NCBI RefSeq assembly: GCF_004120195.1
Contig: NZ_SCHN01000007.1
Span: forward strand, 372,001-436,000
DNA length: 64,000 nt
Origin: Enterovibrio baiacu
GTDB lineage: Bacteria; Pseudomonadota; Gammaproteobacteria; Enterobacterales; Vibrionaceae
Reading direction: 5' to 3'
The first letter of the stretch is position 1. Every line of letters starts with the position of its first letter. The notes below the pieces were generated by a model. That model was not told where the DNA came from. It did not search any database and saw nothing but the letters and a program-made list of their open reading frames with translations. The position numbers were made by a program, and so were the translations under genes. Positions 1 to 64,000 of the stretch are shown here, piece by piece.

Positions 1-3000
1 CGCCCCCGCTGTTTTGCACTAAGTGACTGCCAAGCGTTGATACTTGAAAATCATCTGGTAAGCCAGTAAGTTTGACGGAGACGATGTGCTCAGACCCATC
101 CAGATCGGTGAGTTTTGCTTCTAATCCTGTCAACCGAATGCCGCCGGTTTCGTCTTCGTTACCTTCAATCGGAGACGTATTACCAGAAAAGTCGACGGGA
201 TCATGCACAGCAACCACATTGAACGAGACTTGATTGGTCACTTCCTGCGTTGAAGTGGCATCGGGTAAACCAGCGTCATCGTTTTGAGCCGTGTCTGTCA
301 CCGTCGTTTTCACGGACACCGTCACCGGGCCACTGTAATTCTCAGCAGGCTTGAAATAGAGAGAAGAGAGTTCAGCTTCCGTCACGGTAATGCTTTGTGC
401 GCCATTTAAACCGTTTTCATCCACAAACTGCCCCATGTCACTGTCTACGGTCAGGACAATCTGTGTAACGGTTTCTACGCCTTGTTTAATGTCGGTATCC
501 GGATCGTCCAATACCGTCGTAAACGCCAGTTTTACAATCCCATCTTCGAACGCTTTTCCGGCAATAGGCACCACATCGGCGGGATCGGTAACGGGTTGTT
601 TGTCTGCCCCTAACCCATCCGTTTCCAGCACAGTAACGTTGACAGACACACCATCAACTTCTGGCGCGACAACCACGGTCAAGCTGTCGTCAGTTTCTTT
701 TGTATTACCGCTCACGGTGTCCGTCGTTACCCATTTTATAGGAATCACGAAATCCCCTGCGAAATGCGTCGGCAGCCCTAACCCTATGCTCGAAAGATCG
801 TATTCGCCGCCACTTCCCACGGTGACTTTCGCCACGTATTCACTGGTTTCGTAATTAAACTCCATGCCTGTCACAGACACATTAGCGGGTAAGTCACCGG
901 CTTTGATGATCAAACTGAGTTCATCATCCGCTGCGTCTGCACTGTCGATAACGATACGCCCGTTCAACTGAGTGCCCAAATCAACACTGGTGTCTTCAAC
1001 TCCAGTGATGTTTTGTACATCCACTAAGGTCACGGCACCGGCTTCTTGGATGTTGTCCGTTGAACCGGTGAAGTTAAGCGTAAGTACAACGGGCGCTTGT
1101 TCATCAATGGCGCTCACATCGCCTTCATTGTTGTCGCCTTGGTCTTGCACTTCTGCAACCACTTTAATAAAAACAGGCTCACTCACGGGGTTCGACGTGG
1201 ATATTTCCAGTTGCGCTAATCCACTTTTCGGCACCGTCCAACTGCCATCACCATTATTAATGCCGCCTTCAATGAAGAAATTATCGAAGAAGGCTTGGTC
1301 TGGCGGATCGAACGCGGTACCTGCCGCATCTTTCACAATGGAAATCACCACCGAATCGATCACTTCCTCACTCGAACCGTCGGTGTTGATACCTTCATCC
1401 GTGACAAACGCTAAGCGTTGATCTGAGGCAGACAGTGAAATCGTCCCTGTTCCGTTGTCACTCACCGTGGTCACTGGCGCATCACTGCCATTAAGGAGTG
1501 CGATGGTGCCATCTTCAACCACAGCGCGGATCACGACATCAAGATCACCCGTGATAACTTTTGAATCAATCACAGAGGAATCAGCGTCCGTTTGTTGCAC
1601 CGTCAGCGCGACGCTCAGCCCCAGATCACGGTCAGCATCCGAGTTGTCTGGTGCGTTGAGCAGTACGTTACTGCCACCGTTTAATGCCGCGACTTGTGCA
1701 TTGGTCAACACGACCTCACCATTCACAAAGGTTAACGGCGTGGTCTCGCCCTGAATCGTCAAGGTGTATCCAGCAGCAATGGCTGATGCCGACATGTTGA
1801 ATGCGATTGCGATAATGGATTCGTTGTTATCCGTGAATCCTTGGTCGGTAGAAGGACGCCAATTTATGGCAATGTTCGCATCTTCGTTGCCTTGTGACCC
1901 CAAGGTGAAATCCGACGCATCAATGCTTGGCTCAATGTGCACGACCACTTCTTTACGCACTGTCAGCGTGTCACCATCGTCTTCCGTGACCACGATGATC
2001 ACGTCCAAAGTGATGTCTTCTGTGCTCCCTAGAGGAGGAACCAACTCAACGTCTTCTAAGCCATCTACCTTAGCCTGATACTGAGGTTCACCTTGCGCAT
2101 CCACCCCGGCATAAACCAGGTTTATTTCCTGCTCATTGCTATCGTAAAGCGTCACACCGGATGGGATATTGGTGACCAGTGTGGTTAACGTTTCAGAGTT
2201 ATCTCCCGCGAGTGCTTTACCGTCTTCACCCGATTTGATTTGGAACGACAGTGATACCGAACCGTCTTCTTTAATCGTGGTTTCGATGCCAGTTTCTATG
2301 CCGCTTTCAATAATGGGTGTCCACACATTGCCTGTGTCAGCCGTGATAACCGGTTCGTCGGCGACACCTTTCACCGCAATATTTAGCACTTTTGATGCTG
2401 TTTCGCTGATGGAAGTGACACTCGACGCCACGCCAGCGGCATTCGTGATCGTTACGGTGTCTTTCACCACACCTCGAACGTTAATGGAAAAGTTGCCGTT
2501 GGCTTCAGGTGGCGGCAAGAAGGTTAAACCTGGCACTTCCGTATAAGCGATTTCGTAAACACCGTTGATGTCTGTCACCTCAGAACCGTCAGCCAGTAAT
2601 AAGGTCGCGCCTTCTGGGATGTCTGAAATCCACACATACAACGCTTCCGAGCCATCCATATCCGCAGAATCCGTCAGACTGATAAGCGGGGCGAGATCGA
2701 TGGCGGTATCTTCCAAACCGGTTGCACGATTGACTTTCAAGGTGGTGGTATCAGCCACCGGATCAACGGCCACGGTGATGGTTCTCGCGTCTGAGTCTGC
2801 CGTTTGTTGACCCGATACAAAGGGCGAAGATTCTTTACTCTGCGCAATCACAGACAAGGTAATGTCGCCCGCAAAGTGCTCATTCGGTTTTACCACGATG
2901 TTATTGATATCGGCTGCAGCAATTTCATACTGGCCATTCACGGGCGACAATGTTTGCCCATTGAGCAACAAGGTTCCCTCGCCGCTCTGTAAGGTGACGA

Positions 3001-6000
3001 AATACTGAAGCGTTTCAGAGTTGTCCGCATCTTGCAGATCGGCGACAAGATTCAAGGTAGCGCCGTCGCTGTCTTCTGCAATGCTGTAAAACAGCACGGA
3101 GTCCGCGTCATTCCATTGCGGCGTATCCGCGATGCCATCAACAGTGATGGTGAACGTTTGATCGGCAAGTTGTCGCTGATTGCCTTGGTTGTCTTCTACA
3201 AACCCTGTCACGGTAAACGACGGCACACCACTGGCGGCCGAGTAATCTTGGTCAGGCACGAAGGTGACGTTTTGCAGCGTCCACAATTCATTTTGATCAT
3301 CGGGAGAAAACAGCGCGCCGTCTAGCCTGACTTGACCGCCTGAGATAGGAATCGCCGTGCCGTTTGCGTAAAACGTGCCATGAGCGTCATTCGGCAAGGT
3401 AATGAGTACATGGTCAACATGTTCACCTTGGTCGCTGTCCCCCACATCAACCGTGATGCTGACCTCGATGCCATTTTCAGGATTCAGCACGTTTTCATCA
3501 TTCGGATCTTGGTCTCGACCTTGATCTTCAATGCCACTCGTATTCACCACAATCAATTGCGGTTCATTATCCACCACCACAATTTGGGTGGTGCCAACAA
3601 CGATGTCGCCGTCTCCATCCAGGATCTCGTAGCTAAAACTCTCTTCAATCCGGCTTTCCGTCGTCCCCAAATGGTCAATGTCTGGGTTCGCGATAAACTG
3701 AACGTTACCGCTACTTTGAATAACCAAAATCCCTAATGCTTGTCCACCCACACCTTCGGTGACGGTAAAACGGTTGTTTACCCCTTGAACCAACTCATGC
3801 TGCTCGCCATTGATGGTGACAGATTTGATCACGGCATCGTCTGCCCCTCGGTTTCGGCTGGGCAAAATGGTGACGCGAGAAGAAGACTCACCTTCTTCGG
3901 TGACTAAACTACCGCCGCCAACACCTACGCCATCCGTTTCAAGTGAGAACGGCACATCATCCACAACATTGACGAGAATATTTTTCGCCTCACTGACATC
4001 ACCATCGGCATCCGTCACGCGAATAGGCAGTTGCACAGACACGGTATCTTTGCCTTGAACCGAGTGATCAAGCGCACCGGTCAAGGTAAAGGTGTAAACG
4101 CCTTGGCTACTCAAGGTCACCGTAAACACAGGGCGTGTGCCTGCGTATCCGGTATACACTTTCGAGTCGCCCGATTGGACAGGCTCCGACAACGTCACCG
4201 CGACACCATGAGAGGTAATCGTGTTATTCGCAGCAAATAAGTCTACGTCTAGCGCATAGTCAGTGACAGTGTCACTTCCACTATCCACAACCAATTTGCC
4301 GCGTGCCGTATCGCCATCAGTCCCGGTACCGCCCGGGGTTGTGCCCGCACGGTTTGCGTTTGAACCGCTGCCATTCGCGTTAATATCGCTTTCTTCAACC
4401 GTTAACGCTGGCGCGCTCGCGATAACAGGCGGCACACCGTCAATAATGTTCACACGCACGTCAATGGGCGCAGCCAACACATCTCCATCGCTGTCTTTCG
4501 CCTGAACGGGGATCTGGATTTGAATCTGATCACCGTCTATCACGACAATGCCAGTCGTGTTTGCATTGTCGAGATGATCAATGGGCATCGAAATTTTTAC
4601 AGATGCTGTTACCGCTAAACCCAGGCCTCCAACCGATTGGTCAGCTCGAAAACTGATCACTATGGCTTCATTGCCATTCACTGTGCCCGTGAGTGTTGCA
4701 CTGGCATCGTCATAGATGAAACTAAGTGCCTGCCCTGCACTGGTGAGGCTCGCATTCAGGGCGGTGAGCACATCAGATACCGCATCGGCGGCGATGCCAA
4801 TACTGCTTGGTAACAACCTGTCGGTTACCGCGCCGATATTAAATTGGGTTGATGACGAATCGGGATACCCCGTATCAGCACCTTCAGGGGTCAAATCTGG
4901 CTCATCCACAGAAACAACAATATCTTCAGACGGTGTAACCAAAGGATCCACATCGTTGAGCGTGATGGTGAATTCTCCGTTAGCAGTATCACCATCAGTG
5001 TCTGTCACTTTTACGCCAATCGGCAGTTCAATGGTGTCTGAAGGTTGATCGATGGGTAACGCTTGAGTGACCGAATAGGTCCCCGTGGGTTTGTTAACAC
5101 TGTCGACATCGAGCGATATGGTCAGGACATTTGCGCCGTTATTCGGCGCAGACGGGTCGTCAATCACTACGCGAATTTCATCGGTTACACTTGAGAGCGG
5201 ATCGGGTTCAACACGTGTTTGATAACCGTTACTGGTGAGCGCATCTAAGGCGGCTTCTAACCCGGAGGGAATCGTAAAGACGATACTTTCAATCGCATCA
5301 GACCCTTGTGTTAACCCCAAGCTGATACTTTCTTTTTGATTAACCAAATCCGTTTTGGGATCTGAAATATCAACGTCAACAGGGTTCACGCTTGGTGGCG
5401 CACCATCTCGCACCACCACGTCGAAATCACTGGTATCGAAATCACCATCCACGTCTGTTACGCGCACACCGAGTGGTAAGGTCACGGAGTCTGATTGGTC
5501 GAGGGCTTCAGATAACACCACTTTGTATCGCCCCGTTTCAGGTAGCAATGTCACCGTAAGCACAGTGATGACGGTGCCATCTGCAGCGGTATACCCCAAG
5601 GTTATCGGGTCAGACGACCCATTAATTTCCATGCCAGCCGGAATCAACGCCAAGGCATTGCCATTGCTGGTCAACGACTCGAGTTGTGTCGTCAATGAAG
5701 GGGAAACATTCCATACAATGGATTCAATGCGATCACTCCCCACCACAACTCCTAGGGTAGTTGTCACTTCAGAAGGCTGAGCATTGAATGCAGGATCTGT
5801 GACGTCGGAATCTGACGCTTGAATGGTGGGCGTTAACCCATCAATCACAGAATATGAAACGTTGATCGGCGCATCGAGCAAGTCACCATCAGAATCACGC
5901 GCTTGCAGTTGAACGTCGATGACAAAGGTTTCAACTGTCCTTCCCTGCCCATCGACGGTTTGAATGAATTTAACCCACTGATTAGCGCTATAAGTAGATC

Positions 6001-7882
6001 CATTTTCATGGTCTAACGGTTCAGAAAGCGTCCAATTAGAAGAAATTGCAATGCCCTTCCCGTCAGCGGCTTGGGACGAGGTCAGCGTTAATGTCGCGAC
6101 AACAGAACCGTCAGGCTTAACACCGTTTAACACTATGGTACCTGACGGTGATCCTGATGCGATGGAGAACGTCAGCCCCTCTCCATCGGAACTGAGCGTA
6201 TTAAGTTCACTCACCAGCCCCGGCACACCCCGCTCTTCATTGAAATTGGAAATGAAGAGCGTATCGGGCAGTAATCTGTCGGCCGCAGCATCAAGCGTAA
6301 TTTCTCCCACAGCCGGCACATCAGGTGTGCCCGGGATGTTTTCTTCAATGCCAAAGTCGCCGGAAACAATTGCCGCCGAACCGGAGGCATTGTCGCCGTC
6401 TTCCAATGAGACAGTGAACGCGCCTTGCACCGTGTCGCCATCTTTATCGGTCACATCGACAGTGACGGGAACAAGAATATTGTCTTTGTCGTCGGTATTA
6501 TCCAACGCCGCGTTTTGCGTCACGACATACGCATAAGCTCCGTCTGATTGTGGTACGAGAGTCAAAGAAAACACGGTAACAGAGGGGTCTGACGCCAAGG
6601 TCACCGTGATTGCATTGTCGGTGATGGTGTATTGGGTAGATTCACCATTACTGGTGATTGTCTCAAGCACACTGGCCAACGCGGGTGTTGCGCTAAATCG
6701 CACGTTTGCGAGCGCATCACTGTTAATATCAATATTGAGTGGGATGGGCTCTGATACGTACTCGAGTTCATTTTCATTGTGGACATGGCTGTTTGGATTT
6801 ACTGACGGGTCGCTGCCATCAATGATGGCAACGTTCATCTCTATCGCTTCCCGCAACGCATTTCCACTCGCATCAAGCGCCTGAATCGGCAATGAAAACA
6901 GGATGGCATCCCCGACCACACGCACCAAGCCTGTTCCATCATCGGCAATATGATCGAGCGGTTGATACAAAGTAATAGAGGCATTGAGGGTGGCATCTCT
7001 TCCTGATGGCTCACCCGATAAAGCAAGGGTAAGCACGGCTTCACCGTTAACGCTTCCCGTCAGGGTTTTACCGTCATCGCTAATGGCATACGTCACCGCA
7101 TTGCCGTCACTCTTCGTTTCAGACGCGAGTTCAGCAAGCAGTGATGATAGCCCTAGGGTGTCGAATACAAAGCTGTTTGGGTCAATGGGCAAAGAGCCAG
7201 AAGCAACGAGCAGTGAGGCATCGACCGTAACCGGGTATCCGTCGCTTGCATTCAACGCATCAAGATCACCTTCCGTGATTGACAGCCCAAACGACTCGCC
7301 ACCAGACGCAGGAATGATTGCGACATCATCATCAACCGTCGTGACAGTTTCAGGTGAATAGCTGGTCGAAAAACCTGCCTCAGCTAATACACTGGTGAAG
7401 TTATATTCGATGATGGCAAAGCCACTAATGGATGAACTCAGCACACCACCAGCGGCTGGCGGTTCGAATTCATCGGTTGGATCACCCCCCGCCAAAATGG
7501 CAGCCTGCAAGGCACTGATATCATCATTCAGTAAGGTAACTGCCTGAGAGGACTCTCTAAAATCAAAATTCTCCGCCAATGCAATCGCTTCAATTTCATC
7601 TTCGTTAATACGAATGCAGGTTGCACAAGGCTCATTGACGCGCACAGGAATGCCATTTTTCATCACGACGTATTCGGCGTTTGGCCTCGCGACAATCGTG
7701 TCGCCAATTAATACACCGTTAGCAAACGGGACAGGCTCTGCGACACCGTCTCTGATGACATAAAGCTGACCACCAATGACAGTGAGCTGCGCATCGTAGG
7801 TTAACGCCGCAGACGGTGTTTGAATCTGTTCATTAGATTGCTCCCTTTTGCCCTCGCCATTACCGAACACTTCGCCAGCCAT
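1..7882 (-). CDS. Giant LapA/BapA-type surface adhesin, N-terminal part (type I secreted)
   Basis: The minus-strand frame is open from an ATG at 7882 to the left edge (about 2,627 codons, 3' end missing). A GAGGAGAAG ribosome site precedes the ATG. Residues 1-150 resemble the N-terminal retention module of LapA-like adhesins: 'LTVIGGQLYVIRDG' near residue 33, 'DPTDEFEPPAAGG' at 134-146, then 'AGFSTSYS'. PAAG (142-145) fits the [T/A/P]AA[G/V] motif cut by LapG proteases. From about residue 190 to 1,300 there are roughly seven repeats of 150-180 residues with 'DxDGDxxx' and 'DGxxP' boundaries, like the T1SS-143 family. The rest (coordinates 3965 to 1) consists of other Ig/cadherin-like repeats. 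Such proteins are exported by a type I system, anchored in the outer membrane and promote biofilm. The divergent TolC/OmpA genes fit this. The C-terminal RTX/secretion signal lies outside the window. Repeat-family naming is from memory. Confidence 0.88.
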   Translation of the reverse strand, partial: MAGEVFGNGEGKREQSNEQIQTPSAALTYDAQLTVIGGQLYVIRDGVAEPVPFANGVLIGDTIVARPNAEYVVMKNGIPVRVNEPCATCIRINEDEIEAIALAENFDFRESSQAVTLLNDDISALQAAILAGGDPTDEFEPPAAGGVLSSSISGFAIIEYNFTSVLAEAGFSTSYSPETVTTVDDDVAIIPASGGESFGLSITEGDLDALNASDGYPVTVDASLLVASGSLPIDPNSFVFDTLGLSSLLAELASETKSDGNAVTYAISDDGKTLTGSVNGEAVLTLALSGEPSGRDATLNASITLYQPLDHIADDGTGLVRVVGDAILFSLPIQALDASGNALREAIEMNVAIIDGSDPSVNPNSHVHNENELEYVSEPIPLNIDINSDALANVRFSATPALASVLETITSNGESTQYTITDNAITVTLASDPSVTVFSLTLVPQSDGAYAYVVTQNAALDNTDDKDNILVPVTVDVTDKDGDTVQGAFTVSLEDGDNASGSAAIVSGDFGIEENIPGTPDVPAVGEITLDAAADRLLPDTLFISNFNEERGVPGLVSELNTLSSDGEGLTFSIASGSPSGTIVLNGVKPDGSVVATLTLTSSQAADGKGIAISSNWTLSEPLDHENGSTYSANQWVKFIQTVDGQGRTVETFVIDVQLQARDSDGDLLDAPINVSYSVIDGLTPTIQASDSDVTDPAFNAQPSEVTTTLGVVVGSDRIESIVWNVSPSLTTQLESLTSNGNALALIPAGMEINGSSDPITLGYTAADGTVITVLTVTLLPETGRYKVVLSEALDQSDSVTLPLGVRVTDVDGDFDTSDFDVVVRDGAPPSVNPVDVDISDPKTDLVNQKESISLGLTQGSDAIESIVFTIPSGLEAALDALTSNGYQTRVEPDPLSSVTDEIRVVIDDPSAPNNGANVLTISLDVDSVNKPTGTYSVTQALPIDQPSDTIELPIGVKVTDTDGDTANGEFTITLNDVDPLVTPSEDIVVSVDEPDLTPEGADTGYPDSSSTQFNIGAVTDRLLPSSIGIAADAVSDVLTALNASLTSAGQALSFIYDDASATLTGTVNGNEAIVISFRADQSVGGLGLAVTASVKISMPIDHLDNANTTGIVVIDGDQIQIQIPVQAKDSDGDVLAAPIDVRVNIIDGVPPVIASAPALTVEESDINANGSGSNANRAGTTPGGTGTDGDTARGKLVVDSGSDTVTDYALDVDLFAANNTITSHGVAVTLSEPVQSGDSKVYTGYAGTRPVFTVTLSSQGVYTFTLTGALDHSVQGKDTVSVQLPIRVTDADGDVSEAKNILVNVVDDVPFSLETDGVGVGGGSLVTEEGESSSRVTILPSRNRGADDAVIKSVTINGEQHELVQGVNNRFTVTEGVGGQALGILVIQSSGNVQFIANPDIDHLGTTESRIEESFSYEILDGDGDIVVGTTQIVVVDNEPQLIVVNTSGIEDQGRDQDPNDENVLNPENGIEVSITVDVGDSDQGEHVDHVLITLPNDAHGTFYANGTAIPISGGQVRLDGALFSPDDQNELWTLQNVTFVPDQDYSAASGVPSFTVTGFVEDNQGNQRQLADQTFTITVDGIADTPQWNDADSVLFYSIAEDSDGATLNLVADLQDADNSETLQYFVTLQSGEGTLLLNGQTLSPVNGQYEIAAADINNIVVKPNEHFAGDITLSVIAQSKESSPFVSGQQTADSDARTITVAVDPVADTTTLKVNRATGLEDTAIDLAPLISLTDSADMDGSEALYVWISDIPEGATLLLADGSEVTDINGVYEIAYTEVPGLTFLPPPEANGNFSINVRGVVKDTVTITNAAGVASSVTSISETASKVLNIAVKGVADEPVITADTGNVWTPIIESGIETGIETTIKEDGSVSLSFQIKSGEDGKALAGDNSETLTTLVTNIPSGVTLYDSNEQEINLVYAGVDAQGEPQYQAKVDGLEDVELVPPLGSTEDITLDVIIVVTEDDGDTLTVRKEVVVHIEPSIDASDFTLGSQGNEDANIAINWRPSTDQGFTDNNESIIAIAFNMSASAIAAGYTLTIQGETTPLTFVNGEVVLTNAQVAALNGGSNVLLNAPDNSDADRDLGLSVALTVQQTDADSSVIDSKVITGDLDVVIRAVVEDGTIALLNGSDAPVTTVSDNGTGTISLSASDQRLAFVTDEGINTDGSSEEVIDSVVISIVKDAAGTAFDPPDQAFFDNFFIEGGINNGDGSWTVPKSGLAQLEISTSNPVSEPVFIKVVAEVQDQGDNNEGDVSAIDEQAPVVLTLNFTGSTDNIQEAGAVTLVDVQNITGVEDTSVDLGTQLNGRIVIDSADAADDELSLIIKAGDLPANVSVTGMEFNYETSEYVAKVTVGSGGEYDLSSIGLGLPTHFAGDFVIPIKWVTTDTVSGNTKETDDSLTVVVAPEVDGVSVNVTVLETDGLGADKQPVTDPADVVPIAGKAFEDGIVKLAFTTVLDDPDTDIKQGVETVTQIVLTVDSDMGQFVDENGLNGAQSITVTEAELSSLYFKPAENYSGPVTVSVKTTVTDTAQNDDAGLPDATSTQEVTNQVSFNVVAVHDPVDFSGNTSPIEGNEDETGGIRLTGLEAKLTDLDGSEHIVSVKLTGLPDDFQVSTLGSHLVQNSGG

Positions 7883-8337
7883 ACGCTCTTCTCCTCACTT
7901 TTCTTAATCAAAAAGCTAAAGCGTGTGAGTAGCCTCAAGCCAAATTGATTTTGTTAGAAATGGGTAGAAAAAGGAGTGAATGCGAAAAAGGCAGCACCGA
8001 TGAAAATTGTCAGCCAGACAAACGAAACAAAACGCATATATACCCCTCAGGAGTCAGTTTGGTCGCTTTTATCTTGTCTCGACCTGTCTCATTTACGATA
8101 GCGGAGCGATATAAACCACTTTAGGGGTGTCATTAGGGGTTTAACTTGCCCTATTTTTACATGGGCGCGAGCAAATACGTGATTTCTCGCGGTTTATAGG
8201 GATGAACGCCCTGTTGAAAACGTGAAAAAAAGACCATTTTGGCAGGTCTTCTAGACAACATATCCTGCGTTCATTCATGTAAAAAACGAACAGATTTATC
8301 GTTTAACGTAGTATCAAAACGCTTTGAGGGAGCATTC
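7883..8337. promoter_or_regulatory. Divergent intergenic region between adhesin and tolC-like gene
   Basis: These 455 nt must hold the promoters of the adhesin (minus) and the outer-membrane channel gene (plus). A near-duplicated 'TTAGGGGT' appears at about 8121-8141 (two copies 12 nt apart) and could be an operator. One short minus-strand reading frame (7954-8037) is listed separately. No confident promoter hexamers were picked. Confidence 0.4.
7954..8037 (-). CDS. Candidate 27-residue membrane micropeptide
   Basis: An ATG at 8037 is preceded by a good ribosome site (GAGGGG, about 6 nt away) and opens a 27-codon frame ending in TAA at 7954. The peptide starts MRFVSFVWLTIFIGAAFF and ends in PFSTHF: one Arg, then about 17 hydrophobic residues, which could make a single membrane helix. 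It lies in the leader of the adhesin gene and on the same strand, so it could be a leader peptide, a small membrane protein or chance. I know of no family for it. The main support is the ribosome site plus the hydrophobic composition. Confidence 0.3.
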   Translation of the reverse strand: MRFVSFVWLTIFIGAAFFAFTPFSTHF

Positions 8338-9789
8338 ATGAAACCGTTCTATACCCGAAAGAGACAGCGATTCTCGCAGACGAATACTGGTACAACTTGC
8401 TTTAAATCGGAATTTAACCCAAAAAACCAACAAGTTAAAAAAATGACTTCACTTACCGAAAGCATACAATCAAAAGTGAGCATTATGATGCTCGCGGCAA
8501 CAGTTTCTGTGTACATTCCATCAGTGGCTGCCCAGTCGCTTGAGCAAGCTGTAGCAGAGACACTGTCTCAAAATCCAGTCATTCGAGAAGCGTATAACCA
8601 ATTCAAGAGTCAAGAAGAGCAAATTGATGCATCACAAGGCGGTTATTTGCCATCTGTCGATTTAGAAGCCGGCATCGGTTATTCCGACTATGACAACGAC
8701 AGTAACCAAGGCCACTACAAACCCAGAGATGTTCGCATCAGTTTGCGCCAACTTATTTGGGATGGAGCAATTACCTACAACGACATCAAACGCACTAAGT
8801 CAGAAGCCGAAGCGCAGCGTTTCCAACTTCTTTCTGAGGCGCAAGACACAGCGCTGAGCGTGGCCGAGGTTTACCTGAATGTGTTAAAAGCCGAATCTAT
8901 TATGGATTTGTCGGTGAAAAACCTTGAAACCCATGAGCGCATCTACAAAGACATTAAACGCCGCACGGACTCAGGCATCAGTTCAACGGCAGACCTTTCT
9001 CAAGTAGAAGGCCGTTTGGCCCAAGCTCACACTAACCTTCTCGCTGCGCGCAGTAACCTCGATGACGAAACCACCGAGTTTGAACGTGTAGTCGGTCGAA
9101 GCCCTACTGCCTTGGTAAAACCAGAAGTCGATGCGCTTTTTATTCCACAATCTCTGGTTGATGCCCTCGCAGCAGCAAAAGAAAACAACCCTGTTGTTCA
9201 TGTTGCAAGTAACGATGTTGAAGCTGCGCGTTATCAATACGAGCAGGCAAAAGGTGATTTCTACCCTACGTTCACCATTGAAGCTTCACAAGAATGGGGC
9301 GAAGAGTTAGACGGCTCACCTGGCGACACTGACGAGTTCCAAGCCATGCTTCGCATGCGCTACAACCTGTTCAGTGGCGGTACAGATGCGGCAGAAGCTC
9401 GCAGCGCTGCCTATCAAATCAACAAGGCGAAGAACATTCGCAACAATGCGCACCGCATGTTGAATGAAAGTACACGCCTAGCGTGGACAGCGAAAGAACT
9501 GTCTGAGAAGCAAACAACCTTCTTACAACAACATGTTGATGCCTCGGCGAAAACACTGACGGCGTATGAGAAGCAATACCTGATTGGTCGACGCACCCTG
9601 CTTGACCTACTCAACACTGAAAATGAACTGTTCGACGCGCGCCGCTCATACCTCGATGCGCACTTCGAAGGCATTCTCGCTCGCTACCGTGTATTAAACG
9701 CGACGGGGTTGCTGCTCTCTGAACTGCGTGTAGATACACCAGAAGAATGGCAAACCTCGGTCTATGACGATCAAGGAGACAGTCAATGA
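8338..9789 (+). CDS. TolC-family outer-membrane channel of the adhesin exporter (LapE/AggA-like)
   Basis: Encodes about 483 residues of the outer-membrane efflux protein family: long helices with the two repeated halves typical of TolC. It would form the outer-membrane/periplasmic duct of a type I secretion system. The frame extends upstream to a TTG at 8239, but the ATG at 8338 has the best ribosome site (GAGGGAG, 7 nt away). An ATG at 8443 would give a more standard signal peptide. The hydrophobic segment IMMLAATVSVYIPSVAA (residues ~48-64 from 8338) precedes the likely mature start QSLEQAV. Motifs include 'QNPVIREAYNQ' and the C-terminal 'GRRTLLDLLNTENELFDARR', characteristic of this family. 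Its stop overlaps the next ATG (ATGA), so the two genes are translationally coupled. No ABC ATPase or membrane-fusion partner is adjacent; they must be encoded elsewhere. Confidence 0.88.
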   Translation: MKPFYTRKRQRFSQTNTGTTCFKSEFNPKNQQVKKMTSLTESIQSKVSIMMLAATVSVYIPSVAAQSLEQAVAETLSQNPVIREAYNQFKSQEEQIDASQGGYLPSVDLEAGIGYSDYDNDSNQGHYKPRDVRISLRQLIWDGAITYNDIKRTKSEAEAQRFQLLSEAQDTALSVAEVYLNVLKAESIMDLSVKNLETHERIYKDIKRRTDSGISSTADLSQVEGRLAQAHTNLLAARSNLDDETTEFERVVGRSPTALVKPEVDALFIPQSLVDALAAAKENNPVVHVASNDVEAARYQYEQAKGDFYPTFTIEASQEWGEELDGSPGDTDEFQAMLRMRYNLFSGGTDAAEARSAAYQINKAKNIRNNAHRMLNESTRLAWTAKELSEKQTTFLQQHVDASAKTLTAYEKQYLIGRRTLLDLLNTENELFDARRSYLDAHFEGILARYRVLNATGLLLSELRVDTPEEWQTSVYDDQGDSQ

Positions 9790-10412
9790 AGAACGCAGTA
9801 AGGTTGGGAACAACCAAGTTCACACTGACACTTTCAACCTTTGTACTACTAGGCACGTTCGGCCTCGCCGGATGTTCCACGACAGTTTCAAACCCGCCCG
9901 TGGCTGATCAAACGGCCAGCCTGTTAGATGATGACAAAGACGGCGTGATCAACGCCCGTGATTTGTGCACCACGACGGCATTAGGCGCGGAAGTGAACAA
10001 TGATGGATGTGCGGAAATCGTCGCGCTCAATGCGATGAATGAATTGCACATCTTGTTCGCAAATAACTCTTCTGTCATTCCACCAAGCTTTAATGGTGAA
10101 GTCCGTCAACTGGCGACCTTCATGAAAACCTTCCCAGCAACCCGTGTTGAGCTAAAAGGCTATGCAAGCCCAACGGGGTCAGATGCACACAACATTGCGC
10201 TGTCGCAAGCGCGTGCGGGCTCTGTGAGAGATGCGCTGACACGACAAGGTATTCAAAAAAGTCGTATAAAGATCATTGGCTACGGTGAAAGCGACCCTGT
10301 GATTGCAGATTCAGCATCGCGTACAGAAATCTTAAGCCGTCGAGTGACGGCAGGTGTGAAAGCGACAGAAGAAAGTGTCGTGATGGAATGGACTATCTAC
10401 ACGTCCAAATAA
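9786..10412 (+). CDS. OmpA-domain outer-membrane lipoprotein
   Basis: 208 residues. Signal peptide with lipobox L-A-G-C (Cys30), so probably lipid-anchored. Residues 48-61 (DDDKDGVINARDLC) form a short thrombospondin-3-like calcium motif, a common linker in OmpA-type proteins. Residues ~85-207 form the peptidoglycan-binding OmpA C-terminal domain: 'LSQARAGSVRDAL' (139-151), 'GYGESDP' (165-171) and 'RRV' (185-187). The ATG overlaps the stop of the TolC-like gene. OmpA-type proteins commonly sit in BapA/LapA-type secretion loci, where they may couple the export machinery or the adhesin to the wall; that role is inference. Confidence 0.88.
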   Translation: MKNAVRLGTTKFTLTLSTFVLLGTFGLAGCSTTVSNPPVADQTASLLDDDKDGVINARDLCTTTALGAEVNNDGCAEIVALNAMNELHILFANNSSVIPPSFNGEVRQLATFMKTFPATRVELKGYASPTGSDAHNIALSQARAGSVRDALTRQGIQKSRIKIIGYGESDPVIADSASRTEILSRRVTAGVKATEESVVMEWTIYTSK

Positions 10413-10440
10413 CCGTTCTACATCACTACAAAAAGCAACG

Positions 10441-10477
10441 AAAAAAAGGGACTGATTTAATCAGTCCCTTTTCTTTT
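10441..10477 (+). terminator. Rho-independent terminator of the tolC-ompA operon
   Basis: GGGACTGA (10448-10455), loop TTTAA, TCAGTCCC (10461-10468), followed by TTTTCTTTT. Located 35 nt after the OmpA stop. Confidence 0.88.
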
Positions 10478-10707
10478 GTATTTATACGAAATAACGCGCT
10501 TTTTTAAACCGAACGAGAAAAACCAACATTGAACAGCGCCGAATCATTGCGTCTGCACATCATGCTTGCGAGCACAACACAGAACGCATCAATACCACCT
10601 GCCCGTCACCTGCCCCGGTATTTCCATCAAGTCGCTATTTTTAGGGCTGATCGCGACACAGGCACGCGCAGACGACAGCCATTACGCAAAGACGATGGTT
10701 TGGCGGC

Positions 10708-11043
10708 TCAATGGAAAATGATGGGATCAATCGTCCCTTGATTGGTTGGCAGTGCCAACAACAACCAAAAATCGAGCTCTGTCTCTGTGCATTGGTCTGG
10801 CGCAACGCGGATGACACCTTTACAGCGTTTACCGCCAGGTTGCTCTAATTTCGCACCTGGACGCCGCAGCGCTTCCTTCAAGCACTCTTCCCCAACAACG
10901 AACTGAAGGCCGTCTTCATCGATGATGCTGAACAGGCGTTCATGTTGATAAAAGTACACGCGCTGGTTGTCGATTTCTTCGCGAATTCCGGATATACCGA
11001 TCAGTGCGTTTCGCACTGACTCAGAAAGGTGTTTGTCAGTCAC
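10708..11043 (-). CDS. Small conserved-looking protein of unknown function
   Basis: 111 residues if the GTG at 11043 is the start: it follows an AGAGAG ribosome site, whereas the longest frame would begin at a TTG (11097) with no such site. The protein is soluble, with no signal peptide or membrane segment. The middle ('HERLFSIIDEDGLQFVVG') alternates short strands, and a Lys/Arg-rich stretch with 'PGGKRCKGVIRV' follows. The fold pattern loosely recalls small TfoX-N/YjbR-type domains, but I cannot assign a family. It stands alone, with its stop facing the terminator of the OmpA gene. Confidence 0.55.
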   Translation of the reverse strand: MTDKHLSESVRNALIGISGIREEIDNQRVYFYQHERLFSIIDEDGLQFVVGEECLKEALRRPGAKLEQPGGKRCKGVIRVAPDQCTETELDFWLLLALPTNQGTIDPIIFH

Positions 11044-11515
11044 AGCGTTCTCTCTATTTTTCTCGTTTAGCCAAATATAGAGAAACAACGCTCGCAAATA
11101 ATCATCGATGATTCATATTCCATCTAAAACCGTAAAAAAGGCTGACATATCCACCAAGTGTCTAATAGCGCTAACTAATAATTATTCAGATCAAGCCGAC
11201 AAACGTAGTAAACAAGCGGTTTAAACCTACAGAAACGCCAAAAACTCATACTTCACTAAGGCTGTGGACTGACGATACTTCTCCATAGAGTAGGGATTTA
11301 GTGCTTGATCCGGCACACAATTCGATTTGTCTTAACCTTGCTTTTGTCTCGTTTGCGCTAAGCTTCTAGTAAATAAGAATCATCTCTTTAAAGTTAAACA
11401 GATAGAGGTGTATTCAATTGAATAACCTCGAAATATGTCACCAAGGAAGGAGATTACACAACCAAAATACCACGTGCGACGCTCACCAATTCACCAACAT
11501 TGAAGGAGAGGCGAC
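11044..11515. other. Intergenic region upstream of the photolyase gene
   Basis: 472 nt without a convincing gene. It must carry the promoter of the plus-strand cryptochrome/photolyase and that of the minus-strand 111-residue gene. It is AT-rich around 11160-11200 and 11360-11440. A TGATCC at about 11308 recalls the -35 element of light/oxidative-stress ECF promoters that drive photolyases in some bacteria, but I see no matching -10 element. Confidence 0.35.
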
Positions 11516-12799
11516 ATGAAAGGGCTAATTTGGTTTAGGAATGATTTAAGGCTGGGTGATAACCCTGCTTTAGTGACGCTGACACGGCGTTGTGAAAAAG
11601 CCATTATGCTTTTTGTCATCGATCCAGAGTGGTTTCGTCCTACCCACTTTCAATCAAAACATATGGGACGTTTCCGCGAAGAATTCCTTTATCAGTCGTT
11701 GCGTTCGCTCGAATGCGAACTCAAGAAACGGAAGCAACGGCTGGTCGTAAAAGTCGGTAACCCACTCGAGATCATTCCTGATATTTGCCAGCGCCATGGC
11801 ATTGACCTCGTTACCGTGACGGATCATCCCGGCGTTAACGAACAACAACAAGTCGCGTACCTTAAACGCGTGCTGCCGAGCGAAGTGAGTGTCAGCGAAA
11901 GCTTTACGCTCTATTTGCAAAACCAAATCAATTTTACCAAAGACAATTTCCCAAAAACCTTCACCCAGTTTCGACGTCATGTCGATCATCAAAACCTGTT
12001 GCCATGCATTCCTATTAGCGCACCTGAGTCCTTACCAAGCGCGCTGGACGAGCGTAGAGACTTTTGGGACGGACAGGAGTTTGTGTACGATTTGACGCCA
12101 TACCACGGGGGTGAAGATTCTGGCTCTTTACAGTTAAACCAGTTTTTCTGGAAAACACAGGGATTAAAACACTACAAAGACACACGCAACTGCTTGGACG
12201 GATGGCGCTTCTCATCGCGTCTTTCAGCGTGGTTAGCGAACGGTTCGTTGTCAGCCCGTATGGTGGCGGCAGAACTTGATAACTATGAATATCGCCATGG
12301 GCGCGACGAATCTACCCGTACCATTTTAGCGGAGCTCCTGTGGCGTGAATATTACCAATGGATGATGCATGTTCAAGGCCCAAGAATGTTTGCTTTTGAC
12401 GGCCTCAAACAAAAGCGCCCTCTCACCAGCTTCTACAGTGAAAAATTTAAAGCATGGGAACAAGGCACGACGGAATTCCCTATTGTGAATGCCTGCATGC
12501 GGCAGCTCAATCAAACAGGTTGGATGTCGAATCGTGGCCGTCATATTGCGGCAAGTTGCTTGGTGAACGAATTGGGTGTCGATTGGCGATTTGGTGCGGC
12601 TTACTTTGAACAACAACTCATCGACTTTGATGTGTCGTCCAACTATGGCAATTGGCAGGTCGTTGCAGGCGTTGATGCAGACCCCGATGGACACCCTCAC
12701 TTTGATGTGAACACGTTAGCAAAAGAATACGACCCTGAGGGCGTGTTTGTTGATAAATGGGCAGAAGCGACGTCACCTGAAAGCTTACTGAAATACTGA
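11516..12799 (+). CDS. DASH-type cryptochrome / deoxyribodipyrimidine photolyase
   Basis: 427 residues, start ATG with GGAGAGG site. The N-terminal photolyase domain begins KGLIWFRNDLRLGDNPAL, the Rossmann-like antenna-binding half. The C-terminal FAD-binding half contains 'TILAELLWREYYQWMMH', 'PIVNACMRQLNQTGWMSNRGR' in split form, and 'SSNYGNWQ' followed by 'GVDADP'. The N-terminus and the 'NYGNWQ...GVDADP' segment match the cryptochrome-DASH subfamily better than class I CPD photolyases, which carry W-x-G-G motifs here. DASH proteins use blue light to repair CPD lesions, mainly in single-stranded DNA, and may signal. Monocistronic, closed by the terminator at 12826. Confidence 0.88.
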   Translation: MKGLIWFRNDLRLGDNPALVTLTRRCEKAIMLFVIDPEWFRPTHFQSKHMGRFREEFLYQSLRSLECELKKRKQRLVVKVGNPLEIIPDICQRHGIDLVTVTDHPGVNEQQQVAYLKRVLPSEVSVSESFTLYLQNQINFTKDNFPKTFTQFRRHVDHQNLLPCIPISAPESLPSALDERRDFWDGQEFVYDLTPYHGGEDSGSLQLNQFFWKTQGLKHYKDTRNCLDGWRFSSRLSAWLANGSLSARMVAAELDNYEYRHGRDESTRTILAELLWREYYQWMMHVQGPRMFAFDGLKQKRPLTSFYSEKFKAWEQGTTEFPIVNACMRQLNQTGWMSNRGRHIAASCLVNELGVDWRFGAAYFEQQLIDFDVSSNYGNWQVVAGVDADPDGHPHFDVNTLAKEYDPEGVFVDKWAEATSPESLLKY

Positions 12800-12825
12800 C
12801 ACGCACATAGCAACCATAAACTGAA

Positions 12826-12857
12826 GGGCGATGAATATGCATTCATCGCCCTTTTCT
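12826..12857 (+). terminator. Terminator of the cryptochrome gene
   Basis: Perfect 11-bp stem GGGCGATGAAT (12826-12836) / ATTCATCGCCC (12841-12851) with loop ATGC and a following TTTTCTT run. Confidence 0.9.
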
Positions 12858-12912
12858 TATTTCGCTCCAGCCTCATTAATCACTGTGAGACGAAGAAGAC
12901 AGTGGCGTCTAT

Positions 12913-13515
12913 CTACGCCAGAATATCGAGTATCCGATTGCTCACGCGCTTGGCATAAATCAGCGCCGTGTGGGTCAGAGGAAAGGTTTCATGGCTCGTC
13001 ATGCCTTTAATCTCTGTTTCTTTGAGTAAAACGGTGCCATCAGAGGCTTCACCTTGCTCTGCATTGAGCAACACCCTTGCTGGGCCAATAGGCATGTCAC
13101 CCGCAATACTGTATAGCTCTGCCCCTTTCGGCCATGTTGGCGTTTCTTTTGGCAAGAGGTATTCACTGGCAGATTGAAACATCCAGTCGCCAATACCCAC
13201 CTCTTTAAAGTATTCCGCAATTTTTGAGCCTTGGTGCGGCGTCCCCAAGGTGATGACGGTTTTAACGAAGTGACTCATTTCGCTGTCTGCTTCCATGTAA
13301 GCGCGGGTTATCACGCCCCCCATGGAATGAGCAACGATCGCGGTGATATCACCATCAATAAATGCATCCATTTCCCCGAACAGGGTTTGGGTATCAGGTG
13401 AAATGGTGTTGTAAGACAAATTAAGCACTTCGTGCCCCGCTTCTTTTAAGCGGTTGCACAAAGGGATCATGGCAATGCCATGCATATATAAGCCGTGAAG
13501 CAGGATAATTTTCAT
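12913..13515 (-). CDS. Alpha/beta hydrolase, lipase-like
   Basis: 200 residues from the ATG at 13515, which has an AGAAGGA site; the longer frame begins at a TTG (13545). MKIILLHGLYMHG carries the oxyanion 'HG'. The nucleophile elbow is A-H-S-M-G-G with Ser64, where most relatives have G-H-S. 'TLGTPHQGSKIA' is the typical strand after the elbow in PGAP1/lipase-type hydrolases, and the catalytic His is probably in 'PLTHTALIY' near the C-terminus. No signal peptide, so cytoplasmic. Substrate unknown; an esterase or acylglycerol lipase role is inference. It converges on the cryptochrome gene. Confidence 0.82.
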   Translation of the reverse strand: MKIILLHGLYMHGIAMIPLCNRLKEAGHEVLNLSYNTISPDTQTLFGEMDAFIDGDITAIVAHSMGGVITRAYMEADSEMSHFVKTVITLGTPHQGSKIAEYFKEVGIGDWMFQSASEYLLPKETPTWPKGAELYSIAGDMPIGPARVLLNAEQGEASDGTVLLKETEIKGMTSHETFPLTHTALIYAKRVSNRILDILA

Positions 13516-13857
13516 CGGTTCATCCTTCTGTTTTTCTTTAGACAATCAGACACAATGCTGTTGTCACTCTCCTTCACTCTTCAACGACAAAAACACCTGA
13601 TAGTGAATAAGCCATTGTCGCAGCAATTAAAAAATTTGTAGCTAGGCAGCCGTCACAGTTACACACACACCGAAAAAAGAACCTCGTCGTGCTTGCCTAT
13701 TTATTCGAGCTCGGTGTATCGCATTTAATACACCAAAACAGGTGACCCGATGAGTATCTTTATCGTGATGCTTAATCGTCACGCGCACGATACCCAAACA
13801 ACCTTTCAACCCTTCATCTTCAGGTTGTTTGAGGACATTTAACTAAGGAGCCAACCC
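13516..13857. other. Intergenic region with degenerate palindromic element
   Basis: 342 nt between divergent genes. Apart from the hairpin at 13790-13831 (separate entry) and the ribosome site TAAGGAG before 13858, I see nothing specific. Promoters of the hydrolase and of the secreted Ala/Glu-rich protein must lie here. Confidence 0.4.
13790..13831. repeat. Miniature copy of the 'TATACCCAA' palindromic intergenic element
   Basis: ATACCCAAACAACCT (13790-13804) pairs with AGGTTGTTTG (13822-13831) in a 10-bp perfect stem. The right half also reads CATCTTCAGGTTGTTTG. Both arms match the termini of the 179-bp element at 60758-60936 (ends TATACCCAAGCAACC and GTTGTTTGGGTATA), so this is probably a small or eroded copy. 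It lies in the presumed 5' leader of the gene at 13858. Confidence 0.65.
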
Positions 13858-14175
13858 ATGAAAAATCGCAATCTCGCTATTCTCGCAACGGTATTTTCAA
13901 TATTGCCTTTTTCTACCCTCGCAGATGACGAAGCAAGCGTGGCTGAAATGACTGCCGAAGAACGTGTTGAAGAAATCAAAGCCGTCGTGAATAACGTTGA
14001 AACAGATGTTGATATGATGGCGAAAGAAGCAGAAGTGCAATCCGAACAAGCCATGAAAGAAGCCAAAGACGGCGCAGATTCAGCGTTGGTCGACACCAAA
14101 GCGACTGCGAGCAAAATGGAACAGGCTGCGGAAGCGAAAGTGGATGACGTGATAGATACTACCACCAGCCAATGA
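13858..14175 (+). CDS. Small secreted Ala/Glu/Lys-rich helical protein
   Basis: 105 residues with a strong ribosome site (TAAGGAG). Signal peptide of about 22 residues (KNRNLAILATVFSILPFSTLA, cleavage before DDEAS). The mature part is highly charged, without Cys or aromatic residues, and rich in Ala, Glu, Asp, Lys, Met and Val in a heptad-like pattern ('AEVQSEQAMKEAKDGA', 'ATASKMEQAAEAK'), suggesting an extended amphipathic helix or coiled coil in the periplasm. LEA-like or chaperone-like behaviour is only a guess; I do not recognise the family. Confidence 0.72.
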   Translation: MKNRNLAILATVFSILPFSTLADDEASVAEMTAEERVEEIKAVVNNVETDVDMMAKEAEVQSEQAMKEAKDGADSALVDTKATASKMEQAAEAKVDDVIDTTTSQ

Positions 14176-14214
14176 ATGCTTTTCTACGCGCATTCAGCGT
14201 GAAGCACTAAATAT

Positions 14215-14238
14215 AAAAAAAGCGGCCAATGGCCGCTT
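14215..14238 (-). terminator. Terminator for the YjiH-type gene
   Basis: AGCGGCC (14221-14227), loop AAT, GGCCGCT (14231-14237). On the minus strand the stem is followed by TTTTTTATATT, so it mainly serves the gene ending at 14266. On the plus strand the tail is weak. Confidence 0.78.
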
Positions 14239-14265
14239 CCTTCACTCAGGGTGCTCACACAGTGA

Positions 14266-15636
14266 TTAGAAAATCAGGTGAGCCACGCCCGCGATAACTG
14301 GCAGTGTCACCAAGGTACGCAGGATGAAGATCATCACCAGTTCCCATGCTTTCACCGGAATTTTGCTGCCCAGTAGCAATGCGCCAACTTCTGACATGTA
14401 AATCAATTGCGTGACCGACAAGGTTGCAACCACAAAACGAGTCATCTCGTTATCAATGTTTGCCGCCAGTACCGCTGGGATAAACATGTCTGCGATACCC
14501 ACTAGCATGGTTTCAGACGCCGCAACCGCTTCAGGGATCTGTAGTAACTCAAGCAATGGTACGAATGGCATGCCCAGAATCGTAAAGATTGGCGTGTATT
14601 CTGCAATGATCAGTGCAGAAGTACCGATTGCCATGACAACAGGCAGCACACCAAAAACCATGTCAGCCGCGTTCTCTAGGCCTTCTTTCAGCACATCGCT
14701 CAAAGAACGGATTTTTGATGCGCGATTAATCGCCGTTTTCACACCGTGACTGAATAACGTTTCACCTTCTGGCAACGCTTCATGCTCTAGGCTTTTCTCT
14801 TCGCCATTCACTAAGGTGTTTTTCTTCCAGCAAAGTGGTGGCAAACGTGGCACGACAACAGCAGCAACAAAACCCGCCAAACACACAGTCAGGTAAAATG
14901 GCACGAACATGTGCTCCAAACCTACCTGCGCGATAACCACCAAGCTAAAGCTGATTGAAACCACTGAGAAGGTCGTGCCCACAACGGCTGCTTCACGCTC
15001 TGTGTAGTAACCTTGCTCGTATTGCTTGCTCGACATCAGGATTGCAACACTGCCATCGCCTAACCATGAACTTGCACAGTCAACAGCTGAACGACCTGGT
15101 AAGCCAAACAGCGGACGCATGATGCGCGTCATGAAGGTACCAATCAGTTCAAGCAAACCAAAGTTGGTCAGCAGTGGCAGGAACAAACCCGCGAACACAA
15201 ACACTGAAAGCAAGGTTGGTAGCAAGTCACCCAGCACAAAACCACCGGTTGCTCCACCAATCACGTGCTCAGGACCAAAGCCGAAGAAGGCCATTAACAC
15301 AAAAGCGGCACCCAACATGCGCACTGTCAGCCAAACTGGCGTCGCTAAAAGAAGACCTGACAGAAACGTTGAGTTCATAATGAAGCGTGGTTTGAATGCC
15401 AACGCGAATACAGAACCGATGGCACTGACCAAAATGATGGTGGTAACGACAACGGGTGCAGAATTACCCAAAACCCCTAGCAAAGATTTTGCAAGAACGG
15501 CAATAGGAATCGTAAACCCACCGTTGATCATGACAGGCGTCATGAACAGCAAGATGCCGAGTAGCGATGGAATGAGGAACATCAACACATTCCGTGTCGA
15601 TGATGATGCTTTTGCTATCTTCTGAGTGTTTTGCAT
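14266..15636 (-). CDS. YjiH-family inner-membrane protein (nucleoside-recognition 'Gate' domains)
   Basis: 456 residues from ATG 15636 (AGGAAG site at 8 nt); a GTG at 15678 would extend it without a ribosome site. About ten hydrophobic segments. 'GLPGRSAVDCASSWLGDGS' and the paired Gly/Ser-rich regions match the Gate domains of the YjiH/SpmAB/NupC-like superfamily. The substrate of YjiH proteins is not established; transport of a nucleoside-like or small organic compound is inference. Monocistronic. Its upstream region (15637-15917) is AT-rich with no clear operator. Confidence 0.8.
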   Translation of the reverse strand: MQNTQKIAKASSSTRNVLMFLIPSLLGILLFMTPVMINGGFTIPIAVLAKSLLGVLGNSAPVVVTTIILVSAIGSVFALAFKPRFIMNSTFLSGLLLATPVWLTVRMLGAAFVLMAFFGFGPEHVIGGATGGFVLGDLLPTLLSVFVFAGLFLPLLTNFGLLELIGTFMTRIMRPLFGLPGRSAVDCASSWLGDGSVAILMSSKQYEQGYYTEREAAVVGTTFSVVSISFSLVVIAQVGLEHMFVPFYLTVCLAGFVAAVVVPRLPPLCWKKNTLVNGEEKSLEHEALPEGETLFSHGVKTAINRASKIRSLSDVLKEGLENAADMVFGVLPVVMAIGTSALIIAEYTPIFTILGMPFVPLLELLQIPEAVAASETMLVGIADMFIPAVLAANIDNEMTRFVVATLSVTQLIYMSEVGALLLGSKIPVKAWELVMIFILRTLVTLPVIAGVAHLIF

Positions 15637-15917
15637 GGCGTGACTTCCTGAGCAATGCGCTGCTAAATATATATTCACTAAATGTGACTAACTGAGCGAA
15701 GATTAATTTAACTCTTTTCTCTTGTAAATAATAAATAGTCACTTATTTTGAATAAATTAGCGAAAGCGATGTTATTGACCACTTAGGAAGCAAATACTGT
15801 TTATTTTTCACGCATTAATTGTTAATCGGTTGTTATATTAACTCTTGCCACGAGACGATTAATTGCCCATATAATCGATTGTTTATCACTGAAACCCGCA
15901 ATTCATGTATTGCATAA

Positions 15918-16706
15918 CTACCCAATCTTTCTATCGGTTTTTTCGTACTCATCCACCACCCATTTCCAATGCGCGTCCAACAAGGCAACCACGGCACGCT
16001 TTTTTACAGGCTTTCGTTGGATCAGGTAGAAAAGACGTTCCATTTCCAAGGCTTTATCGGGGTAAAACTCTAAAAACACACGCGAACACGCTTCTAACTC
16101 TTCTTCCCAGCAATTGGCTTTGTAAGCCACCAAACCAAAACTGGCTTTGATCAACCTTGATGCAGCTTCTTCTGCGGCATCCAACTGAGTGCCCCATTTG
16201 GTTGCTATCGCGACTTTATTCCTCAGTTCGCGTAAACGCACCGACAAGTCATCATTCATGGCTTTACACACTTCCCAGCTCACCTCAAAGTGACCAAAGC
16301 TTTGTGCGAGGTTATCGCCCTGAATGCACTGCGTGCAGTGCTTTAAGAAAAAGCCCCATTTAAAGATATTGCCAAGATCCCTCACATCGTTGATTGGCAC
16401 GACGTCAATCGCAACCCGACTAATGGCATCATTGCCCTGCTCGACACGAAAGCGCACTGTATTCAACATGGAATATTCATTCACGTTTAACGTACGTTGT
16501 GTCACCAACGTCAGGTTCATGGTCGCTTTGTCTGCTGCGATTCGATGCGCTATATCGCCAGATAGGTAGGCACTATGAAGTGTGTCGCCTAACGCACCTT
16601 TAAGCTGACGCACAGCGGTCGCAACGGGTTCAACAAACTGTGCTTGTAATGGACGCTCGCTATCGAGCTCAGGCAGTAACCCTTGGCGTGGGCTGGCTTT
16701 GTACAA
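15918..16706 (-). CDS. Nucleotidyltransferase-like protein, catalytic motif degenerate
   Basis: 262 residues if the TTG at 16706 is the start: it sits 6 nt after a strong AAAGGAG. The longest frame also starts at a TTG (16736). The first half, 'TLHSAYLSGDIAHRIAADKA' then 'MNLTLVT', has the strand-turn layout of nucleotidyltransferase domains (usual G-S-x-A-x-G ... D-x-D), but the Ser-Gly signature reads S-G-D-I-A-H and the D-x-D reads N-x-T. The second half is helical with 'FFLKHCTQCIQG'. It may be an inactive or diverged transferase. Family assignment is tentative. Confidence 0.55.
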   Translation of the reverse strand: MYKASPRQGLLPELDSERPLQAQFVEPVATAVRQLKGALGDTLHSAYLSGDIAHRIAADKATMNLTLVTQRTLNVNEYSMLNTVRFRVEQGNDAISRVAIDVVPINDVRDLGNIFKWGFFLKHCTQCIQGDNLAQSFGHFEVSWEVCKAMNDDLSVRLRELRNKVAIATKWGTQLDAAEEAASRLIKASFGLVAYKANCWEEELEACSRVFLEFYPDKALEMERLFYLIQRKPVKKRAVVALLDAHWKWVVDEYEKTDRKIG

Positions 16707-16939
16707 ACTTCGCTCCTTTCTGGCGACGAGAATCAATGTCTTTGGAATGCGCTGAACGTATCGCGTTCAAAATGCTTGAGTTGCTCTTCTATTTTAGAAG
16801 TAGAAAGCGTATTCAGACCAGCAATAGTGTGTGCGCCAACCGTCTGTTTGCGCACTCTCTGCGCGACGAGAGGCAAGAACGCACTTTGGGAAACCATCTT
16901 TAACATGCTTTAATAGACCTGTTAGAAACCTAAGAGTGA

Positions 16940-17266
16940 ATGATTATGGAAACCCGCCTACTTTCAATTGATGACACCCTCGATACGGCGTTTGATATTT
17001 TCTATGAAATGGCAGAAGACAACCTCGACTACGATGACCTTCTTGCGTTTCAAGCCCGTTTCGATGAAGAAGGTGCTGGCATCGCCGTGGATGCCGAAAG
17101 TGATTGGGAAGAGCATGTTGGGTTTGAGGTTGACCGTGAGACATTCGTTGAAGTGCGTATCGGTCTCACGTCTGAAGACACCTTGAACGATGTGCTTGTG
17201 CGCATGTTAGTAAGCCGCGATCCTGAGCAGAAATTCTGTCACTTGCTGTGGAAACGCGCCGAGTAA
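16940..17266 (+). CDS. DUF440 family putative double-stranded DNA mimic protein (HI1450/YciU-like)
   Basis: 108 residues, strongly acidic: 'TAFDIFYEMAEDNLDYDDLL', 'DWEEHVGFEVD' and 'FCHLLWKR' correspond to conserved blocks of DUF440 as I recall the family. HI1450 of this family is acidic with a DNA-like charge pattern and was proposed to bind HU-type proteins. The start is either ATG 16940 or ATG 16946; AAGAG lies a little closer to the first. Single gene with its own terminator. Confidence 0.82.
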   Translation: MIMETRLLSIDDTLDTAFDIFYEMAEDNLDYDDLLAFQARFDEEGAGIAVDAESDWEEHVGFEVDRETFVEVRIGLTSEDTLNDVLVRMLVSRDPEQKFCHLLWKRAE

Positions 17267-17298
17267 GCGCATGACGCGCAAGCGCCCGCACAACACAT

Positions 17299-17335
17299 AA
17301 AAAAAGGCCAGCTATGTCGCTGGCCTTTTTATTTT
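17299..17335. terminator. Bidirectional terminator between DUF440 gene and nap operon
   Basis: GGCCAGC (17306-17312), loop TATGTC, GCTGGCC (17319-17325), flanked by A5-7 on the left and T5 on the right, so it can end both the plus-strand DUF440 gene and the minus-strand nap operon. Confidence 0.9.
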
Positions 17336-17354
17336 TAACACTCACTGCTATACA

Positions 17355-17954
17355 TCAATCAAATTTGAATTCTTTCGATGCGTCGTGGTTGCGCGGCAGT
17401 TTATGCGCAATACCTTTGTGACAGTCGATACAGGTCTGCCCTGCTTCTTCTGCACGATCATGAACGCTCGCTGCGACATTCTTCTGTGCGCTAAAATCCA
17501 TGTATTCAAAGTTATGACAGTTACGGCACTCTTGTGAGTCGTTCGCTTTCATCCGGCTCCACTCACGCGTAGCCATTTCCAAACGGTGATCTTCGAACTT
17601 CTGCGGCGTGGCGACAATGCCAAATGCTTTCGCATACAGTTCTTTACTCGCTTGGATCTTACGGATCATCTTAGGACCCCATTCTTTAGGCACGTGACAG
17701 TCAGGACACGTCGCACGCACACCACTGCGGTTGCTGTAGTGAATCGTGCCGACGTATTCTTGGTACACATTGTCTTGCATTTCATGACAACCGATACAGA
17801 ACTCTTCTCGGTTCGTCATTTCCATGCCGGTGTTAAACCCACCCCAGAAAATAATGCCTGCGGCAAAGCCAATGATGAGTACTGTGCCAATCGCTAAGTG
17901 GCTAGGTTTACGAAACCATGACCAGCCTTTTTTGATAAACCCGGGTATTTTCAT
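17355..17954 (-). CDS. napC: NapC, membrane tetraheme quinol dehydrogenase
   Basis: 199 residues from the ATG at 17954 (AAGGAG site; a GTG and another ATG lie just upstream). One N-terminal membrane helix (about residues 20-40), then four c-type haem motifs: CIGCH (53-57), CPDCH, CRNCH and CIDCH, as in the NapC/NirT family. It oxidises quinol and passes electrons to the periplasmic NapAB. Last gene of napFDABC, 9 nt after napB. No napGH or napE nearby, so NapC is the only visible quinol link. Related to TorC at the right edge of the window. Confidence 0.95.
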   Translation of the reverse strand: MKIPGFIKKGWSWFRKPSHLAIGTVLIIGFAAGIIFWGGFNTGMEMTNREEFCIGCHEMQDNVYQEYVGTIHYSNRSGVRATCPDCHVPKEWGPKMIRKIQASKELYAKAFGIVATPQKFEDHRLEMATREWSRMKANDSQECRNCHNFEYMDFSAQKNVAASVHDRAEEAGQTCIDCHKGIAHKLPRNHDASKEFKFD

Positions 17955-17963
17955 CATCACTCC

Positions 17964-18398
17964 TTACTGACCAAACTTGCCCGCTGGAACAAAATCGTTC
18001 TCTACGATAGGCTCGCCTTGGATCTGAGGAACATGGCATTGCAGACAGAAATAACGGCGTGGGGCGACATCTGTCAGCACTTTGTTATCACGGTCTAGGT
18101 AGTGTGTTGGGCTCACGCGTGGTGCGCCGGTTTTACGGTAAACATCCACATCATGACACTGCAAACACGCATTGTTTGATTGGTTAACCTGATAGCCATC
18201 GACCGCATGCGGTACCATTGGCGGTTGGTTAACATAGTTCAATGACAAGCGTTCTTGGTTTTTCGGTACTGCTTTTATTTTTGGCACTTCGTTGTTTTCA
18301 CCAATCTCTTGGTCACCACGTAGCGACGTCACTTGCGCCATTGCCACTGAGCTAATTAATGCCGCCAGCAATAGAGAAACCGTGTATTTCATTTTCAT
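17964..18398 (-). CDS. napB: NapB, diheme electron-transfer subunit of periplasmic nitrate reductase
   Basis: 144 residues. Cleavable signal peptide (MKYTVSLLLAALISSVAMA). Two haem-binding sites, CLQCH-DVD and CLQCH-VPQ, and the family blocks 'PPMVPHAVDGYQV' and 'SPTHYLDRD'. Receives electrons from NapC and gives them to NapA in the periplasm. Lies 78 nt after napA, with AAAGGAG before the start. Confidence 0.95.
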   Translation of the reverse strand: MKMKYTVSLLLAALISSVAMAQVTSLRGDQEIGENNEVPKIKAVPKNQERLSLNYVNQPPMVPHAVDGYQVNQSNNACLQCHDVDVYRKTGAPRVSPTHYLDRDNKVLTDVAPRRYFCLQCHVPQIQGEPIVENDFVPAGKFGQ

Positions 18399-18476
18399 TC
18401 TCGGCTCCTTTCGGAATCTTTAATAATCATTGTCGGTTTGGGTGGCGACCAGCGTTCACCCAAACCGTATTCATGC

Positions 18477-20963
18477 TTAGGCTTTCACTACTTTAACGGC
18501 ACATTTCTTGTAATCCGTCTCTTTAGAAAGCGGGTCAGTAGCATCAAGCGTAAGCTTGTTCACCAGTTGCCCTGCATCAAAAAACGGCATAAAGATCAGC
18601 CCTTGTGGTACGCGATTACGTCCACGCGTCTCAACGTGTGACGTGACTTCACCTCGACGAGAAATAAGCTTGATCGCATCGCCACGGCGTAAGCCTCGCT
18701 TCTTCGCATCCAATGGGTGCATGTACACCACCGCATCTGGGAAGGCTTTATAAAGCTCAGGAACACGTCGCGTCATGGTGCCTGTGTGCCAATGCTCAAG
18801 CACTCGACCCGTTGATAGCCACAGATCGTACTCTTCGTCCGGGGCTTCCGCCGCTGGCTCATAAGGCAAGGCAAAGATCACGGCTTTTTTGTCAGGCTTA
18901 CCGTAGAACGCAAACGCTTCACCGGCTTTCACATAAGGGTCATGCCCTTCTGCGTAACGCCACAGGGTTTCTTTGCCGTCAACCACAGGCCAGCGTAAAC
19001 CACGTGCTTGGTGGTACTCTTCGAACGGTGCGAGGTCGTGCGCTTTGCCGCGACCAAACGCTGCATACTCTTCGAACAAGCCTTTCTGAATGTAGAAACC
19101 CGCCGCGCGTGCATCATCATTCAAGCGATCTTCTGGCACTTGATCGAGGCCGTATTGGTTAACTTGTCCGTTGGCATACAAGATGTCGAACAAGGTCTTG
19201 TCAGCAAATTCAGGCTTCTTCGCCACCAAATCCGCAGGCCACACATCTTTGACTTTGATGCGTTTAGACAGCTCAACGATTTGCCAAAGATCTGACTTCG
19301 CTTCACCTGGCGCTTTCACTTGCTGATACCAGAACTGGGTACGACGCTCAGCATTACCGTAAGCCCCTTCTTTCTCTACCCACATCGCTGTCGGAAGAAT
19401 CAGGTCCGAGGCCATCGCTGTGACCGTTGGGTAAGGGTCAGACGTGATAATGAAGTTACGCGGATCGCGGTAACCCGGTAAGCGCTCTTCATTGATGTTA
19501 GGGCCGGCTTGCATGTTGTTGTTACACATTACCCAGTACACATTCAGCTTGCCGTCTTTCAGCATGCGATCTTGCAATACAGCGTGGTAACCGGGTTTCG
19601 GCGGGATAGTGCCTTCTGGCAATTTCCATTTCGCTTCCGCAAACGCGCGGTGTTTTGGATTGTTCACCACCATGTCTGCTGGCAGACGGTGTGCAAATGT
19701 ACCCACTTCACGTGCTGTACCGCACGCTGAAGGTTGGCCTGTTAACGAGAATGGGCCGCAACCTGGCTTCGAAATTTTGCCCGTCAATAGGTGGATGTTG
19801 TAACAAAGGTTATTCGCCCACACGCCGCGAGTATGCTGGTTGAAACCCATTGTCCAGTAAGAGACTACATTCACTTTCGGGTCAGCATAAAGCTCGGCCA
19901 ACGCAACGAGTTGATCTTCTGGTACACCAGAGAGTTTTGATACAGATTCAACATCGTAGTCCGCGACAAACTTCGCAAACGCGTCGAAATCGATAGGGTC
20001 TGACGCACCGCTACCTGCGTTTTTCGCATTCTGCTCAAGTGGGTTCGTTGGGCGCAAACCATAACCAATGTCGGTTGCACCTTTACGGAAATTAACGTGT
20101 TTTGCGATGAAGTCTTTGTCGACTTTGTCGTTTTGAATGATGTAGTTGGCAATGTAGTTCAGAATCGCGAGATCAGTTTGTGGCGTGAAGATCATGCCGT
20201 TATCTGCTAACTCGAAACTGCGGTGTTCGTACGTAGACAGTACCGCCACTTTTACGTGATCTGCCGATAATCGGCGGTCAGCCAAACGCGACCACAAAAT
20301 GGGGTGCATCTCTGCCATGTTAGATCCCCAAAGCACAAACGCATCCGCTTGCTCAAGGTCGTCATAACAGCCCATGGGTTCATCCATACCAAAGGTACGC
20401 ATGAAACCTACAACCGCAGAGGCCATACAGTGACGTGCATTCGGGTCAATATTATTGGTTAGGAAGCCTGCCTTCATTAGTTTCGATGCAGCATATCCCT
20501 CCCAAACGGTCCATTGGCCTGAGCCAAACATGCCAACGGTCGTTGGGCCGTTTTCTTGGATCGCTTTAGTGAATTTCTCCGCCATCAAATCCAGCGCTTC
20601 GTCCCAACTGATTGCTTCGAATTCGCCTTCTTTGTCGTAAACACCGTTTTTCTTACGTAGCATTGGCTGTGTAAGACGGTCTTTTCCGTACATGATTTTC
20701 GGTAGGAAATAGCCTTTAACACAGTTCAGACCGCGGTTAACCGGTGCTTCTGGGTCGCCTTGTGTTGCTACAACACGCCCATTTTGTGTCCCTACAAGAA
20801 CGCCACAGCCAGTACCACAAAATCGGCACGGTGCTTTATCCCATTTTACTTCTTCGTCGGTTCCCGCTGCCTGCGCAACAGACACGGGAAGTGTAATACC
20901 CGCCGCACCGGCCGCCGCAGCAGCTGCATTTGCTTTGAGAAACTTTCTACGTGTCAGGGTCAT
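18477..20963 (-). CDS. napA: NapA, catalytic subunit of periplasmic nitrate reductase
   Basis: 828 residues, the family's normal length. Twin-arginine signal T-R-R-K-F-L-K with an Ala-rich h-region. The [4Fe-4S] ligands are Cys46, 49, 53 and 81 (C-R-F-C-G-T-G-C, then CVKG). The molybdenum ligand is likely Cys179 in NARHCMAS. Binds bis-MGD and reduces nitrate to nitrite in the periplasm. Its ATG overlaps the napD stop (ATGA). Folded in the cytoplasm with help from NapD and NapF before Tat export. Confidence 0.97.
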
Positions 20964-21244
20964 AGCCTCACTCCTTCCAGATTGCTTTCAGGTTCTATGT
21001 TTTCGTTTTCGACCTGATGAAACACAAGCGTCGCCGCCAGTACACCCGGCAACGCTTTAATTTGTTCAAAGATATCGAGCAACTCGCCGCGACTGTCACC
21101 TTCTACCACCACCACCAACTTCCCCGTTTGATTGGTTGCGGGCACTTCCGTGCCTGGTAGTGCTTCGATACGTTCTTTCACCTGTTCCGTTTGATCGGCG
21201 GCGGCGTGAACGACAAGGCTGCTGACGTGATATTCCTCACTCAT
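20960..21244 (-). CDS. napD: NapD, chaperone for NapA
   Basis: 94 residues from the ATG at 21244, which overlaps the napF stop (ATGA) and has a GGAG site. The longer frame to 21334 runs inside napF and is not needed. '[12 protein letters not shown]' at the N-terminus and '[15 protein letters not shown]' are the typical ferredoxin-like blocks of NapD, which binds the NapA twin-arginine signal and delays export until the cofactor is inserted. Confidence 0.94.
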
Positions 21245-21756
21245 AGCTGTTGCTCCGTTATTGTTTTTGTATTGGTTTGCATCGTGATGGCATCGACAGG
21301 GCAAGGCGAAAGACATGCGCCACATCCCGTACAATCATCACTGTTAAATTGAGGTTGAGCGACTGAGCCCACAGACAAGCGAAATCGAATCGCTTGTGTT
21401 TCACATGCGTCTGCACAACTGCGGCATTCAACGGATTTTTTGGCAAGACACGCATCGTCAATAGAAATGGCTTGTTGCCAAGGCTGGGCGTGCTCTTCGA
21501 GAAAGAGAGGTTCTGGGCAGGCATCTGCACAGGCGTAACAGAAGGTGCATTCTCCTGACGTGAAATCCACTGTAGGGAAGCCACCATCACCTTGCTTAAT
21601 GATTTGTGTTTCACAGGCTTTGATGCATTCGCCGCAACGCGAGCAGTCATCAGTAAACGTCGACACGTCTTTAATCCAAGGCAGCGGCTGAATGCTTGCC
21701 TTTGCGATGTGTTTAAAAGGTGTTCGCATAAACGCGCGACGTCGATTGTCTACCAT
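21241..21756 (-). CDS. napF: NapF, ferredoxin-type maturation protein
   Basis: 171 residues, no export signal. Four-cysteine cluster motifs: CSRCGECIKAC, CTFCYACADACPEP, a partial CRSCADAC and CTGCGACLSPCP, binding several [4Fe-4S] clusters. NapF works in the cytoplasm on NapA iron-sulfur maturation. First gene of napFDABC. The divergent narQ promoter region lies upstream. Confidence 0.94.
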   Translation of the reverse strand: MVDNRRRAFMRTPFKHIAKASIQPLPWIKDVSTFTDDCSRCGECIKACETQIIKQGDGGFPTVDFTSGECTFCYACADACPEPLFLEEHAQPWQQAISIDDACLAKKSVECRSCADACETQAIRFRLSVGSVAQPQFNSDDCTGCGACLSPCPVDAITMQTNTKTITEQQL

Positions 21757-21877
21757 GTTTTCCTTCAGACTTCTCGCAAATTATGAACCTAGTAGATAAA
21801 CACTTAGGTTGATAGCGAATGCAAAGAAGATGTTTAAATCTTGAGAAAACAGTAGAGGGATTACGGAAGTAGTTATA

Positions 21878-21893
21878 TAACCCTTAAGGGGTA
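21878..21893. promoter_or_regulatory. Candidate NarP/NarL 7-2-7 binding site
   Basis: TAACCCT-TA-AGGGGTA. The right half is a perfect TACYYMT heptamer on the minus strand (TACCCCT); the left differs at one position. The 2-nt spacing is that preferred by NarP and NarL. It lies between napF and the narQ-like gene, 122 nt upstream of the napF start. Confidence 0.68.
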
Positions 21894-21907
21894 TATAGGG
21901 GGTAGTA

Positions 21908-21921
21908 TTGCGCTAGATCAA
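21908..21921. promoter_or_regulatory. Candidate FNR box upstream of nap
   Basis: TTGCGCTAGATCAA compared with TTGAT-N4-ATCAA: the right half is perfect and the left matches 3 of 5. Fifteen nt from the NarP-like site, giving the FNR + NarP arrangement known for nap promoters. Confidence 0.55.
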
Positions 21922-22044
21922 TTAATTGGGTTGAAATGGCTCACATTATGGAAGGCGTAACCCTAATCTCTCAGATCCACATTTTAGGAACACCCTGGTT
22001 AGTTTTTATTATTCAATCATTTTAGTGGTCAGTGAACAGACAAT

Positions 22045-23757
22045 ATGACGGAACCGCATCAAGCTATTTCAGTGAAACGATCAGTCACCACCACGGTGGC
22101 CCGTTCCCTCATTGCCATCCTTTTGTTAGCCGTCATTATCACGGGGTTTTCTATTATTACCTTGGCGTCTAGCCTGAACGATGCGGCGGCAATAAACACG
22201 TCTGGCTCGTTGCGTATGCAAAGCTATCGCATCGCCTATGACATTACCGTGGACTCCCCTCGCCTTCGCGCCCACGTAGGGTCGTTTCAAGATTCACTGT
22301 TGTCGCAAGAACTTCAGCTCTTAAACAACCTCGCAGTGCCGGAAGAAATCCGTCAACGATACGATGCACTGATCATCAATTGGACACGGTTACGACCTGA
22401 ACTTGAAGGGCCAGATCGCGCGTTTTACCTAGAACAAGTCGCCCGATTCGTGAACGATATCGACCAATTCGTGTTTGCGCTTCAACGCCATTCTGAAAAC
22501 AAATTACAAGTGCTCGCCCTGGTTGGCAGCGTAGGGTTAGGGCTCATTCTTGCCGTTGTGCTTTTCCTGATCCATTACACACAAAAACGTATCGTGAACC
22601 CACTCAACATGTTGGTGTCAGCCAGTCAAAACATTCAAAACAAGGTGTTTGATGTCGATCTTCCACCTTGTCGAAACAACGAACTTGGCGTGCTTTCAAA
22701 CAACTTCTCCGTGATGGCAAAAGAGCTCAAAGAGCTCTACTTCAACCTCGAGTCGAAAATCGAATCAAAAACACTGAAGCTCACCAAAGCGAACCGCTCG
22801 TTAAACGTTCTGTATGAATGCTCAACGCAACTCTCTTCAAGCTTTTTAACCCGAGAAACCTTTGAAAATATCCTCGCCGTCACGCTTAATGCTGACGGTG
22901 TCAATGCACTGCGTTTAAACGTGCAACATGCAAACCAAACAGAATGGCAACTTAATGCCATTGCAAATGACATTCCCCAAAACGCAAAGTGGCACTCCCT
23001 TCCGTTGAGTGTGGATGGCGATGCGCTAGGTACGTTGGAATGGCAAGGCAACAAGAACGTTGTGGATGACATGATGTTGTCGAACCTTGCCTTCATCCTT
23101 TCCCGCGGTATCTACTACAGCCACGCACAGAAACAAGCCATGCACCTTGCTGTGATGGAAGAACGGGCAACGTTGGCGCGTGAACTGCACGATTCCATTG
23201 CACAGTCGCTGTCTTATCTGAAAATTCAAACCAGCCTGCTCAAACGCCACTTAAAAACCATCGATTCAGATGAATGCAAATCTATTGCTGATGAAATCAG
23301 TGAACAACTAAAAACGGCTTACGACCAGTTACGCGAATTGCTGAATGCATTTCGTCTGTCTTTAACCAATAGTGACTTTGGCTTGGCACTCGAAGAAATG
23401 ATCGAAGCGCTGCAAGGGCAAACACCCACAAACATTACGGTGGAATCAACCTTAGATACCTTGTCCATTGATGCCCAACGCCAAATGCACATCCTCCAAA
23501 TCATCCGTGAAGCCTGCAGTAATGCGATCAAGCACGCTAACGCGAAATCGTTACGTATCCAATGTGGGCAAGAGGAAGACAAAGGGTATGTTGAAATCGT
23601 CGATGACGGTATCGGGTTCTCATTGGATCAAGATAAGCCCGATCATTATGGGTTGAATATAATGAATGAGCGCGCATTGATGCTTGGCGGACAAGTTGAT
23701 ATCGTCTCCGCCCCGTCTGAAGGCTGTCGCGTCTCCCTCACCTTTCCACTCAAATAG
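22045..23757 (+). CDS. narQ: NarQ-type nitrate/nitrite sensor kinase
   Basis: 570 residues. TM1 about 21-41; P-box at 46-64 containing 'INTSGSLRMQSYRIA', the nitrate-binding helix; TM2 154-178; HAMP about 179-232; GAF-like region about 255-360; HisKA_3 with phosphoacceptor His382 in 'ARELHDSIAQ'; HATPase N-box with Asn492 and 'DDGIGF' (519-524). The layout and pairing with a NarP-like regulator support NarQ rather than NarX, though the two are hard to separate. Senses periplasmic nitrate and phosphorylates NarP. 15 nt before narP. Confidence 0.9.
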   Translation: MTEPHQAISVKRSVTTTVARSLIAILLLAVIITGFSIITLASSLNDAAAINTSGSLRMQSYRIAYDITVDSPRLRAHVGSFQDSLLSQELQLLNNLAVPEEIRQRYDALIINWTRLRPELEGPDRAFYLEQVARFVNDIDQFVFALQRHSENKLQVLALVGSVGLGLILAVVLFLIHYTQKRIVNPLNMLVSASQNIQNKVFDVDLPPCRNNELGVLSNNFSVMAKELKELYFNLESKIESKTLKLTKANRSLNVLYECSTQLSSSFLTRETFENILAVTLNADGVNALRLNVQHANQTEWQLNAIANDIPQNAKWHSLPLSVDGDALGTLEWQGNKNVVDDMMLSNLAFILSRGIYYSHAQKQAMHLAVMEERATLARELHDSIAQSLSYLKIQTSLLKRHLKTIDSDECKSIADEISEQLKTAYDQLRELLNAFRLSLTNSDFGLALEEMIEALQGQTPTNITVESTLDTLSIDAQRQMHILQIIREACSNAIKHANAKSLRIQCGQEEDKGYVEIVDDGIGFSLDQDKPDHYGLNIMNERALMLGGQVDIVSAPSEGCRVSLTFPLK

Positions 23758-23772
23758 TTCAATCAGGAGAAA

Positions 23773-24408
23773 ATGATGGATCAATGGAATGTACTCCTTG
23801 TTGATGATCATCCGTTAATGCGTAAAGGGCTGTCCCAATTACTGCGTTTTGAACCTGAGTTTGAAACGGTCAATGAAGCCAGTAACGGCACAGATGCTAT
23901 TGCAGCGGTGGCAAGGCAGGAGCCTGATTTAATCGTGCTCGACCTCAACATGAAAGGCATGTCGGGATTAGATACTCTGCGGGCACTCCGTAACGATGGA
24001 TGCACGTCGACAATCGTGATCCTCACGGTTTCTGACAGTCCGAGTGATATCAGTGCGATTGTGCAGTCTGGTGCCGATGGCTACCTGCTCAAAGACTGCG
24101 AACCCGAAGAGCTAATTGAGAAGCTAAAAATCGCCATGACGGGTGAAAAAGCCTACAGCGACGAAGTGAAGGAATACATTAACCAAGGCGCGAACCAGAT
24201 ATCGCCGTTGAGTGTATTGACGGAGCGGGAGATGCAAATTTTACAACAAGTTGCCAAGGGGTTTCGTAACAAGCAGATTGCGGAAAACCTCTATATTTCA
24301 GAAGCGACAGTGAAAGTGCATTTAAAAAACCTGCTGAAGAAACTGGGTGTAGATTCAAGGGTGGCCGCCACCGTGCTTTACCTCGAAAACGAGCCGACGG
24401 CGCTGTAA
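23773..24408 (+). CDS. narP: NarP-type nitrate/nitrite response regulator
   Basis: 211 residues. Receiver domain with acidic pair D11-D12, phosphoacceptor Asp57 in 'LIVLDLNM' and Lys107. LuxR-type HTH at about 147-203 ('LTEREMQILQQVAKG', 'EATVKVHLKNLLKKL'). Preceded by CAGGAGA; ATG 23773 or 23776. Likely activates the divergent nap operon through the 7-2-7 site at 21878. Confidence 0.92.
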   Translation: MMDQWNVLLVDDHPLMRKGLSQLLRFEPEFETVNEASNGTDAIAAVARQEPDLIVLDLNMKGMSGLDTLRALRNDGCTSTIVILTVSDSPSDISAIVQSGADGYLLKDCEPEELIEKLKIAMTGEKAYSDEVKEYINQGANQISPLSVLTEREMQILQQVAKGFRNKQIAENLYISEATVKVHLKNLLKKLGVDSRVAATVLYLENEPTAL

Positions 24409-24428
24409 CTCACCAAAAAAACGATAGA

Positions 24429-24457
24429 AAAAGGAGGCATAAAAGCCTCCTTTTTTA
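24429..24457 (+). terminator. Terminator of narQP
   Basis: AAAGGAGGC (24430-24438), loop ATAAAA, GCCTCCTTT (24445-24453) followed by more T. Confidence 0.9.
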
Positions 24458-24521
24458 GTGCTTACCGCGGTTTATTCAGTGTTTTCTCAAAGAACAAACT
24501 TACGCATTGTGAGCAACTGAC

Positions 24522-27212
24522 TTAGATAAGACTATCGTCGTTCAACGTAACGGTTTCTGCATCTGTCCATACCGTGATGGTGCGATCTTGCGTGTCGTGC
24601 GTGAACACGTAAGCATTCAACTCACCTACTTGGGTGTTGTTCAGACCCATGATGCTGATCATTTCTGCTGACAATGGAGCATTTACCGCACCATCTGCAT
24701 CGAAGCTCCAAGGTGTACCAGACATGTTAAGGGTGTCATCGCCTTCACCAAGGTAAGCAACAAAACCATCCCAGTCATCTGGTGTACCGAAATCTTCACC
24801 AAATGGTGAATCAGACTGCGCCCAGATTTCGTTCGGGTTAATCGTCACTTCTTGGTCACCTTCGTCACCAATAACGGCTTCGATTTGTGCCATCACGTTA
24901 CCTGTGATCGTCGGATCTGACTGGTAGCTTTCACCGGTAAAATCGACAATCGCATCGCCTTCAACCAACATCTTGTCAAAGCCGTTATCAGCGTTATACA
25001 TAGATTTGTTGATCACACGACCCGCTTGGTTTGTAACCGTGGTACCCACGAAATCGTCTTGACCGAAGATGAACACATCGTCACCCGCGCTACCGCGATA
25101 CTCATCAACACCCGTGCCACCGTCAATTTCAACGTCGCTACCAGGACCACCGTCGAGGTAATCATTGCCAGCGCCGCCAAGAAGGACATCTTGACCTGTA
25201 CCACCGTAGATTTCATCGTTACCGTCGCCACCTTCGATGACATCGTCACCTTCTTGGCCATAGATAACATCGTCGCCTACGCCACCCATGATGTGGTCAG
25301 CATCGTCACCACCGTAAATGGTGTCATTACCTTCTTCACCGTAAATGGTGTCTGCATCTGTCGTGCGGGTAGATTGGCTCGCTTCAACGTTAAATACAAC
25401 GTCGTTAAAGTCTTTGTCGCCCAGGCACCATAGATCTTCCCAGCAAGAAGCGTCGCCAGAGTTGATTTCGTGGTCACGGTTGTCGCCGTTTTTACCGGCT
25501 TCAGACACGTACACCATTGACGATGCAGAACCTTGCGTGATGGTTGGGCTAGAGCCGCTAAAGCTCAATGTGGCTTCGCCCGCATCGAAGTGCTTGCGGT
25601 CGCCATCAGGAATAATGAACAAGCTCAGTGTTACTGCACCTTCAACATCAATGTTGGCAGTAATGTCGGCAGCACCTTTTACATTATCTTCCAAGATGTA
25701 AGCTTTCAGTACGTTGCCATCTTCATCGAGTGCATACCAACCCACACTGTTGTTGTAAGTCGCGCTTGAAGAGAAGTTAGACAGATCAAGTGTCACTTCG
25801 CCACCACCACTGATGTCCCACGTGCCATCTGCTTTACGCACTAACTCTGTGGTTTGTCTGCCGTACTGGCCGCCGTAAATAAGGTCATCACCTTCACCGC
25901 CACGAATTTCATCATCGCCCCACTGGCCATAAATGGTGTCGTTACCTTTACCGCCGTCGATGTAATCTTCATCGTTTGCGATTTCAGTGAGATCACCGTT
26001 GTTGGCTTGCAGCGCCTCATAGTCAAGCGAAGAGACATTGGTGAGCGAATTAGGCACAAGGCTCAAATCGGTATCGGCTGTGATTTCTGGGCCATCGATT
26101 TGAATCAGGATTTTTCCGTTTTCGCCTATATTGTGGTAGTGATGGCCGTTACCGTCTGCATCAATGTCAATGACCGCAAAGGTATAGATGTTGCCATCAG
26201 AGTCACAGTAAGACAGTTTGTAGTCGACGTTGGCATCGTAGGTTTGACCGTCAAGGTTGACTGACTGTGTTTTATCGTCAGAGTACTCATTGCAACGGTC
26301 ATCGCCATTTAACTGGTCATCATCATCGTTAAACGTGATTTGTTCGTGCGTGCCATTGAAGCTCAACTTCGGTGGCAAACACGATTGGTGGAAATTACCA
26401 CCGTTGGTGATAGAGAAGCTTTCGTTCAATACGAATGCTTTGATTGACCCGTCATTGCCAAAGTTCGGGCTTGCAGTGTTGCCGTAGATAACGTCATCAC
26501 CGTCGCCACCATACAGCTCATCTTGGCCATTATTGCCTTCGATGAAATCATCGCCGCCCTGGCCGTATACAACGTCATCACCATTGCCTGCAGAAATCAC
26601 ATCATCATCGCCAATCCCATGATCAATCTCCGGTGAAGCAGGTGTAACAATGTCATCGTAATCAAGGCTGCTTACGTTTTGGTAAGAGTTAGGAACAAGG
26701 CTCAAATCCGTGTCTGACGTAATTTCTGGGCCGTCAGTCTGAACAAGAATTTTGCCATTTTCGCCCGCGTTGTTGTAGTGATGGCCATTTCCATCAGAAT
26801 CAACGTCTACGACGACAAAGGTATACACGTTGCCTGCGGCGTCGCAGTACTGAAGTTGGAAATCAACGTTCACATCGCACTCTTGGCCGTTAAGCGTTAC
26901 CGTTTGGCTCTTGTCATCAGAATACTCGTTGCAACGATCGTCACCATTCAATTGGTCATCGTCATCATTGAAACTAACGTTGGTCGTGCTGCCCGAAAAG
27001 TTCAGTGTTGGTGGAAAGTTCCAAGTGTTGAAGTTACCGCAGTCTGCAGAGAAGTCAGCTCCCATCACAAAGACTGCAGCCGTTTTATTGTCAGACGAAG
27101 AACCTGACGTATCACCGTAGATAACATCGTTGCCATCAAAACCGTTGATCGTGTCTTTTCCCGTCGTACCATTCAACGTATCCGCAGAATTGGTTCCATT
27201 GATATCCGCCAT
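24522..27212 (-). CDS. RTX-type (hemolysin-like calcium-binding repeat) secreted protein
   Basis: 896 residues, no N-terminal signal. Glycine/aspartate nonapeptide repeats (GGxGxDxxx) occur at about 5-35, 200-245, 416-448 and a long block at 620-710, pointing to type I secretion and calcium-dependent folding outside the cell. Between them are two near-identical modules (about residues 44-188 and 257-398) sharing 'FNDDDDQLNGDDRCNEYSDD'. Residues ~590-610 ('WEDLWCLGDKDFNDVVFNVE') look like a DUF4114 domain end. Nine cysteines (58, 94, 112, 123, 278, 307, 336, 590, 596) are unusual for an RTX substrate. The C-terminal 180 residues lack repeats and should hold the secretion signal. No exporter genes adjoin. 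Function unknown; adhesin or matrix protein is a guess. Confidence 0.87.
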   Translation of the reverse strand: MADINGTNSADTLNGTTGKDTINGFDGNDVIYGDTSGSSSDNKTAAVFVMGADFSADCGNFNTWNFPPTLNFSGSTTNVSFNDDDDQLNGDDRCNEYSDDKSQTVTLNGQECDVNVDFQLQYCDAAGNVYTFVVVDVDSDGNGHHYNNAGENGKILVQTDGPEITSDTDLSLVPNSYQNVSSLDYDDIVTPASPEIDHGIGDDDVISAGNGDDVVYGQGGDDFIEGNNGQDELYGGDGDDVIYGNTASPNFGNDGSIKAFVLNESFSITNGGNFHQSCLPPKLSFNGTHEQITFNDDDDQLNGDDRCNEYSDDKTQSVNLDGQTYDANVDYKLSYCDSDGNIYTFAVIDIDADGNGHHYHNIGENGKILIQIDGPEITADTDLSLVPNSLTNVSSLDYEALQANNGDLTEIANDEDYIDGGKGNDTIYGQWGDDEIRGGEGDDLIYGGQYGRQTTELVRKADGTWDISGGGEVTLDLSNFSSSATYNNSVGWYALDEDGNVLKAYILEDNVKGAADITANIDVEGAVTLSLFIIPDGDRKHFDAGEATLSFSGSSPTITQGSASSMVYVSEAGKNGDNRDHEINSGDASCWEDLWCLGDKDFNDVVFNVEASQSTRTTDADTIYGEEGNDTIYGGDDADHIMGGVGDDVIYGQEGDDVIEGGDGNDEIYGGTGQDVLLGGAGNDYLDGGPGSDVEIDGGTGVDEYRGSAGDDVFIFGQDDFVGTTVTNQAGRVINKSMYNADNGFDKMLVEGDAIVDFTGESYQSDPTITGNVMAQIEAVIGDEGDQEVTINPNEIWAQSDSPFGEDFGTPDDWDGFVAYLGEGDDTLNMSGTPWSFDADGAVNAPLSAEMISIMGLNNTQVGELNAYVFTHDTQDRTITVWTDAETVTLNDDSLI
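26019..27083 (-). repeat. Internal duplication inside the RTX protein
   Basis: Two modules of about 145 residues: 26649-27083 (residues 44-188) and 26019-26444 (residues 257-398). Shared blocks include 'DDRCNEYSDDK', 'DGNGHHY', 'GENGKILVQ', 'DGPEIT' and 'TDLSLVPNS'. They are separated by an RTX repeat block. Confidence 0.85.
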
Positions 27213-27656
27213 TTCATTTCCCTCTTTTATGCTAACAAAGCAAGAGGCAGCCCGGCCATCTCCCGATGAAGCAACGTCAATTCATCAACGAAGCCATCAA
27301 AGAGACCCGACACTTTCCGTCCCCAACTCGCGATGGGTTTGGCTTTTACTCCTAGATATTGTCCTATTGGTGAGTGTTGCTTTGGGCACTATTGGAACGC
27401 TATACAACCCGGAAAAACGTTTTGCGCCGCTGTTCATATGACACACAGGTTCGTAGATTGAGTTACTCCCAGCAAGCATATCTGGGGCTTTTAATGTGAA
27501 TTTAAGGACAAGTGCGGGAAAGTTTTTAGTCAAGAATGATGAAAGGATTAATGAGCCATTAGACGTAATTATACGGGATGCAATACTGTTGAATGGAATA
27601 AGTATGAAAGTCTAGAAAGTTAGTGACTAGTAAAATATCCTTCTTAATTAAAACCA
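27213..27656. other. Intergenic region upstream of the RTX gene
   Basis: 444 nt that should hold the RTX gene promoter (reading left). It also contains a plus-strand open frame 27229-27441 of 70 codons ending in a clear hydrophobic segment (RWVWLLLLDIVLLVSVALG) but without a ribosome site, so I do not call it a gene. The part from 27540 to 27656 is AT-rich with nothing recognisable. Confidence 0.4.
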
Positions 27657-27685
27657 AAAGCCATCATAGTGATGGCTTTTGTTAA
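27657..27685. terminator. Terminator after the peptide transporter gene
   Basis: AAAAGCCATCA (27657-27667), loop TAG, TGATGGCTTTT (27671-27681). The A-run reads as U-rich on the minus strand, downstream of the POT transporter; T-rich on the plus strand too. Confidence 0.85.
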
Positions 27686-27707
27686 TATTTATAAGCGTTT
27701 ACTAATG

Positions 27708-29105
27708 TTATACAGCAGGTGACGGTTTTTCTTCAGACTTTTGACGTGTGCTCACGCCATTGCCTTCCGCACCATGCATCCATTCGACCAATTTTGACGA
27801 ACAAAGCACAAGCAAAACGCCCGCAACAGCTGCTGTGACGGCGATTCCACCGAAAATAGCCAGTGGACCTGCATCACCTACATGGCTACCGATAAAGCCT
27901 GCCACATAGTTAGCAACAGCATTCGCACAGAACCATGTCCCCATCATGACAGACATCAGACGTAACGGGGCAAGTTTTGTGATAAGTGACAGACCAATCG
28001 GAGATAAGCACAGTTCCCCCAATGTATGGAAGAAATACGCGCCGACTAGCCACCACATGGAGGCTTTGACTGACATATCGCCGCCCTGCTGCATCGCGGC
28101 GCCCACCATACAAACAAATCCCAGCGCGAGAAAGCCCATCGCCATCGCAAATTTGATCGGTGAACTTGGCTCATTGTCATCAAGGCGTCGCCATACGACA
28201 GCAAGCAACGGTGCCATGATAATAATGAACATCGGGTTAAGAGATTGGAACCACGCCGCAGGCACTTCAAACGCACCGATCATTCGATCTGTGTATTGCT
28301 GCGAGTAAATGTTCATCAATCCGCCTGCTTGCTCAAAGCCTGCCCAGAAGATGATGACAAACAAGCTCATCACCACGATGACTTTCAGACGGTCGCGTTC
28401 AATCGCAGTAAGTGGTTGTTTTTCATTGCTGCCAGATTCACGAAGTTGTTTCTTCGCAGCCGGTTCAATACCGATTGAACCAAGAAATCGCTGAGCAAAG
28501 AATAACTGAATCACCAGTGACATCAGCATACCGATACCGGCACAAAGGAAGCCTGCTTTCCAGCCGTAATGCGTGGACGCTGTGCCCGCAATCAGACCTG
28601 CTAGCAGTGAGCCAAGGTTAATGCCCATGTAGAAGATGGTGAATGCACCATCGCGGCGGTTATCGCCTTCACCATAGAGCTCGCCAACCATGGTGGAAAT
28701 GTTTGGTTTAAAGAGGCCATTACCAATAATAAGGAAGCCAAGACCAACATAGAACGCATGCAGTTCATACGGGTCGATAAAGCTATTGGGTAATGCAAGG
28801 GTAAATTGACCAATCGCCATCAATGCGCCACCAATGATGATGGAACGGCGTTGACCGAGGAAATTATCTGCTAACCAGCCACCGAATACAGGGGTGAGGT
28901 AAACCAAGCCGGTGTAAATACCATACAGGTTCAACGCGTCTTGTGTTGTCCAACCCAAGCCACCGTTAATGGTTTGATCTGTGAGATAGAGCACCAAGAT
29001 GGCGCGCATTGCATAGAAGGAGAAGCGTTCCCATAGTTCGGTACCGCACAGTAGGAACAAACCGCGAGGATGACCAAGCCAGCTTGACTGAGTGTTTGCG
29101 TTCAT
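27708..29105 (-). CDS. POT-family proton-dependent oligopeptide transporter (Dtp-like)
   Basis: 465 residues, about 14 membrane segments. Signature blocks: 'GTELWERFSFYAMRAILVLYL' region near residue 21 (E-x-x-E-R-F-x-Y-Y-like) and 'FTIFYMGINLGSLLAG' at about 148-163, both typical of the PTR2/POT family. Imports di- and tripeptides with protons across the inner membrane. A 14-bp FNR-like palindrome lies about 155 nt upstream, which suggests anaerobic control. Which Dtp subtype cannot be told by eye. Confidence 0.92.
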   Translation of the reverse strand: MNANTQSSWLGHPRGLFLLCGTELWERFSFYAMRAILVLYLTDQTINGGLGWTTQDALNLYGIYTGLVYLTPVFGGWLADNFLGQRRSIIIGGALMAIGQFTLALPNSFIDPYELHAFYVGLGFLIIGNGLFKPNISTMVGELYGEGDNRRDGAFTIFYMGINLGSLLAGLIAGTASTHYGWKAGFLCAGIGMLMSLVIQLFFAQRFLGSIGIEPAAKKQLRESGSNEKQPLTAIERDRLKVIVVMSLFVIIFWAGFEQAGGLMNIYSQQYTDRMIGAFEVPAAWFQSLNPMFIIIMAPLLAVVWRRLDDNEPSSPIKFAMAMGFLALGFVCMVGAAMQQGGDMSVKASMWWLVGAYFFHTLGELCLSPIGLSLITKLAPLRLMSVMMGTWFCANAVANYVAGFIGSHVGDAGPLAIFGGIAVTAAVAGVLLVLCSSKLVEWMHGAEGNGVSTRQKSEEKPSPAV

Positions 29106-29257
29106 TGTCGTGTTTACCGCCTTTCTGATTATCTCGGCGGGAGCGTTTTTGAGGGCCTCCTTGTCCTGTTTGTCTCCGCCACAGGCCGTACAGACTGCAC
29201 CAATTTGACGAATGTCGCAAATAATTAGTGAAATAAAATTACATATACATAATTACA

Positions 29258-29271
29258 TTGATCTAAATCAG
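29258..29271. promoter_or_regulatory. Candidate FNR box upstream of the peptide transporter
   Basis: TTGATCTAAATCAG matches TTGAT-N4-ATCAA at 9 of 10 defined positions. In the 302-nt gap between the transporter (minus) and the end of emrD, about 155 nt from the transporter ATG. The rest of the gap shows nothing else. Confidence 0.55.
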
Positions 29272-29407
29272 ACGGGATAAGAGTTAGACGTGGCAGGGAA
29301 ACTTACATGTTTTCCTGCCCGTTCTTTGAGATTTTGTCGATGGAATGCGCTGGCTAGACTGCAGTATCTGGCGAATTAACCACTACCCTAGCCACTCATT
29401 CCCTCGT

Positions 29408-30610
29408 TTATGCTGCCATTGGCAATTCAGAGACGTCGGTTTGCTTCTTACAAAGCAGTAAACCAACGCTTGAAATCAACGCCATGATAAGAAGAATCAA
29501 ACCCAGCGCGAACTGATCGGCCATGCTCATTTTAGCGGCGACCAAGGTGAAGCCACCCGCCGCCATATTCTGTACGCCACCCAGCACAGCGCCTGCTGTA
29601 CCTGCATGGCGAGGAAACGGCGTAAGTGCACCTGTTGTCGCAGCGGGGAACAATACACCTGCGCCCAAGAAATAGATAAACGCCCCACCGATTAAGGATT
29701 CAACGGTCACGACACCTTGCACACCAGGAACAAAGATGGTCAACGCACCAATTACCAGAGAAACAGACCCCACAACAATGGTCGTCGCATTGGTATAACG
29801 TGATTCAATCACACTCGATAACCACGATCCCAACATGAAACCCGGTAATGGCAGAACAAACAACCAACTCACGGTAGTGGCTTCAAGCCCTAAGGTACTG
29901 CCTAGCAAGACACCCGCCGCCGCTTCAAACACGGAAATTCCCGAGAAAATCGCAATCAAACACAGTAAGTAACCTTGGAACTGGCGGTTACTCAATACGT
30001 ACTGGTAACTCGTGATGACGCGATCATGACGGCGAGATTCCTTTGGCAAAGTCTCACGAAATCCGACGGACATAATAAGAAACACCACACCCGCTAACAC
30101 CAACAGGAAGAAGTAACTCGCCTGCCATTGAAACAAGGTGCTCAAGTAGCCACCCAATACCGGTGCAATCAATGGTGAAAAGATCAACCCCATGCTCACA
30201 AGGCTGTTCGCTTTGTGAAGACGGCTTCCTTCGAAACAATCACGGGTCAACGTACGTGCCATTGCACCACCACAACCAATACCAGCACCTTGAATCACGC
30301 TACCAATAAGAAAGCCGTCAAACGTTGTCGCGAACAGCGCGACAACAGTACCCACGACATAAATCGCCAAGCCCACCAAAATGATCTGTTTACGGCCAAA
30401 GCGATCAGATAGCGGCCCGTATATAAACTGAGAGAGTCCGTAAGGGATGAGGTAGCACGCCATCACCGCTTGAAGAAGCGCAGGCGTCACGTTGAAATCC
30501 GCAGCCATTAGCGCCATCGACGGCACATACATGGTTTGTGTCATTTGACCAACAGCGGCCAAAATAATGATCATCAGAAGAATGTTAGACAAAGGCTTCG
30601 CCGACGGCAT
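29408..30610 (-). CDS. emrD: EmrD-like multidrug efflux MFS transporter
   Basis: 400 residues from ATG 30610, with AAGGA about 8 nt upstream; the open frame to 30784 is not needed because EmrD is close to 394 residues. Twelve membrane segments. Blocks such as 'VGQMTQTMYVPSM', 'GLSQFIYGPLSDRFGRKQIIL' (motif A, split), 'GCGGAMARTLTRDCFEGS' and 'GAGVLFPAATTGALTPFP' correspond to EmrD of E. coli as I recall it. Drug/proton antiport at the inner membrane. The Bcr/CflA group is the wider family. Confidence 0.88.
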   Translation of the reverse strand: MPSAKPLSNILLMIIILAAVGQMTQTMYVPSMALMAADFNVTPALLQAVMACYLIPYGLSQFIYGPLSDRFGRKQIILVGLAIYVVGTVVALFATTFDGFLIGSVIQGAGIGCGGAMARTLTRDCFEGSRLHKANSLVSMGLIFSPLIAPVLGGYLSTLFQWQASYFFLLVLAGVVFLIMSVGFRETLPKESRRHDRVITSYQYVLSNRQFQGYLLCLIAIFSGISVFEAAAGVLLGSTLGLEATTVSWLFVLPLPGFMLGSWLSSVIESRYTNATTIVVGSVSLVIGALTIFVPGVQGVVTVESLIGGAFIYFLGAGVLFPAATTGALTPFPRHAGTAGAVLGGVQNMAAGGFTLVAAKMSMADQFALGLILLIMALISSVGLLLCKKQTDVSELPMAA

Positions 30611-30994
30611 CACCATATTCCTTATACAACAAGCAAATAATGCGTAAGTTTCTTTTATGAATGAAGGCGAGATGAAGAAGTGAAAAACGAAGAAAAGTCG
30701 TTCGAAACGATACACCAGCCAATTTTTTGCAGATATTAGTGATAGCTTAGGCGGGAAACAATAGAAACAACGTGTTTTACACACGATAAGAAATCATAGT
30801 TCGGATTAGTTTTTATAATGCCAGCCCAATTGTGCACGTAAAGTAGCCGCTAATTTGTCAGGCACAAAAAAAGCAGCGCTTTTAACGCTGCTTTTTCGTT
30901 CAAGACATCTCGACCTGATTAAGTGCATATTGGATGAATGCGACAGTGAGTTCGTCTAAAAATAGATTCTAGTGAAAATAGCTTGGTGTAATAG
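30611..30994. other. Intergenic region: emrD leader and ribA terminator
   Basis: 384 nt. The part next to emrD is T/A-rich and has an unused open frame extending it; the right part carries the ribA terminator at 30866-30896. No other signal seen. Confidence 0.45.
30866..30896 (-). terminator. Terminator of ribA
   Basis: AAAAAGCAGCG, loop CTTTTAA, CGCTGCTTTTT: an 11-bp stem with U-rich tails on both strands, about 100 nt beyond the ribA stop. Confidence 0.85.
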
Positions 30995-31597
30995 TTACTC
31001 AATCGTGAGTTTATGATTACCGTGAGAGACTTTTGCTTTCAAGTAGTTCTCGTTGCCATCTTTAACGTGAGCTTTCGTGCCCACCACTTCTTCAAGTCTG
31101 ATGCCCAGTTCCTGAATTTCGCGAATTTTTTTAGGGTTGTTGGTCACCAAGCGGATGCTAGGAACACCCAAGGCTTTTAACATATCGGCAGCGTCTTCAA
31201 AGGTACGAAGATCATCAGGAAAACCTAGGTGGTTATTCGCTTGATAAGTGTCCATGCCTTCGCTCTGAAGTTCATAGGCATCGAGCTTATTATATAAGCC
31301 TATACCTCTTCCCTCTTGGCGTAGGTATAGAATAATGCCGCCTTCAGTCCCCATTTTTTGAATGGTTTCTTCAAGCTGCTCACCACAGTCACAACGTGAC
31401 GAGTTAAAAACATCTCCCGTTAAGCATTCTGAATGCATACGAACCAGTGGTGAATAGCCACTTTGTTGATCAACACTTTTGAAGATGATCGCGACGTGCT
31501 CTTTGTCCGAGTTCAAACCTTCAAATGACAGGATTTCTGCAGAAATCTTGCTGCCAACTCCTACTTTTAAAGGAACTCTTGCTCTTACTTTTGCCAT
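30995..31597 (-). CDS. ribA: GTP cyclohydrolase II
   Basis: 200 residues, as in E. coli RibA. Zinc ligands Cys58, Cys69 and Cys71 (C-x10-C-x-C in '[16 protein letters not shown]'), then '[21 protein letters not shown]' (split) with the GTP-binding and catalytic residues, and 'LVTNNPKKI' at about 149-157. Opens the imidazole ring of GTP, the first step of riboflavin synthesis, in the cytoplasm. Stand-alone gene. No FMN riboswitch-like leader is apparent in the 238 nt upstream. Confidence 0.96.
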
Positions 31598-31835
31598 CGT
31601 CTCTTTCTCTTTTTATCACCTAGCTTGCGCCAAAGTGAACTGCCCTACACAACTGAAAAACCGTACAAAAAATGCTATTTATATAGTTTTTTGGTCATCT
31701 TTCGGTCAAGCCTAGCAGAACTATAACCTTACCGCCAACCAATCAAATAAACAGTGATATACCGCAATATGCAACTTACAGACAATGTACCAAATCTTGG
31801 GGAATTTAGCGCGACTAGTTACATATTAAATGTGG

Positions 31836-32393
31836 TTATCTTAGTCGCCTGACCACTACCGCCGGATTTCCAGCAACTACTGCAAACGGTTCCACATCAT
31901 CTTCAACCACGGCACCAATATCAATCACTGCACCTTCACCAATGCAAACCCCTGCTTTAATTGCACTACTGCCACCAATAACAACATTATTACCAATGAT
32001 AATAGGCAGAGAAATCTCTTGCTCTCCGCGTAAAATATCAAGAGGAAGCAAGCATTGGGAGTTAGTGTAAATGCCCACACTTGGGCCGATGTGCACGTTA
32101 TTACCAATCTCCACATGCCCACTGTCAATAATGGTGCAGTTTGGGCCAATGGCGACATTGGTGCCGAGGTGAACGTTCATGCCATACGTGCAGGTGAATG
32201 GCGCTTCAATCGCCACTTCTTTGCCACGCCGTGCAAACAACTTGGTCACCACCATGTCCTGCTGTTCTGTCGCAGCGGGGTCGAGGGCATTAAAGGTTTG
32301 ACACAATCTGCGTGAAGCAAATCGAAATTGGGTCAATTCGGGATCAGCAGGGCTGTATGGCTTGCCCTGCTGCATCTTCTCAAATTCTGTCAC
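31836..32393 (-). CDS. Maltose/galactoside-type sugar O-acetyltransferase (hexapeptide repeat)
   Basis: 185 residues from a GTG (32393) with AAGGA 7 nt upstream. N-terminal 'KMQQGKPYSPADPEL' is the Maa/LacA/NodL leader; a left-handed beta helix follows with [LIV]-G-x4 repeats ('IGNNVHIGPSVGIY', 'IIIGNNVVIGGSSAIKAG'). The catalytic His is likely in 'DSGHVEIG'. Acetyl-CoA dependent; the true sugar acceptor is unknown. Tail 'VVAGNPAVVVRRLR' is typical. Confidence 0.88.
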   Translation of the reverse strand: MTEFEKMQQGKPYSPADPELTQFRFASRRLCQTFNALDPAATEQQDMVVTKLFARRGKEVAIEAPFTCTYGMNVHLGTNVAIGPNCTIIDSGHVEIGNNVHIGPSVGIYTNSQCLLPLDILRGEQEISLPIIIGNNVVIGGSSAIKAGVCIGEGAVIDIGAVVEDDVEPFAVVAGNPAVVVRRLR

Positions 32394-32440
32394 AACTCAT
32401 CCTTGATATAATGCGTTTATTCCCAATTGGTTACAGTAAG

Positions 32441-33655
32441 TTACACTGTAATCGTAGACGCATTTTTTAACACATCAGCGTATTTTAATAAGAATTGCTT
32501 ACCAGCCTTTACCCCATCCTGATAATCATGTTCGAGTTGATGAGGTTTGCTTAACAACGCGCTGCTTGTAAGAGGCGTTTCAGGCGCAATCTGAATAAGC
32601 GCAGTGCGCGCGGGAGGATTCGATAAAAATTCGATTGAATCTTGGTAGGTATGATAATGCTTCGTCAGCATTTCAAGCATGTCGGCGTTGATTTTATGTC
32701 CAGACATCTCGTGAAGCCGATAGATGACATCACCACCGAATAACCACCTTTCACCGTTTCTTTGCATGCGCTCAGGCACAATCTCTTTCAGCTTCAACCA
32801 CACGTTTTCATGGTTTTTCTCTGCGTAGCGAAACTTCAATTCATTGAGGCGTGTAGACACTTGATGATGGAGATCTGACAGCTTTTCAAGTCGATGCTCG
32901 ATGTTAAATCGTGCGGCGTACTCGGGCAGTCTCGCCTCCACTTTGTGGCGAAGATTCTCAACAAACGGTGAACTCGTGTGCTGCTCCTCTTGAACCACAG
33001 GTTCTGTACGAATGACCACAATGATGTCAGCCCCCCGATTGAAGGCTTCGCGCGCCGGAATCGCCCCACTCACCCCACCATCAACATAGTGTTGGCCTTT
33101 AAGTTCCACGGTAGACTCATAGAGCAATGGGATTGCGCAAGTTGCTTTCAACACCGAGCGCCAATCCTCTTTGAACATATGGAAAAATTCTGGTTCAAGC
33201 GTGTGTGAGTTTGTAGCACAGGCGTAGGCGTAGCGATTTTTTAATGTCTGTCTCGCAGTTTCAAAGCACAACCCATTTGGATGCGTTGGTTCTGCAAGTT
33301 CGAGCGCCCAATCCAAATCCATAAATTGCTGACGGCGCACGTATTTCATGAGATTGAAAAAACGATCGTCTGTTGTGAATTCAGTAATGAATTGGTGACC
33401 GAACCCTTTCTGGCGACAAATAAACGCAGATAGGTTTAACGCACCCGCAGAAGTACCAATAAAGAGCTCGAAGGGATCAAACCCTGCATCAAGGAAGCTA
33501 TCAAGCACACCAGAGGTAAAAATCCCGCGCTGACCACCGCCCTGAGCAACCAAAGCGATGCGTTTTTTGCGGGTTGGGTATGTGGTTGAGATATGATTCT
33601 TTTCGGCGTCGGACAACAAAATGTCAAAAGAGAAACCGTCTTTATGACTCTGCAC
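32441..33655 (-). CDS. Patatin-like phospholipase (YjjU-like)
   Basis: 404 residues from a GTG (33655) with GAGG 5 nt upstream. Patatin fold: oxyanion loop GGGQRG (39-44), nucleophile GTSAG with Ser69, and catalytic Asp192 in V-D-G-G. No signal peptide. The first 30 residues form an extension before the domain. Probably a cytoplasmic or membrane-associated lipid acyl hydrolase; substrate unknown. It is followed by the sugar acetyltransferase, 47 nt apart, so the two may be co-transcribed. Confidence 0.88.
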   Translation of the reverse strand: MQSHKDGFSFDILLSDAEKNHISTTYPTRKKRIALVAQGGGQRGIFTSGVLDSFLDAGFDPFELFIGTSAGALNLSAFICRQKGFGHQFITEFTTDDRFFNLMKYVRRQQFMDLDWALELAEPTHPNGLCFETARQTLKNRYAYACATNSHTLEPEFFHMFKEDWRSVLKATCAIPLLYESTVELKGQHYVDGGVSGAIPAREAFNRGADIIVVIRTEPVVQEEQHTSSPFVENLRHKVEARLPEYAARFNIEHRLEKLSDLHHQVSTRLNELKFRYAEKNHENVWLKLKEIVPERMQRNGERWLFGGDVIYRLHEMSGHKINADMLEMLTKHYHTYQDSIEFLSNPPARTALIQIAPETPLTSSALLSKPHQLEHDYQDGVKAGKQFLLKYADVLKNASTITV

Positions 33656-33785
33656 GCTAACCTCAAAACATGTGGGTTATCAATTACCGCATTCTACCTG
33701 TAGCAAAGGCAGCAGAGCCATTAAATTTGTGACGAATGGAGAGGGTTAGATCCAAGGTACTGCAAAATCAATGCGTTTTATCTGA

Positions 33786-33878
33786 TCAAGAAAAAACAAT
33801 CGCGACTGTCGCGTAGGTAAAGATCATCGCCAGCGCGAAGCCAACAGTAACCAGTGCAATGCGTAAGTTCGTGTCCAT
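33786..33878 (-). CDS. ynhF: YnhF-family 30-residue membrane micropeptide
   Basis: Thirty residues beginning MDTNLRIALVTVGFALA and ending in VAIVFS: one membrane helix. Resembles E. coli YnhF (MSTDLKFSLVTT...) in length, N-terminal pattern and composition. ATG 33878 has AAGGA about 9 nt upstream. A longer frame to 33968 exists but carries no ribosome site. Function of YnhF is unknown. Confidence 0.7.
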   Translation of the reverse strand: MDTNLRIALVTVGFALAMIFTYATVAIVFS

Positions 33879-34778
33879 ATTTACTTTCCTTCTGCAAACA
33901 ATCTGACTAACAAGCTTGTTACATATAAATAATGCAGTGAAAAGAGCGGTGCAAGCTAGATTATTCACTTTCGAATGCCTGATCGTCTATCTACTGATTC
34001 GAATGTTTCAAAATGTGACACACTGCAACCACCTATCATTACAGGCTTCCACAGAATATATTGCTGTCTGATAACACATGGAAATAACATCAATACCCCG
34101 CATAAGCCTTGCGCATAACTATTCCATAAATACAGATAAACTCCCCTCACAACCTCAATAAACTGGCACTTAATGTGTATTTATAAACACCCAATGAATT
34201 TAACATTGCGTTAACGATAATTTTATCACCCAACCTCAATCATTCATTTTAATGTCACCATTTCAGCATGTTATACATTCAACATCGCTTACCCGCTCGT
34301 TCTGGAAAGAGTTATCAATGAATTTCAAGCACAACAAAACCACCTATTAGTGACCACAAGCATTTAATTTCAGAGATAAGACGCAATTTTGTTCATTTTT
34401 CCAACAAACGAACAGCTTTACCAATTCACAACTTTTCACTAACAGACCTATCGCTAGTTAGTTCATTACTCCAACAAGCCCTGTAAACCCTTACATCACA
34501 CTGAATCATGATTATTTAACAGGATATTTACGAATATCAAACCAATCAATGAAGACTTATGCGCTATTGATTTACCTAATTCCAATGCTTAGTCTGCATT
34601 TAACCTCGTGAGCAGTTTTTTATTTTGCTTTTGACGATGGGAAAACCAAAGAACGAGAACAAAGGTGGTTGGAACACCTTAAAACGCAGAGGTTTACGCT
34701 GCTTACCCAAGAATATCAGCGACCTATAACGTCATTTGTGACGTGAATAATGCGTAAAAACTTCGACAAGGAGAAGTT
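33879..34778. other. 900-nt gene-free AT-rich region
   Basis: No credible reading frame on either strand. It contains the leader of the ynhF-like gene and the promoter of the sodium symporter. Just before the symporter's ribosome site lies a perfect inverted repeat, ACGTCA-TTTG-TGACGT (34729-34744), a possible operator or leader hairpin. The remainder is AT-rich without recognisable sRNA or repeat. Confidence 0.45.
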
Positions 34779-36278
34779 ATGAAAAGAGAACAATGGGGCT
34801 CTCGCGCCGGCTTTATTTTAGCGGCGGTGGGTTCTGCAATCGGGCTAGGAAACATTTGGCGTTTCCCTTATATGGCTTATGAAAACGGCGGCGGCGCATT
34901 TTTTATTCCTTACCTTTTCGCCATGATCACCGCAGGTATTCCATTCATGATCATGGAGTTTGGTCTTGGTCATAAACTGCGTGGTTCTGCGCCGGTTGTA
35001 TTTTCAAAACTGAATACAAAGTTTGAATGGTTGGGCTGGTTCCAAGTAGGCATCGCTGCAACCATTGCGGTCTATTATGTTGCCGTTATTGGCTGGGCAA
35101 TGTCTTACGTTGGCTTCGCTATCGATCAAAGCTGGGGCACGGATACCAATGCTTTCTTCTTTGGCGAGTATTTGAAGCTAGGCGAAAACTCCCCCACTAA
35201 TTTAGGTAATTGGCAGTTACATATTGCCATCCCGATGGCACTCGCATGGGCCATCACCTTTGCCGCGGTATTTACGGGTGTTAAAGGCGGCATTGAACGT
35301 GCAAGTAAAATCATGATGCCTCTTTTATTCATCATGGTGCTGCTACTTATCGCTCGCATGGTATTCCTTCCAGGAGCGGTGGATGGATTGAACTACCTAT
35401 TCACTCCTGACTTCAGCAAGCTCAGCGATACAAAAGTGTGGTCTGCAGCGTATGGGCAAATCTTCTTCACACTGTCGGTCGGCTTTGCCATCATGCTTGC
35501 CTACTCTAGCTACTTGCCAGAGAAATCCGATGTCAGCAATAACGCCTTCATGACGGTACTGATCAACTGTGGTTTCTCCATCATGGCAGGTGTACTTATC
35601 TTCTCTATCCTGGGTTACATGGCAGGCGAGCAAGGTAAAGCCATTACTGAGGTCGTAAGTGGTGGCGTTGGTCTCGCATTTGTTACCCTTCCAGCAGCGA
35701 TTAACCTACTGCCAGCCCCCTATATCTTGGGTCCAGTGTTCTTCTTAGCGCTTGTTGTTGCGGGCTTGAGCTCACACATTTCGATCATTGAAGCAGTAAC
35801 CTCTTCAATCATCGACAAGCTCGGCATCAGCCGTAAGAAAGCAGCATCTTTGGTGTGTGGTATCGGTTTTGCAGTTTCCATGGCGTTTGCAACTAACGGC
35901 GGACTCCTGCTCCTTGACTTGGTCGACTACTTCATTAACAACGTTGCCCTCTTAGCGAGCTGCTTGATTGAATTGGTTATCCTTGGTTGGCTCATTAAGA
36001 TCTCAGACATTCGCGCACACGTTAACAAAGTATCTGAATTCAACGTGGGTGTTTGGCTTGAAGTGTGTATCCGATTCGTTAGCCCTCTGATGTTGGCATG
36101 GATTGTCGGTTCAAACTTGCTAAACACATTCGAGAACGGCTATGGCGGTTATGCGCAAGACGAATTGCTTCTTCTTGGCTGGGGCCTGACGGCAGCCCTC
36201 TTGGTTGTTGGCATTATCATTAACCTTGTTTCGCGCCCAGCACGTGAAACATCAAACGAACAGGAAGGTGCGGCATGA
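34779..36278 (+). CDS. NSS-family sodium-dependent amino-acid symporter, large subunit
   Basis: 499 residues with strong AAGGAGAAG site. About 12 membrane segments. N-terminal 'WGSRAGFILAAVGSAIGLGN' then 'IWRFPYMAYENGGGAFF' is the sodium- and substrate-binding unwound TM1 of the SLC6/NSS family. Imports an amino acid with sodium. The overlapping 32-codon gene encodes the small subunit seen in MetPS-type methionine/alanine importers, which supports a similar substrate here by inference. Confidence 0.92.
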   Translation: MKREQWGSRAGFILAAVGSAIGLGNIWRFPYMAYENGGGAFFIPYLFAMITAGIPFMIMEFGLGHKLRGSAPVVFSKLNTKFEWLGWFQVGIAATIAVYYVAVIGWAMSYVGFAIDQSWGTDTNAFFFGEYLKLGENSPTNLGNWQLHIAIPMALAWAITFAAVFTGVKGGIERASKIMMPLLFIMVLLLIARMVFLPGAVDGLNYLFTPDFSKLSDTKVWSAAYGQIFFTLSVGFAIMLAYSSYLPEKSDVSNNAFMTVLINCGFSIMAGVLIFSILGYMAGEQGKAITEVVSGGVGLAFVTLPAAINLLPAPYILGPVFFLALVVAGLSSHISIIEAVTSSIIDKLGISRKKAASLVCGIGFAVSMAFATNGGLLLLDLVDYFINNVALLASCLIELVILGWLIKISDIRAHVNKVSEFNVGVWLEVCIRFVSPLMLAWIVGSNLLNTFENGYGGYAQDELLLLGWGLTAALLVVGIIINLVSRPARETSNEQEGAA

Positions 36279-36373
36279 CAACAGGTGCAATCATCATGAT
36301 GCTCATTGGTTTTGGTATCACTTGGGGCGGCGCAGCATGGTGTATTAACAAAGCAATGCATTCTGGCAACTAA
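36275..36373 (+). CDS. MetS-like small subunit of NSS transporter (32 residues)
   Basis: ATG overlaps the stop of the large subunit (ATGA); stop TAA at 36371. Sequence begins MTTGAIIMMLIGFGITWGG and ends NKAMHSGN: one membrane helix, matching the tiny partner proteins of MetP-type importers (methionine/alanine importer small subunit family). Too short for usual gene calls. Needed for transport in the characterised Corynebacterium pair. Confidence 0.88.
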   Translation: MTTGAIIMMLIGFGITWGGAAWCINKAMHSGN

Positions 36374-36396
36374 GCCCTTACATTCCCCCTAACGCA

Positions 36397-36429
36397 AAAA
36401 CGCCTCAACACATGTCGGGGCGTTTTTTT
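36397..36429 (+). terminator. Terminator of the symporter operon
   Basis: AAAACGCC (36397-36404) pairs with GGCGTTTT (36419-36426), continuing into a run of T (TTTTTTTG). Confidence 0.8.
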
Positions 36430-36558
36430 GTATACGAAATCAACAATTCGAACACTGATTCTGCCCTAAACGACAAAATCCCTCCCTACTGCTAGCACTG
36501 AACCCATATCTCTAAGATAATATTGACCTTAATCTCAAGAATAAGAGGACACCCTTGC

Positions 36559-37281
36559 ATGGTTAATCAGAAGCGGATCCTAGTGGTGGATGACGATTTC
36601 GAAATCCGCGAACTGCTTCAAGAATACTTGTCTAAGGCCGGTTACGACGTAACGACCGCGCAGAACGGACAAGAAATGAAAGCAAAATTAGCTGTGCAAT
36701 ACCCAGACCTCATTCTGCTGGACATCATGTTGCCCGGTGACGACGGCTTTACTTTGTGTAAATACGTTCGCCAAGATTCCAGTGTACCTATCATTATGCT
36801 GACTGCGGTGTCAGACGAGACTGATCAAATCATTGGCTTGGAATTGGGGGCCGATGATTACATCGCGAAACCTTTTAGTCCTCGCCAACTTGTTGCGCGT
36901 ATTCGCGCCCTGCTTCGTCGCACGCAGCAGTTACAAGAAACCACCATGTCGAAGCAAAAAGCCATTCGCTTTGCCCAATGGCGGCTAGACCCGGTGACTC
37001 AGCGCTTGAATCATCAAGTTACAGGGCAAGACGTGGAAATGACATCGTCCGACTTTGCGCTTTTGATGTTGTTCATTGAGCATCCGCAACAATTGATGGA
37101 CAGAAACGCCATTTCCCATGCCACGCGTGGCCGCGATGCAACACCACAAGAACGTGGGATAGATGTACAAGTCAGCCGTCTACGTCAACGCTTGAAAGAC
37201 AATGGCCGTCAATCAACCATCATTAAGACCGTGCGCGGCAACGGCTATATGTTCGTTGCAGACATCACCTATGAATCTTAA
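36559..37281 (+). CDS. OmpR-family response regulator
   Basis: 240 residues from ATG 36559; the longer frame starts at a TTG (36523). Receiver: D11-D12-D13, phosphoacceptor Asp55 in 'LILLDIMLPG', then 'GADDYIAKPFSPRQL'. C-terminal winged helix ending 'IIKTVRGNGYMFVADI'. First gene of a coupled trio: its stop lies inside the histidine kinase, which in turn overlaps the binding-protein gene. Likely regulates sugar or glycerol-phosphate uptake, judged only from neighbours. Confidence 0.92.
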   Translation: MVNQKRILVVDDDFEIRELLQEYLSKAGYDVTTAQNGQEMKAKLAVQYPDLILLDIMLPGDDGFTLCKYVRQDSSVPIIMLTAVSDETDQIIGLELGADDYIAKPFSPRQLVARIRALLRRTQQLQETTMSKQKAIRFAQWRLDPVTQRLNHQVTGQDVEMTSSDFALLMLFIEHPQQLMDRNAISHATRGRDATPQERGIDVQVSRLRQRLKDNGRQSTIIKTVRGNGYMFVADITYES

Positions 37282-38713
37282 ACAGTATTTTTGGCCGCGC
37301 TCGCTGCTTTCTCGCACACTGGTGCTTACCATACTGTCTGTGTTTATCGCACAGGCAGTTGCCAGCCTCTTTTGGTATACCCAATCTAAACAGCGTGAAG
37401 TTGAAGGCCTTAAAGCCGCGTCGGAAAGCATGGCGCAGGTGTTTGCATCTACCACCTCATTCTTTCAATCCTTGCCCGTTGAATATCGCCATATCGCCCT
37501 TGAACAATTAAGGAACATGGGCGGTGCGCGCTTCTTCGTGTCATTCAATACAGAAGAAATCCGAATCGATCCGATTCCAGACACCCTTTCTAAGCGGGAG
37601 GCCGTGGAGACGATTCAAGGCGTGATGGAACAAAAACTGCCGAATGTCGAAAACATACTGATCAATTTCTCGCGTCCCGAAACACTGCGCGTGCTGAACA
37701 ACAACCTGCTTTTGTCGGATTTACCCAAATCTTGGGCGCACCATACCCTCACGCTAGAGCCCTTAAATCCACCAGTGCTTGTGGTGCAAATTGAGTTAGA
37801 TGCCGATCAATGGGTGTATATTGCCGCCCTATTGCCCGCACCTTACGTCACGTTAGAAAATGACTTAGTCAATGCAGACCAATTGGTGTTCCTCGTTGCG
37901 ATCACCATATTGTTGCTCATCTTTACTTTTACATTGATTCGTAATCAGACACGCCCACTTAAACGCTTAGCCATGGCGGCAAACCGATTAAGTACTGATA
38001 TCGAACAGCCAGAATTGGTTGAGGAAGGCGCAAGCGAAATCACCACAGTGACCCGCGCGTTTAACCTGATGCAGAAACGGATGCAGCGTTACATGCACGA
38101 CCGAGAAAAACTGTTTGGTTCGATCTCACACGATTTAAAAACACCCATCACGCGTTTACGCTTGCGGGCAGAGCTGATTGATAACGAAGTGCAAGCCGCC
38201 AAGATCAACAAAGATCTCGATGAACTTGAGATCATGGTGAAAGGTGCACTTCAAACGGTGAAAGACACCGATATTCACGAGAACGTGACCAACATTGATG
38301 TGCTCAATATTCTGAATTCCGTGGCGGAAGTACACAATCAACAACGCCAACGTGTTTTCATTCGAGGCGCGCAAGATCTGCCGTTCAGTTGTAAACCTCT
38401 CGCCTTCAAACGCTGTTTGACCAACCTTATTGATAACAGCGTGAAATACGGCGACGAAGTGACGGTGTATGTGCAAGACAGCGAAAAGTCTCTCGACATT
38501 ACCCTGATCGACAATGGCCCCGGCATTCCAGAAGAACTTCTGAAAAAGGTGTTCGACCCCTACTTCCGTCTTCATACAGATGTGCACGGCACAGGGTTGG
38601 GTCTAGGTATCGCCAAAAACATCATTCGCGCCCACGGCGGTGAAATCATTCTTTCAAACCGACCAAATGGCGGTTTGCAGATAGACATCGCATTCCCTAA
38701 GGTCGAACAATGA
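37271..38713 (+). CDS. Sensor histidine kinase of the OmpR-type pair
   Basis: 480 residues from ATG 37271, overlapping the regulator by 11 nt. TM1 about 14-34; periplasmic domain of ~165 residues (35-200); TM2 205-223; HAMP 224-276; phosphoacceptor His287 in 'SISHDLKTPITRL'; HATPase with 'NLIDNSVKYGD', 'DNGPGIP' and 'GTGLGLGIAKNI'. The periplasmic domain is of usable size for binding a ligand or a ligand-loaded binding protein. Its TGA overlaps the ATG of the downstream periplasmic binding protein. Confidence 0.92.
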   Translation: MNLKQYFWPRSLLSRTLVLTILSVFIAQAVASLFWYTQSKQREVEGLKAASESMAQVFASTTSFFQSLPVEYRHIALEQLRNMGGARFFVSFNTEEIRIDPIPDTLSKREAVETIQGVMEQKLPNVENILINFSRPETLRVLNNNLLLSDLPKSWAHHTLTLEPLNPPVLVVQIELDADQWVYIAALLPAPYVTLENDLVNADQLVFLVAITILLLIFTFTLIRNQTRPLKRLAMAANRLSTDIEQPELVEEGASEITTVTRAFNLMQKRMQRYMHDREKLFGSISHDLKTPITRLRLRAELIDNEVQAAKINKDLDELEIMVKGALQTVKDTDIHENVTNIDVLNILNSVAEVHNQQRQRVFIRGAQDLPFSCKPLAFKRCLTNLIDNSVKYGDEVTVYVQDSEKSLDITLIDNGPGIPEELLKKVFDPYFRLHTDVHGTGLGLGIAKNIIRAHGGEIILSNRPNGGLQIDIAFPKVEQ

Positions 38714-39969
38714 TGCTTTCTCGCGCCGTAAAATACCTTGCCACCAGCTTGGTGCTTGCGTCAGCGTTACCTGCAAGCGCCGGTAATGTTGAAGTGTTGC
38801 ATTGGTGGACCAGTGGCGGAGAAGCGCGCTCTGTTGATTCTTTGAAACAGATGATGAACGAGCAAGGGCACGAGTGGAGAGATTTTGCAGTACCAGGACG
38901 CGCGGGCGAAAGCGCCATCAACACGCTTCGTATCCGGGCGCTTTCTGGGAATCTACCCGATGCTGCGCAGATTAAAGGGCCTGACATCAAAGATTGGGGA
39001 AACTTTGGTTTTCTCACCAACCTTGACCGCATCGCCAAAGAGCAAGGTTGGGACAATCTGCTGCCTAAGCGAATCTCTGACATTCTCAAAGCCAACGGAC
39101 ACTACGTCGCCGTTCCGTTCAATATTCACCGCGTTAACTGGCTATGGGCAAACCCGTCTATTTTCAAAGACGTAGGCGTTGCCGTCCCAACAACCTTGGA
39201 CGATTTTTTCATCGCGGCTGAGAAAATAAAGAAAGCCGGCTACATCCCGCTCGCCTTGGGTGAAGAGCCTTGGCAAGAAGCCACCCTGTTCGATTCCATT
39301 GCGCTCGCGACATTGGGCGCAGCAGATTATCGACGCGCTTTTGTCGAACAAGACAGCGAGACGCTCTCCAGCGAAAAAATGCGTGAAGCGCTGGTGATAT
39401 TTCGAAAGATGAAGGCCTTTACCGATGCCGAAGCACCGGGGCGAAGCTGGAATGACACCACATCATTAGTCATTGAAGGCAAAGCCGCCATGCAGGTTAT
39501 GGGTGATTGGGCCAAGGGTGAGTTTGCCGCAGAAGGCAAAATCCCAGGGCGCGATTTTATTTGTGTTCCCGCGCCGGGCACCCAACATCAGTTTGCGTTT
39601 AACATCGACAGCTTTGTCTTTTTCAAATCCAGCGACAAACGCAAGGTGGATTCTCAAGAAGCGTTAGCAACGTTGATCATGACGCCAGATTTCCAACGTA
39701 TTTTTAACAAAGACAAAGGATCGATCCCTGTTCGATTGGACATGAATCTGTCAGATTTTGACAGTTGTGCACAAAACTCTTTCAACGCGTTCACGCGCGC
39801 CGCAGCATCAGATCAACTGGTACCAAGCTTCTCTCATGACATGGCTGTCGGCAGAGCATCACAACGCGCAATGTTCGATGTATTGTCCCAGTTCTTCAAT
39901 AACAACAACCAATCCATCGACGAAACGCTACGCCAACTCCGCGCCGCCGTCATGGCAGCAAATCTGTAA
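38710..39969 (+). CDS. Lone periplasmic sugar-binding protein coupled to the kinase
   Basis: 419 residues. Signal peptide of about 25 residues (…LASALPASA, mature from GNVEVLHWWTSGGE). Belongs to the extracellular solute-binding family 1; 'VLHWWTSGGEARSVD', 'VPFNIHRVNWLWAN' and 'GDWAKGEF' are typical of glucose/mannose-type binding proteins. Overlaps the kinase stop by 4 nt (ATGATG). A strong terminator follows, so no permease or ATPase is in its operon. It may present a sugar to the kinase or borrow another importer; that is inference. Confidence 0.9.
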   Translation: MMLSRAVKYLATSLVLASALPASAGNVEVLHWWTSGGEARSVDSLKQMMNEQGHEWRDFAVPGRAGESAINTLRIRALSGNLPDAAQIKGPDIKDWGNFGFLTNLDRIAKEQGWDNLLPKRISDILKANGHYVAVPFNIHRVNWLWANPSIFKDVGVAVPTTLDDFFIAAEKIKKAGYIPLALGEEPWQEATLFDSIALATLGAADYRRAFVEQDSETLSSEKMREALVIFRKMKAFTDAEAPGRSWNDTTSLVIEGKAAMQVMGDWAKGEFAAEGKIPGRDFICVPAPGTQHQFAFNIDSFVFFKSSDKRKVDSQEALATLIMTPDFQRIFNKDKGSIPVRLDMNLSDFDSCAQNSFNAFTRAAASDQLVPSFSHDMAVGRASQRAMFDVLSQFFNNNNQSIDETLRQLRAAVMAANL

Positions 39970-40008
39970 ATAATCTGACGTATTTCTGTCATCCCTTCAT
40001 GGTTTTAT

Positions 40009-40043
40009 AACACCGCAGCGCTTCAGTGATGCGGTGTTTTTTT
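40009..40043 (+). terminator. Terminator of the two-component/binding-protein operon
   Basis: AACACCGCA (40009-40017), loop GCGCTTCAGTGA, TGCGGTGTT (40030-40038) and TTTTTTT. Confidence 0.9.
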
Positions 40044-40159
40044 GTGCGTAAATTCACGTAAACAACAGCATCAAACGCACCACATCATTAAGTTCTCTCT
40101 CAATAAAGCGACTTTTTATACAAGGGTCTATACATAGATGACAGAAACATAGCGCGGTG

Positions 40160-40199
40160 CTATAACAACTTTGTAACACTTCGCTCATATAACCATAAA
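40160..40199 (+). promoter_or_regulatory. Candidate Pho-box-like direct repeats upstream of ugpB
   Basis: Four heptamers spaced every 11 nt: CTATAAC (40160), TTGTAAC (40171), CGCTCAT (40182) and CCATAAA (40193), each separated by 4 AT-rich nt. PhoB sites are CTGTCAT-like heptamers at the same 11-nt period; the third matches 5 of 7 and the first two 4 of 7. Weak sequence match, good spacing, and ugp is a known Pho-regulon member. Confidence 0.38.
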
Positions 40200-40283
40200 G
40201 AATGCTCTAACGAGCATGAAAGAACTCGAAAGAAAGTCCCCATCCTAGAGAAAAAAGCAATTCGGTCCTAAAAGGAGTTAACA

Positions 40284-41588
40284 ATGAAGTTGAACAAACT
40301 AGCAGGCGTATCTTCACTTCTACTGCTGTGCTCAGGATATGCACAAGCCGCTACCGAGATTGAATGGTGGCATGCTATGGGCGGAAACTTGGGCGAGAAA
40401 GTGAATGAAATTGCTGACAAGTTTAACGCAAGCCAAACGGAATTCGTGGTTAAGCCCGTTTACAAAGGTAACTACACAGAAACCATGACTGGCGCTGTTG
40501 CTGCATTTCGTGCCAAACAGCAACCCGAGATTGTCCAAGTATTTGAAGTGGGCACGGCCACAATGATGTCGGCGAAAGGTGCGATCTACCCTGTCTACGA
40601 ATTGATGAAAGACACAGGTACACCGTTTGATTCATCAGAATACCTGTCATCAGTAACAGGTTATTACACTGATACCGACGGCAACATGTTATCCATGCCT
40701 TTTAACAGCTCAACCCCAGTGCTGTACTACAACAAAGATCTGTTTGCGAAAGCCGGTGTCACTCCACCCAAAACATGGGAAGAAATGGGTGACGTGGCGA
40801 AAAAGCTGCGCGACAACGGCGTAACATGTGGTTTCACCACAGGTTGGCAGTCTTGGGTTCAAATCGAAAACTTTGGTGCGCGCCACAACCAACCGATCGC
40901 CACTGCTGACAATGGCTTTGGCAGCACAGACGCAAAACTACTCATCAACAACAAACCGTTTGTTAAACACATTAACCAACTGGCTGAATGGCAGAAAGAC
41001 GGTACGTTTAAATACGGTGGCCGCCGTTCAGACAGCGCCCCCCTCTTCTATAGCGGTGAATGTGCAATGTACATGAACTCGTCAGCATCATACGCAGGTA
41101 TCAAAGGCAATGTTGACGGCTTTGAGTTCGGCGTAGCGCAACTGCCGTACTACGAATCTGAAATCAAAAACCCTCAAAATTCCATCATCGGTGGCGCAAC
41201 CTTGTGGGTACTGCAAGGCCACGATAAGAAAGACTATGAAGGCGTTGCAGAGTTCTTCAAGTTCATGTCCAGCAGTGACATTCAAGCAGATTGGCACCAG
41301 TTCACGGGTTACCTGCCGATCACGCATGCCGCTTACGAGCAAAGCAAGAAAGAAGGTTTCTACGACAAAAACCCAGGTACTGACGTTGCGATTACACAGA
41401 TGACCTCCGTAGAACCTACACCCGCATCAAAAGGCATTCGTCTTGGTAACTTCGTGCAGATCCGCGACGTGATCAACGAAGAACTTGAGAACGTTTGGTC
41501 TGGTGATGCTACGGCGCAAGAAGCCCTAGACAAAGCGGTAGAACGCAGCAACGTCTTGCTTGCTAAGTTTGCTAAAGCAAACAAATAA
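40284..41588 (+). CDS. ugpB: UgpB, sn-glycerol-3-phosphate binding protein
   Basis: 434 residues, strong AAAAGGAG site. Signal peptide ends about residue 22 (GYAQA). Aligns by eye with E. coli UgpB throughout: 'VVKPVYKGNYTETM', 'QVFEVGTATMM', 'MPFNSSTPVLYYNKD', 'TGWQSWVQIENFGA', 'GYLPITHAAYE' and 'KGIRLGNFVQIR'. Periplasmic receptor delivering glycerol-3-phosphate or its diesters to UgpAE. First gene of a complete ugpBAEC operon. Confidence 0.95.
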   Translation: MKLNKLAGVSSLLLLCSGYAQAATEIEWWHAMGGNLGEKVNEIADKFNASQTEFVVKPVYKGNYTETMTGAVAAFRAKQQPEIVQVFEVGTATMMSAKGAIYPVYELMKDTGTPFDSSEYLSSVTGYYTDTDGNMLSMPFNSSTPVLYYNKDLFAKAGVTPPKTWEEMGDVAKKLRDNGVTCGFTTGWQSWVQIENFGARHNQPIATADNGFGSTDAKLLINNKPFVKHINQLAEWQKDGTFKYGGRRSDSAPLFYSGECAMYMNSSASYAGIKGNVDGFEFGVAQLPYYESEIKNPQNSIIGGATLWVLQGHDKKDYEGVAEFFKFMSSSDIQADWHQFTGYLPITHAAYEQSKKEGFYDKNPGTDVAITQMTSVEPTPASKGIRLGNFVQIRDVINEELENVWSGDATAQEALDKAVERSNVLLAKFAKANK

Positions 41589-41703
41589 CCCCTCGAACGC
41601 AACGTTGAATTCATAACAGCGTCAGTTCTAGTTGGCTAAAAACACGTAATCATACGGAGGGTGGGCTTGCCCCCCTCCTTCATGGAAGAGATGCAGATAG
41701 CTT

Positions 41704-42585
41704 ATGGATAACAAACCCGTTTTCCACAATACCTTACTGCCACTCATGCTCCTCGCTCCGCAATTAATCATCACCTTTGTGTTCTTTTTGTGGCCTGCAG
41801 GACAAGCAGTTTGGCAATCAACCTTGCTAGAAGACCCTTTCGGTTTAAACACTGAATTTGTTGGCCTGAGCAATTTCTTCGAATTGTTTGAAGACAGTTC
41901 GTACTTTGAAACCTTTAGCACCACCATTTTCTTCAGCTTCGCTGTTGCCGTGCTCGCTCTCAGTGTTTCACTGTTACTGGCCGTGATGGCGGACCATGTC
42001 ATCAAAGGCGCAACGACCTATAAAACCTTGTTGATTTGGCCTTATGCCGTCGCCCCTGCGGTGGCCGGCGTGCTTTGGTTGTTCATGTTCAACCCGACCG
42101 TTGGTGTGCTTGCCCATGCGCTGTCTGCAATGGGGGTGGATTGGAACCCCTTCATCAATGGCAGCCACGGCATGACCATGGTGGTTATCGCGGCCACATG
42201 GAAGCAGATCAGTTATAACTTTTTATTTTTCTTGGCAGGCCTTCAATCTATTCCACGCTCATTGATTGAAGCGGGTGCCATTGATGGAGCAGGCCCTGCA
42301 AAACGCTTCTTCACCATTATTTTCCCGCTGCTGTCACCCACATCGTTCTTCTTGTTGGTCATCAACTTGGTTTACGCCTTCTTCGACACCTTTGGCGTTA
42401 TCCATGCCATGACACAAGGCGGCCCAGGCAGCTCCACCACCACCTTGGTGTACAAAGTGTACTCCGATGGCTTTGTTGGTTTGAACTTAGGTTCTTCTGC
42501 GGCACAGTCGGTTTTACTCATGATCTTAGTGGGTATTCTGACCGTGATTCAGTTCCGTTACGTTGAGAAGAAGGTGGCTTACTGA
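41704..42585 (+). CDS. ugpA: UgpA, glycerol-3-phosphate ABC permease
   Basis: 293 residues, six membrane segments. The permease EAA loop is '[20 protein letters not shown]' (EAA---G), which contacts the ATPase UgpC. '[15 protein letters not shown]' near the C-terminus is typical of UgpA/MalF-type permeases. ATG is 115 nt after ugpB, and its stop overlaps ugpE. Confidence 0.94.
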
Positions 42586-43433
42586 TGGTAGAAAGACGAC
42601 CCCTACTCACCTTTTTCAGCCACTTTGTGCTGATTGCTGGCGTGCTGATTGTCGCACTGCCGGTGTGGTTGGCGTTAACCGCCGCGACGCATGACAGTAA
42701 AGAATTCGTCAGTGGCATGACACCGCTGTGGTTTGGCGATCGCGGCCTTGATGTCTTCATTGAAGTTTTCACCGAAGGCACATCACGTGAGCTTGATATC
42801 ACGGTGGCGGGCATGCTGTGGAACTCGACCTTAATGGCGCTAGGCATTGCCTTTGGCAAGCTGTCAATTTCCATCCTGTCAGCCTATGCCGTGGTGTATT
42901 TCCGCTTCCCTGGACGCATGTTGGCGTTTTGGGTCATTTTCATGACCCTGATGCTACCCGTAGAAGTGCGGATCATGCCGACGTTTCAGGTTATTGCGGA
43001 TCTCAGCATGCTTAACACCATGTCCGGCTTAACCATTCCCTTAATAGCAAGTGCAACCGCCACCTTCTTGTTCCGCCAGTTCTTCTTAACCGTGCCTGGT
43101 GAACTGCTCGAAGCGGCGCGTATTGACGGCGCAGGCCCGATCAAATTCTTCTTTGATATTTTGCTTCCGCTCTCGCGCACGAACATTGCCGCCTTGTTTG
43201 TCATCACCTTTATCTACGGTTGGAACCAATACCTTTGGCCACTGTTGATCACCACAGATGACAACTACTACACCATCGTCATGAGTATTCAGCGGATGTT
43301 GGCCGTTGGCGATGGCGAAGTCGAATGGAACAGAGTGATGGCAACCACCCTAATGGCAATGGTGCCCCCCGTACTCGTGGTACTTGGTATGCAAAGACTC
43401 TTCGTGAAAGGTCTTGTCGAAACAGAAAAATAA
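42585..43433 (+). CDS. ugpE: UgpE, glycerol-3-phosphate ABC permease
   Basis: 282 residues, six membrane segments. ATG shares one base with the ugpA stop (TGATG). EAA loop 'LLEAARIDGAGPIKFFFDI'. The C-terminal half carries 'YGWNQYLWPLLIT', a UgpE/MalG hallmark. Pairs with UgpA to form the membrane channel. Confidence 0.94.
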   Translation: MVERRPLLTFFSHFVLIAGVLIVALPVWLALTAATHDSKEFVSGMTPLWFGDRGLDVFIEVFTEGTSRELDITVAGMLWNSTLMALGIAFGKLSISILSAYAVVYFRFPGRMLAFWVIFMTLMLPVEVRIMPTFQVIADLSMLNTMSGLTIPLIASATATFLFRQFFLTVPGELLEAARIDGAGPIKFFFDILLPLSRTNIAALFVITFIYGWNQYLWPLLITTDDNYYTIVMSIQRMLAVGDGEVEWNRVMATTLMAMVPPVLVVLGMQRLFVKGLVETEK

Positions 43434-43481
43434 ACACCAATTATCCGATAGATAGAAAACTTTCACACAGAGGATGCGTGA

Positions 43482-44552
43482 ATGGCAACAGTAACACTCA
43501 ATCAGATCAGCAAAGTGTACCCCAATGGGTTTAAAGCAATTCATGGCGTCGATCTCGCCATCAATGATGGTGAAATGATTGTACTCGTGGGCCCAAGTGG
43601 CTGCGGAAAATCCACCTTATTACGCATGATTGCAGGCTTGGAAACCATTTCAGGCGGGACACTTTCTATTGATGAACAGCGCGTCAATGAACGCGAACCC
43701 GGCGAGCGTGATATCGCGATGGTGTTCCAGAACTACGCACTGTATCCGCACATGACTGTGTTCAATAATATGGCCTACGGTTTGCGTAACCGAGGCGTTC
43801 CAAAAGACGAAATCGAAAAAACGGTCAACGATGTGGCGCAAATGCTCGAACTCGACCATTTGCTGAAACGTCGCCCGTCACAGCTCTCTGGCGGTCAACG
43901 TCAGCGCGTTGCAATGGGTCGCGCGATCGTTCGTCGTCCTAAAGCGTTTCTCTTTGATGAGCCGCTATCGAACCTTGATGCCAAGCTGCGTGTTCAAATG
44001 CGCCTTGAGATCAAAAAGCTGCAACGCAACCTCAATACCACCGCGGTGTACGTGACACACGATCAGGTGGAAGCCATGACATTGGCGGATCGCCTTGTAG
44101 TGCTCAATGGCGGTGATGTTGAACAAATTGGCTCGCCGCTTGAAGTATATGACGAACCCCAATCTCTGTTCGTCGCGACCTTCATTGGCAGCCCATCCAT
44201 GAACATCATTCCCGCTCAACTGGATGGCAATCAAATTGTGTTCGATAACGGCGAAACCTTACCCACCACCAACACAGCAGTGAGAGATGTGGTTGTTGGT
44301 CTTCGCCCTGAACATCTTCAAATTGCGGAAAACCCAGATGACAAGATGATCAGCATGACAGTGACCCTCACAGAATCACTCGGTGCTGATCTCCTCATCT
44401 ACGGCGTTTTGGTGGGTACCACACATGAAATGACGTTACGCGTTGAAGGCCACGTGAAAGTGGACGACAACGCCACGCTGCCATTGACCATTTCAGAAAA
44501 CAACATTCACCTGTTCGACAAGGACACTGAAAAACGTCTGCCTGCTCAGTAG
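43482..44552 (+). CDS. ugpC: UgpC, ATPase of the glycerol-3-phosphate importer
   Basis: 356 residues. Walker A GPSGCGKST (37-45), signature LSGGQ (135-139), Walker B AFLFDEP (155-161), then 'THDQVEAMTLADR'. C-terminal TOBE/MalK-like domain ('VVGLRPEHLQI'). 48 nt after ugpE with an AGAGGA site. No ugpQ phosphodiesterase follows; the operon ends with a terminator. Confidence 0.94.
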   Translation: MATVTLNQISKVYPNGFKAIHGVDLAINDGEMIVLVGPSGCGKSTLLRMIAGLETISGGTLSIDEQRVNEREPGERDIAMVFQNYALYPHMTVFNNMAYGLRNRGVPKDEIEKTVNDVAQMLELDHLLKRRPSQLSGGQRQRVAMGRAIVRRPKAFLFDEPLSNLDAKLRVQMRLEIKKLQRNLNTTAVYVTHDQVEAMTLADRLVVLNGGDVEQIGSPLEVYDEPQSLFVATFIGSPSMNIIPAQLDGNQIVFDNGETLPTTNTAVRDVVVGLRPEHLQIAENPDDKMISMTVTLTESLGADLLIYGVLVGTTHEMTLRVEGHVKVDDNATLPLTISENNIHLFDKDTEKRLPAQ

Positions 44553-44572
44553 CCAACAGCCATAAACACAAC

Positions 44573-44609
44573 AAACGCCTTTCTGTTTTTGCAGTAAGGC
44601 GTTTTTTAT
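44573..44609 (+). terminator. Terminator of ugpBAEC
   Basis: AAACGCCTT (44573-44581) pairs with AAGGCGTTT (44596-44604), followed by TTTT. The remaining gap to 44889 shows no gene. Confidence 0.85.
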
Positions 44610-44889
44610 TAGTGTAACGCCGAGATCAGTGCCTCAGGTTTCGCAGCAAAACCCCTACATGGCTACGTTTTCCCGATCTCCCATGTTACCGTTTTGTAGC
44701 CATATTTTCTTCGCTAGCGCTCATTCTTACTGAGATAGCAGTAAAATCACAGGGATTGTGACGCTCACCTTTCTATTCGTGAAATTTTCGTTTTCAATCA
44801 GTTATCACTACCATTACCATTGCAACCATAAAAATAAATTCGTCAGCAACTTCTTTGACGATAACTCTCGACCAAAAAGGATTTGCGTA

Positions 44890-45423
44890 ATGCGTCGTTC
44901 AGCCCTGATTTTTTTAGCCACTATGATCCCTGGCATTGCTGTCGCGAAAGACATCAATGATATGGACATGGCTTGCGCCACTGAGAAATACCATAATTAC
45001 GTTGATGCCTCGATATCGTGGTACGAAAGTTTGGTTGATTTGACCATTCAGAAAGACCAAAAACTGGAAAGCGTTGCCAAATGGTTTCTCGAAGGCCGTC
45101 GTAGCCACTTCACGTTGAACCAGAAAGCGTTCGACTACTACCTCGCAAACGACCCAAGCAAACTGAATTTTGATGCCCCTGTTGAATCGTGGCTAAGCCT
45201 GAGTCAAGAAGATGTGAAAGCACTGAGCGCTTCAAACGGTGAGCTGGCAGACTCCGCAAAATCCGTATTCTCCTTCCGACAAGGTAAAGCGCACGAAGGC
45301 AACTATGACCTGCGTTCAGCGCTGGCTGACTTGCTGAGCAACCCGAAAGAAATCGACGTGCCGCTTCAAAAATACAACGCAGAAATGCTGTCGCTTGCTG
45401 AAACGACATGCGATAAGTCATAA
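44890..45423 (+). CDS. Periplasmic protein of unknown function
   Basis: 177 residues from ATG 44890 (AAGGA 9 nt upstream); the open frame reaches back to 44758 but without a ribosome site. Signal peptide MRRSALIFLATMIPGIAVA. The mature part is helical and acidic, with one Cys near each end (residue 29 and third from the last charged tail, 'TTCDKS'), which could form a disulfide. 'ALADLLSNPKEIDVPLQKYN' at the C-terminal side. No family recognised. Monocistronic. Confidence 0.72.
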   Translation: MRRSALIFLATMIPGIAVAKDINDMDMACATEKYHNYVDASISWYESLVDLTIQKDQKLESVAKWFLEGRRSHFTLNQKAFDYYLANDPSKLNFDAPVESWLSLSQEDVKALSASNGELADSAKSVFSFRQGKAHEGNYDLRSALADLLSNPKEIDVPLQKYNAEMLSLAETTCDKS

Positions 45424-45437
45424 AAGCCATTCTGTAT

Positions 45438-45470
45438 GAGGTAGAGTGAAACCGCTCTGCCTCTTCATTT
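45438..45470 (+). terminator. Possible terminator after the periplasmic protein gene
   Basis: GAGGTAGAG (45438-45446) and CTCTGCCTC (45455-45463), one G-U pair, then TTCATTT. Weak T-run. Confidence 0.5.
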
Positions 45471-45602
45471 CGTTTATTGCAGACAAAACACTTCAATAAC
45501 CCCTCGATGTGCCCCGCCAGTCTGGCATTGTCCAACTTCGATGTTGTATCTTGCGAAAACATCGTGTAAATCATGCACATCAATCTTCAGAAAAGTACCC
45601 GG

Positions 45603-47243
45603 ATGGTTAAGATTAAACAGGCAGAAGCAACACTGGAAAGCCTACACCGTATTTTTACAGTGCCTGAAGCACCGAATTCGACCCTCGGCGAGATCGAGCG
45701 CGCCATCTCTCAAAACCTAAATCGATTCCTGCAAGACCACATAGCAGCCACAGATTGCTCCCTCACGGAGATCGAAAAGGATTTTAATAACCCAACGATC
45801 CCCGACGCGCCCACCTTTGTTTCTGACCACACTGAGTTTTTGCTTGAAAAGTTGGTCGCGCAATCTGTGCATACGTCGTCACCGCGCTTTATCGGCCACA
45901 TGACGTCAGCACTGCCCTATTTCCTGATGCCGCTTTCAAAAATCATGATTGCGCTGAATCAGAACACGGTGAAAATAGAAACCTCAAAAGCCTTCACACC
46001 GCTTGAACGACAAGTCCTGGGCATGTTGCACAATCTGATTTACCAACGTAGCGACGATTTCTACCAAAATTGGATGCACAGTGCCGCCCACTCGCTTGGC
46101 GCATTTTGTTCTGGCGGCACCATCGCCAATATCACTGCCCTTTGGGTAGCAAGAAACAGCGCGTTAAAACCGGAAGGCGATTTCAAAGGTGTAGCGGAAG
46201 AAGGCCTCTTCCGCGCAATGCGTCACTACGGCTATGACGATTTGGTGATTCTGGTGTCCGAACGCGGTCACTATTCACTCAAAAAGTCAGCAGATGTGTT
46301 AGGCATAGGTCGCGAAGCCTTGGTGGCCATTCCAACCGATGAAAACAACCGAATTTGTCTTGATGCGCTGAGTGAGAAAATCGCTGAACTCATGGCGAAG
46401 AACATCAAGCCTTTCGCCCTTATCGGCGTGGCAGGCACGACAGAAACAGGCAACATCGACCCGCTTGATAAAATCGCTGACATTGCCGAACGTGAAGGTA
46501 TTCATTTTCATGTTGATGCGGCTTGGGGCGGTGCGAGTTTAATGTCAGAAAATCAGCGACCCAAGCTGAAAGGCATTGAACGGGCTGACTCGGTCACGAT
46601 AGATGCCCACAAACAACTGTATGTGCCGATGGGCGCGGGCATGGTGTTGTTCAAAGACCCTGCGCTGGTGTCTGCGATTGAACATCACGCTGATTACATC
46701 TTGCGTAAAGGATCGAAAGACCTCGGCAGCCACACGCTTGAAGGCTCTCGAAGTGGTATGGCAATGTTGTTGTTTGCCAGCTTCAACATCATTGGACGTC
46801 AAGGCTATGAGCTTTTGATTGATCAAAGCGTTGAAAAAGCGGCGTACTTTGCCGACCTTGTGGAAGCGCAGAGTGATTTTGAATTGGTGAGCGCCCCAGA
46901 GCTGTGTTTGATGACCTACCGCTTTGTGCCGCCGTCGGTAAAAGCGGCATTGAAGGTTGCTTCTCCCGAGCAGGTGGATGCTATTCATGCGCTGTTAAAT
47001 GATTTAACCGTCTTTATTCAAAAGCGTCAGCGCGAAGCGGGATATTCCTTTGTTTCCCGCACCTGCTTAACGCCAAGCCAATGGGATAGACGCGCCACCA
47101 ACGTTTTCCGTGTGGTGTTAGCCAATCCACTGACCACAAAAGAAATCCTACAAGCGGTATTGGAAGAGCAACGAGACATCGCCTCAACCAGCAGCATCGC
47201 CCTGCCTAAGTTGCTTTCGCTTGCAGACTCTCTGCTTCGATGA
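45603..47243 (+). CDS. panP: PanP, PLP-dependent aspartate 1-decarboxylase (beta-alanine synthesis)
   Basis: 546 residues from ATG 45603 (MVKIKQAEATLES), as in other Vibrionaceae; an ATG at 45573 adds ten residues. Group II PLP decarboxylase fold: 'HTSSPRFIGHMTSALPYF', 'SGGTIANITALW', 'HVDAAWGGA' and PLP lysine Lys337 in 'TIDAHKQLYVPMG'. Vibrios lacking the pyruvoyl enzyme PanD use PanP to make beta-alanine for pantothenate/CoA. It could be mistaken for glutamate decarboxylase. Monocistronic, ending at a bidirectional terminator facing iclR. Confidence 0.9.
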   Translation: MVKIKQAEATLESLHRIFTVPEAPNSTLGEIERAISQNLNRFLQDHIAATDCSLTEIEKDFNNPTIPDAPTFVSDHTEFLLEKLVAQSVHTSSPRFIGHMTSALPYFLMPLSKIMIALNQNTVKIETSKAFTPLERQVLGMLHNLIYQRSDDFYQNWMHSAAHSLGAFCSGGTIANITALWVARNSALKPEGDFKGVAEEGLFRAMRHYGYDDLVILVSERGHYSLKKSADVLGIGREALVAIPTDENNRICLDALSEKIAELMAKNIKPFALIGVAGTTETGNIDPLDKIADIAEREGIHFHVDAAWGGASLMSENQRPKLKGIERADSVTIDAHKQLYVPMGAGMVLFKDPALVSAIEHHADYILRKGSKDLGSHTLEGSRSGMAMLLFASFNIIGRQGYELLIDQSVEKAAYFADLVEAQSDFELVSAPELCLMTYRFVPPSVKAALKVASPEQVDAIHALLNDLTVFIQKRQREAGYSFVSRTCLTPSQWDRRATNVFRVVLANPLTTKEILQAVLEEQRDIASTSSIALPKLLSLADSLLR

Positions 47244-47270
47244 CGCAGCAAAGCCCAAGGTTCAGTCATA

Positions 47271-47299
47271 AAAAATGGCCCATTCAGGGCCATTTTTTA
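47271..47299. terminator. Bidirectional terminator between panP and iclR
   Basis: AAAAATGGCCC (47271-47281), loop ATTCA, GGGCCATTTTT (47287-47297). Confidence 0.92.
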
Positions 47300-47328
47300 T
47301 CGTGTTTTGAACACGTTCAGTTCAACAC

Positions 47329-48132
47329 TCAGTCGGCGTTTTCCCAACTGTCTGCTTCGATTTTTGCCAACGCGTGTGAAGCACGCTGGAGTGCTGGAAG
47401 GAAATGTAATGCTTGTTCTGCCTTCAAGCGCATGATCGGTGCTTGAATGGCAACAGCAAGGTTTGAGCGCCCGCGCGGAGACGGCACCAACACCGCCACA
47501 CAGAGCAGCCCCGGCAGAAACTCTTCGTTATCGATGGCATAGCCACACAAGCGCACATTTTCTAGCTCGGTTTCAAGCGCCTCAAGGTCCGTGAGTGTTT
47601 TCTCCGTAAAGGCGCTCAGCTCTACGTTATCCAGAATTCGGCGACGCTGTGACGGCGTCATGCTTGCGAGAAACAGTTTTCCCGTCGCTGAGCAGTGAAC
47701 AGGCACACGAGAACCCGCATGCAAGTGGAAACGCAGCGGCGCTTCCGTTTCTACGCGATCCACGTAAACAATCTCACCACCAGACAAAGACGTGAGGTTA
47801 CAACTCTCCCCGACTTCTTCTCGCAGTTGATTGAGCACTTGGTGTCTTGCACTGTGCGTGGTGGAATTCAGTAACACATTTTCGGCTAAACGGCGTAAAC
47901 GTGTGCCCGTGCTGTAATGGCGTTCATCGCCATCACGCTGCACAATGGCGGCACTTTCTAACTGTTGCAGCATACGGTGAAGTGTCGGTTTTGGAATGCC
48001 CGTTTCTTCGGCTAACCCTTGCAAAGAGAAAAACTCATCCTTCCCAGCGATCAATTCCAACAAAGCAAACAAACGCAATGTTGGCGTATCTCCATCTACC
48101 TTCGCCAAATCAGGCTGTTCTATGTTCTTCAT
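47329..48132 (-). CDS. IclR-family transcriptional regulator, likely of the taurine locus
   Basis: 267 residues from ATG 48132 (GAGGAAA upstream); the longer frame to 48240 is not needed. N-terminal winged helix about 15-75 ('LQGLAEETGIPKPTLHRMLQQLE'). Effector domain about 90-260 with 'GESCNLTSLSGGEIVYVDRVE', 'VPVHCSATGKLFLA' and 'GYAIDNEEFLPGLLCVAV', characteristic of IclR. It lies downstream of cobT on the same strand, with 216 nt between. Candidate 15-bp palindromes upstream of itself and of xsc suggest it controls the locus. Many taurine loci use TauR (MocR type) instead. Confidence 0.93.
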   Translation of the reverse strand: MKNIEQPDLAKVDGDTPTLRLFALLELIAGKDEFFSLQGLAEETGIPKPTLHRMLQQLESAAIVQRDGDERHYSTGTRLRRLAENVLLNSTTHSARHQVLNQLREEVGESCNLTSLSGGEIVYVDRVETEAPLRFHLHAGSRVPVHCSATGKLFLASMTPSQRRRILDNVELSAFTEKTLTDLEALETELENVRLCGYAIDNEEFLPGLLCVAVLVPSPRGRSNLAVAIQAPIMRLKAEQALHFLPALQRASHALAKIEADSWENAD

Positions 48133-48256
48133 TCTTATGATTTCCTCTGCGGTATACCTCTGTATATCAAAATCAAAGTAAATAACAACTTCCGCTGTTA
48201 AAAACTGAAACAGAGTTGTTAAAAGCCGCCCTTGTTGCAACCATGCTCATAATAAT

Positions 48257-48271
48257 AGAACATTTCGTTCC
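48257..48271. promoter_or_regulatory. Candidate IclR-type operator upstream of iclR
   Basis: AGAAC-ATTTC-GTTCC, a 15-bp inverted repeat with 5-nt centre, the layout of IclR-family sites. It shares GTTCCGTTAT/ATTTCGTT words with the sites before xsc. Confidence 0.45.
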
Positions 48272-48348
48272 GTTATTTTAATGAAAACATCGTAGATACA
48301 CCATAAGGAGAACATTAACCGACGCAAAGAGGACGGTACATTGGCGCT

Positions 48349-50088
48349 TTACCGCATTGAAGCTCGCTTAATTGATGAGGCCATTAGCGCCACAATGTCG
48401 ACAAACACCCGATGATGCAGAGGCTGTGCAATGTCTAAGGCAAGGCTATTGCGGTAATAACGGCTTAAATCCAACCCGATACCAAGCCCCATGATGATAT
48501 CTCCACACTTTTCTCGCTGCTCAACCACGCTTCTTAGATGATTATCGAGATAAAACGCATCGTTCATGAGGTTCGTTGCGGTATCCATGGGGCAACCGTC
48601 TGATAGCACGAGCAGCACGCGACGAGACACATCAACCCTTTGCATTCGTTGACATGCCCATTCAACAGCCTCGCCATCAATGCCTTCGCGGAAAAGATCC
48701 GCTTTCATCAATGCAGCAATGTTCTTTCGCCCCTGACGCCAATGCATGTCGGCATCCTTAAACACCAAGTGGCACACATCATTCAACCGACCCGGCAATG
48801 CGGGTCTACCCCTCGCCATCCATTGTTGGTGAGATTTGCCACCATTCCATGCATTCGTGGTGAAACCAAGCACCTCACTAGGAATACCGGCTAAACCAAG
48901 GGATCGCACCAAGCCATCCACCAGCAACGTAATGTGTTCGATGTGTTGCCGCATGGAGCCAGAACAATCAATCAGCAAGGTAACCATGCTGTCAGGCTTG
49001 GTGACGTATCGCTCTTTCATGAACAAGCGTGTTTCCATCGGCGACGTGACAATCTGCGCCAATCGTCGACCATCGATATAGCCCTCTTCCTCCCCAAACT
49101 GCCACCCATCTCGCTGAGGCTGACTGAGATACCGAGCCAGTTTTCGCGCAATGTCGCGACAATTAATACCCAAGGTTTGAAATTGCTTATCGAGCTGGAT
49201 ACGAAATGCATCAAGTTGTGCCACACGCACTAAGCCCGACGCATCGACTTCCGTATCGAATTCCCGCGTAAAGACCTGATACTCGCCATTATGCTGTTCA
49301 AATGCCGTGCTTTTTTTCCCTGATGCAATCGCTGTGTCTTCTGATAACGCAGCCTCGTCTTCGAGCAACAACGCAAACGTATTGATGACACGCTCAGCAT
49401 CAGATTCTTCGTCATGCTCGTCTTGGCTCTGATGGATCATGTCAGCGATGGTTTGCGCCAACTTGAGCGCGTGAACGGCGTAGTCTGACTGCGATGATGT
49501 GCATCGACGAAGACCCAGCAGACTTTCACCAATCATGGGTGCAATGCCAGCACGCGTCGCTTCAATCAGGTCTTCATAATCTTCATCAATGGGCGTGGCA
49601 AACAGACGTGTTCGCACCATTTGAATGACAGTGAATAGCAAAATACCCAGCCGAGACTCCACTAGCTCTGCGTTTTTTGAAAGCGCACACCACGCATCAA
49701 ATCGATATCGAATATTTCGCTGCACGCCAATGTGAGAGGTGGCACTGGACAAGGCCTCGGTTCGATACTGTTCAAGCAAATCAAACAGCATGCGAGCAAG
49801 AGAATCCTCGGGGCTAAGTGACTGATGCAATACCGGATCACTAAGCATCAATCGTGATGCGATAGCATCAATGCGTCCTCGTTCAGCCTTGAAGTCAGAA
49901 TCCAGATCTTGTGCTTGGAGATGAGAAGCCGAGACAGGTATGAAGGTCGTATCGCGATACACTTGACCCGCTTTGAGGTGCAACGCACCGTCGCCCACTT
50001 CCGCACGCAAAGCCGCAGATGACAACATATGCATGCGCTGTTGAAGCACCGAAAACCGTGGGAATGCTGAAGCGTTAGTCTCTGCCAT
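48349..50088 (-). CDS. cobT: CobT-like VWA-domain subunit (cobaltochelatase-type, orphan)
   Basis: 579 residues, somewhat shorter than aerobic-pathway CobT. N-terminal helical domain; acidic linker about 219-255 (rich in Glu/Asp but shorter than usual); C-terminal VWA domain from about 365 with MIDAS motif D-C-S-G-S (374-378). Starts 2 nt after cobS, so the two are coupled. In cobalamin makers CobS and CobT form an AAA+/VWA chaperone that drives cobalt insertion by CobN. No cobN or other cob gene is present here, so the client is probably different. The taurine enzymes encoded next door are the obvious candidates, by inference only. Confidence 0.88.
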   Translation of the reverse strand: MAETNASAFPRFSVLQQRMHMLSSAALRAEVGDGALHLKAGQVYRDTTFIPVSASHLQAQDLDSDFKAERGRIDAIASRLMLSDPVLHQSLSPEDSLARMLFDLLEQYRTEALSSATSHIGVQRNIRYRFDAWCALSKNAELVESRLGILLFTVIQMVRTRLFATPIDEDYEDLIEATRAGIAPMIGESLLGLRRCTSSQSDYAVHALKLAQTIADMIHQSQDEHDEESDAERVINTFALLLEDEAALSEDTAIASGKKSTAFEQHNGEYQVFTREFDTEVDASGLVRVAQLDAFRIQLDKQFQTLGINCRDIARKLARYLSQPQRDGWQFGEEEGYIDGRRLAQIVTSPMETRLFMKERYVTKPDSMVTLLIDCSGSMRQHIEHITLLVDGLVRSLGLAGIPSEVLGFTTNAWNGGKSHQQWMARGRPALPGRLNDVCHLVFKDADMHWRQGRKNIAALMKADLFREGIDGEAVEWACQRMQRVDVSRRVLLVLSDGCPMDTATNLMNDAFYLDNHLRSVVEQREKCGDIIMGLGIGLDLSRYYRNSLALDIAQPLHHRVFVDIVALMASSIKRASMR

Positions 50089-50090
50089 CT

Positions 50091-51086
50091 CTACGTTCCA
50101 GTATCAGAAGGTACGGATTCAAATAACGCGCTTTGGGTGATAATTTCTTCATCAAAACAGCGTTGGTAAAGCTCATTAAACACAGGCCATTCCGATTCAT
50201 CGCATTTGTTCAGAAACGTGAGACGAAAAGCGAGGCGAACATCTGGGAAAAGCACGTGATTTTCAGCCCACATGATCACCGTTCTGGGTGACATTAACGT
50301 GGAGGTATCACCGCTAGCAAAAGCACGACGCGTGAGATTCGCAAGGGCAACCATTTGAGCCACCAGTCGCCTCCCTTGCTCCGTGTTCTTTTCTGGCACG
50401 CGCGATAATACGATGGCCGCTTCTCGTTCAGGCGCGAGATAATTCAAGGTCACCACAAGGTTCCAGCGGTCTACTTGCGCGTGGTTTAAAGCGTGCGTCC
50501 CATGATACAACCCTTGCAGATTGCCTAACCCAACGGTGTTCGCCGTCGCGAACAAGCGAAACGCCGCATGTGGTGTCAGCACGCGGTTTTTATCACTCAA
50601 GGTGAGCTTGCCCTCTTTCTCCAACAAACGTTGAATGACAAACATCACATCAGGTCGACCCGCATCATATTCATCTAAAACAAGGGCTATCGGACGCGTC
50701 ACCGACCACGGCAACAAACCGTCTTGAAACTCGGTCACTTGTTTGCCGTCGCGGAGTACCAAAGTATCTTTCCCCACCAGATCGAGCCGACTGATATGAC
50801 CATCCAGGTTTATCCGCAAACACGGCCAGTTTAATCGTGCTGCCACTTGCTCAATGTGGGTTGATTTACCCGTACCATGCATGCCTTGCACCAGCGTTCG
50901 TCGGTTGTGTGAAAAACCCGCCAAAATCGCCAATGTCACTTCAGGATCGAAGACATATTTCGGATCAATCTCCGGAACCAGCTCACTGGCCGTCGAATAA
51001 GCCGGCACGCGCAGATGACTGTCGATGCCAAACGTTTCTCGAACATTTACCTCTATGTCTGCCATCCCGCTCTTTTCCGCTTCCAT
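50091..51086 (-). CDS. cobS: CobS-like AAA+ ATPase (MoxR type, orphan)
   Basis: 331 residues from ATG 51086, which has the best ribosome site (GAGGGAGAAG); ATGs at 51101 and 51065 are alternatives, the last giving the CobS-typical MADIEVNVRETFGID. Walker A GMHGTGKST (68-76), Walker B ALVLDEYDAGRP (134-145), sensor 'FATANTVG' (179-186). Very close in motif to CobS of aerobic cobalamin synthesis. Divergent from xsc across 266 nt. Expected to form a hexameric ring working with CobT. Confidence 0.9.
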   Translation of the reverse strand: MEAEKSGMADIEVNVRETFGIDSHLRVPAYSTASELVPEIDPKYVFDPEVTLAILAGFSHNRRTLVQGMHGTGKSTHIEQVAARLNWPCLRINLDGHISRLDLVGKDTLVLRDGKQVTEFQDGLLPWSVTRPIALVLDEYDAGRPDVMFVIQRLLEKEGKLTLSDKNRVLTPHAAFRLFATANTVGLGNLQGLYHGTHALNHAQVDRWNLVVTLNYLAPEREAAIVLSRVPEKNTEQGRRLVAQMVALANLTRRAFASGDTSTLMSPRTVIMWAENHVLFPDVRLAFRLTFLNKCDESEWPVFNELYQRCFDEEIITQSALFESVPSDTGT

Positions 51087-51297
51087 TCTCTTCTCCCTCA
51101 TTGCGACTTTTCACCGAAATCACACTCAGCAAAACCATTGATAGTGCGTGCTTTTCTTCCTCAACAGAGGGAAAGAGTTACTCTCTCTGAACACCACTGT
51201 CAGCATTTTCTCAAAAATCCGACGAATCAAATAAAGCATTCCACTTTGTTAATTTCATGTTGACGACAGGTTTTCTTAAGACTAGTTTTTATCAATA

Positions 51298-51334
51298 TTC
51301 CGTTATACGAAACATTTAATTCCATTTAACGAAA
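51298..51334 (+). promoter_or_regulatory. Two tandem IclR-type operators upstream of xsc
   Basis: TTCCG-TTATA-CGAAA (51298-51312) and TTCCA-TTTAA-CGAAA (51320-51334): 15-bp pseudo-palindromes of form TTYCG-N5-CGRAA, 22 nt apart, the second ending 18 nt before the xsc ATG. The same word TTCCGTTAT occurs upstream of iclR. Confidence 0.55.
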
Positions 51335-51352
51335 TATTTCAAGGAGAGAACT

Positions 51353-53164
51353 ATGAGTGAGAAAGCGATGCGTACCGTCGTTGAAGGACCAACCAAGATG
51401 ACCCCGTCTGAGGCGTTCGTAGAAACCTTAGTCGCGAACAACGTCACGACCATGTTTGGCATCATGGGTTCTGCATTTATGGATGCCATGGACATCTTTG
51501 CGCCTGCGGGTATTCGCATGATCCCGGTTGTGCATGAGCAAGGTGCTGCGCACATGGCCGATGGCTACTCGCGTGTTTCAGGTAATCATGGTGTTGTCAT
51601 TGGACAGAACGGTCCAGGCATCAGTAACTGTGTGACCGCGATTGCGGCGGCATATTGGGCGCACAGCCCTGTTGTTATCGTGACCCCCGAAACAGGCACC
51701 ACCACAATGGGACTCGGTGGCTTCCAAGAATGTAACCAACTCCCGATGTTCCAAGAGTTCACCAAATACCAAGGGCACGTGACGCACCCTTCTCGTATGG
51801 CGGAATACACAGGCCGATGCTTTGACCGCGCCATGAGTGAAATGGGTCCCACCCAATTGAACATCCCTCGCGATTACTTCTACGGCGAGGTGACCTGTGA
51901 AATTCCAAAGCCTGCGCGACTCGATCGCGGCCCAGGCGGTGAAAACAGCTTGAATGAAGCGGCAGACATTCTTGCCGAAGCCAAATTCCCCGTCATCATT
52001 TCCGGTGGTGGTGTTGTCATGGCTGACGGCCTTGAGGAATGTAAGGCGCTCGCAGAACGCCTTGGTGCGCCAGTCGTGAACAGCTACCTCCACAATGATT
52101 CATTCCCCGCCTCTCACCCACACTGGTGTGGCCCGCTCGGCTACCAAGGGTCAAAAGCGGCGATGAAACTTTTAGCACAAGCCGATGTGGTGATTGCACT
52201 TGGCTCTCGCTTGGGGCCGTTCGGCACCTTGCCGCAACATGGTCTCGATTACTGGCCGAAAACCGCCAAGATCATTCAAATCGATGCTGACCACAAAATG
52301 CTTGGCCTTGTGAAGAAGATTTCGGTCGGTATTTGTGGCGATGCCAAAGCGGCTGCCATTGCACTGACTGAGCGCCTAAACGGACGCACTCTCGCCTGTG
52401 ATGCCAATACCGAAGAACGTATCGCAGTGATGAAACAAGAACAGGATGCGTGGGAAAAAGAATTGGACGAGTGGACGCATGAAAAAGATGCCTTCAGCCT
52501 CGACATGATTGATCAAAACGCGAAAGAGAAGCCGTTCTCTGGCGGCGAATACCTTCACCCGCGCCAAGTACTGCGTGAGCTTGAAAAAGCCATGCCAGAA
52601 GACGTTATGGTCTCAACCGACATCGGTAACATCAACTCCATTGCCAATAGCTATCTGCGCTTTGAAAAACCACGCAGCTTCTTCGCAGCCATGAGCTTTG
52701 GTAACTGTGGCTACGCCTTCCCGACCATCATTGGCGCGAAAATGGCAGCGCCAGAGCGCCCAGCCGTCTCTTATGCGGGCGATGGTGCGTGGGGCATGAG
52801 CTTGATGGAAACCATGACCTGTGTACGTCACAACATTCCCGTGACTGCCGTTGTGTTCCATAACCGCCAATGGGGCGCGGAGAAGAAAAATCAGGTCGAT
52901 TTCTACAACCGCCGTTTTGTGGCTGGCGAGCTGGATAACCAAAGCTTTGCTGAAATTGCACGCGCAATGGGTGCAGAGGGCGTGACGGTTGATCGCTTAG
53001 AAGATGTCGGCCCAGCCCTTCAATCTGCTATCGACAAACAAATGAACGAAGGCAAAACAACGGTCATTGAAATCATGTGTACCCAAGAGCTGGGCGACCC
53101 GTTCCGCCGTGATGCACTGTCAACGCCGGTGCGTTTCCTCGATAAGTACAAAGATTACGTGTAA
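51353..53164 (+). CDS. xsc: Sulfoacetaldehyde acetyltransferase
   Basis: 603 residues, AAGGAG site. Thiamine-diphosphate enzyme family: N-terminal Pyr domain ('FGIMGSAFMDAMD', 'HEQGAAHMADGY'), central domain, and C-terminal PP domain with 'GDGAW' near residue 476 followed by 'FHNRQWGAEKKNQVDFYN'. 'SYLHNDSFPASHPHWCGPLG' is characteristic of Xsc as opposed to acetolactate synthase. Converts sulfoacetaldehyde plus phosphate to acetyl phosphate and sulfite in the cytoplasm. First gene of the catabolic arm. No pta follows, so a housekeeping Pta or AckA must use the acetyl phosphate. Confidence 0.96.
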   Translation: MSEKAMRTVVEGPTKMTPSEAFVETLVANNVTTMFGIMGSAFMDAMDIFAPAGIRMIPVVHEQGAAHMADGYSRVSGNHGVVIGQNGPGISNCVTAIAAAYWAHSPVVIVTPETGTTTMGLGGFQECNQLPMFQEFTKYQGHVTHPSRMAEYTGRCFDRAMSEMGPTQLNIPRDYFYGEVTCEIPKPARLDRGPGGENSLNEAADILAEAKFPVIISGGGVVMADGLEECKALAERLGAPVVNSYLHNDSFPASHPHWCGPLGYQGSKAAMKLLAQADVVIALGSRLGPFGTLPQHGLDYWPKTAKIIQIDADHKMLGLVKKISVGICGDAKAAAIALTERLNGRTLACDANTEERIAVMKQEQDAWEKELDEWTHEKDAFSLDMIDQNAKEKPFSGGEYLHPRQVLRELEKAMPEDVMVSTDIGNINSIANSYLRFEKPRSFFAAMSFGNCGYAFPTIIGAKMAAPERPAVSYAGDGAWGMSLMETMTCVRHNIPVTAVVFHNRQWGAEKKNQVDFYNRRFVAGELDNQSFAEIARAMGAEGVTVDRLEDVGPALQSAIDKQMNEGKTTVIEIMCTQELGDPFRRDALSTPVRFLDKYKDYV

Positions 53165-53182
53165 AGCTCAGGCCACCTAAGC

Positions 53183-53229
53183 GCGTCGAGGGCGATGGCA
53201 TCTTACGGCATCGCCTCGACACGCTTTTT
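53183..53229 (+). terminator. Hairpin with T-run between xsc and tauX
   Basis: GCGTCGAGG-GCGATG... pairs with CATCGCC-TCGAC-ACGC over about 17 bp with small bulges; loop around TCTTAC; then TTTTTC. Either ends the xsc transcript or attenuates readthrough into tauXY. Confidence 0.72.
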
Positions 53230-53277
53230 CTGGCTATGTAATCGCTATTTCACCCTCTCTAAAAAAGGAGTTTTAGC

Positions 53278-53685
53278 ATGACTAACGTCGCGACCCCACA
53301 CGCTCAACCCGCCACGACGCTTGAATTTCTCGACGCCTTTTCTGCTGCATGGAACAACCATGATGTCGATGCTCTCATGTCTTTCATGGCGCCGGACTGC
53401 GTCTTCCTTACCGCTGCAGGCAGTGGCCTTCAAGGCAATACCATTTCGGGTCAAGATGCCGTGCGTGAAGCCTTTGAACAAGTGTGGAAAACCTTCCCAG
53501 ATGTCGCATGGAAGGATGCAGAACACACAATAATGAACGGGAATAAGGCCATCACTGAATCGACGTTTTGCGCCACGAAACCCGATGGAAGCCGGATCGA
53601 AGCACGAATGGTGGATGTCTTCACGCTGCAAGACGGAAAGATCCTCGTCAAAAACGCATTTAGAAAAGATCGCCCAGCGTTGTAA
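53278..53685 (+). CDS. tauX: NTF2/SnoaL-like small protein, probable taurine dehydrogenase small subunit
   Basis: 135 residues, strong AAAAAGGAG site. NTF2-like cone fold: 'FLDAFSAAWNNHDVDALMSFMA' type helix (split), 'DVFTLQDGKI' at the C-terminal sheet. TauX of known taurine dehydrogenases is a small protein beside the flavoprotein TauY, and the position directly before the FAD gene fits. I rely on context more than sequence. It could instead be an unrelated SnoaL-like helper. Confidence 0.65.
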   Translation: MTNVATPHAQPATTLEFLDAFSAAWNNHDVDALMSFMAPDCVFLTAAGSGLQGNTISGQDAVREAFEQVWKTFPDVAWKDAEHTIMNGNKAITESTFCATKPDGSRIEARMVDVFTLQDGKILVKNAFRKDRPAL

Positions 53686-53755
53686 GCCATCGGAAGCTGG
53701 CGGCTACCGATAGAACACCAAACTCTTAATCTGAAGAATGAACAAGGAGCGAGTC

Positions 53756-55207
53756 ATGGATTCAGCCATCACCAAACAATCAGCTGTCGACACCGAGAAT
53801 GCCTTTCTCGCTACCCCAGCGTCCCGCGCCTATGACCCCGCATATGATCCCCTTGTTGACCAGACGCCGGGAAATGGCCGCGAATATGCCCCGACATATT
53901 GGATTGGTACAGCGGGCCCTGCTCCCGAAGATGATGGCCCAATCACGGGCGACATGGATGTCGATGTTGTGATTGTAGGTTCTGGATTTACTGGCTTGAC
54001 CGCCGCGATTTTTTTGGCTGAAAACTACGGCATTAAAGCCACTGTGCTCGAGGCAAACCGCACCAGTTGGGGTTGCAGTACCCGAAACGGCGGACAAGCT
54101 CAGTGCGCGTCAGGGCGATTAAAGCGCTCGCAATGGATCCAACGCTGGGGTGTCGAAACCGCCATTAAAATGCATGAAGAGTGCATGGATGGCATGGCAA
54201 CCTTTAAATCGCTGATCAAAGACATTGATTGCGATCCTCAGCCGGGCGGCCACTTCTATATCGCGCATCGCAGCAAAGTGATGCCCTCGCTAGAAAAAGA
54301 AGCCAAATTGCTTCGTGATACCTTCAACTATGACGCACAGATCATCGATGCCGACACCCTCAAAAATCAATTCGTCAATGACAGTGAGGCTGCAGGCGCA
54401 ATGCATGAACCAGAAGGCATTGGCGTTCACCCTGCGAAACTCGCGTTCGGCTACTTAAAGAAAGCGCGCGCGTTAGGCGTGAAAGTCCACCCTTCTAGCC
54501 CAGTAATCAGTTGGAAGACTCAGCAAGGTATTCATTACCTCAACACGCCCAACGGCGTGGTAAAAGCGCGATCGGTCGGCTTAGCCACAGGTGGCTACAC
54601 ATCACAGGGCTTGCACACGGAAGTAAAGAACCGCTTACTGCCTATCTTGTCCAATTCCATCGTGACAAGACCGCTGACACCGGCCGAAATTGACGCCTGT
54701 AACTTCAAAACCACCCAAGTGCTGACAGACACACGGGTGCTTCGACACTACTATCGATTGTTACCTGATAACCGCTTACAAATTGGCTCACGCAGTGCAA
54801 TCACCGGGGCTGACGCTCCTCAGAAGCAATACGAGAACAAACTCTATGCCGATATGGTGCGGAAGTTTCCCGCACTGAAAGGCATCACATTGGATTATTC
54901 CTGGTGGGGCTGGGTGGATGTCAGTCATGACATGATGCCAAGAATCGTTCAACCGAACGAAAATGAAAGCATCTACTACGCACTCGGTTACGGCGGCAAT
55001 GGCGTGATGTATTCCGCGCAAGCAGGCAAGCGTTTAGCCCAATGGATTGCAGGCGATAAATCCGAGTTGAACTTACCGATTTTCCAATCTCGACTGCCCT
55101 ATCCCAATGTTCAACAAATCATCGAATCCGAATACCTTGCTCCATTCCGTCGAATGGGTCAGCGGTTTTTATATCGTTGGTATCACTTGAAAGACGAAAT
55201 TATTTAA
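53756..55207 (+). CDS. tauY: FAD-dependent oxidoreductase, probable taurine dehydrogenase large subunit
   Basis: 483 residues from ATG 53756 (AAGGAG 6 nt upstream); an ATG at 53738 adds six residues. DadA/GlpD-like fold: dinucleotide motif 'VVIVGSGFTGLTAA' with GSGFTG at 75-80, 'GCSTRNGGQ' at 106-114, and the C-terminal 'YALGYGGNGVMYSAQAG'. TauXY oxidatively deaminates taurine to sulfoacetaldehyde, passing electrons to a cytochrome or quinone. The neighbours xsc and TRAP genes support this over glycine- or putrescine-oxidase-type relatives. Confidence 0.8.
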   Translation: MDSAITKQSAVDTENAFLATPASRAYDPAYDPLVDQTPGNGREYAPTYWIGTAGPAPEDDGPITGDMDVDVVIVGSGFTGLTAAIFLAENYGIKATVLEANRTSWGCSTRNGGQAQCASGRLKRSQWIQRWGVETAIKMHEECMDGMATFKSLIKDIDCDPQPGGHFYIAHRSKVMPSLEKEAKLLRDTFNYDAQIIDADTLKNQFVNDSEAAGAMHEPEGIGVHPAKLAFGYLKKARALGVKVHPSSPVISWKTQQGIHYLNTPNGVVKARSVGLATGGYTSQGLHTEVKNRLLPILSNSIVTRPLTPAEIDACNFKTTQVLTDTRVLRHYYRLLPDNRLQIGSRSAITGADAPQKQYENKLYADMVRKFPALKGITLDYSWWGWVDVSHDMMPRIVQPNENESIYYALGYGGNGVMYSAQAGKRLAQWIAGDKSELNLPIFQSRLPYPNVQQIIESEYLAPFRRMGQRFLYRWYHLKDEII

Positions 55208-55453
55208 GCCGTAAATCGACGAGAAAAGCACCCGGAATTCGCGACGTATTTTTAGTTATTCCTGATGTTAACCATCAGTTTTTGCGACATTTTTCCATCT
55301 CATTGCGCTAATAACAGTAAAGCCAAAAAGGCCAACTTCAGTGTGGCCAAAAGAGCTGAAACACCCCGAGAAAGTAAGATTCAGGCCGACACATTTCGGA
55401 CTGCAACGCGCTAGAAAATGAAACACATTTCATTCACTCAAGAGGTTGTAATC

Positions 55454-56452
55454 ATGAAACTTATTAGACGCAATGCACTCGCAATCATCTCGACCGTTTG
55501 CGTAGCACTTCTTTCTCCGCAACTCGCGGCGAAGACATTTAAAATGGCATTGGGTGACGCTGCAGGTGGCACCCAATGGGAGCTCGGCGAAACCTTCGCC
55601 AAAACACTCAATGAAAAAACCAACGGTCAGGTGACTGTCGATTTGTTCCCCAACGGGCAACTCGGCACCGAACAAGACACAGTGAACAACGCCGCTATTG
55701 GCTTATTGGATTTCTCTGTATTGGCGATCAACAACGTCACCCCGTTTTCGCCGACAGTCGGCTTACTCACCATGCCTTATGTCATCCAATCAGCAGCAGA
55801 GGCTAAGATGCTCACGCAAGGAGACATCGGCAAGGAGTTGGTGGACAACACCCTGCGTGATGCGGGTGTGCGCATTGTTGGTTGGGCGTATTCTGGTTTT
55901 CGCGTACTGACCAATTCCAAACGTCCCGTCAGAACCCCTGAAGACTTGAAAGGCATGGTCATTCGCGTCCCCCGCAATGAAATCATGATTGCCTCTTATC
56001 AAGCGCTGGGCGTTAACCCAACGCCGATGGCATGGTCTGAAACCTTCACTGGGCTTCAGCAAGGCGTGGTAGACGGCCAAGACAACCCATACATCACCAT
56101 CGCGGCAATGAAATTCAACGAGGTGCAAAAATACGTCACTAACATTCGCTACATCTTCTCCCTTGAACCTCTCATCATTAGCGAAGCCGTTTTCCAAGAG
56201 CAATCTCCCGAGATTCAAAACGCCATTTTGGAAGCAGGCCAAGTCGCCACAGAGCACAGCTATGAGTTCTTACTCGCCACCGAAGACCGCATCAAGAAAG
56301 ACCTTGCGGCCAAAGGCATGGAGATCACAGAGCCTGCAAACAATGAAAAAGAGTGGATAGACAGCATCACAACCGTCGTATGGCCGAAGTTCTACGAGAG
56401 CATTGGCGGTAAAGAAAAGCTGGATAACGCCTTAACCCTGCTAGGCAGATAA
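55454..56452 (+). CDS. tauK: TRAP transporter solute-binding protein, likely taurine (TauK)
   Basis: 332 residues from ATG 55454 (AAGAGG site); the frame begins at 55418. Signal peptide of about 27 residues ending LAAKTF. DctP family: 'NPTPMAWSETFTGLQQGVVDGQDNP' (split here), where the Arg of 'MVIRVPRNEI' binds the acid group of the ligand. The 246-nt gap before it holds a GGCCA/TGGCC hairpin (55330-55348), and a second hairpin follows the gene; these may separate its expression from tauXY and tauLM. Confidence 0.87.
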   Translation: MKLIRRNALAIISTVCVALLSPQLAAKTFKMALGDAAGGTQWELGETFAKTLNEKTNGQVTVDLFPNGQLGTEQDTVNNAAIGLLDFSVLAINNVTPFSPTVGLLTMPYVIQSAAEAKMLTQGDIGKELVDNTLRDAGVRIVGWAYSGFRVLTNSKRPVRTPEDLKGMVIRVPRNEIMIASYQALGVNPTPMAWSETFTGLQQGVVDGQDNPYITIAAMKFNEVQKYVTNIRYIFSLEPLIISEAVFQEQSPEIQNAILEAGQVATEHSYEFLLATEDRIKKDLAAKGMEITEPANNEKEWIDSITTVVWPKFYESIGGKEKLDNALTLLGR

Positions 56453-56466
56453 CCACGTTGGCGAGC

Positions 56467-56491
56467 ATCAGCAGCCAAGTACGCTGCTGAT
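56467..56491 (+). other. Intercistronic hairpin between tauK and tauL
   Basis: ATCAGCAGC (56467-56475), loop CAAGTAC, GCTGCTGAT (56483-56491): perfect 9-bp stem without T-run. Such hairpins often protect the abundant binding-protein mRNA from 3' decay. Confidence 0.6.
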
Positions 56492-56599
56492 ACTGTCACG
56501 GCTGTTCGAGCATGTTATCGACAACTGCTCATGTCTACCTAAACCCGCGCCAACCTCTTGGGGCGGGTCACTATTCATTACTTGAAGTTCGAGAAAGCC

Positions 56600-57166
56600 A
56601 TGTCTGTGATCGTTAAGGTGCGACGCCACCTAAACAGAATCGAGGAATACACCTGTTGTTTGCTGTTGGCCGTGTTTGTCACGCTTCTGTTCTCTCAAAT
56701 CCTGTTACGTCAGTTCTTCCAATATTCGATCCCCTGGGGGGATGAAGTCGCGACATATCTGTTCGTTTGGTTTACCTATTTAGGCGCAGTGGTTGCCGCA
56801 AAAATGTCAGCCCACAATCGCGTGAGTTTTCACTTCAAATTCTTTCCGCCCATCGTGAAAACCGTGTGCGAAACCTTCGCTGACCTCCTATGGATAGCGT
56901 TTAACCTCTACTTTGTGTATCTGAGCTATGACTTCGTTTTCAACAAAATGAACCTGTTCTGGAAGTCACAAACGACGGGGATTCCGATGAAGTATTTCTA
57001 CCTCATTTTGCCGATCGCCTTCTTCCTTATGTCCATTCGCATTCTTTGGAACATGATTGACCGCATCAAAGGCGTTGAACATGACGATCCTGAAGCAGAA
57101 GAAATCAGGAAGCTTCAGCGTGAAAGAAATGAACGCGACGCCAAAGCCGGTGAATCCCACTCATAG
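56600..57166 (+). CDS. tauL: TRAP transporter small permease (TauL, DctQ type)
   Basis: 188 residues from ATG 56600; the longer frame starts at TTG 56558. Four membrane segments. 'QIPWGDEVATYLFVWFTYLGA'-like DctQ signature ('SIPWGDEVATYLFVWF') at about residues 42-57. The C-terminal tail is charged. Partner of the DctM subunit 24 nt downstream. Confidence 0.9.
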   Translation: MSVIVKVRRHLNRIEEYTCCLLLAVFVTLLFSQILLRQFFQYSIPWGDEVATYLFVWFTYLGAVVAAKMSAHNRVSFHFKFFPPIVKTVCETFADLLWIAFNLYFVYLSYDFVFNKMNLFWKSQTTGIPMKYFYLILPIAFFLMSIRILWNMIDRIKGVEHDDPEAEEIRKLQRERNERDAKAGESHS

Positions 57167-57190
57167 CCATAAAACAAGGAGGAAATTGCC

Positions 57191-58531
57191 ATGGAAGCCT
57201 ATTTAACGCTCATTTTATTTGGCGGTTTCTTAGCACTATTGGTACTCGGTGCTCCCATTACCGTGTCATTGGCTGGCGCAGCGATGGCAGCCTATTTGAT
57301 CTTGGATAAAAACCCCATCGCCCTTGTTCAAATTGCCTTTACCTCGGTGGGTAACTTCCCGCTCATGGCTCTGCCATCGTTTGTGCTTGCTGGTGCGCTC
57401 ATGGAAGCGTCTGGTATTTCCAAGCGGCTCGTGGACATTGCCGAAAACATGGCTGGCCCAGTCACTGGTGGCCTTGGGGCTGCAACGGTCTTTGCGTGTC
57501 TGTTCTTCGGCGCTATTTCAGGCTCTGGCCCCGCAACCACCGCCGCCGTAGGCATGTTAATGATCCCTGCCATGGTGAAACGCGAATACGAGCCGAGCTA
57601 TGCCTCTGCCGTCACCGCCGCCAGTGGCGGCTTGGGCATTATTATTCCGCCCTCGATTCCTATCGTCATTTTCGGCATCGCCGCCATGGGTTTAATGGCA
57701 CCGCCAGAGGCCATCGCCTTGCATGGGCAGTTTGATACTGTGTCTATTCCCAAACTCTTTATTGCTGGCGTGATCCCTGGCCTGATCATGGCGTCCACCT
57801 TGCTCATTACCAATTACGTCATCTCAAAAAAACGCGGCTACAAAGGATTGCTCGAAGCATGGTCGACGGATGACATTAACAACTCGCTTCGACGCGGCAT
57901 TTGGTCGATTCTCGCGCCCTTTCTTATCCTGGGCGGCATCTACAGCGGCATATTTACGCCGACAGAATCCGCCGTGGTGGCCATTTTCTATTCGTTGTTT
58001 GTTGGGTTCTGCCTGCACAAGGAATTGACGTTCAAAAACGTGCTGAAATCCCTCACCACCACCACATGGATAACAGGCCGTGTATTACTGATTTTGTTTG
58101 CTGCCACGGTGTTTGGTCGCCTCTTGATCGAACAGCGTATTCCTGTTCATGTGGCCGATGCGCTGCTCAGCGTGACGGACAATATGTATTTGGTGTGGGC
58201 GTTAACCATCATGCTGTTACTGTTTATTGGCATGTTCATGGAAACCCTTGCCGCGATCATGATCATTGTGCCAGTGCTGTTGCCCATCATGTATATGCTT
58301 GGCGCAGACCCAACCCATGTCGGTATCGTGATTGTATGTACGCTTTCAATTGGTTTTGCCACACCGCCCTTAGGGGAGAACATCTTTGTGGCCTCAGGGA
58401 TTGGCGGCTCAACCGTTGAACAAATCACCGCACGTATTCACCCCTTTGTGTTGGCGTCTGTGATTGGTGTGTTCATCATCGCGTTCTTTCCTTCATTGAC
58501 GCTTTGGTTGCCCGCCTTAGTGAGTGGTTAG
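57191..58531 (+). CDS. tauM: TRAP transporter large permease (TauM, DctM type)
   Basis: 446 residues, AAGGAGG site. About twelve membrane segments. DctM hallmarks: 'GAISGSGPATTAAVGMLMIP', 'GIIIPPSIPIVIFG' and 'ATPPLGENIFVASGI'. Sodium-driven uptake of the ligand bound by TauK. Last gene of the locus. Confidence 0.93.
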   Translation: MEAYLTLILFGGFLALLVLGAPITVSLAGAAMAAYLILDKNPIALVQIAFTSVGNFPLMALPSFVLAGALMEASGISKRLVDIAENMAGPVTGGLGAATVFACLFFGAISGSGPATTAAVGMLMIPAMVKREYEPSYASAVTAASGGLGIIIPPSIPIVIFGIAAMGLMAPPEAIALHGQFDTVSIPKLFIAGVIPGLIMASTLLITNYVISKKRGYKGLLEAWSTDDINNSLRRGIWSILAPFLILGGIYSGIFTPTESAVVAIFYSLFVGFCLHKELTFKNVLKSLTTTTWITGRVLLILFAATVFGRLLIEQRIPVHVADALLSVTDNMYLVWALTIMLLLFIGMFMETLAAIMIIVPVLLPIMYMLGADPTHVGIVIVCTLSIGFATPPLGENIFVASGIGGSTVEQITARIHPFVLASVIGVFIIAFFPSLTLWLPALVSG

Positions 58532-58633
58532 GGCACTTTATTAACAGAAAATGGCGTAATGACGTGAAGGTGATGAACATAAGAAAAGATACTGGCAGAA
58601 AGCCGTAAAAAACGCGGGAGTCTGAAATGAAAA

Positions 58634-58658
58634 AAACCAGCACGGTAGGCCAATACCG
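58634..58658. terminator. Hairpin downstream of tauM
   Basis: AAACCAGC-A-CGGTA pairs with TACCG-AC-GCTGGTTT. U-rich tail is better on the minus strand (TTTTTTTCAT), so it may serve the minus-strand lipoprotein gene as well as tauM. The rest of the 58532-58953 gap holds a second AT-rich inverted repeat (ATTTCTTTC/GAAAGAAAT, 58713-58748) and no gene. Confidence 0.55.
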
Positions 58659-58953
58659 ACGCTGGTTTCTCTCGTGTTTTAAGTTGACAACCCGATGGTT
58701 GCCCTCTCATTTATTTCTTTCAGTTGATAGAACCAAACAGAAAGAAATGAAAGTCTTTTGGTTCAGAATCAGTCGGTAAGTGGCGGCCTTGCATTACTGA
58801 CTGATTTTGAACACGGAGCTAATTTAGTACTTGATGAATAGGAAAACTGTGAGGTAAACAGGAAAGTTTCCTTATCTATTATCAGCATGCAAAAAAATGC
58901 GACTCATCTAAAAGGATGGAAACAGGATCACGCCTTTTTTTGTGATGCCGACG

Positions 58954-59352
58954 TCATGCGTTCGCAAAGTTCGTCGCGCATTCCGCTTGGCCGATGGCCA
59001 TAACACGTTGTTCTTTAAGGATACGACGGGTTTCGTTCCATTCTGTGATCACCATTGCGCGATCTTTGCCTCGCCCCATGTCACTGAATAAATATCGATC
59101 AACCGTGTGATTAAAGGCTTCAAGATCCATCTTTTCTTGATAGATGACGCCCATGTATTCAAAGGCGCGTTGTTTTTCTTTACTCGAACCCACGACGGTA
59201 AATCGCTGCAAGGTATCCAGTGCGGCTTCATACTGACACTCAATGATTTGGTGCTCTGCCCCCAACAACTTTGCGTGAACACCGTATGTTGACACGTAAC
59301 TACAGCCAGAGAGCAAGACAGTGGTAACAGCAACAATCTTTAGCGCTTTCAT
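58954..59352 (-). CDS. Small lipoprotein of unknown function
   Basis: 132 residues. Signal peptide with lipobox L-S-G-C (Cys17). The mature part is helical, perhaps two TPR-like helix pairs ('QYEAALDTLQRFTVVG', 'RAFEYMGVIYQEKMDLEAF'). Two further Cys. Family not recognised. Monocistronic, divergent from ldhA across 314 nt in which I see no definite operator. Confidence 0.75.
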   Translation of the reverse strand: MKALKIVAVTTVLLSGCSYVSTYGVHAKLLGAEHQIIECQYEAALDTLQRFTVVGSSKEKQRAFEYMGVIYQEKMDLEAFNHTVDRYLFSDMGRGKDRAMVITEWNETRRILKEQRVMAIGQAECATNFANA

Positions 59353-59666
59353 GCTAAATCCTTTTGTTTATGAAACGCTCGCCATCGCCACGGAAAAGCG
59401 GCAATGTCGAGGCGGCAATAACAAAAATAGCAGCAAATTGCATGCCATATGAAATAGTTGCGGGATAGCACTTCTGTTTAGAACCGCTGTTTAGAACCCC
59501 TCGTTGAAATTGTACAAACATTCATCATGTAGCACGCGTTCTGCCCTTTTCTTTCTTCGTAAGGTTGAAAACGCCTTTTGCTTCGCCCATCTTTCTCGTA
59601 ATGAAACTATTTCCATTCGTCACGACGTAATACTCAGTCGCATTCAAACCCTCAAAGGGAGTCATC

Positions 59667-60656
59667 ATGAAGGTTGCCGTTTTCAGTACCAAGTCTTACG
59701 ACAAACAATCCCTCGACAAATACAACGCCAATTACAAGCACGATCTCACCTATTTCGATTTTCGCCTCACCGCACAAACCGCAAAACTGTTATCAGATTT
59801 TGATGCTATCTGTGCGTTTGTGAATGACGACTTAGACGCAGAGGTGCTCGCGGAATTAGCGACCCACGACGTGAAAGTCATCGCCATGCGATGTGCAGGC
59901 TATGACAAAGTTGACTTAGACGCTGCGAAATCCCTCGGATTGCAAATCGTGCGTGTTCCTGCCTACTCGCCGGAATCCATTGCAGAACATACCTTGGCAT
60001 TAATGTTGAGTTTGAATCGCCATGTTCACCGCGCCTACCAACGCACGCGTGATGCAAACTTCAATCTTGAAGGGTTAACGGGGTTTAATTTCCACGGCAA
60101 AACGGTTGGCGTTGTCGGCACTGGACGCATTGGTGTGGCGACGATCCGTATTCTCAAAGGGCTCGGAATGAATGTGTTGGTTCACGACCCCTTCGAAAAC
60201 CCAGATGCGATTGCATTGGGGGCGAGCTATGTCACCTTGGACGCGCTCTACGCGCAATCAGACGTCATTACGCTTCACTGCCCGCTCATGCGCGAAAACT
60301 ATCACATGCTGGATAAGGACGCCTTTGCGAAAATGAAGGATGGCGTGATGATCATCAACACCAGCCGCGGGGGATTGATCAACTCCCAAGACGCCATCGA
60401 TGCATTAAAAAGTCGCAGAATCGGATCGCTAGGCGTAGACGTGTATGAGAACGAACAAGATCTGTTCTTTGAAGATAAATCGAATGATGTCATTCAAGAT
60501 GATGTGTTCCGCCGTTTGTCTGCGTGCCACAACGTGCTGTTTACAGGACATCAGGCGTTTTTGACGGAAGAAGCATTGGGAAATATTGCTGAAACCACCC
60601 TCTCCAACCTCACGGCGTTTGAACAAGGCGAGCGCACAGGCAATGAGGTGTTCTGA
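59667..60656 (+). CDS. ldhA: D-lactate dehydrogenase (fermentative)
   Basis: 329 residues, AAAGGGAG site. D-2-hydroxyacid dehydrogenase family. 'MKVAVFSTKSYDKQSLDKYN' start, NAD-binding 'VGVVGTGRIGVAT' around 146-158, 'NTSRGGLINSQDAIDALKS' with the catalytic Arg region, and catalytic His in 'FTGHQAFLTEEAL'. Length and sequence match LdhA, which reduces pyruvate to D-lactate during fermentation. Confidence 0.94.
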   Translation: MKVAVFSTKSYDKQSLDKYNANYKHDLTYFDFRLTAQTAKLLSDFDAICAFVNDDLDAEVLAELATHDVKVIAMRCAGYDKVDLDAAKSLGLQIVRVPAYSPESIAEHTLALMLSLNRHVHRAYQRTRDANFNLEGLTGFNFHGKTVGVVGTGRIGVATIRILKGLGMNVLVHDPFENPDAIALGASYVTLDALYAQSDVITLHCPLMRENYHMLDKDAFAKMKDGVMIINTSRGGLINSQDAIDALKSRRIGSLGVDVYENEQDLFFEDKSNDVIQDDVFRRLSACHNVLFTGHQAFLTEEALGNIAETTLSNLTAFEQGERTGNEVF

Positions 60657-60757
60657 TCTCGGGTTGGCGAACAAGGAAAAATGCCGACGGAAAAGGACGT
60701 AAAAATCACCACAACATGCACATTGAACGGGTCATTTTCGCTTCGAGTGCTTGGATG

Positions 60758-60936
60758 TATACCCAAGCAACCTGAAGATGCTAGATATCTGATGGTCTCC
60801 CTTCGGGCGAGTTTACTGACGCTATGCTCGGTGTTGTCCCTTTTTTGAAGGGGCTCACTTCATCGGCAAAAGGACGCCTTGATCATAACGTCAGTAAAGC
60901 TCGCTGAGTTCTGCATCTTCACGTTGTTTGGGTATA
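60758..60936. mobile_element. 179-bp palindromic intergenic element (MITE/REP-like)
   Basis: Terminal inverted repeats of 24 nt with 22 matches: left TATACCCAAGCAACC..., right ...GTTGTTTGGGTATA. Inner arms also pair: GAGTTTACTGACG near 60810 with CGTCAGTAAAGCTC near 60886. No reading frame. Termini like these recur between genes in Vibrionaceae as I recall. A degenerate short copy lies at 13790. Confidence 0.8.
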
Positions 60937-61012
60937 GTGCTATTTGTGCTTTATTAGTTCTGGATATTGCTTACAATAACGCGCTTTTTTATTTTATTTA
61001 CAGGTCATGATT

Positions 61013-61261
61013 ATGAACGACGCTACTTCACAACCAACGCTACCAGATCGCCTATCAGGCAACCCACGCAGCCCACACCACGTTGCTGAGTGCTTTGAAT
61101 ACAACATCGGTATTCTGCTGAACGGCAAAGAGCGTTTCGACGTTGAAGAGTACTGCATCAGCGAAGGTTGGGTGAAGATCCCGTCACCTAAAGCACTAGA
61201 CCGTCGCGGCCAACCGCTTCTGATCACGCTAAAAGGTACTGTTGAAGCGTTTTACAAATAA
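61013..61261 (+). CDS. DUF3297 family protein
   Basis: 82 residues from ATG 61013 (ACAGG upstream); ATG 61007 adds two. 'LPDRLSGNPRSPHH' at the start, 'VEEYCISEGWVKI' and 'ITLKGTVEAFYK' at the end are the blocks of DUF3297 as I recall it. Cytoplasmic, function unknown. It has its own strong terminator. Confidence 0.85.
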   Translation: MNDATSQPTLPDRLSGNPRSPHHVAECFEYNIGILLNGKERFDVEEYCISEGWVKIPSPKALDRRGQPLLITLKGTVEAFYK

Positions 61262-61290
61262 GCCGCATCAACAAGATAACCGTATGAATT

Positions 61291-61326
61291 AAAAAAGGCA
61301 GGAAGTGAACACTTCCTGCCTTTTTG
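61291..61326 (+). terminator. Terminator of the DUF3297 gene
   Basis: AAAAAGGCAGGAAGT (61292-61306), loop GAAC, ACTTCCTGCCTTTTT (61311-61325). The tandem array starts right after the T-run. Confidence 0.93.
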
Positions 61327-61582
61327 TTTTGAGTTTTGAGTTTTGAGTTTTGAGTTTTGAGTTTTGAGTTTTGAGTTTTGAGTTTCGAGTTTCGAGTTTC
61401 GAGTCTCTAGTCTCTAGTCTCTAGTCTCTAGTCTCTAGTCTCTAGTCTCTAGTCTCTAGTCTCTAGTCTCTAGTCTCTAGTCTCGAATCTTACAATCTCG
61501 TATCTTACAATCTCGTAATCTCGTAATCTCGTAATCTCGCAATCTCGCAATCTCGCAATCTCGTAATCTCGTAATCTCGCAA
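61327..61582. repeat. 256-nt composite tandem array of 7-mers and 8-mers
   Basis: In order: 8 copies of TTTTGAG (61327-61382), 3 of TTTCGAG (61383-61403), 11 of TCTCTAG (61404-61480), 2 of a 15-mer TCTCGNATCTTACAA (61481-61510), and 9 of TCTCGTAA/TCTCGCAA (61511-61582). No spacers. It fills the space between the DUF3297 terminator and the stop of the convergent DUF2947 gene. Confidence 0.97.
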
Positions 61583-61594
61583 TCTGCTCGTCGA

Positions 61595-62065
61595 CTACGG
61601 TCTCTTACCCAGCTTCACCACACCATTTTGCTCAAACATCGCCACTTCTTTTTTCTTCTTCGCAATCAACAGCGGCTTGTCATCGTAGAACAGGAAGTTC
61701 TTCCAGTATTTCTTGAACATGCCCCAACGGGTTTCGATGACGTTGTTTTTGTCATAACAAAAATACACAACACCATTGTCTTCCATATTGAAAAACGACG
61801 TCACGCTTTCAGGAAGATCGGTTTCTTCTTCCCAAGGATTCATCCAGTTATCTTCGATTTCCCAAACGCTGCTCATGATCGCCCAATCGCCTTTCCCAAA
61901 ATGATCAGGCGTTGGGCTTTGGTTGCTCACAAAATCGCGCCATGCTTGTGCGCCGCGTTCTTCAGACATGGGCTTAATTTCAGCACGGTCTTCTTCCGCC
62001 ACGGGCATAGATTGGTGAGTAAAAATCCACTTACGTTTGTAGTCTTCAAAGGGTATGTAATTCAT
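61595..62065 (-). CDS. DUF2947 family protein
   Basis: 156 residues from ATG 62065 (GAGAG site); the longer frame to 62119 overlaps torR. 'MNYIPFEDYKRKWIFTHQSMP', split as 'YIPFEDYKRKWIF' and 'HQSMPVAEED', and 'VVYFCYDKNNVIETRWG' match DUF2947 as I remember it. Rich in Trp. Cytoplasmic, function unknown. 25 nt after torR on the same strand, so possibly co-transcribed. Its stop abuts the tandem array. Confidence 0.75.
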   Translation of the reverse strand: MNYIPFEDYKRKWIFTHQSMPVAEEDRAEIKPMSEERGAQAWRDFVSNQSPTPDHFGKGDWAIMSSVWEIEDNWMNPWEEETDLPESVTSFFNMEDNGVVYFCYDKNNVIETRWGMFKKYWKNFLFYDDKPLLIAKKKKEVAMFEQNGVVKLGKRP

Positions 62066-62090
62066 AGTTCTCTCATTGCTTGCAGCGTCA

Positions 62091-62804
62091 TTAGATGCCC
62101 GCAAACATGTATCCTTCACCGTGCACTGTAATAAACACCTGAGGCTTCTTAGGATCTGCTTCTATTTTGTTGCGTAAGCGACGCACTAAGACATCGACAG
62201 TACGGTCATTGGGTGCATCGACACGGTGACTGATCAAATTCAATATGCGTTCTCGACTGAGCACCCGGTTTGGGTTCGCAGTGAACGCGACCAGCATTTC
62301 ATATTCAGCTTTAGTGAGTTTGACGGCATCGGTGCTGCTTGTCAGCGCACGACGGTTAATGTCGAACGTCCAACCACTGAAGGTCATGATTTTATCATCT
62401 TCTTTCTTCAAACTCTCGACATTGGCCACTTTATGGCTACGAGAGATGCGCCAAAGCAAGTTTTTCACGCGAACAAGAAGCTCTCGCAATTCAATGGGTT
62501 TGGTGACGTAGTCATCTGCACCCATTTCTAGCCCGACAATGCGGTCTATGGCGTCAGTACGACTGGTTACCAGAATAATGCCTACATCTGATTGGCTTCT
62601 CAGCTCTCTTGTTAACATCAAGCCGTCAGCACCAGGGAGGTTAATATCTAACAGCACCACATCAACATGGTGCTCTTTCATTATGTTGTGCAGTCCCTTA
62701 TCGTCAGCAGCCTGACTGACCTTATATCCCTGATTCTCGAAGTATCCGCTCACCATAGTGCGGGTTACTACTTCATCATCTACGACCAGAATGTGATAGC
62801 TCAC
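62091..62804 (-). CDS. torR: TorR, TMAO-respiration response regulator
   Basis: 237 residues from GTG 62804 (AGGGGC site, start MSYHILVVDDE); a GTG at 62819 adds five. OmpR family: phosphoacceptor Asp53 in 'VVLLDINLPGADGLMLTREL', then 'VGIILVTSRTDAIDRIVGLEMG' and 'MGADDYVTKPIELRELLVRV' (each segment close to E. coli TorR). C-terminal winged helix. Divergent from torC, as in other gammaproteobacteria. TorS and TorT are not in the window. Confidence 0.92.
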   Translation of the reverse strand: MSYHILVVDDEVVTRTMVSGYFENQGYKVSQAADDKGLHNIMKEHHVDVVLLDINLPGADGLMLTRELRSQSDVGIILVTSRTDAIDRIVGLEMGADDYVTKPIELRELLVRVKNLLWRISRSHKVANVESLKKEDDKIMTFSGWTFDINRRALTSSTDAVKLTKAEYEMLVAFTANPNRVLSRERILNLISHRVDAPNDRTVDVLVRRLRNKIEADPKKPQVFITVHGEGYMFAGI

Positions 62805-62866
62805 GTCGCCCCTGTTCACAAATCGTCACGAAGGTGCGCACTGTACCACCTAAAGTGTCGCTTTTT

Positions 62867-62880
62867 TTGATATTTATCAT
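62867..62880. promoter_or_regulatory. Candidate FNR box upstream of torR
   Basis: TTGATATTTATCAT matches TTGAT-N4-ATCAA at 9 of 10 positions. Located 63 nt upstream of the torR start in the torR-torC intergenic region. Confidence 0.5.
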
Positions 62881-63021
62881 GGTTATTGCATTTATTTATG
62901 ATGAAGGTCACGCGATATTCGTGAGTACGGTCACACGTAAGTTTGCTATTTGTGTCAGATAGCAACATTTTCGGCACTTTTAGAAGCACGTAAACACCAC
63001 GCAACGACTTTTCAAGAATTC

Positions 63022-63084
63022 CTGTTCACATTCTTTCACAACCCAACCCATTCCGTTCATTTATGCGCGTAACCATATTCACAT
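63022..63084 (+). promoter_or_regulatory. Candidate tor boxes upstream of torC
   Basis: Decamers like the E. coli tor box CTGTTCATAT: CTGTTCACAT at 63022 (9/10), CCGTTCATTT at 63053 (8/10) and ATATTCACAT at 63075 (7/10), with a weaker TCTTTCACAA at 63032. All on the plus strand, 137-200 nt upstream of torC. Confidence 0.58.
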
Positions 63085-63220
63085 CCGATCGTTAACATGC
63101 GCGACACGAAATAACGCATCAAAAACATGTAGCTAAAGTGAGCAGGCTGTTTCTCAAGACCTAGAGGAAAGGACTCTCCACTGTTTGGCTGCGCAAAACT
63201 CTATGGGTGTATCCATTTTT

Positions 63221-64000
63221 ATGAAAAAGCTATTTCAAAAGCTGATGAAACCTAGCCGCAAGTACCCAATTATTGCGCTGGTACTGGTCGGGGTCGTTAT
63301 TGCAATCTCTGGTGTAATTGCAATGAACAAAACCTTCGAAGTTTTCTCTACGACTGAGTTCTGTACGTCGTGCCACACGATGCAGCAAAACTACGAGGAA
63401 TATAAGCAGTCTATTCACTACAGCAATGCGAAAGGCATCCGTGCTGAGTGTGTGGATTGTCACCAACCAAAAGACTTCGTGGGTAAAGTGTGGCGCAAAA
63501 TGGGCGCTGCTACCGACCTATACCACCACTTCATCACTGGCAAAATTGATACGCCTGAGAAGTTTGAAGAGCACCGATTAGAGCTCGCACAGAAAGTGTG
63601 GGATCGCATGGCTGACGAGAACTACAAAACCTGTACGACCTGTCACTCATACGACGCAATGGATCACAGCAAGCAATCTGTGCAAGCAATGAAAGAGATG
63701 ATCCCTGCTGCGAAAGAAAACATGGCATGTGTTGAATGTCATAAAGGTATCGCGCACGAATTGCCAAACATGGCGGGTGGTTTCCGTAAAACCTTCGAAA
63801 CCCTCACCGCCTCTGCCGTTGCACCTGCTGGTGCGAAGAAGCTTTACTCGCTGAATGAGAAGAGCCTATTTGCTAGCGCTGACGCAACAGGCAAAGTCGA
63901 AGGCCAATTGCTGCCTGCGTCTGAAGTTATCGTGCTTGAAGAACAAGGCGACATGCTGAAAATCCGCGTTGAAGGTTGGATCGAAACCAACGGTAAAGGC
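63221..64000 (+). CDS. torC: TorC, membrane pentaheme cytochrome of TMAO respiration (N-terminal 260 residues)
   Basis: Open to the right edge. ATG 63221 fits the family start (MKKLFQKLMKPSRKYP); an in-frame ATG at 63203 is possible and neither has a strong ribosome site. One membrane helix (about 15-35), then haem motifs CTSCH (48-52), CVDCH (77-81), CTTCH (138-142) and CVECH (170-174). After 'GIAHELPN' comes the TorC-specific extension ('LLPASEVIVLEEQGDMLKI'), so TorC rather than NapC. The fifth haem would lie outside the window. Passes electrons from quinol to TorA. Confidence 0.93.
   Translation, partial: MKKLFQKLMKPSRKYPIIALVLVGVVIAISGVIAMNKTFEVFSTTEFCTSCHTMQQNYEEYKQSIHYSNAKGIRAECVDCHQPKDFVGKVWRKMGAATDLYHHFITGKIDTPEKFEEHRLELAQKVWDRMADENYKTCTTCHSYDAMDHSKQSVQAMKEMIPAAKENMACVECHKGIAHELPNMAGGFRKTFETLTASAVAPAGAKKLYSLNEKSLFASADATGKVEGQLLPASEVIVLEEQGDMLKIRVEGWIETNGKG

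Follow-up and report, generated by a model that had tools for sequence, protein, structure and literature searches.

What does a CobS/CobT pair, of the families known from cobaltochelatase, do beside a gene of sulfonate degradation, and which protein is its client? The question is raised by the window, a 64,000-nucleotide stretch of the Enterovibrio baiacu genome. As described in an excerpt of PMC6386719, the known aerobic taurine and isethionate routes converge on sulfoacetaldehyde, which is desulfonated by Xsc. The earlier note had suggested that the pair matures a taurine-pathway protein, either TauXY or Xsc, or a metal enzyme used with it.

Gene organization of the locus

The cobT-like gene (48349-50088, minus strand; 579 aa) encodes a VWA protein with the Pfam domains CobT and CobT_C, and is separated by 2 nt from the cobS-like gene (50091-51101, minus strand; 336 aa), whose AAA+ product contains CobS_N and AAA_5. 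All four domains score over their cut-offs, which establishes homology to the CobS and CobT families. The CobS stretches GMHGTGKS and LVLDEYDAG are taken here to be Walker A and the Walker B region, and the CobT sequence DCSGS at residue 374, together with T and D stretches, is presumed to form a MIDAS. Thus, intact nucleotide-binding and MIDAS motifs are encoded by adjacent genes, as in AAA+/VWA pairs of the CbbQO and NorQD kind. Divergent from cobST is xsc (51353-53164, plus strand), the gene of the proposed client, which scores 1069.4 bits against TIGR03457 (cut-off 676.4) and belongs to type A by identity. An IclR-family regulator gene (47329-48240, minus strand; IclR_C and HTH_IclR) lies behind cobST, so that gene positions, motifs and Pfam domains bear out the arrangement that the earlier note had described.

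Downstream of xsc, on the plus strand, are a SnoaL/NTF2 small-subunit gene (53278..53685; SnoaL_2), presumably tauX from its position adjoining tauY, an FAD oxidoreductase gene (53738..55207; DAO), which we take to be tauY, and the TRAP transporter genes for DctP, DctQ and DctM, identified by Pfam (55418..58531). Two operator-like repeats of 21 nt, spaced 22 nt from start to start and with no strand assigned, precede xsc at 51297..51339. Similar sites (at most 3 mismatches), sought with a pattern derived from this window, precede 34 of the 81 type-A xsc genes versus 2.5 in single-base shuffles.

A separate clade of CobST

CobS and CobT of the CobNST cobaltochelatase are homologous to the window proteins over both chains, and no solved structure matches better than theirs: the profile of the xsc-type CobT matches CobT 9uka (E 4e-118), and that of CobS, of which 1 of 12 rows (L032) later proved canonical, matches CobS 9ujv (E 1e-173). 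Against the NCBIfam cobaltochelatase models, in contrast, the window CobS reaches 481.9 bits (TIGR01650, cut-off 558.55) and the window CobT 298.6 bits (TIGR01651, cut-off 759.05). The latter lies far under the equivalog cut-off, unlike the canonical CobT of CobNST, for which the control scored 1047 bits.

In the tree, 73 xsc-type pairs (the window and 72 relatives) fall on one side of a branch with 100% support and a length of 1.18, apart from canonical CobST. It includes 66 of the 85 xsc-type loci, 12 near-duplicate loci having been dropped by hand; the other 19 of the 85 were assigned by CobT similarity alone. Three loci (L032, L171 and L172), at first labelled taurine-type by default, group with canonical CobST and stand outside the 85. 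Truncated genes and stop-containing proteins were left out, which retained 101 Xsc, 107 CobT and 105 CobS sequences. A mirror-tree comparison of these families gave an only moderate distance correlation for CobT-Xsc (Spearman 0.35), with 0.78 for Xsc-Pta and 0.86 for CobT-CobS. A CobT pattern search of viral contigs returned no match. The xsc-type CobST therefore differs from that of CobNST in its separate clade, in adjoining xsc and in often occurring in genomes where no CobN was detected.

Association with Xsc

The draw of 295 genomes from the window's order contained a CobT-like protein in 12 genomes and Xsc in the identical 12, which come from 4 of 100 genera and so represent fewer independent events than genomes. 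In the phylum-level draw of 397 genomes, the CobT profile scored at least 687 bits in 9 genomes and at most 416 in all others, and these 9 coincide with the full set of Xsc-positive genomes in the window's class. In the same draw, none of the 28 genomes that have Xsc but belong to other classes has an xsc-type CobT; 20 of these were shown to carry type B. Among 150 actinobacterial genomes, 5 have Xsc and cobST adjoins xsc in each of the 5, one of them first found via CobT.

Xsc is encoded within 66 of the 85 xsc-type loci, which were mostly chosen by CobT score, and in the locus or elsewhere in the genome for 81. The 19 loci lacking it comprise two whose genomes have Xsc, one (L054) whose contig ends in an xsc fragment, and 16 whose genomes were searched; Xsc, counted irrespective of type, was found in 12 of these, in one case by a partial match that stayed below the cut-off. 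The four CobST loci from genomes with no detected Xsc are all from MAGs. None of 14 canonical-CobT genomes has Xsc. An AAA+/VWA pair is expected to accompany a single client enzyme consistently across genomes, and this pattern was found, with an exception: three Rhodococcus plasmid records carry type-A Xsc and no CobT on the record, the sequences seen being plasmids, not chromosomes. The arrangement is more than chance since it recurs in gammaproteobacteria, betaproteobacteria and actinobacteria. These data support a tie between the window CobST and the sulfonate locus, and make Xsc the likely client.

Two forms of Xsc

Type B Xsc is the same annotated enzyme and exceeds the TIGR03457 cut-off, but is only 45-48% (about 46%) identical to type A. 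The type-B set comprises 20 loci from beyond the window's class, presumably from Alphaproteobacteria, and these have no xsc-type CobST. The two forms also differ at the C-terminus. The last ten residues of the window Xsc, RFLDKYKDYV (53132..53161, plus strand, within xsc), belong to a conserved tail present in 79 of 79 type-A and 0 of 22 type-B proteins; both Rhodococcus plasmid proteins that were read keep it. Such sharing is partly expected because type-A Xsc are ~84% alike. In a predicted model of Xsc, pLDDT stays below 50 across residues 580-603. Judged by gene content, the partner of CobST is one form of Xsc, type A, and not the taurine pathway, because type B goes without CobST and 14 of 44 CobST genomes lack a detected TauY.

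Alternative clients and steps

CobST might insert or maintain a metal in Xsc or a partner enzyme, much as NorQD, in the portion of PMC13036017 available, inserts iron. In line with a metal site, Cys occupies several positions of the type-A consensus that are filled by other residues in that of type B. However, an excerpt of PMC6386719 describes Xsc as thiamine-diphosphate dependent and no further metal site is shown here. A metal chaperone was also considered as a constant locus partner and rejected, as the CobW-type GTPase seen in Caballeronia occurs in just 8 of 85 loci. A metal role appears unlikely.

Slightly less likely again is a function in another sulfonate step, namely sulfite disposal, transport or control of the locus. 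TRAP genes are found in 21 of 85 xsc-type loci, TauE-like exporters in 18 of 84 and IclR genes in 53 of the 84 fetched, yet exporter, transporter and regulator are all less constant than Xsc. Type-B Xsc, too, has exporter, transporter and Pta genes next to it (L176, L177), and the 28 Xsc-positive genomes that lack xsc-type CobT, most of them shown to carry type B, argue against this assignment as well.

Maturation of TauXY, the taurine dehydrogenase, would account for TauY and TauX, each of which is encoded in 35 of the 85 xsc-type loci and in none of the 14 canonical ones, and for TauY in 30 of 44 CobST genomes and 11 of the 12 order-level genomes. The 14 genomes in which TauY was not detected at E<=1e-60, however, include Streptomyces, Amycolatopsis, Paenarthrobacter and Pseudomonas isolates and one genome given as 100% complete (G079). 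Conversely, TauXY adjoins type-B Xsc with no xsc-type CobST in locus L151 of genome G515 and on a Roseateles plasmid (L176), as far as its sequence was read. These two sets of genomes rule out TauXY as an obligate partner and render its maturation by CobST improbable. The proposal of the earlier note is supported for Xsc as the likely client, given the shared 12 of 295 and 9 of 397 genomes and the five actinobacterial loci, and is not supported for TauXY.

The remaining question is whether a distant CobN might be served. The CobN family (PF02514, which matches 5 of 14 control genomes) was not found in the window's own genome (G000), given as 100% complete and encoding one CobS, which answers a question posed by the earlier note. 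Its statement that the window holds no CobN or cobalamin gene agrees with a Pfam scan of 27 of the window's proteins, where CobS and CobT were the only cobalamin-synthesis families, and no cobalamin riboswitch was found in the window. PF02514 matches occur in 21 of 55 xsc-type genomes, but are missing from the other 34; the 17 CobN neighbourhoods fetched from the 21 contain no CobS or CobT homologue, and ChlI-type ATPases account for 5 of 10 scanned genes flanking CobN. With the separate clade, these findings led us to reject cobalamin synthesis. Considering that Xsc accompanies such a CobT in all 12 genomes of the order-level draw and all 9 of the phylum-level draw, service to a distant CobN with an incidental xsc linkage is very unlikely.

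Proposed role in Xsc activation

CobST is best read as a dedicated AAA+/VWA remodelling pair, an activase or maturase, for type-A Xsc (probability about 0.6). The reading is suggested by the intact motor and MIDAS, the separate clade, the near-perfect co-occurrence and often observed adjacency with type A in two phyla, and the many genomes in which CobN or TauY was not detected. CobS would form an ATPase ring and CobT would dock to the client through its MIDAS; ATP hydrolysis would then remodel Xsc such that the active site gains or regains function, by assembly, cofactor loading or reactivation. We infer the physical binding to Xsc, the involvement of its tail and the remodelling itself. Adjacency of cobST and xsc can also reflect shared regulation, all evidence being genomic.

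The pair, which descends from the CobST family, would do for Xsc what the activase CbbQO does for Rubisco. In both cases an AAA+/VWA pair with an intact MIDAS adjoins the gene of its actual or would-be client. An excerpt of PMC4660213 reports that the Rubiscos linked to CbbQO carry a motif at the C-terminus that their activation requires; the type-A Xsc tail may be a counterpart, although Rhodococcus Xsc keeps it with no CobT on the plasmid. CbbQ nevertheless belongs to a different AAA+ subfamily from the xsc-type CobS (weak match, E about 1e-9), and the client of CobST, known here from genes, would be a thiamine-diphosphate enzyme instead of Rubisco. NorQD shares the AAA+/VWA remodelling logic, according to part of PMC13036017, but delivers iron to nitric oxide reductase; by gene comparison, another client is proposed for CobST.

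As for the inner step, our guess is that the thiamine-diphosphate site is repaired, because the sulfite set free by Xsc arises next to this cofactor and thiamine is destroyed by sulfite. CobST might be a repair motor that opens inactivated type-A Xsc, lets the damaged or dead-end cofactor out and fresh thiamine diphosphate in, a tentative idea that we hold to be possible but doubtful. The gene thiG, for synthesis of the thiazole of thiamine, is present in 4 of 85 xsc-type loci and in the Rhodococcus xsc locus, but in none of the 14 canonical or the 20 type-B loci. The Poisson P of ~3e-4 assumes one randomly placed thiG per 5 Mb genome and answers a question posed after the Rhodococcus locus had been seen. 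When sulfite cleaves thiamine, the thiazole stays intact, so that ordinary demand for the cofactor explains thiG no less well than damage does. To our knowledge, a repair motor of this kind would be the first activase for the thiamine-diphosphate enzyme class and, after Rubisco, the second case in which AAA+/VWA motors were recruited to repair an enzyme.

Significance

Full-text searches of an open-access library showed no paper that links cobST or AAA proteins to taurine or sulfoacetaldehyde; in the portion of PMC10356861 available, 'AAA' denotes a probe sequence. If the proposed role is correct, the 'cobalt chelatase' names given to such genes, for example in the Caballeronia record, would be wrong, and predictions of vitamin B12 synthesis that count cobS or cobT could mislead. 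A thiamine-diphosphate enzyme would also be a client of a kind new to AAA+/VWA machines.

The cobST–xsc locus

In the window, cobT (48349-50088, minus strand) lies 2 bases from cobS (50091-51101, minus strand), and the pair is divergent from xsc (51353-53164, plus strand), the gene for sulfoacetaldehyde acetyltransferase. An IclR gene is next after cobS/cobT on the cobST strand, and tauX-like, tauY-like (putative taurine dehydrogenase) and TRAP genes lie 3' of xsc. The Walker motifs of the AAA+ protein CobS and the MIDAS of the VWA protein CobT are intact, and both are conserved in alignments of relatives. The arrangement described in the earlier note, an intact pair divergent from xsc with IclR behind it, is thus borne out on sequence. 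The genome carries one CobS copy and gave no match in a search with PF02514 (CobN family), which extends the absence of CobN reported in that note to the whole genome.

A search of the open literature listed no paper tying cobST or AAA proteins to taurine or sulfoacetaldehyde, and older subscription articles on clusters of taurine genes may hold a remark on these genes. Elsewhere in the window, a c-di-GMP-I riboswitch (Rfam, 45.1 bits; 27243-27353, minus strand) lies directly upstream of the gene for a large RTX-repeat protein (24522-27212, minus strand), possibly an adhesin controlled by c-di-GMP. Genes for a NapC/NirT-type cytochrome and a molybdopterin oxidoreductase (17355-20963, minus strand) probably form a periplasmic nitrate reductase cluster.

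Relationship to cobaltochelatase

A role of the window CobST as a cobaltochelatase is made very unlikely by NCBIfam scores below cut-off, a separate clade and the distribution of CobN. CobS scored 481.9 bits against an equivalog cut-off of 558.55 and CobT 298.6 bits against 759.05, whereas a canonical CobT (L099) reached 1046.7 bits with the same CobT model; the xsc-linked CobT proteins of Streptomyces (L073) and Caballeronia (L026) scored 313 and 300. A tree of 90 CobS+CobT rows, built by quick search and containing some long branches, places 73 xsc-type rows on one side of a branch of length 1.18 (SH-aLRT 100%), with 14 canonical rows and the loci L032, L171 and L172 on the other.

PF02514 matches occur in 17 of 38 genomes with xsc-type loci versus 7 of 8 canonical controls, and in 4 of 17 further xsc-type genomes, giving 21/55 provided that the sets have no species in common. 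No CobS or CobT homologue was found near the matches in the 17 neighbourhoods examined out of these 21. The flanking genes, scanned for ten matches, comprised five ChlI-type ATPases, two NifH/BchL-like genes and three uninformative cases; the NifH/BchL-like flanks hint that the PF02514 match beside each is a magnesium-chelatase subunit.

Linkage and co-occurrence with Xsc

Of 560 confirmed places in a CobT-alignment scan of the genome collection, the top 80 comprised 66 xsc-type and 14 canonical loci; adding the window itself, 11 loci from the genomes drawn from its order and 7 on plasmids brings the xsc-type set to 85. Xsc is encoded within 66 of these 85 loci (at least 70% identity over at least 60 residues). 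Among the other 19, two have Xsc in the genome, one (L054) has an xsc fragment at a contig end, and the remaining 16 genomes yielded an Xsc match in 12, one of them partial and under the cut-off; the search gave no match in four genomes, all MAGs (L041, L077, L080, L096). In the canonical-CobT set, xsc was found in 0/14 loci and 0/14 genomes. Linkage is loose in genomes G544 and G595, with some 20-30 kb between cobST and xsc, and in G079 the two lie on separate contigs. Two betaproteobacterial MAGs (L094 and L097, one named Polynucleobacter) carry a strongly diverged CobT (33% identity) that yet adjoins a type-A xsc (defined below).

Among 295 genomes drawn from the window's order, CobT (E ≤ 1e-10) and Xsc (TIGR03457, the NCBIfam Xsc model, over cut-off) each occur in 12, the same 12 for both, falling in 4 of 100 genera. 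The phylum draw contained Xsc in 37 of 397 genomes. Among the CobT-profile matches listed, sorted by score, nine genomes reached at least 687 bits; the next two came at 416 and 389, with no further score above 347. These nine coincide one for one with the Xsc-positive members of the window's class. With four genomes common to the two draws, the class is represented by 17 distinct Xsc-positive genomes. Outside it, 27 of the 28 genomes with Xsc have a CobN-family match. The remaining one, G691, has Xsc and a canonical-range CobT and gave no such match; CobST may serve Xsc there too, or the assembly may have a gap. Five of 150 genomes of Amycolatopsis' order encode Xsc, all five with CobS and CobT beside xsc; one of them, G326, was originally found via CobT.

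Two types of Xsc

Xsc proteins of CobST loci (type A) share a median pairwise identity of 84%, and those outside the class, compared for 20 of the 28 genomes, are 45-48% identical to them; the form without xsc-type CobST is called type B. In the plasmid collection, Xsc identity is at least 80% in 10 records and under 60% in 159. Seven of the 10 records with type-A Xsc carry xsc-type CobT. Three Rhodococcus records form an exception: they encode type-A Xsc (82.8%) with no CobT on the plasmid record (search of the plasmid records, complete to E 1e-20). In the two examined, the gene neighbourhood of xsc is shared and the C-terminal tail described below is present. On one Rhodococcus plasmid, pDK3 (L174, 3151-4144 and 15001-17920), thiS-thiG and a gene for a TauE exporter accompany type-A xsc and pta, and the record gave no CobT match.

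In the window, xsc is preceded by two 21-nt repeats spaced 22 nt from start to start, and the derived pattern, with at most three mismatches, occurs upstream of 34/81 type-A xsc genes versus 2.5 expected from single-base shuffles. The repeats suggest an IclR operator, a reading kept suggestive by the relatedness of the xsc upstream sequences.

A tail such as RFLDKYKDYV closes all 79 complete type-A proteins and none of the 22 of type B. A structure prediction for the window Xsc from 25 sequences has a mean pLDDT of 77 and drops below 50 at residues 580-603, so the tail may be mobile, as an active-site lid or a motor handle; among the 60 of 66 matches listed, a solved-structure search returned no Xsc. 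Rubiscos served by CbbQO bear a C-terminal motif that is required for activation and missing from other Rubiscos, and the VWA protein requires its own MIDAS and an acidic residue on the client (PMC4660213). The type-A tail recalls this client motif, a likeness that is a lead and no proof.

Proposed client and action of CobST

The earlier note proposed TauXY, Xsc or a metal enzyme used alongside as the client. In the 85 xsc-type loci, tblastn detected Xsc in 66, Pta in 36, TauY in 35, TauX in 35 and TRAP in 21; ORF clustering of 84 loci, which misses some genes, gave IclR in 53 and a TauE-like exporter in 18. At E ≤ 1e-60, 30 of 44 xsc-type genomes gave a TauY match, in some as fragments only; the other 14 gave none. 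TauX and TauY adjoin type-B Xsc in L151, whose genome (G515) has canonical-range CobT only, and in a 17.7-kb stretch of a Roseateles plasmid (L176). These observations argue that, as judged from gene content, CobST tracks Xsc, not TauXY: the Xsc part of the proposal is supported by co-occurrence, and the TauXY part is not. The Caballeronia taurine locus (L026, 11633-14250) carries genes for a CobW-type GTPase and for an amidohydrolase next to cobT; they recur as a small set.

Canonical CobST might also assist type-B Xsc, a possibility raised by the canonical-range CobT, and no other, in all 28 Xsc-positive genomes outside the class.

That CobST acts on type-A Xsc is the best-supported statement; the nature of this action we infer. 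CobST may repair the thiamine diphosphate cofactor of Xsc exposed to sulfite. Such repair is plausible because metabisulfite causes thiamine loss in growth media (PMC11206890) and Xsc is a thiamine-diphosphate enzyme with sulfite as a product (PMC6386719). Pfam places thiG in 4 of the 85 loci, from four genera (L035, L044, L078, L089). It is accompanied by thiS in L035 and L044, while L044 and L089 have a ThiO-like gene that scores slightly below the ThiO cut-off; the Rhodococcus xsc locus likewise has thiS-thiG. Simple cofactor demand fits this post hoc observation as well as repair does. Overall, CobST is proposed as a dedicated activase or maturase of type-A Xsc, for which CbbQO acting on Rubisco is the comparison system.
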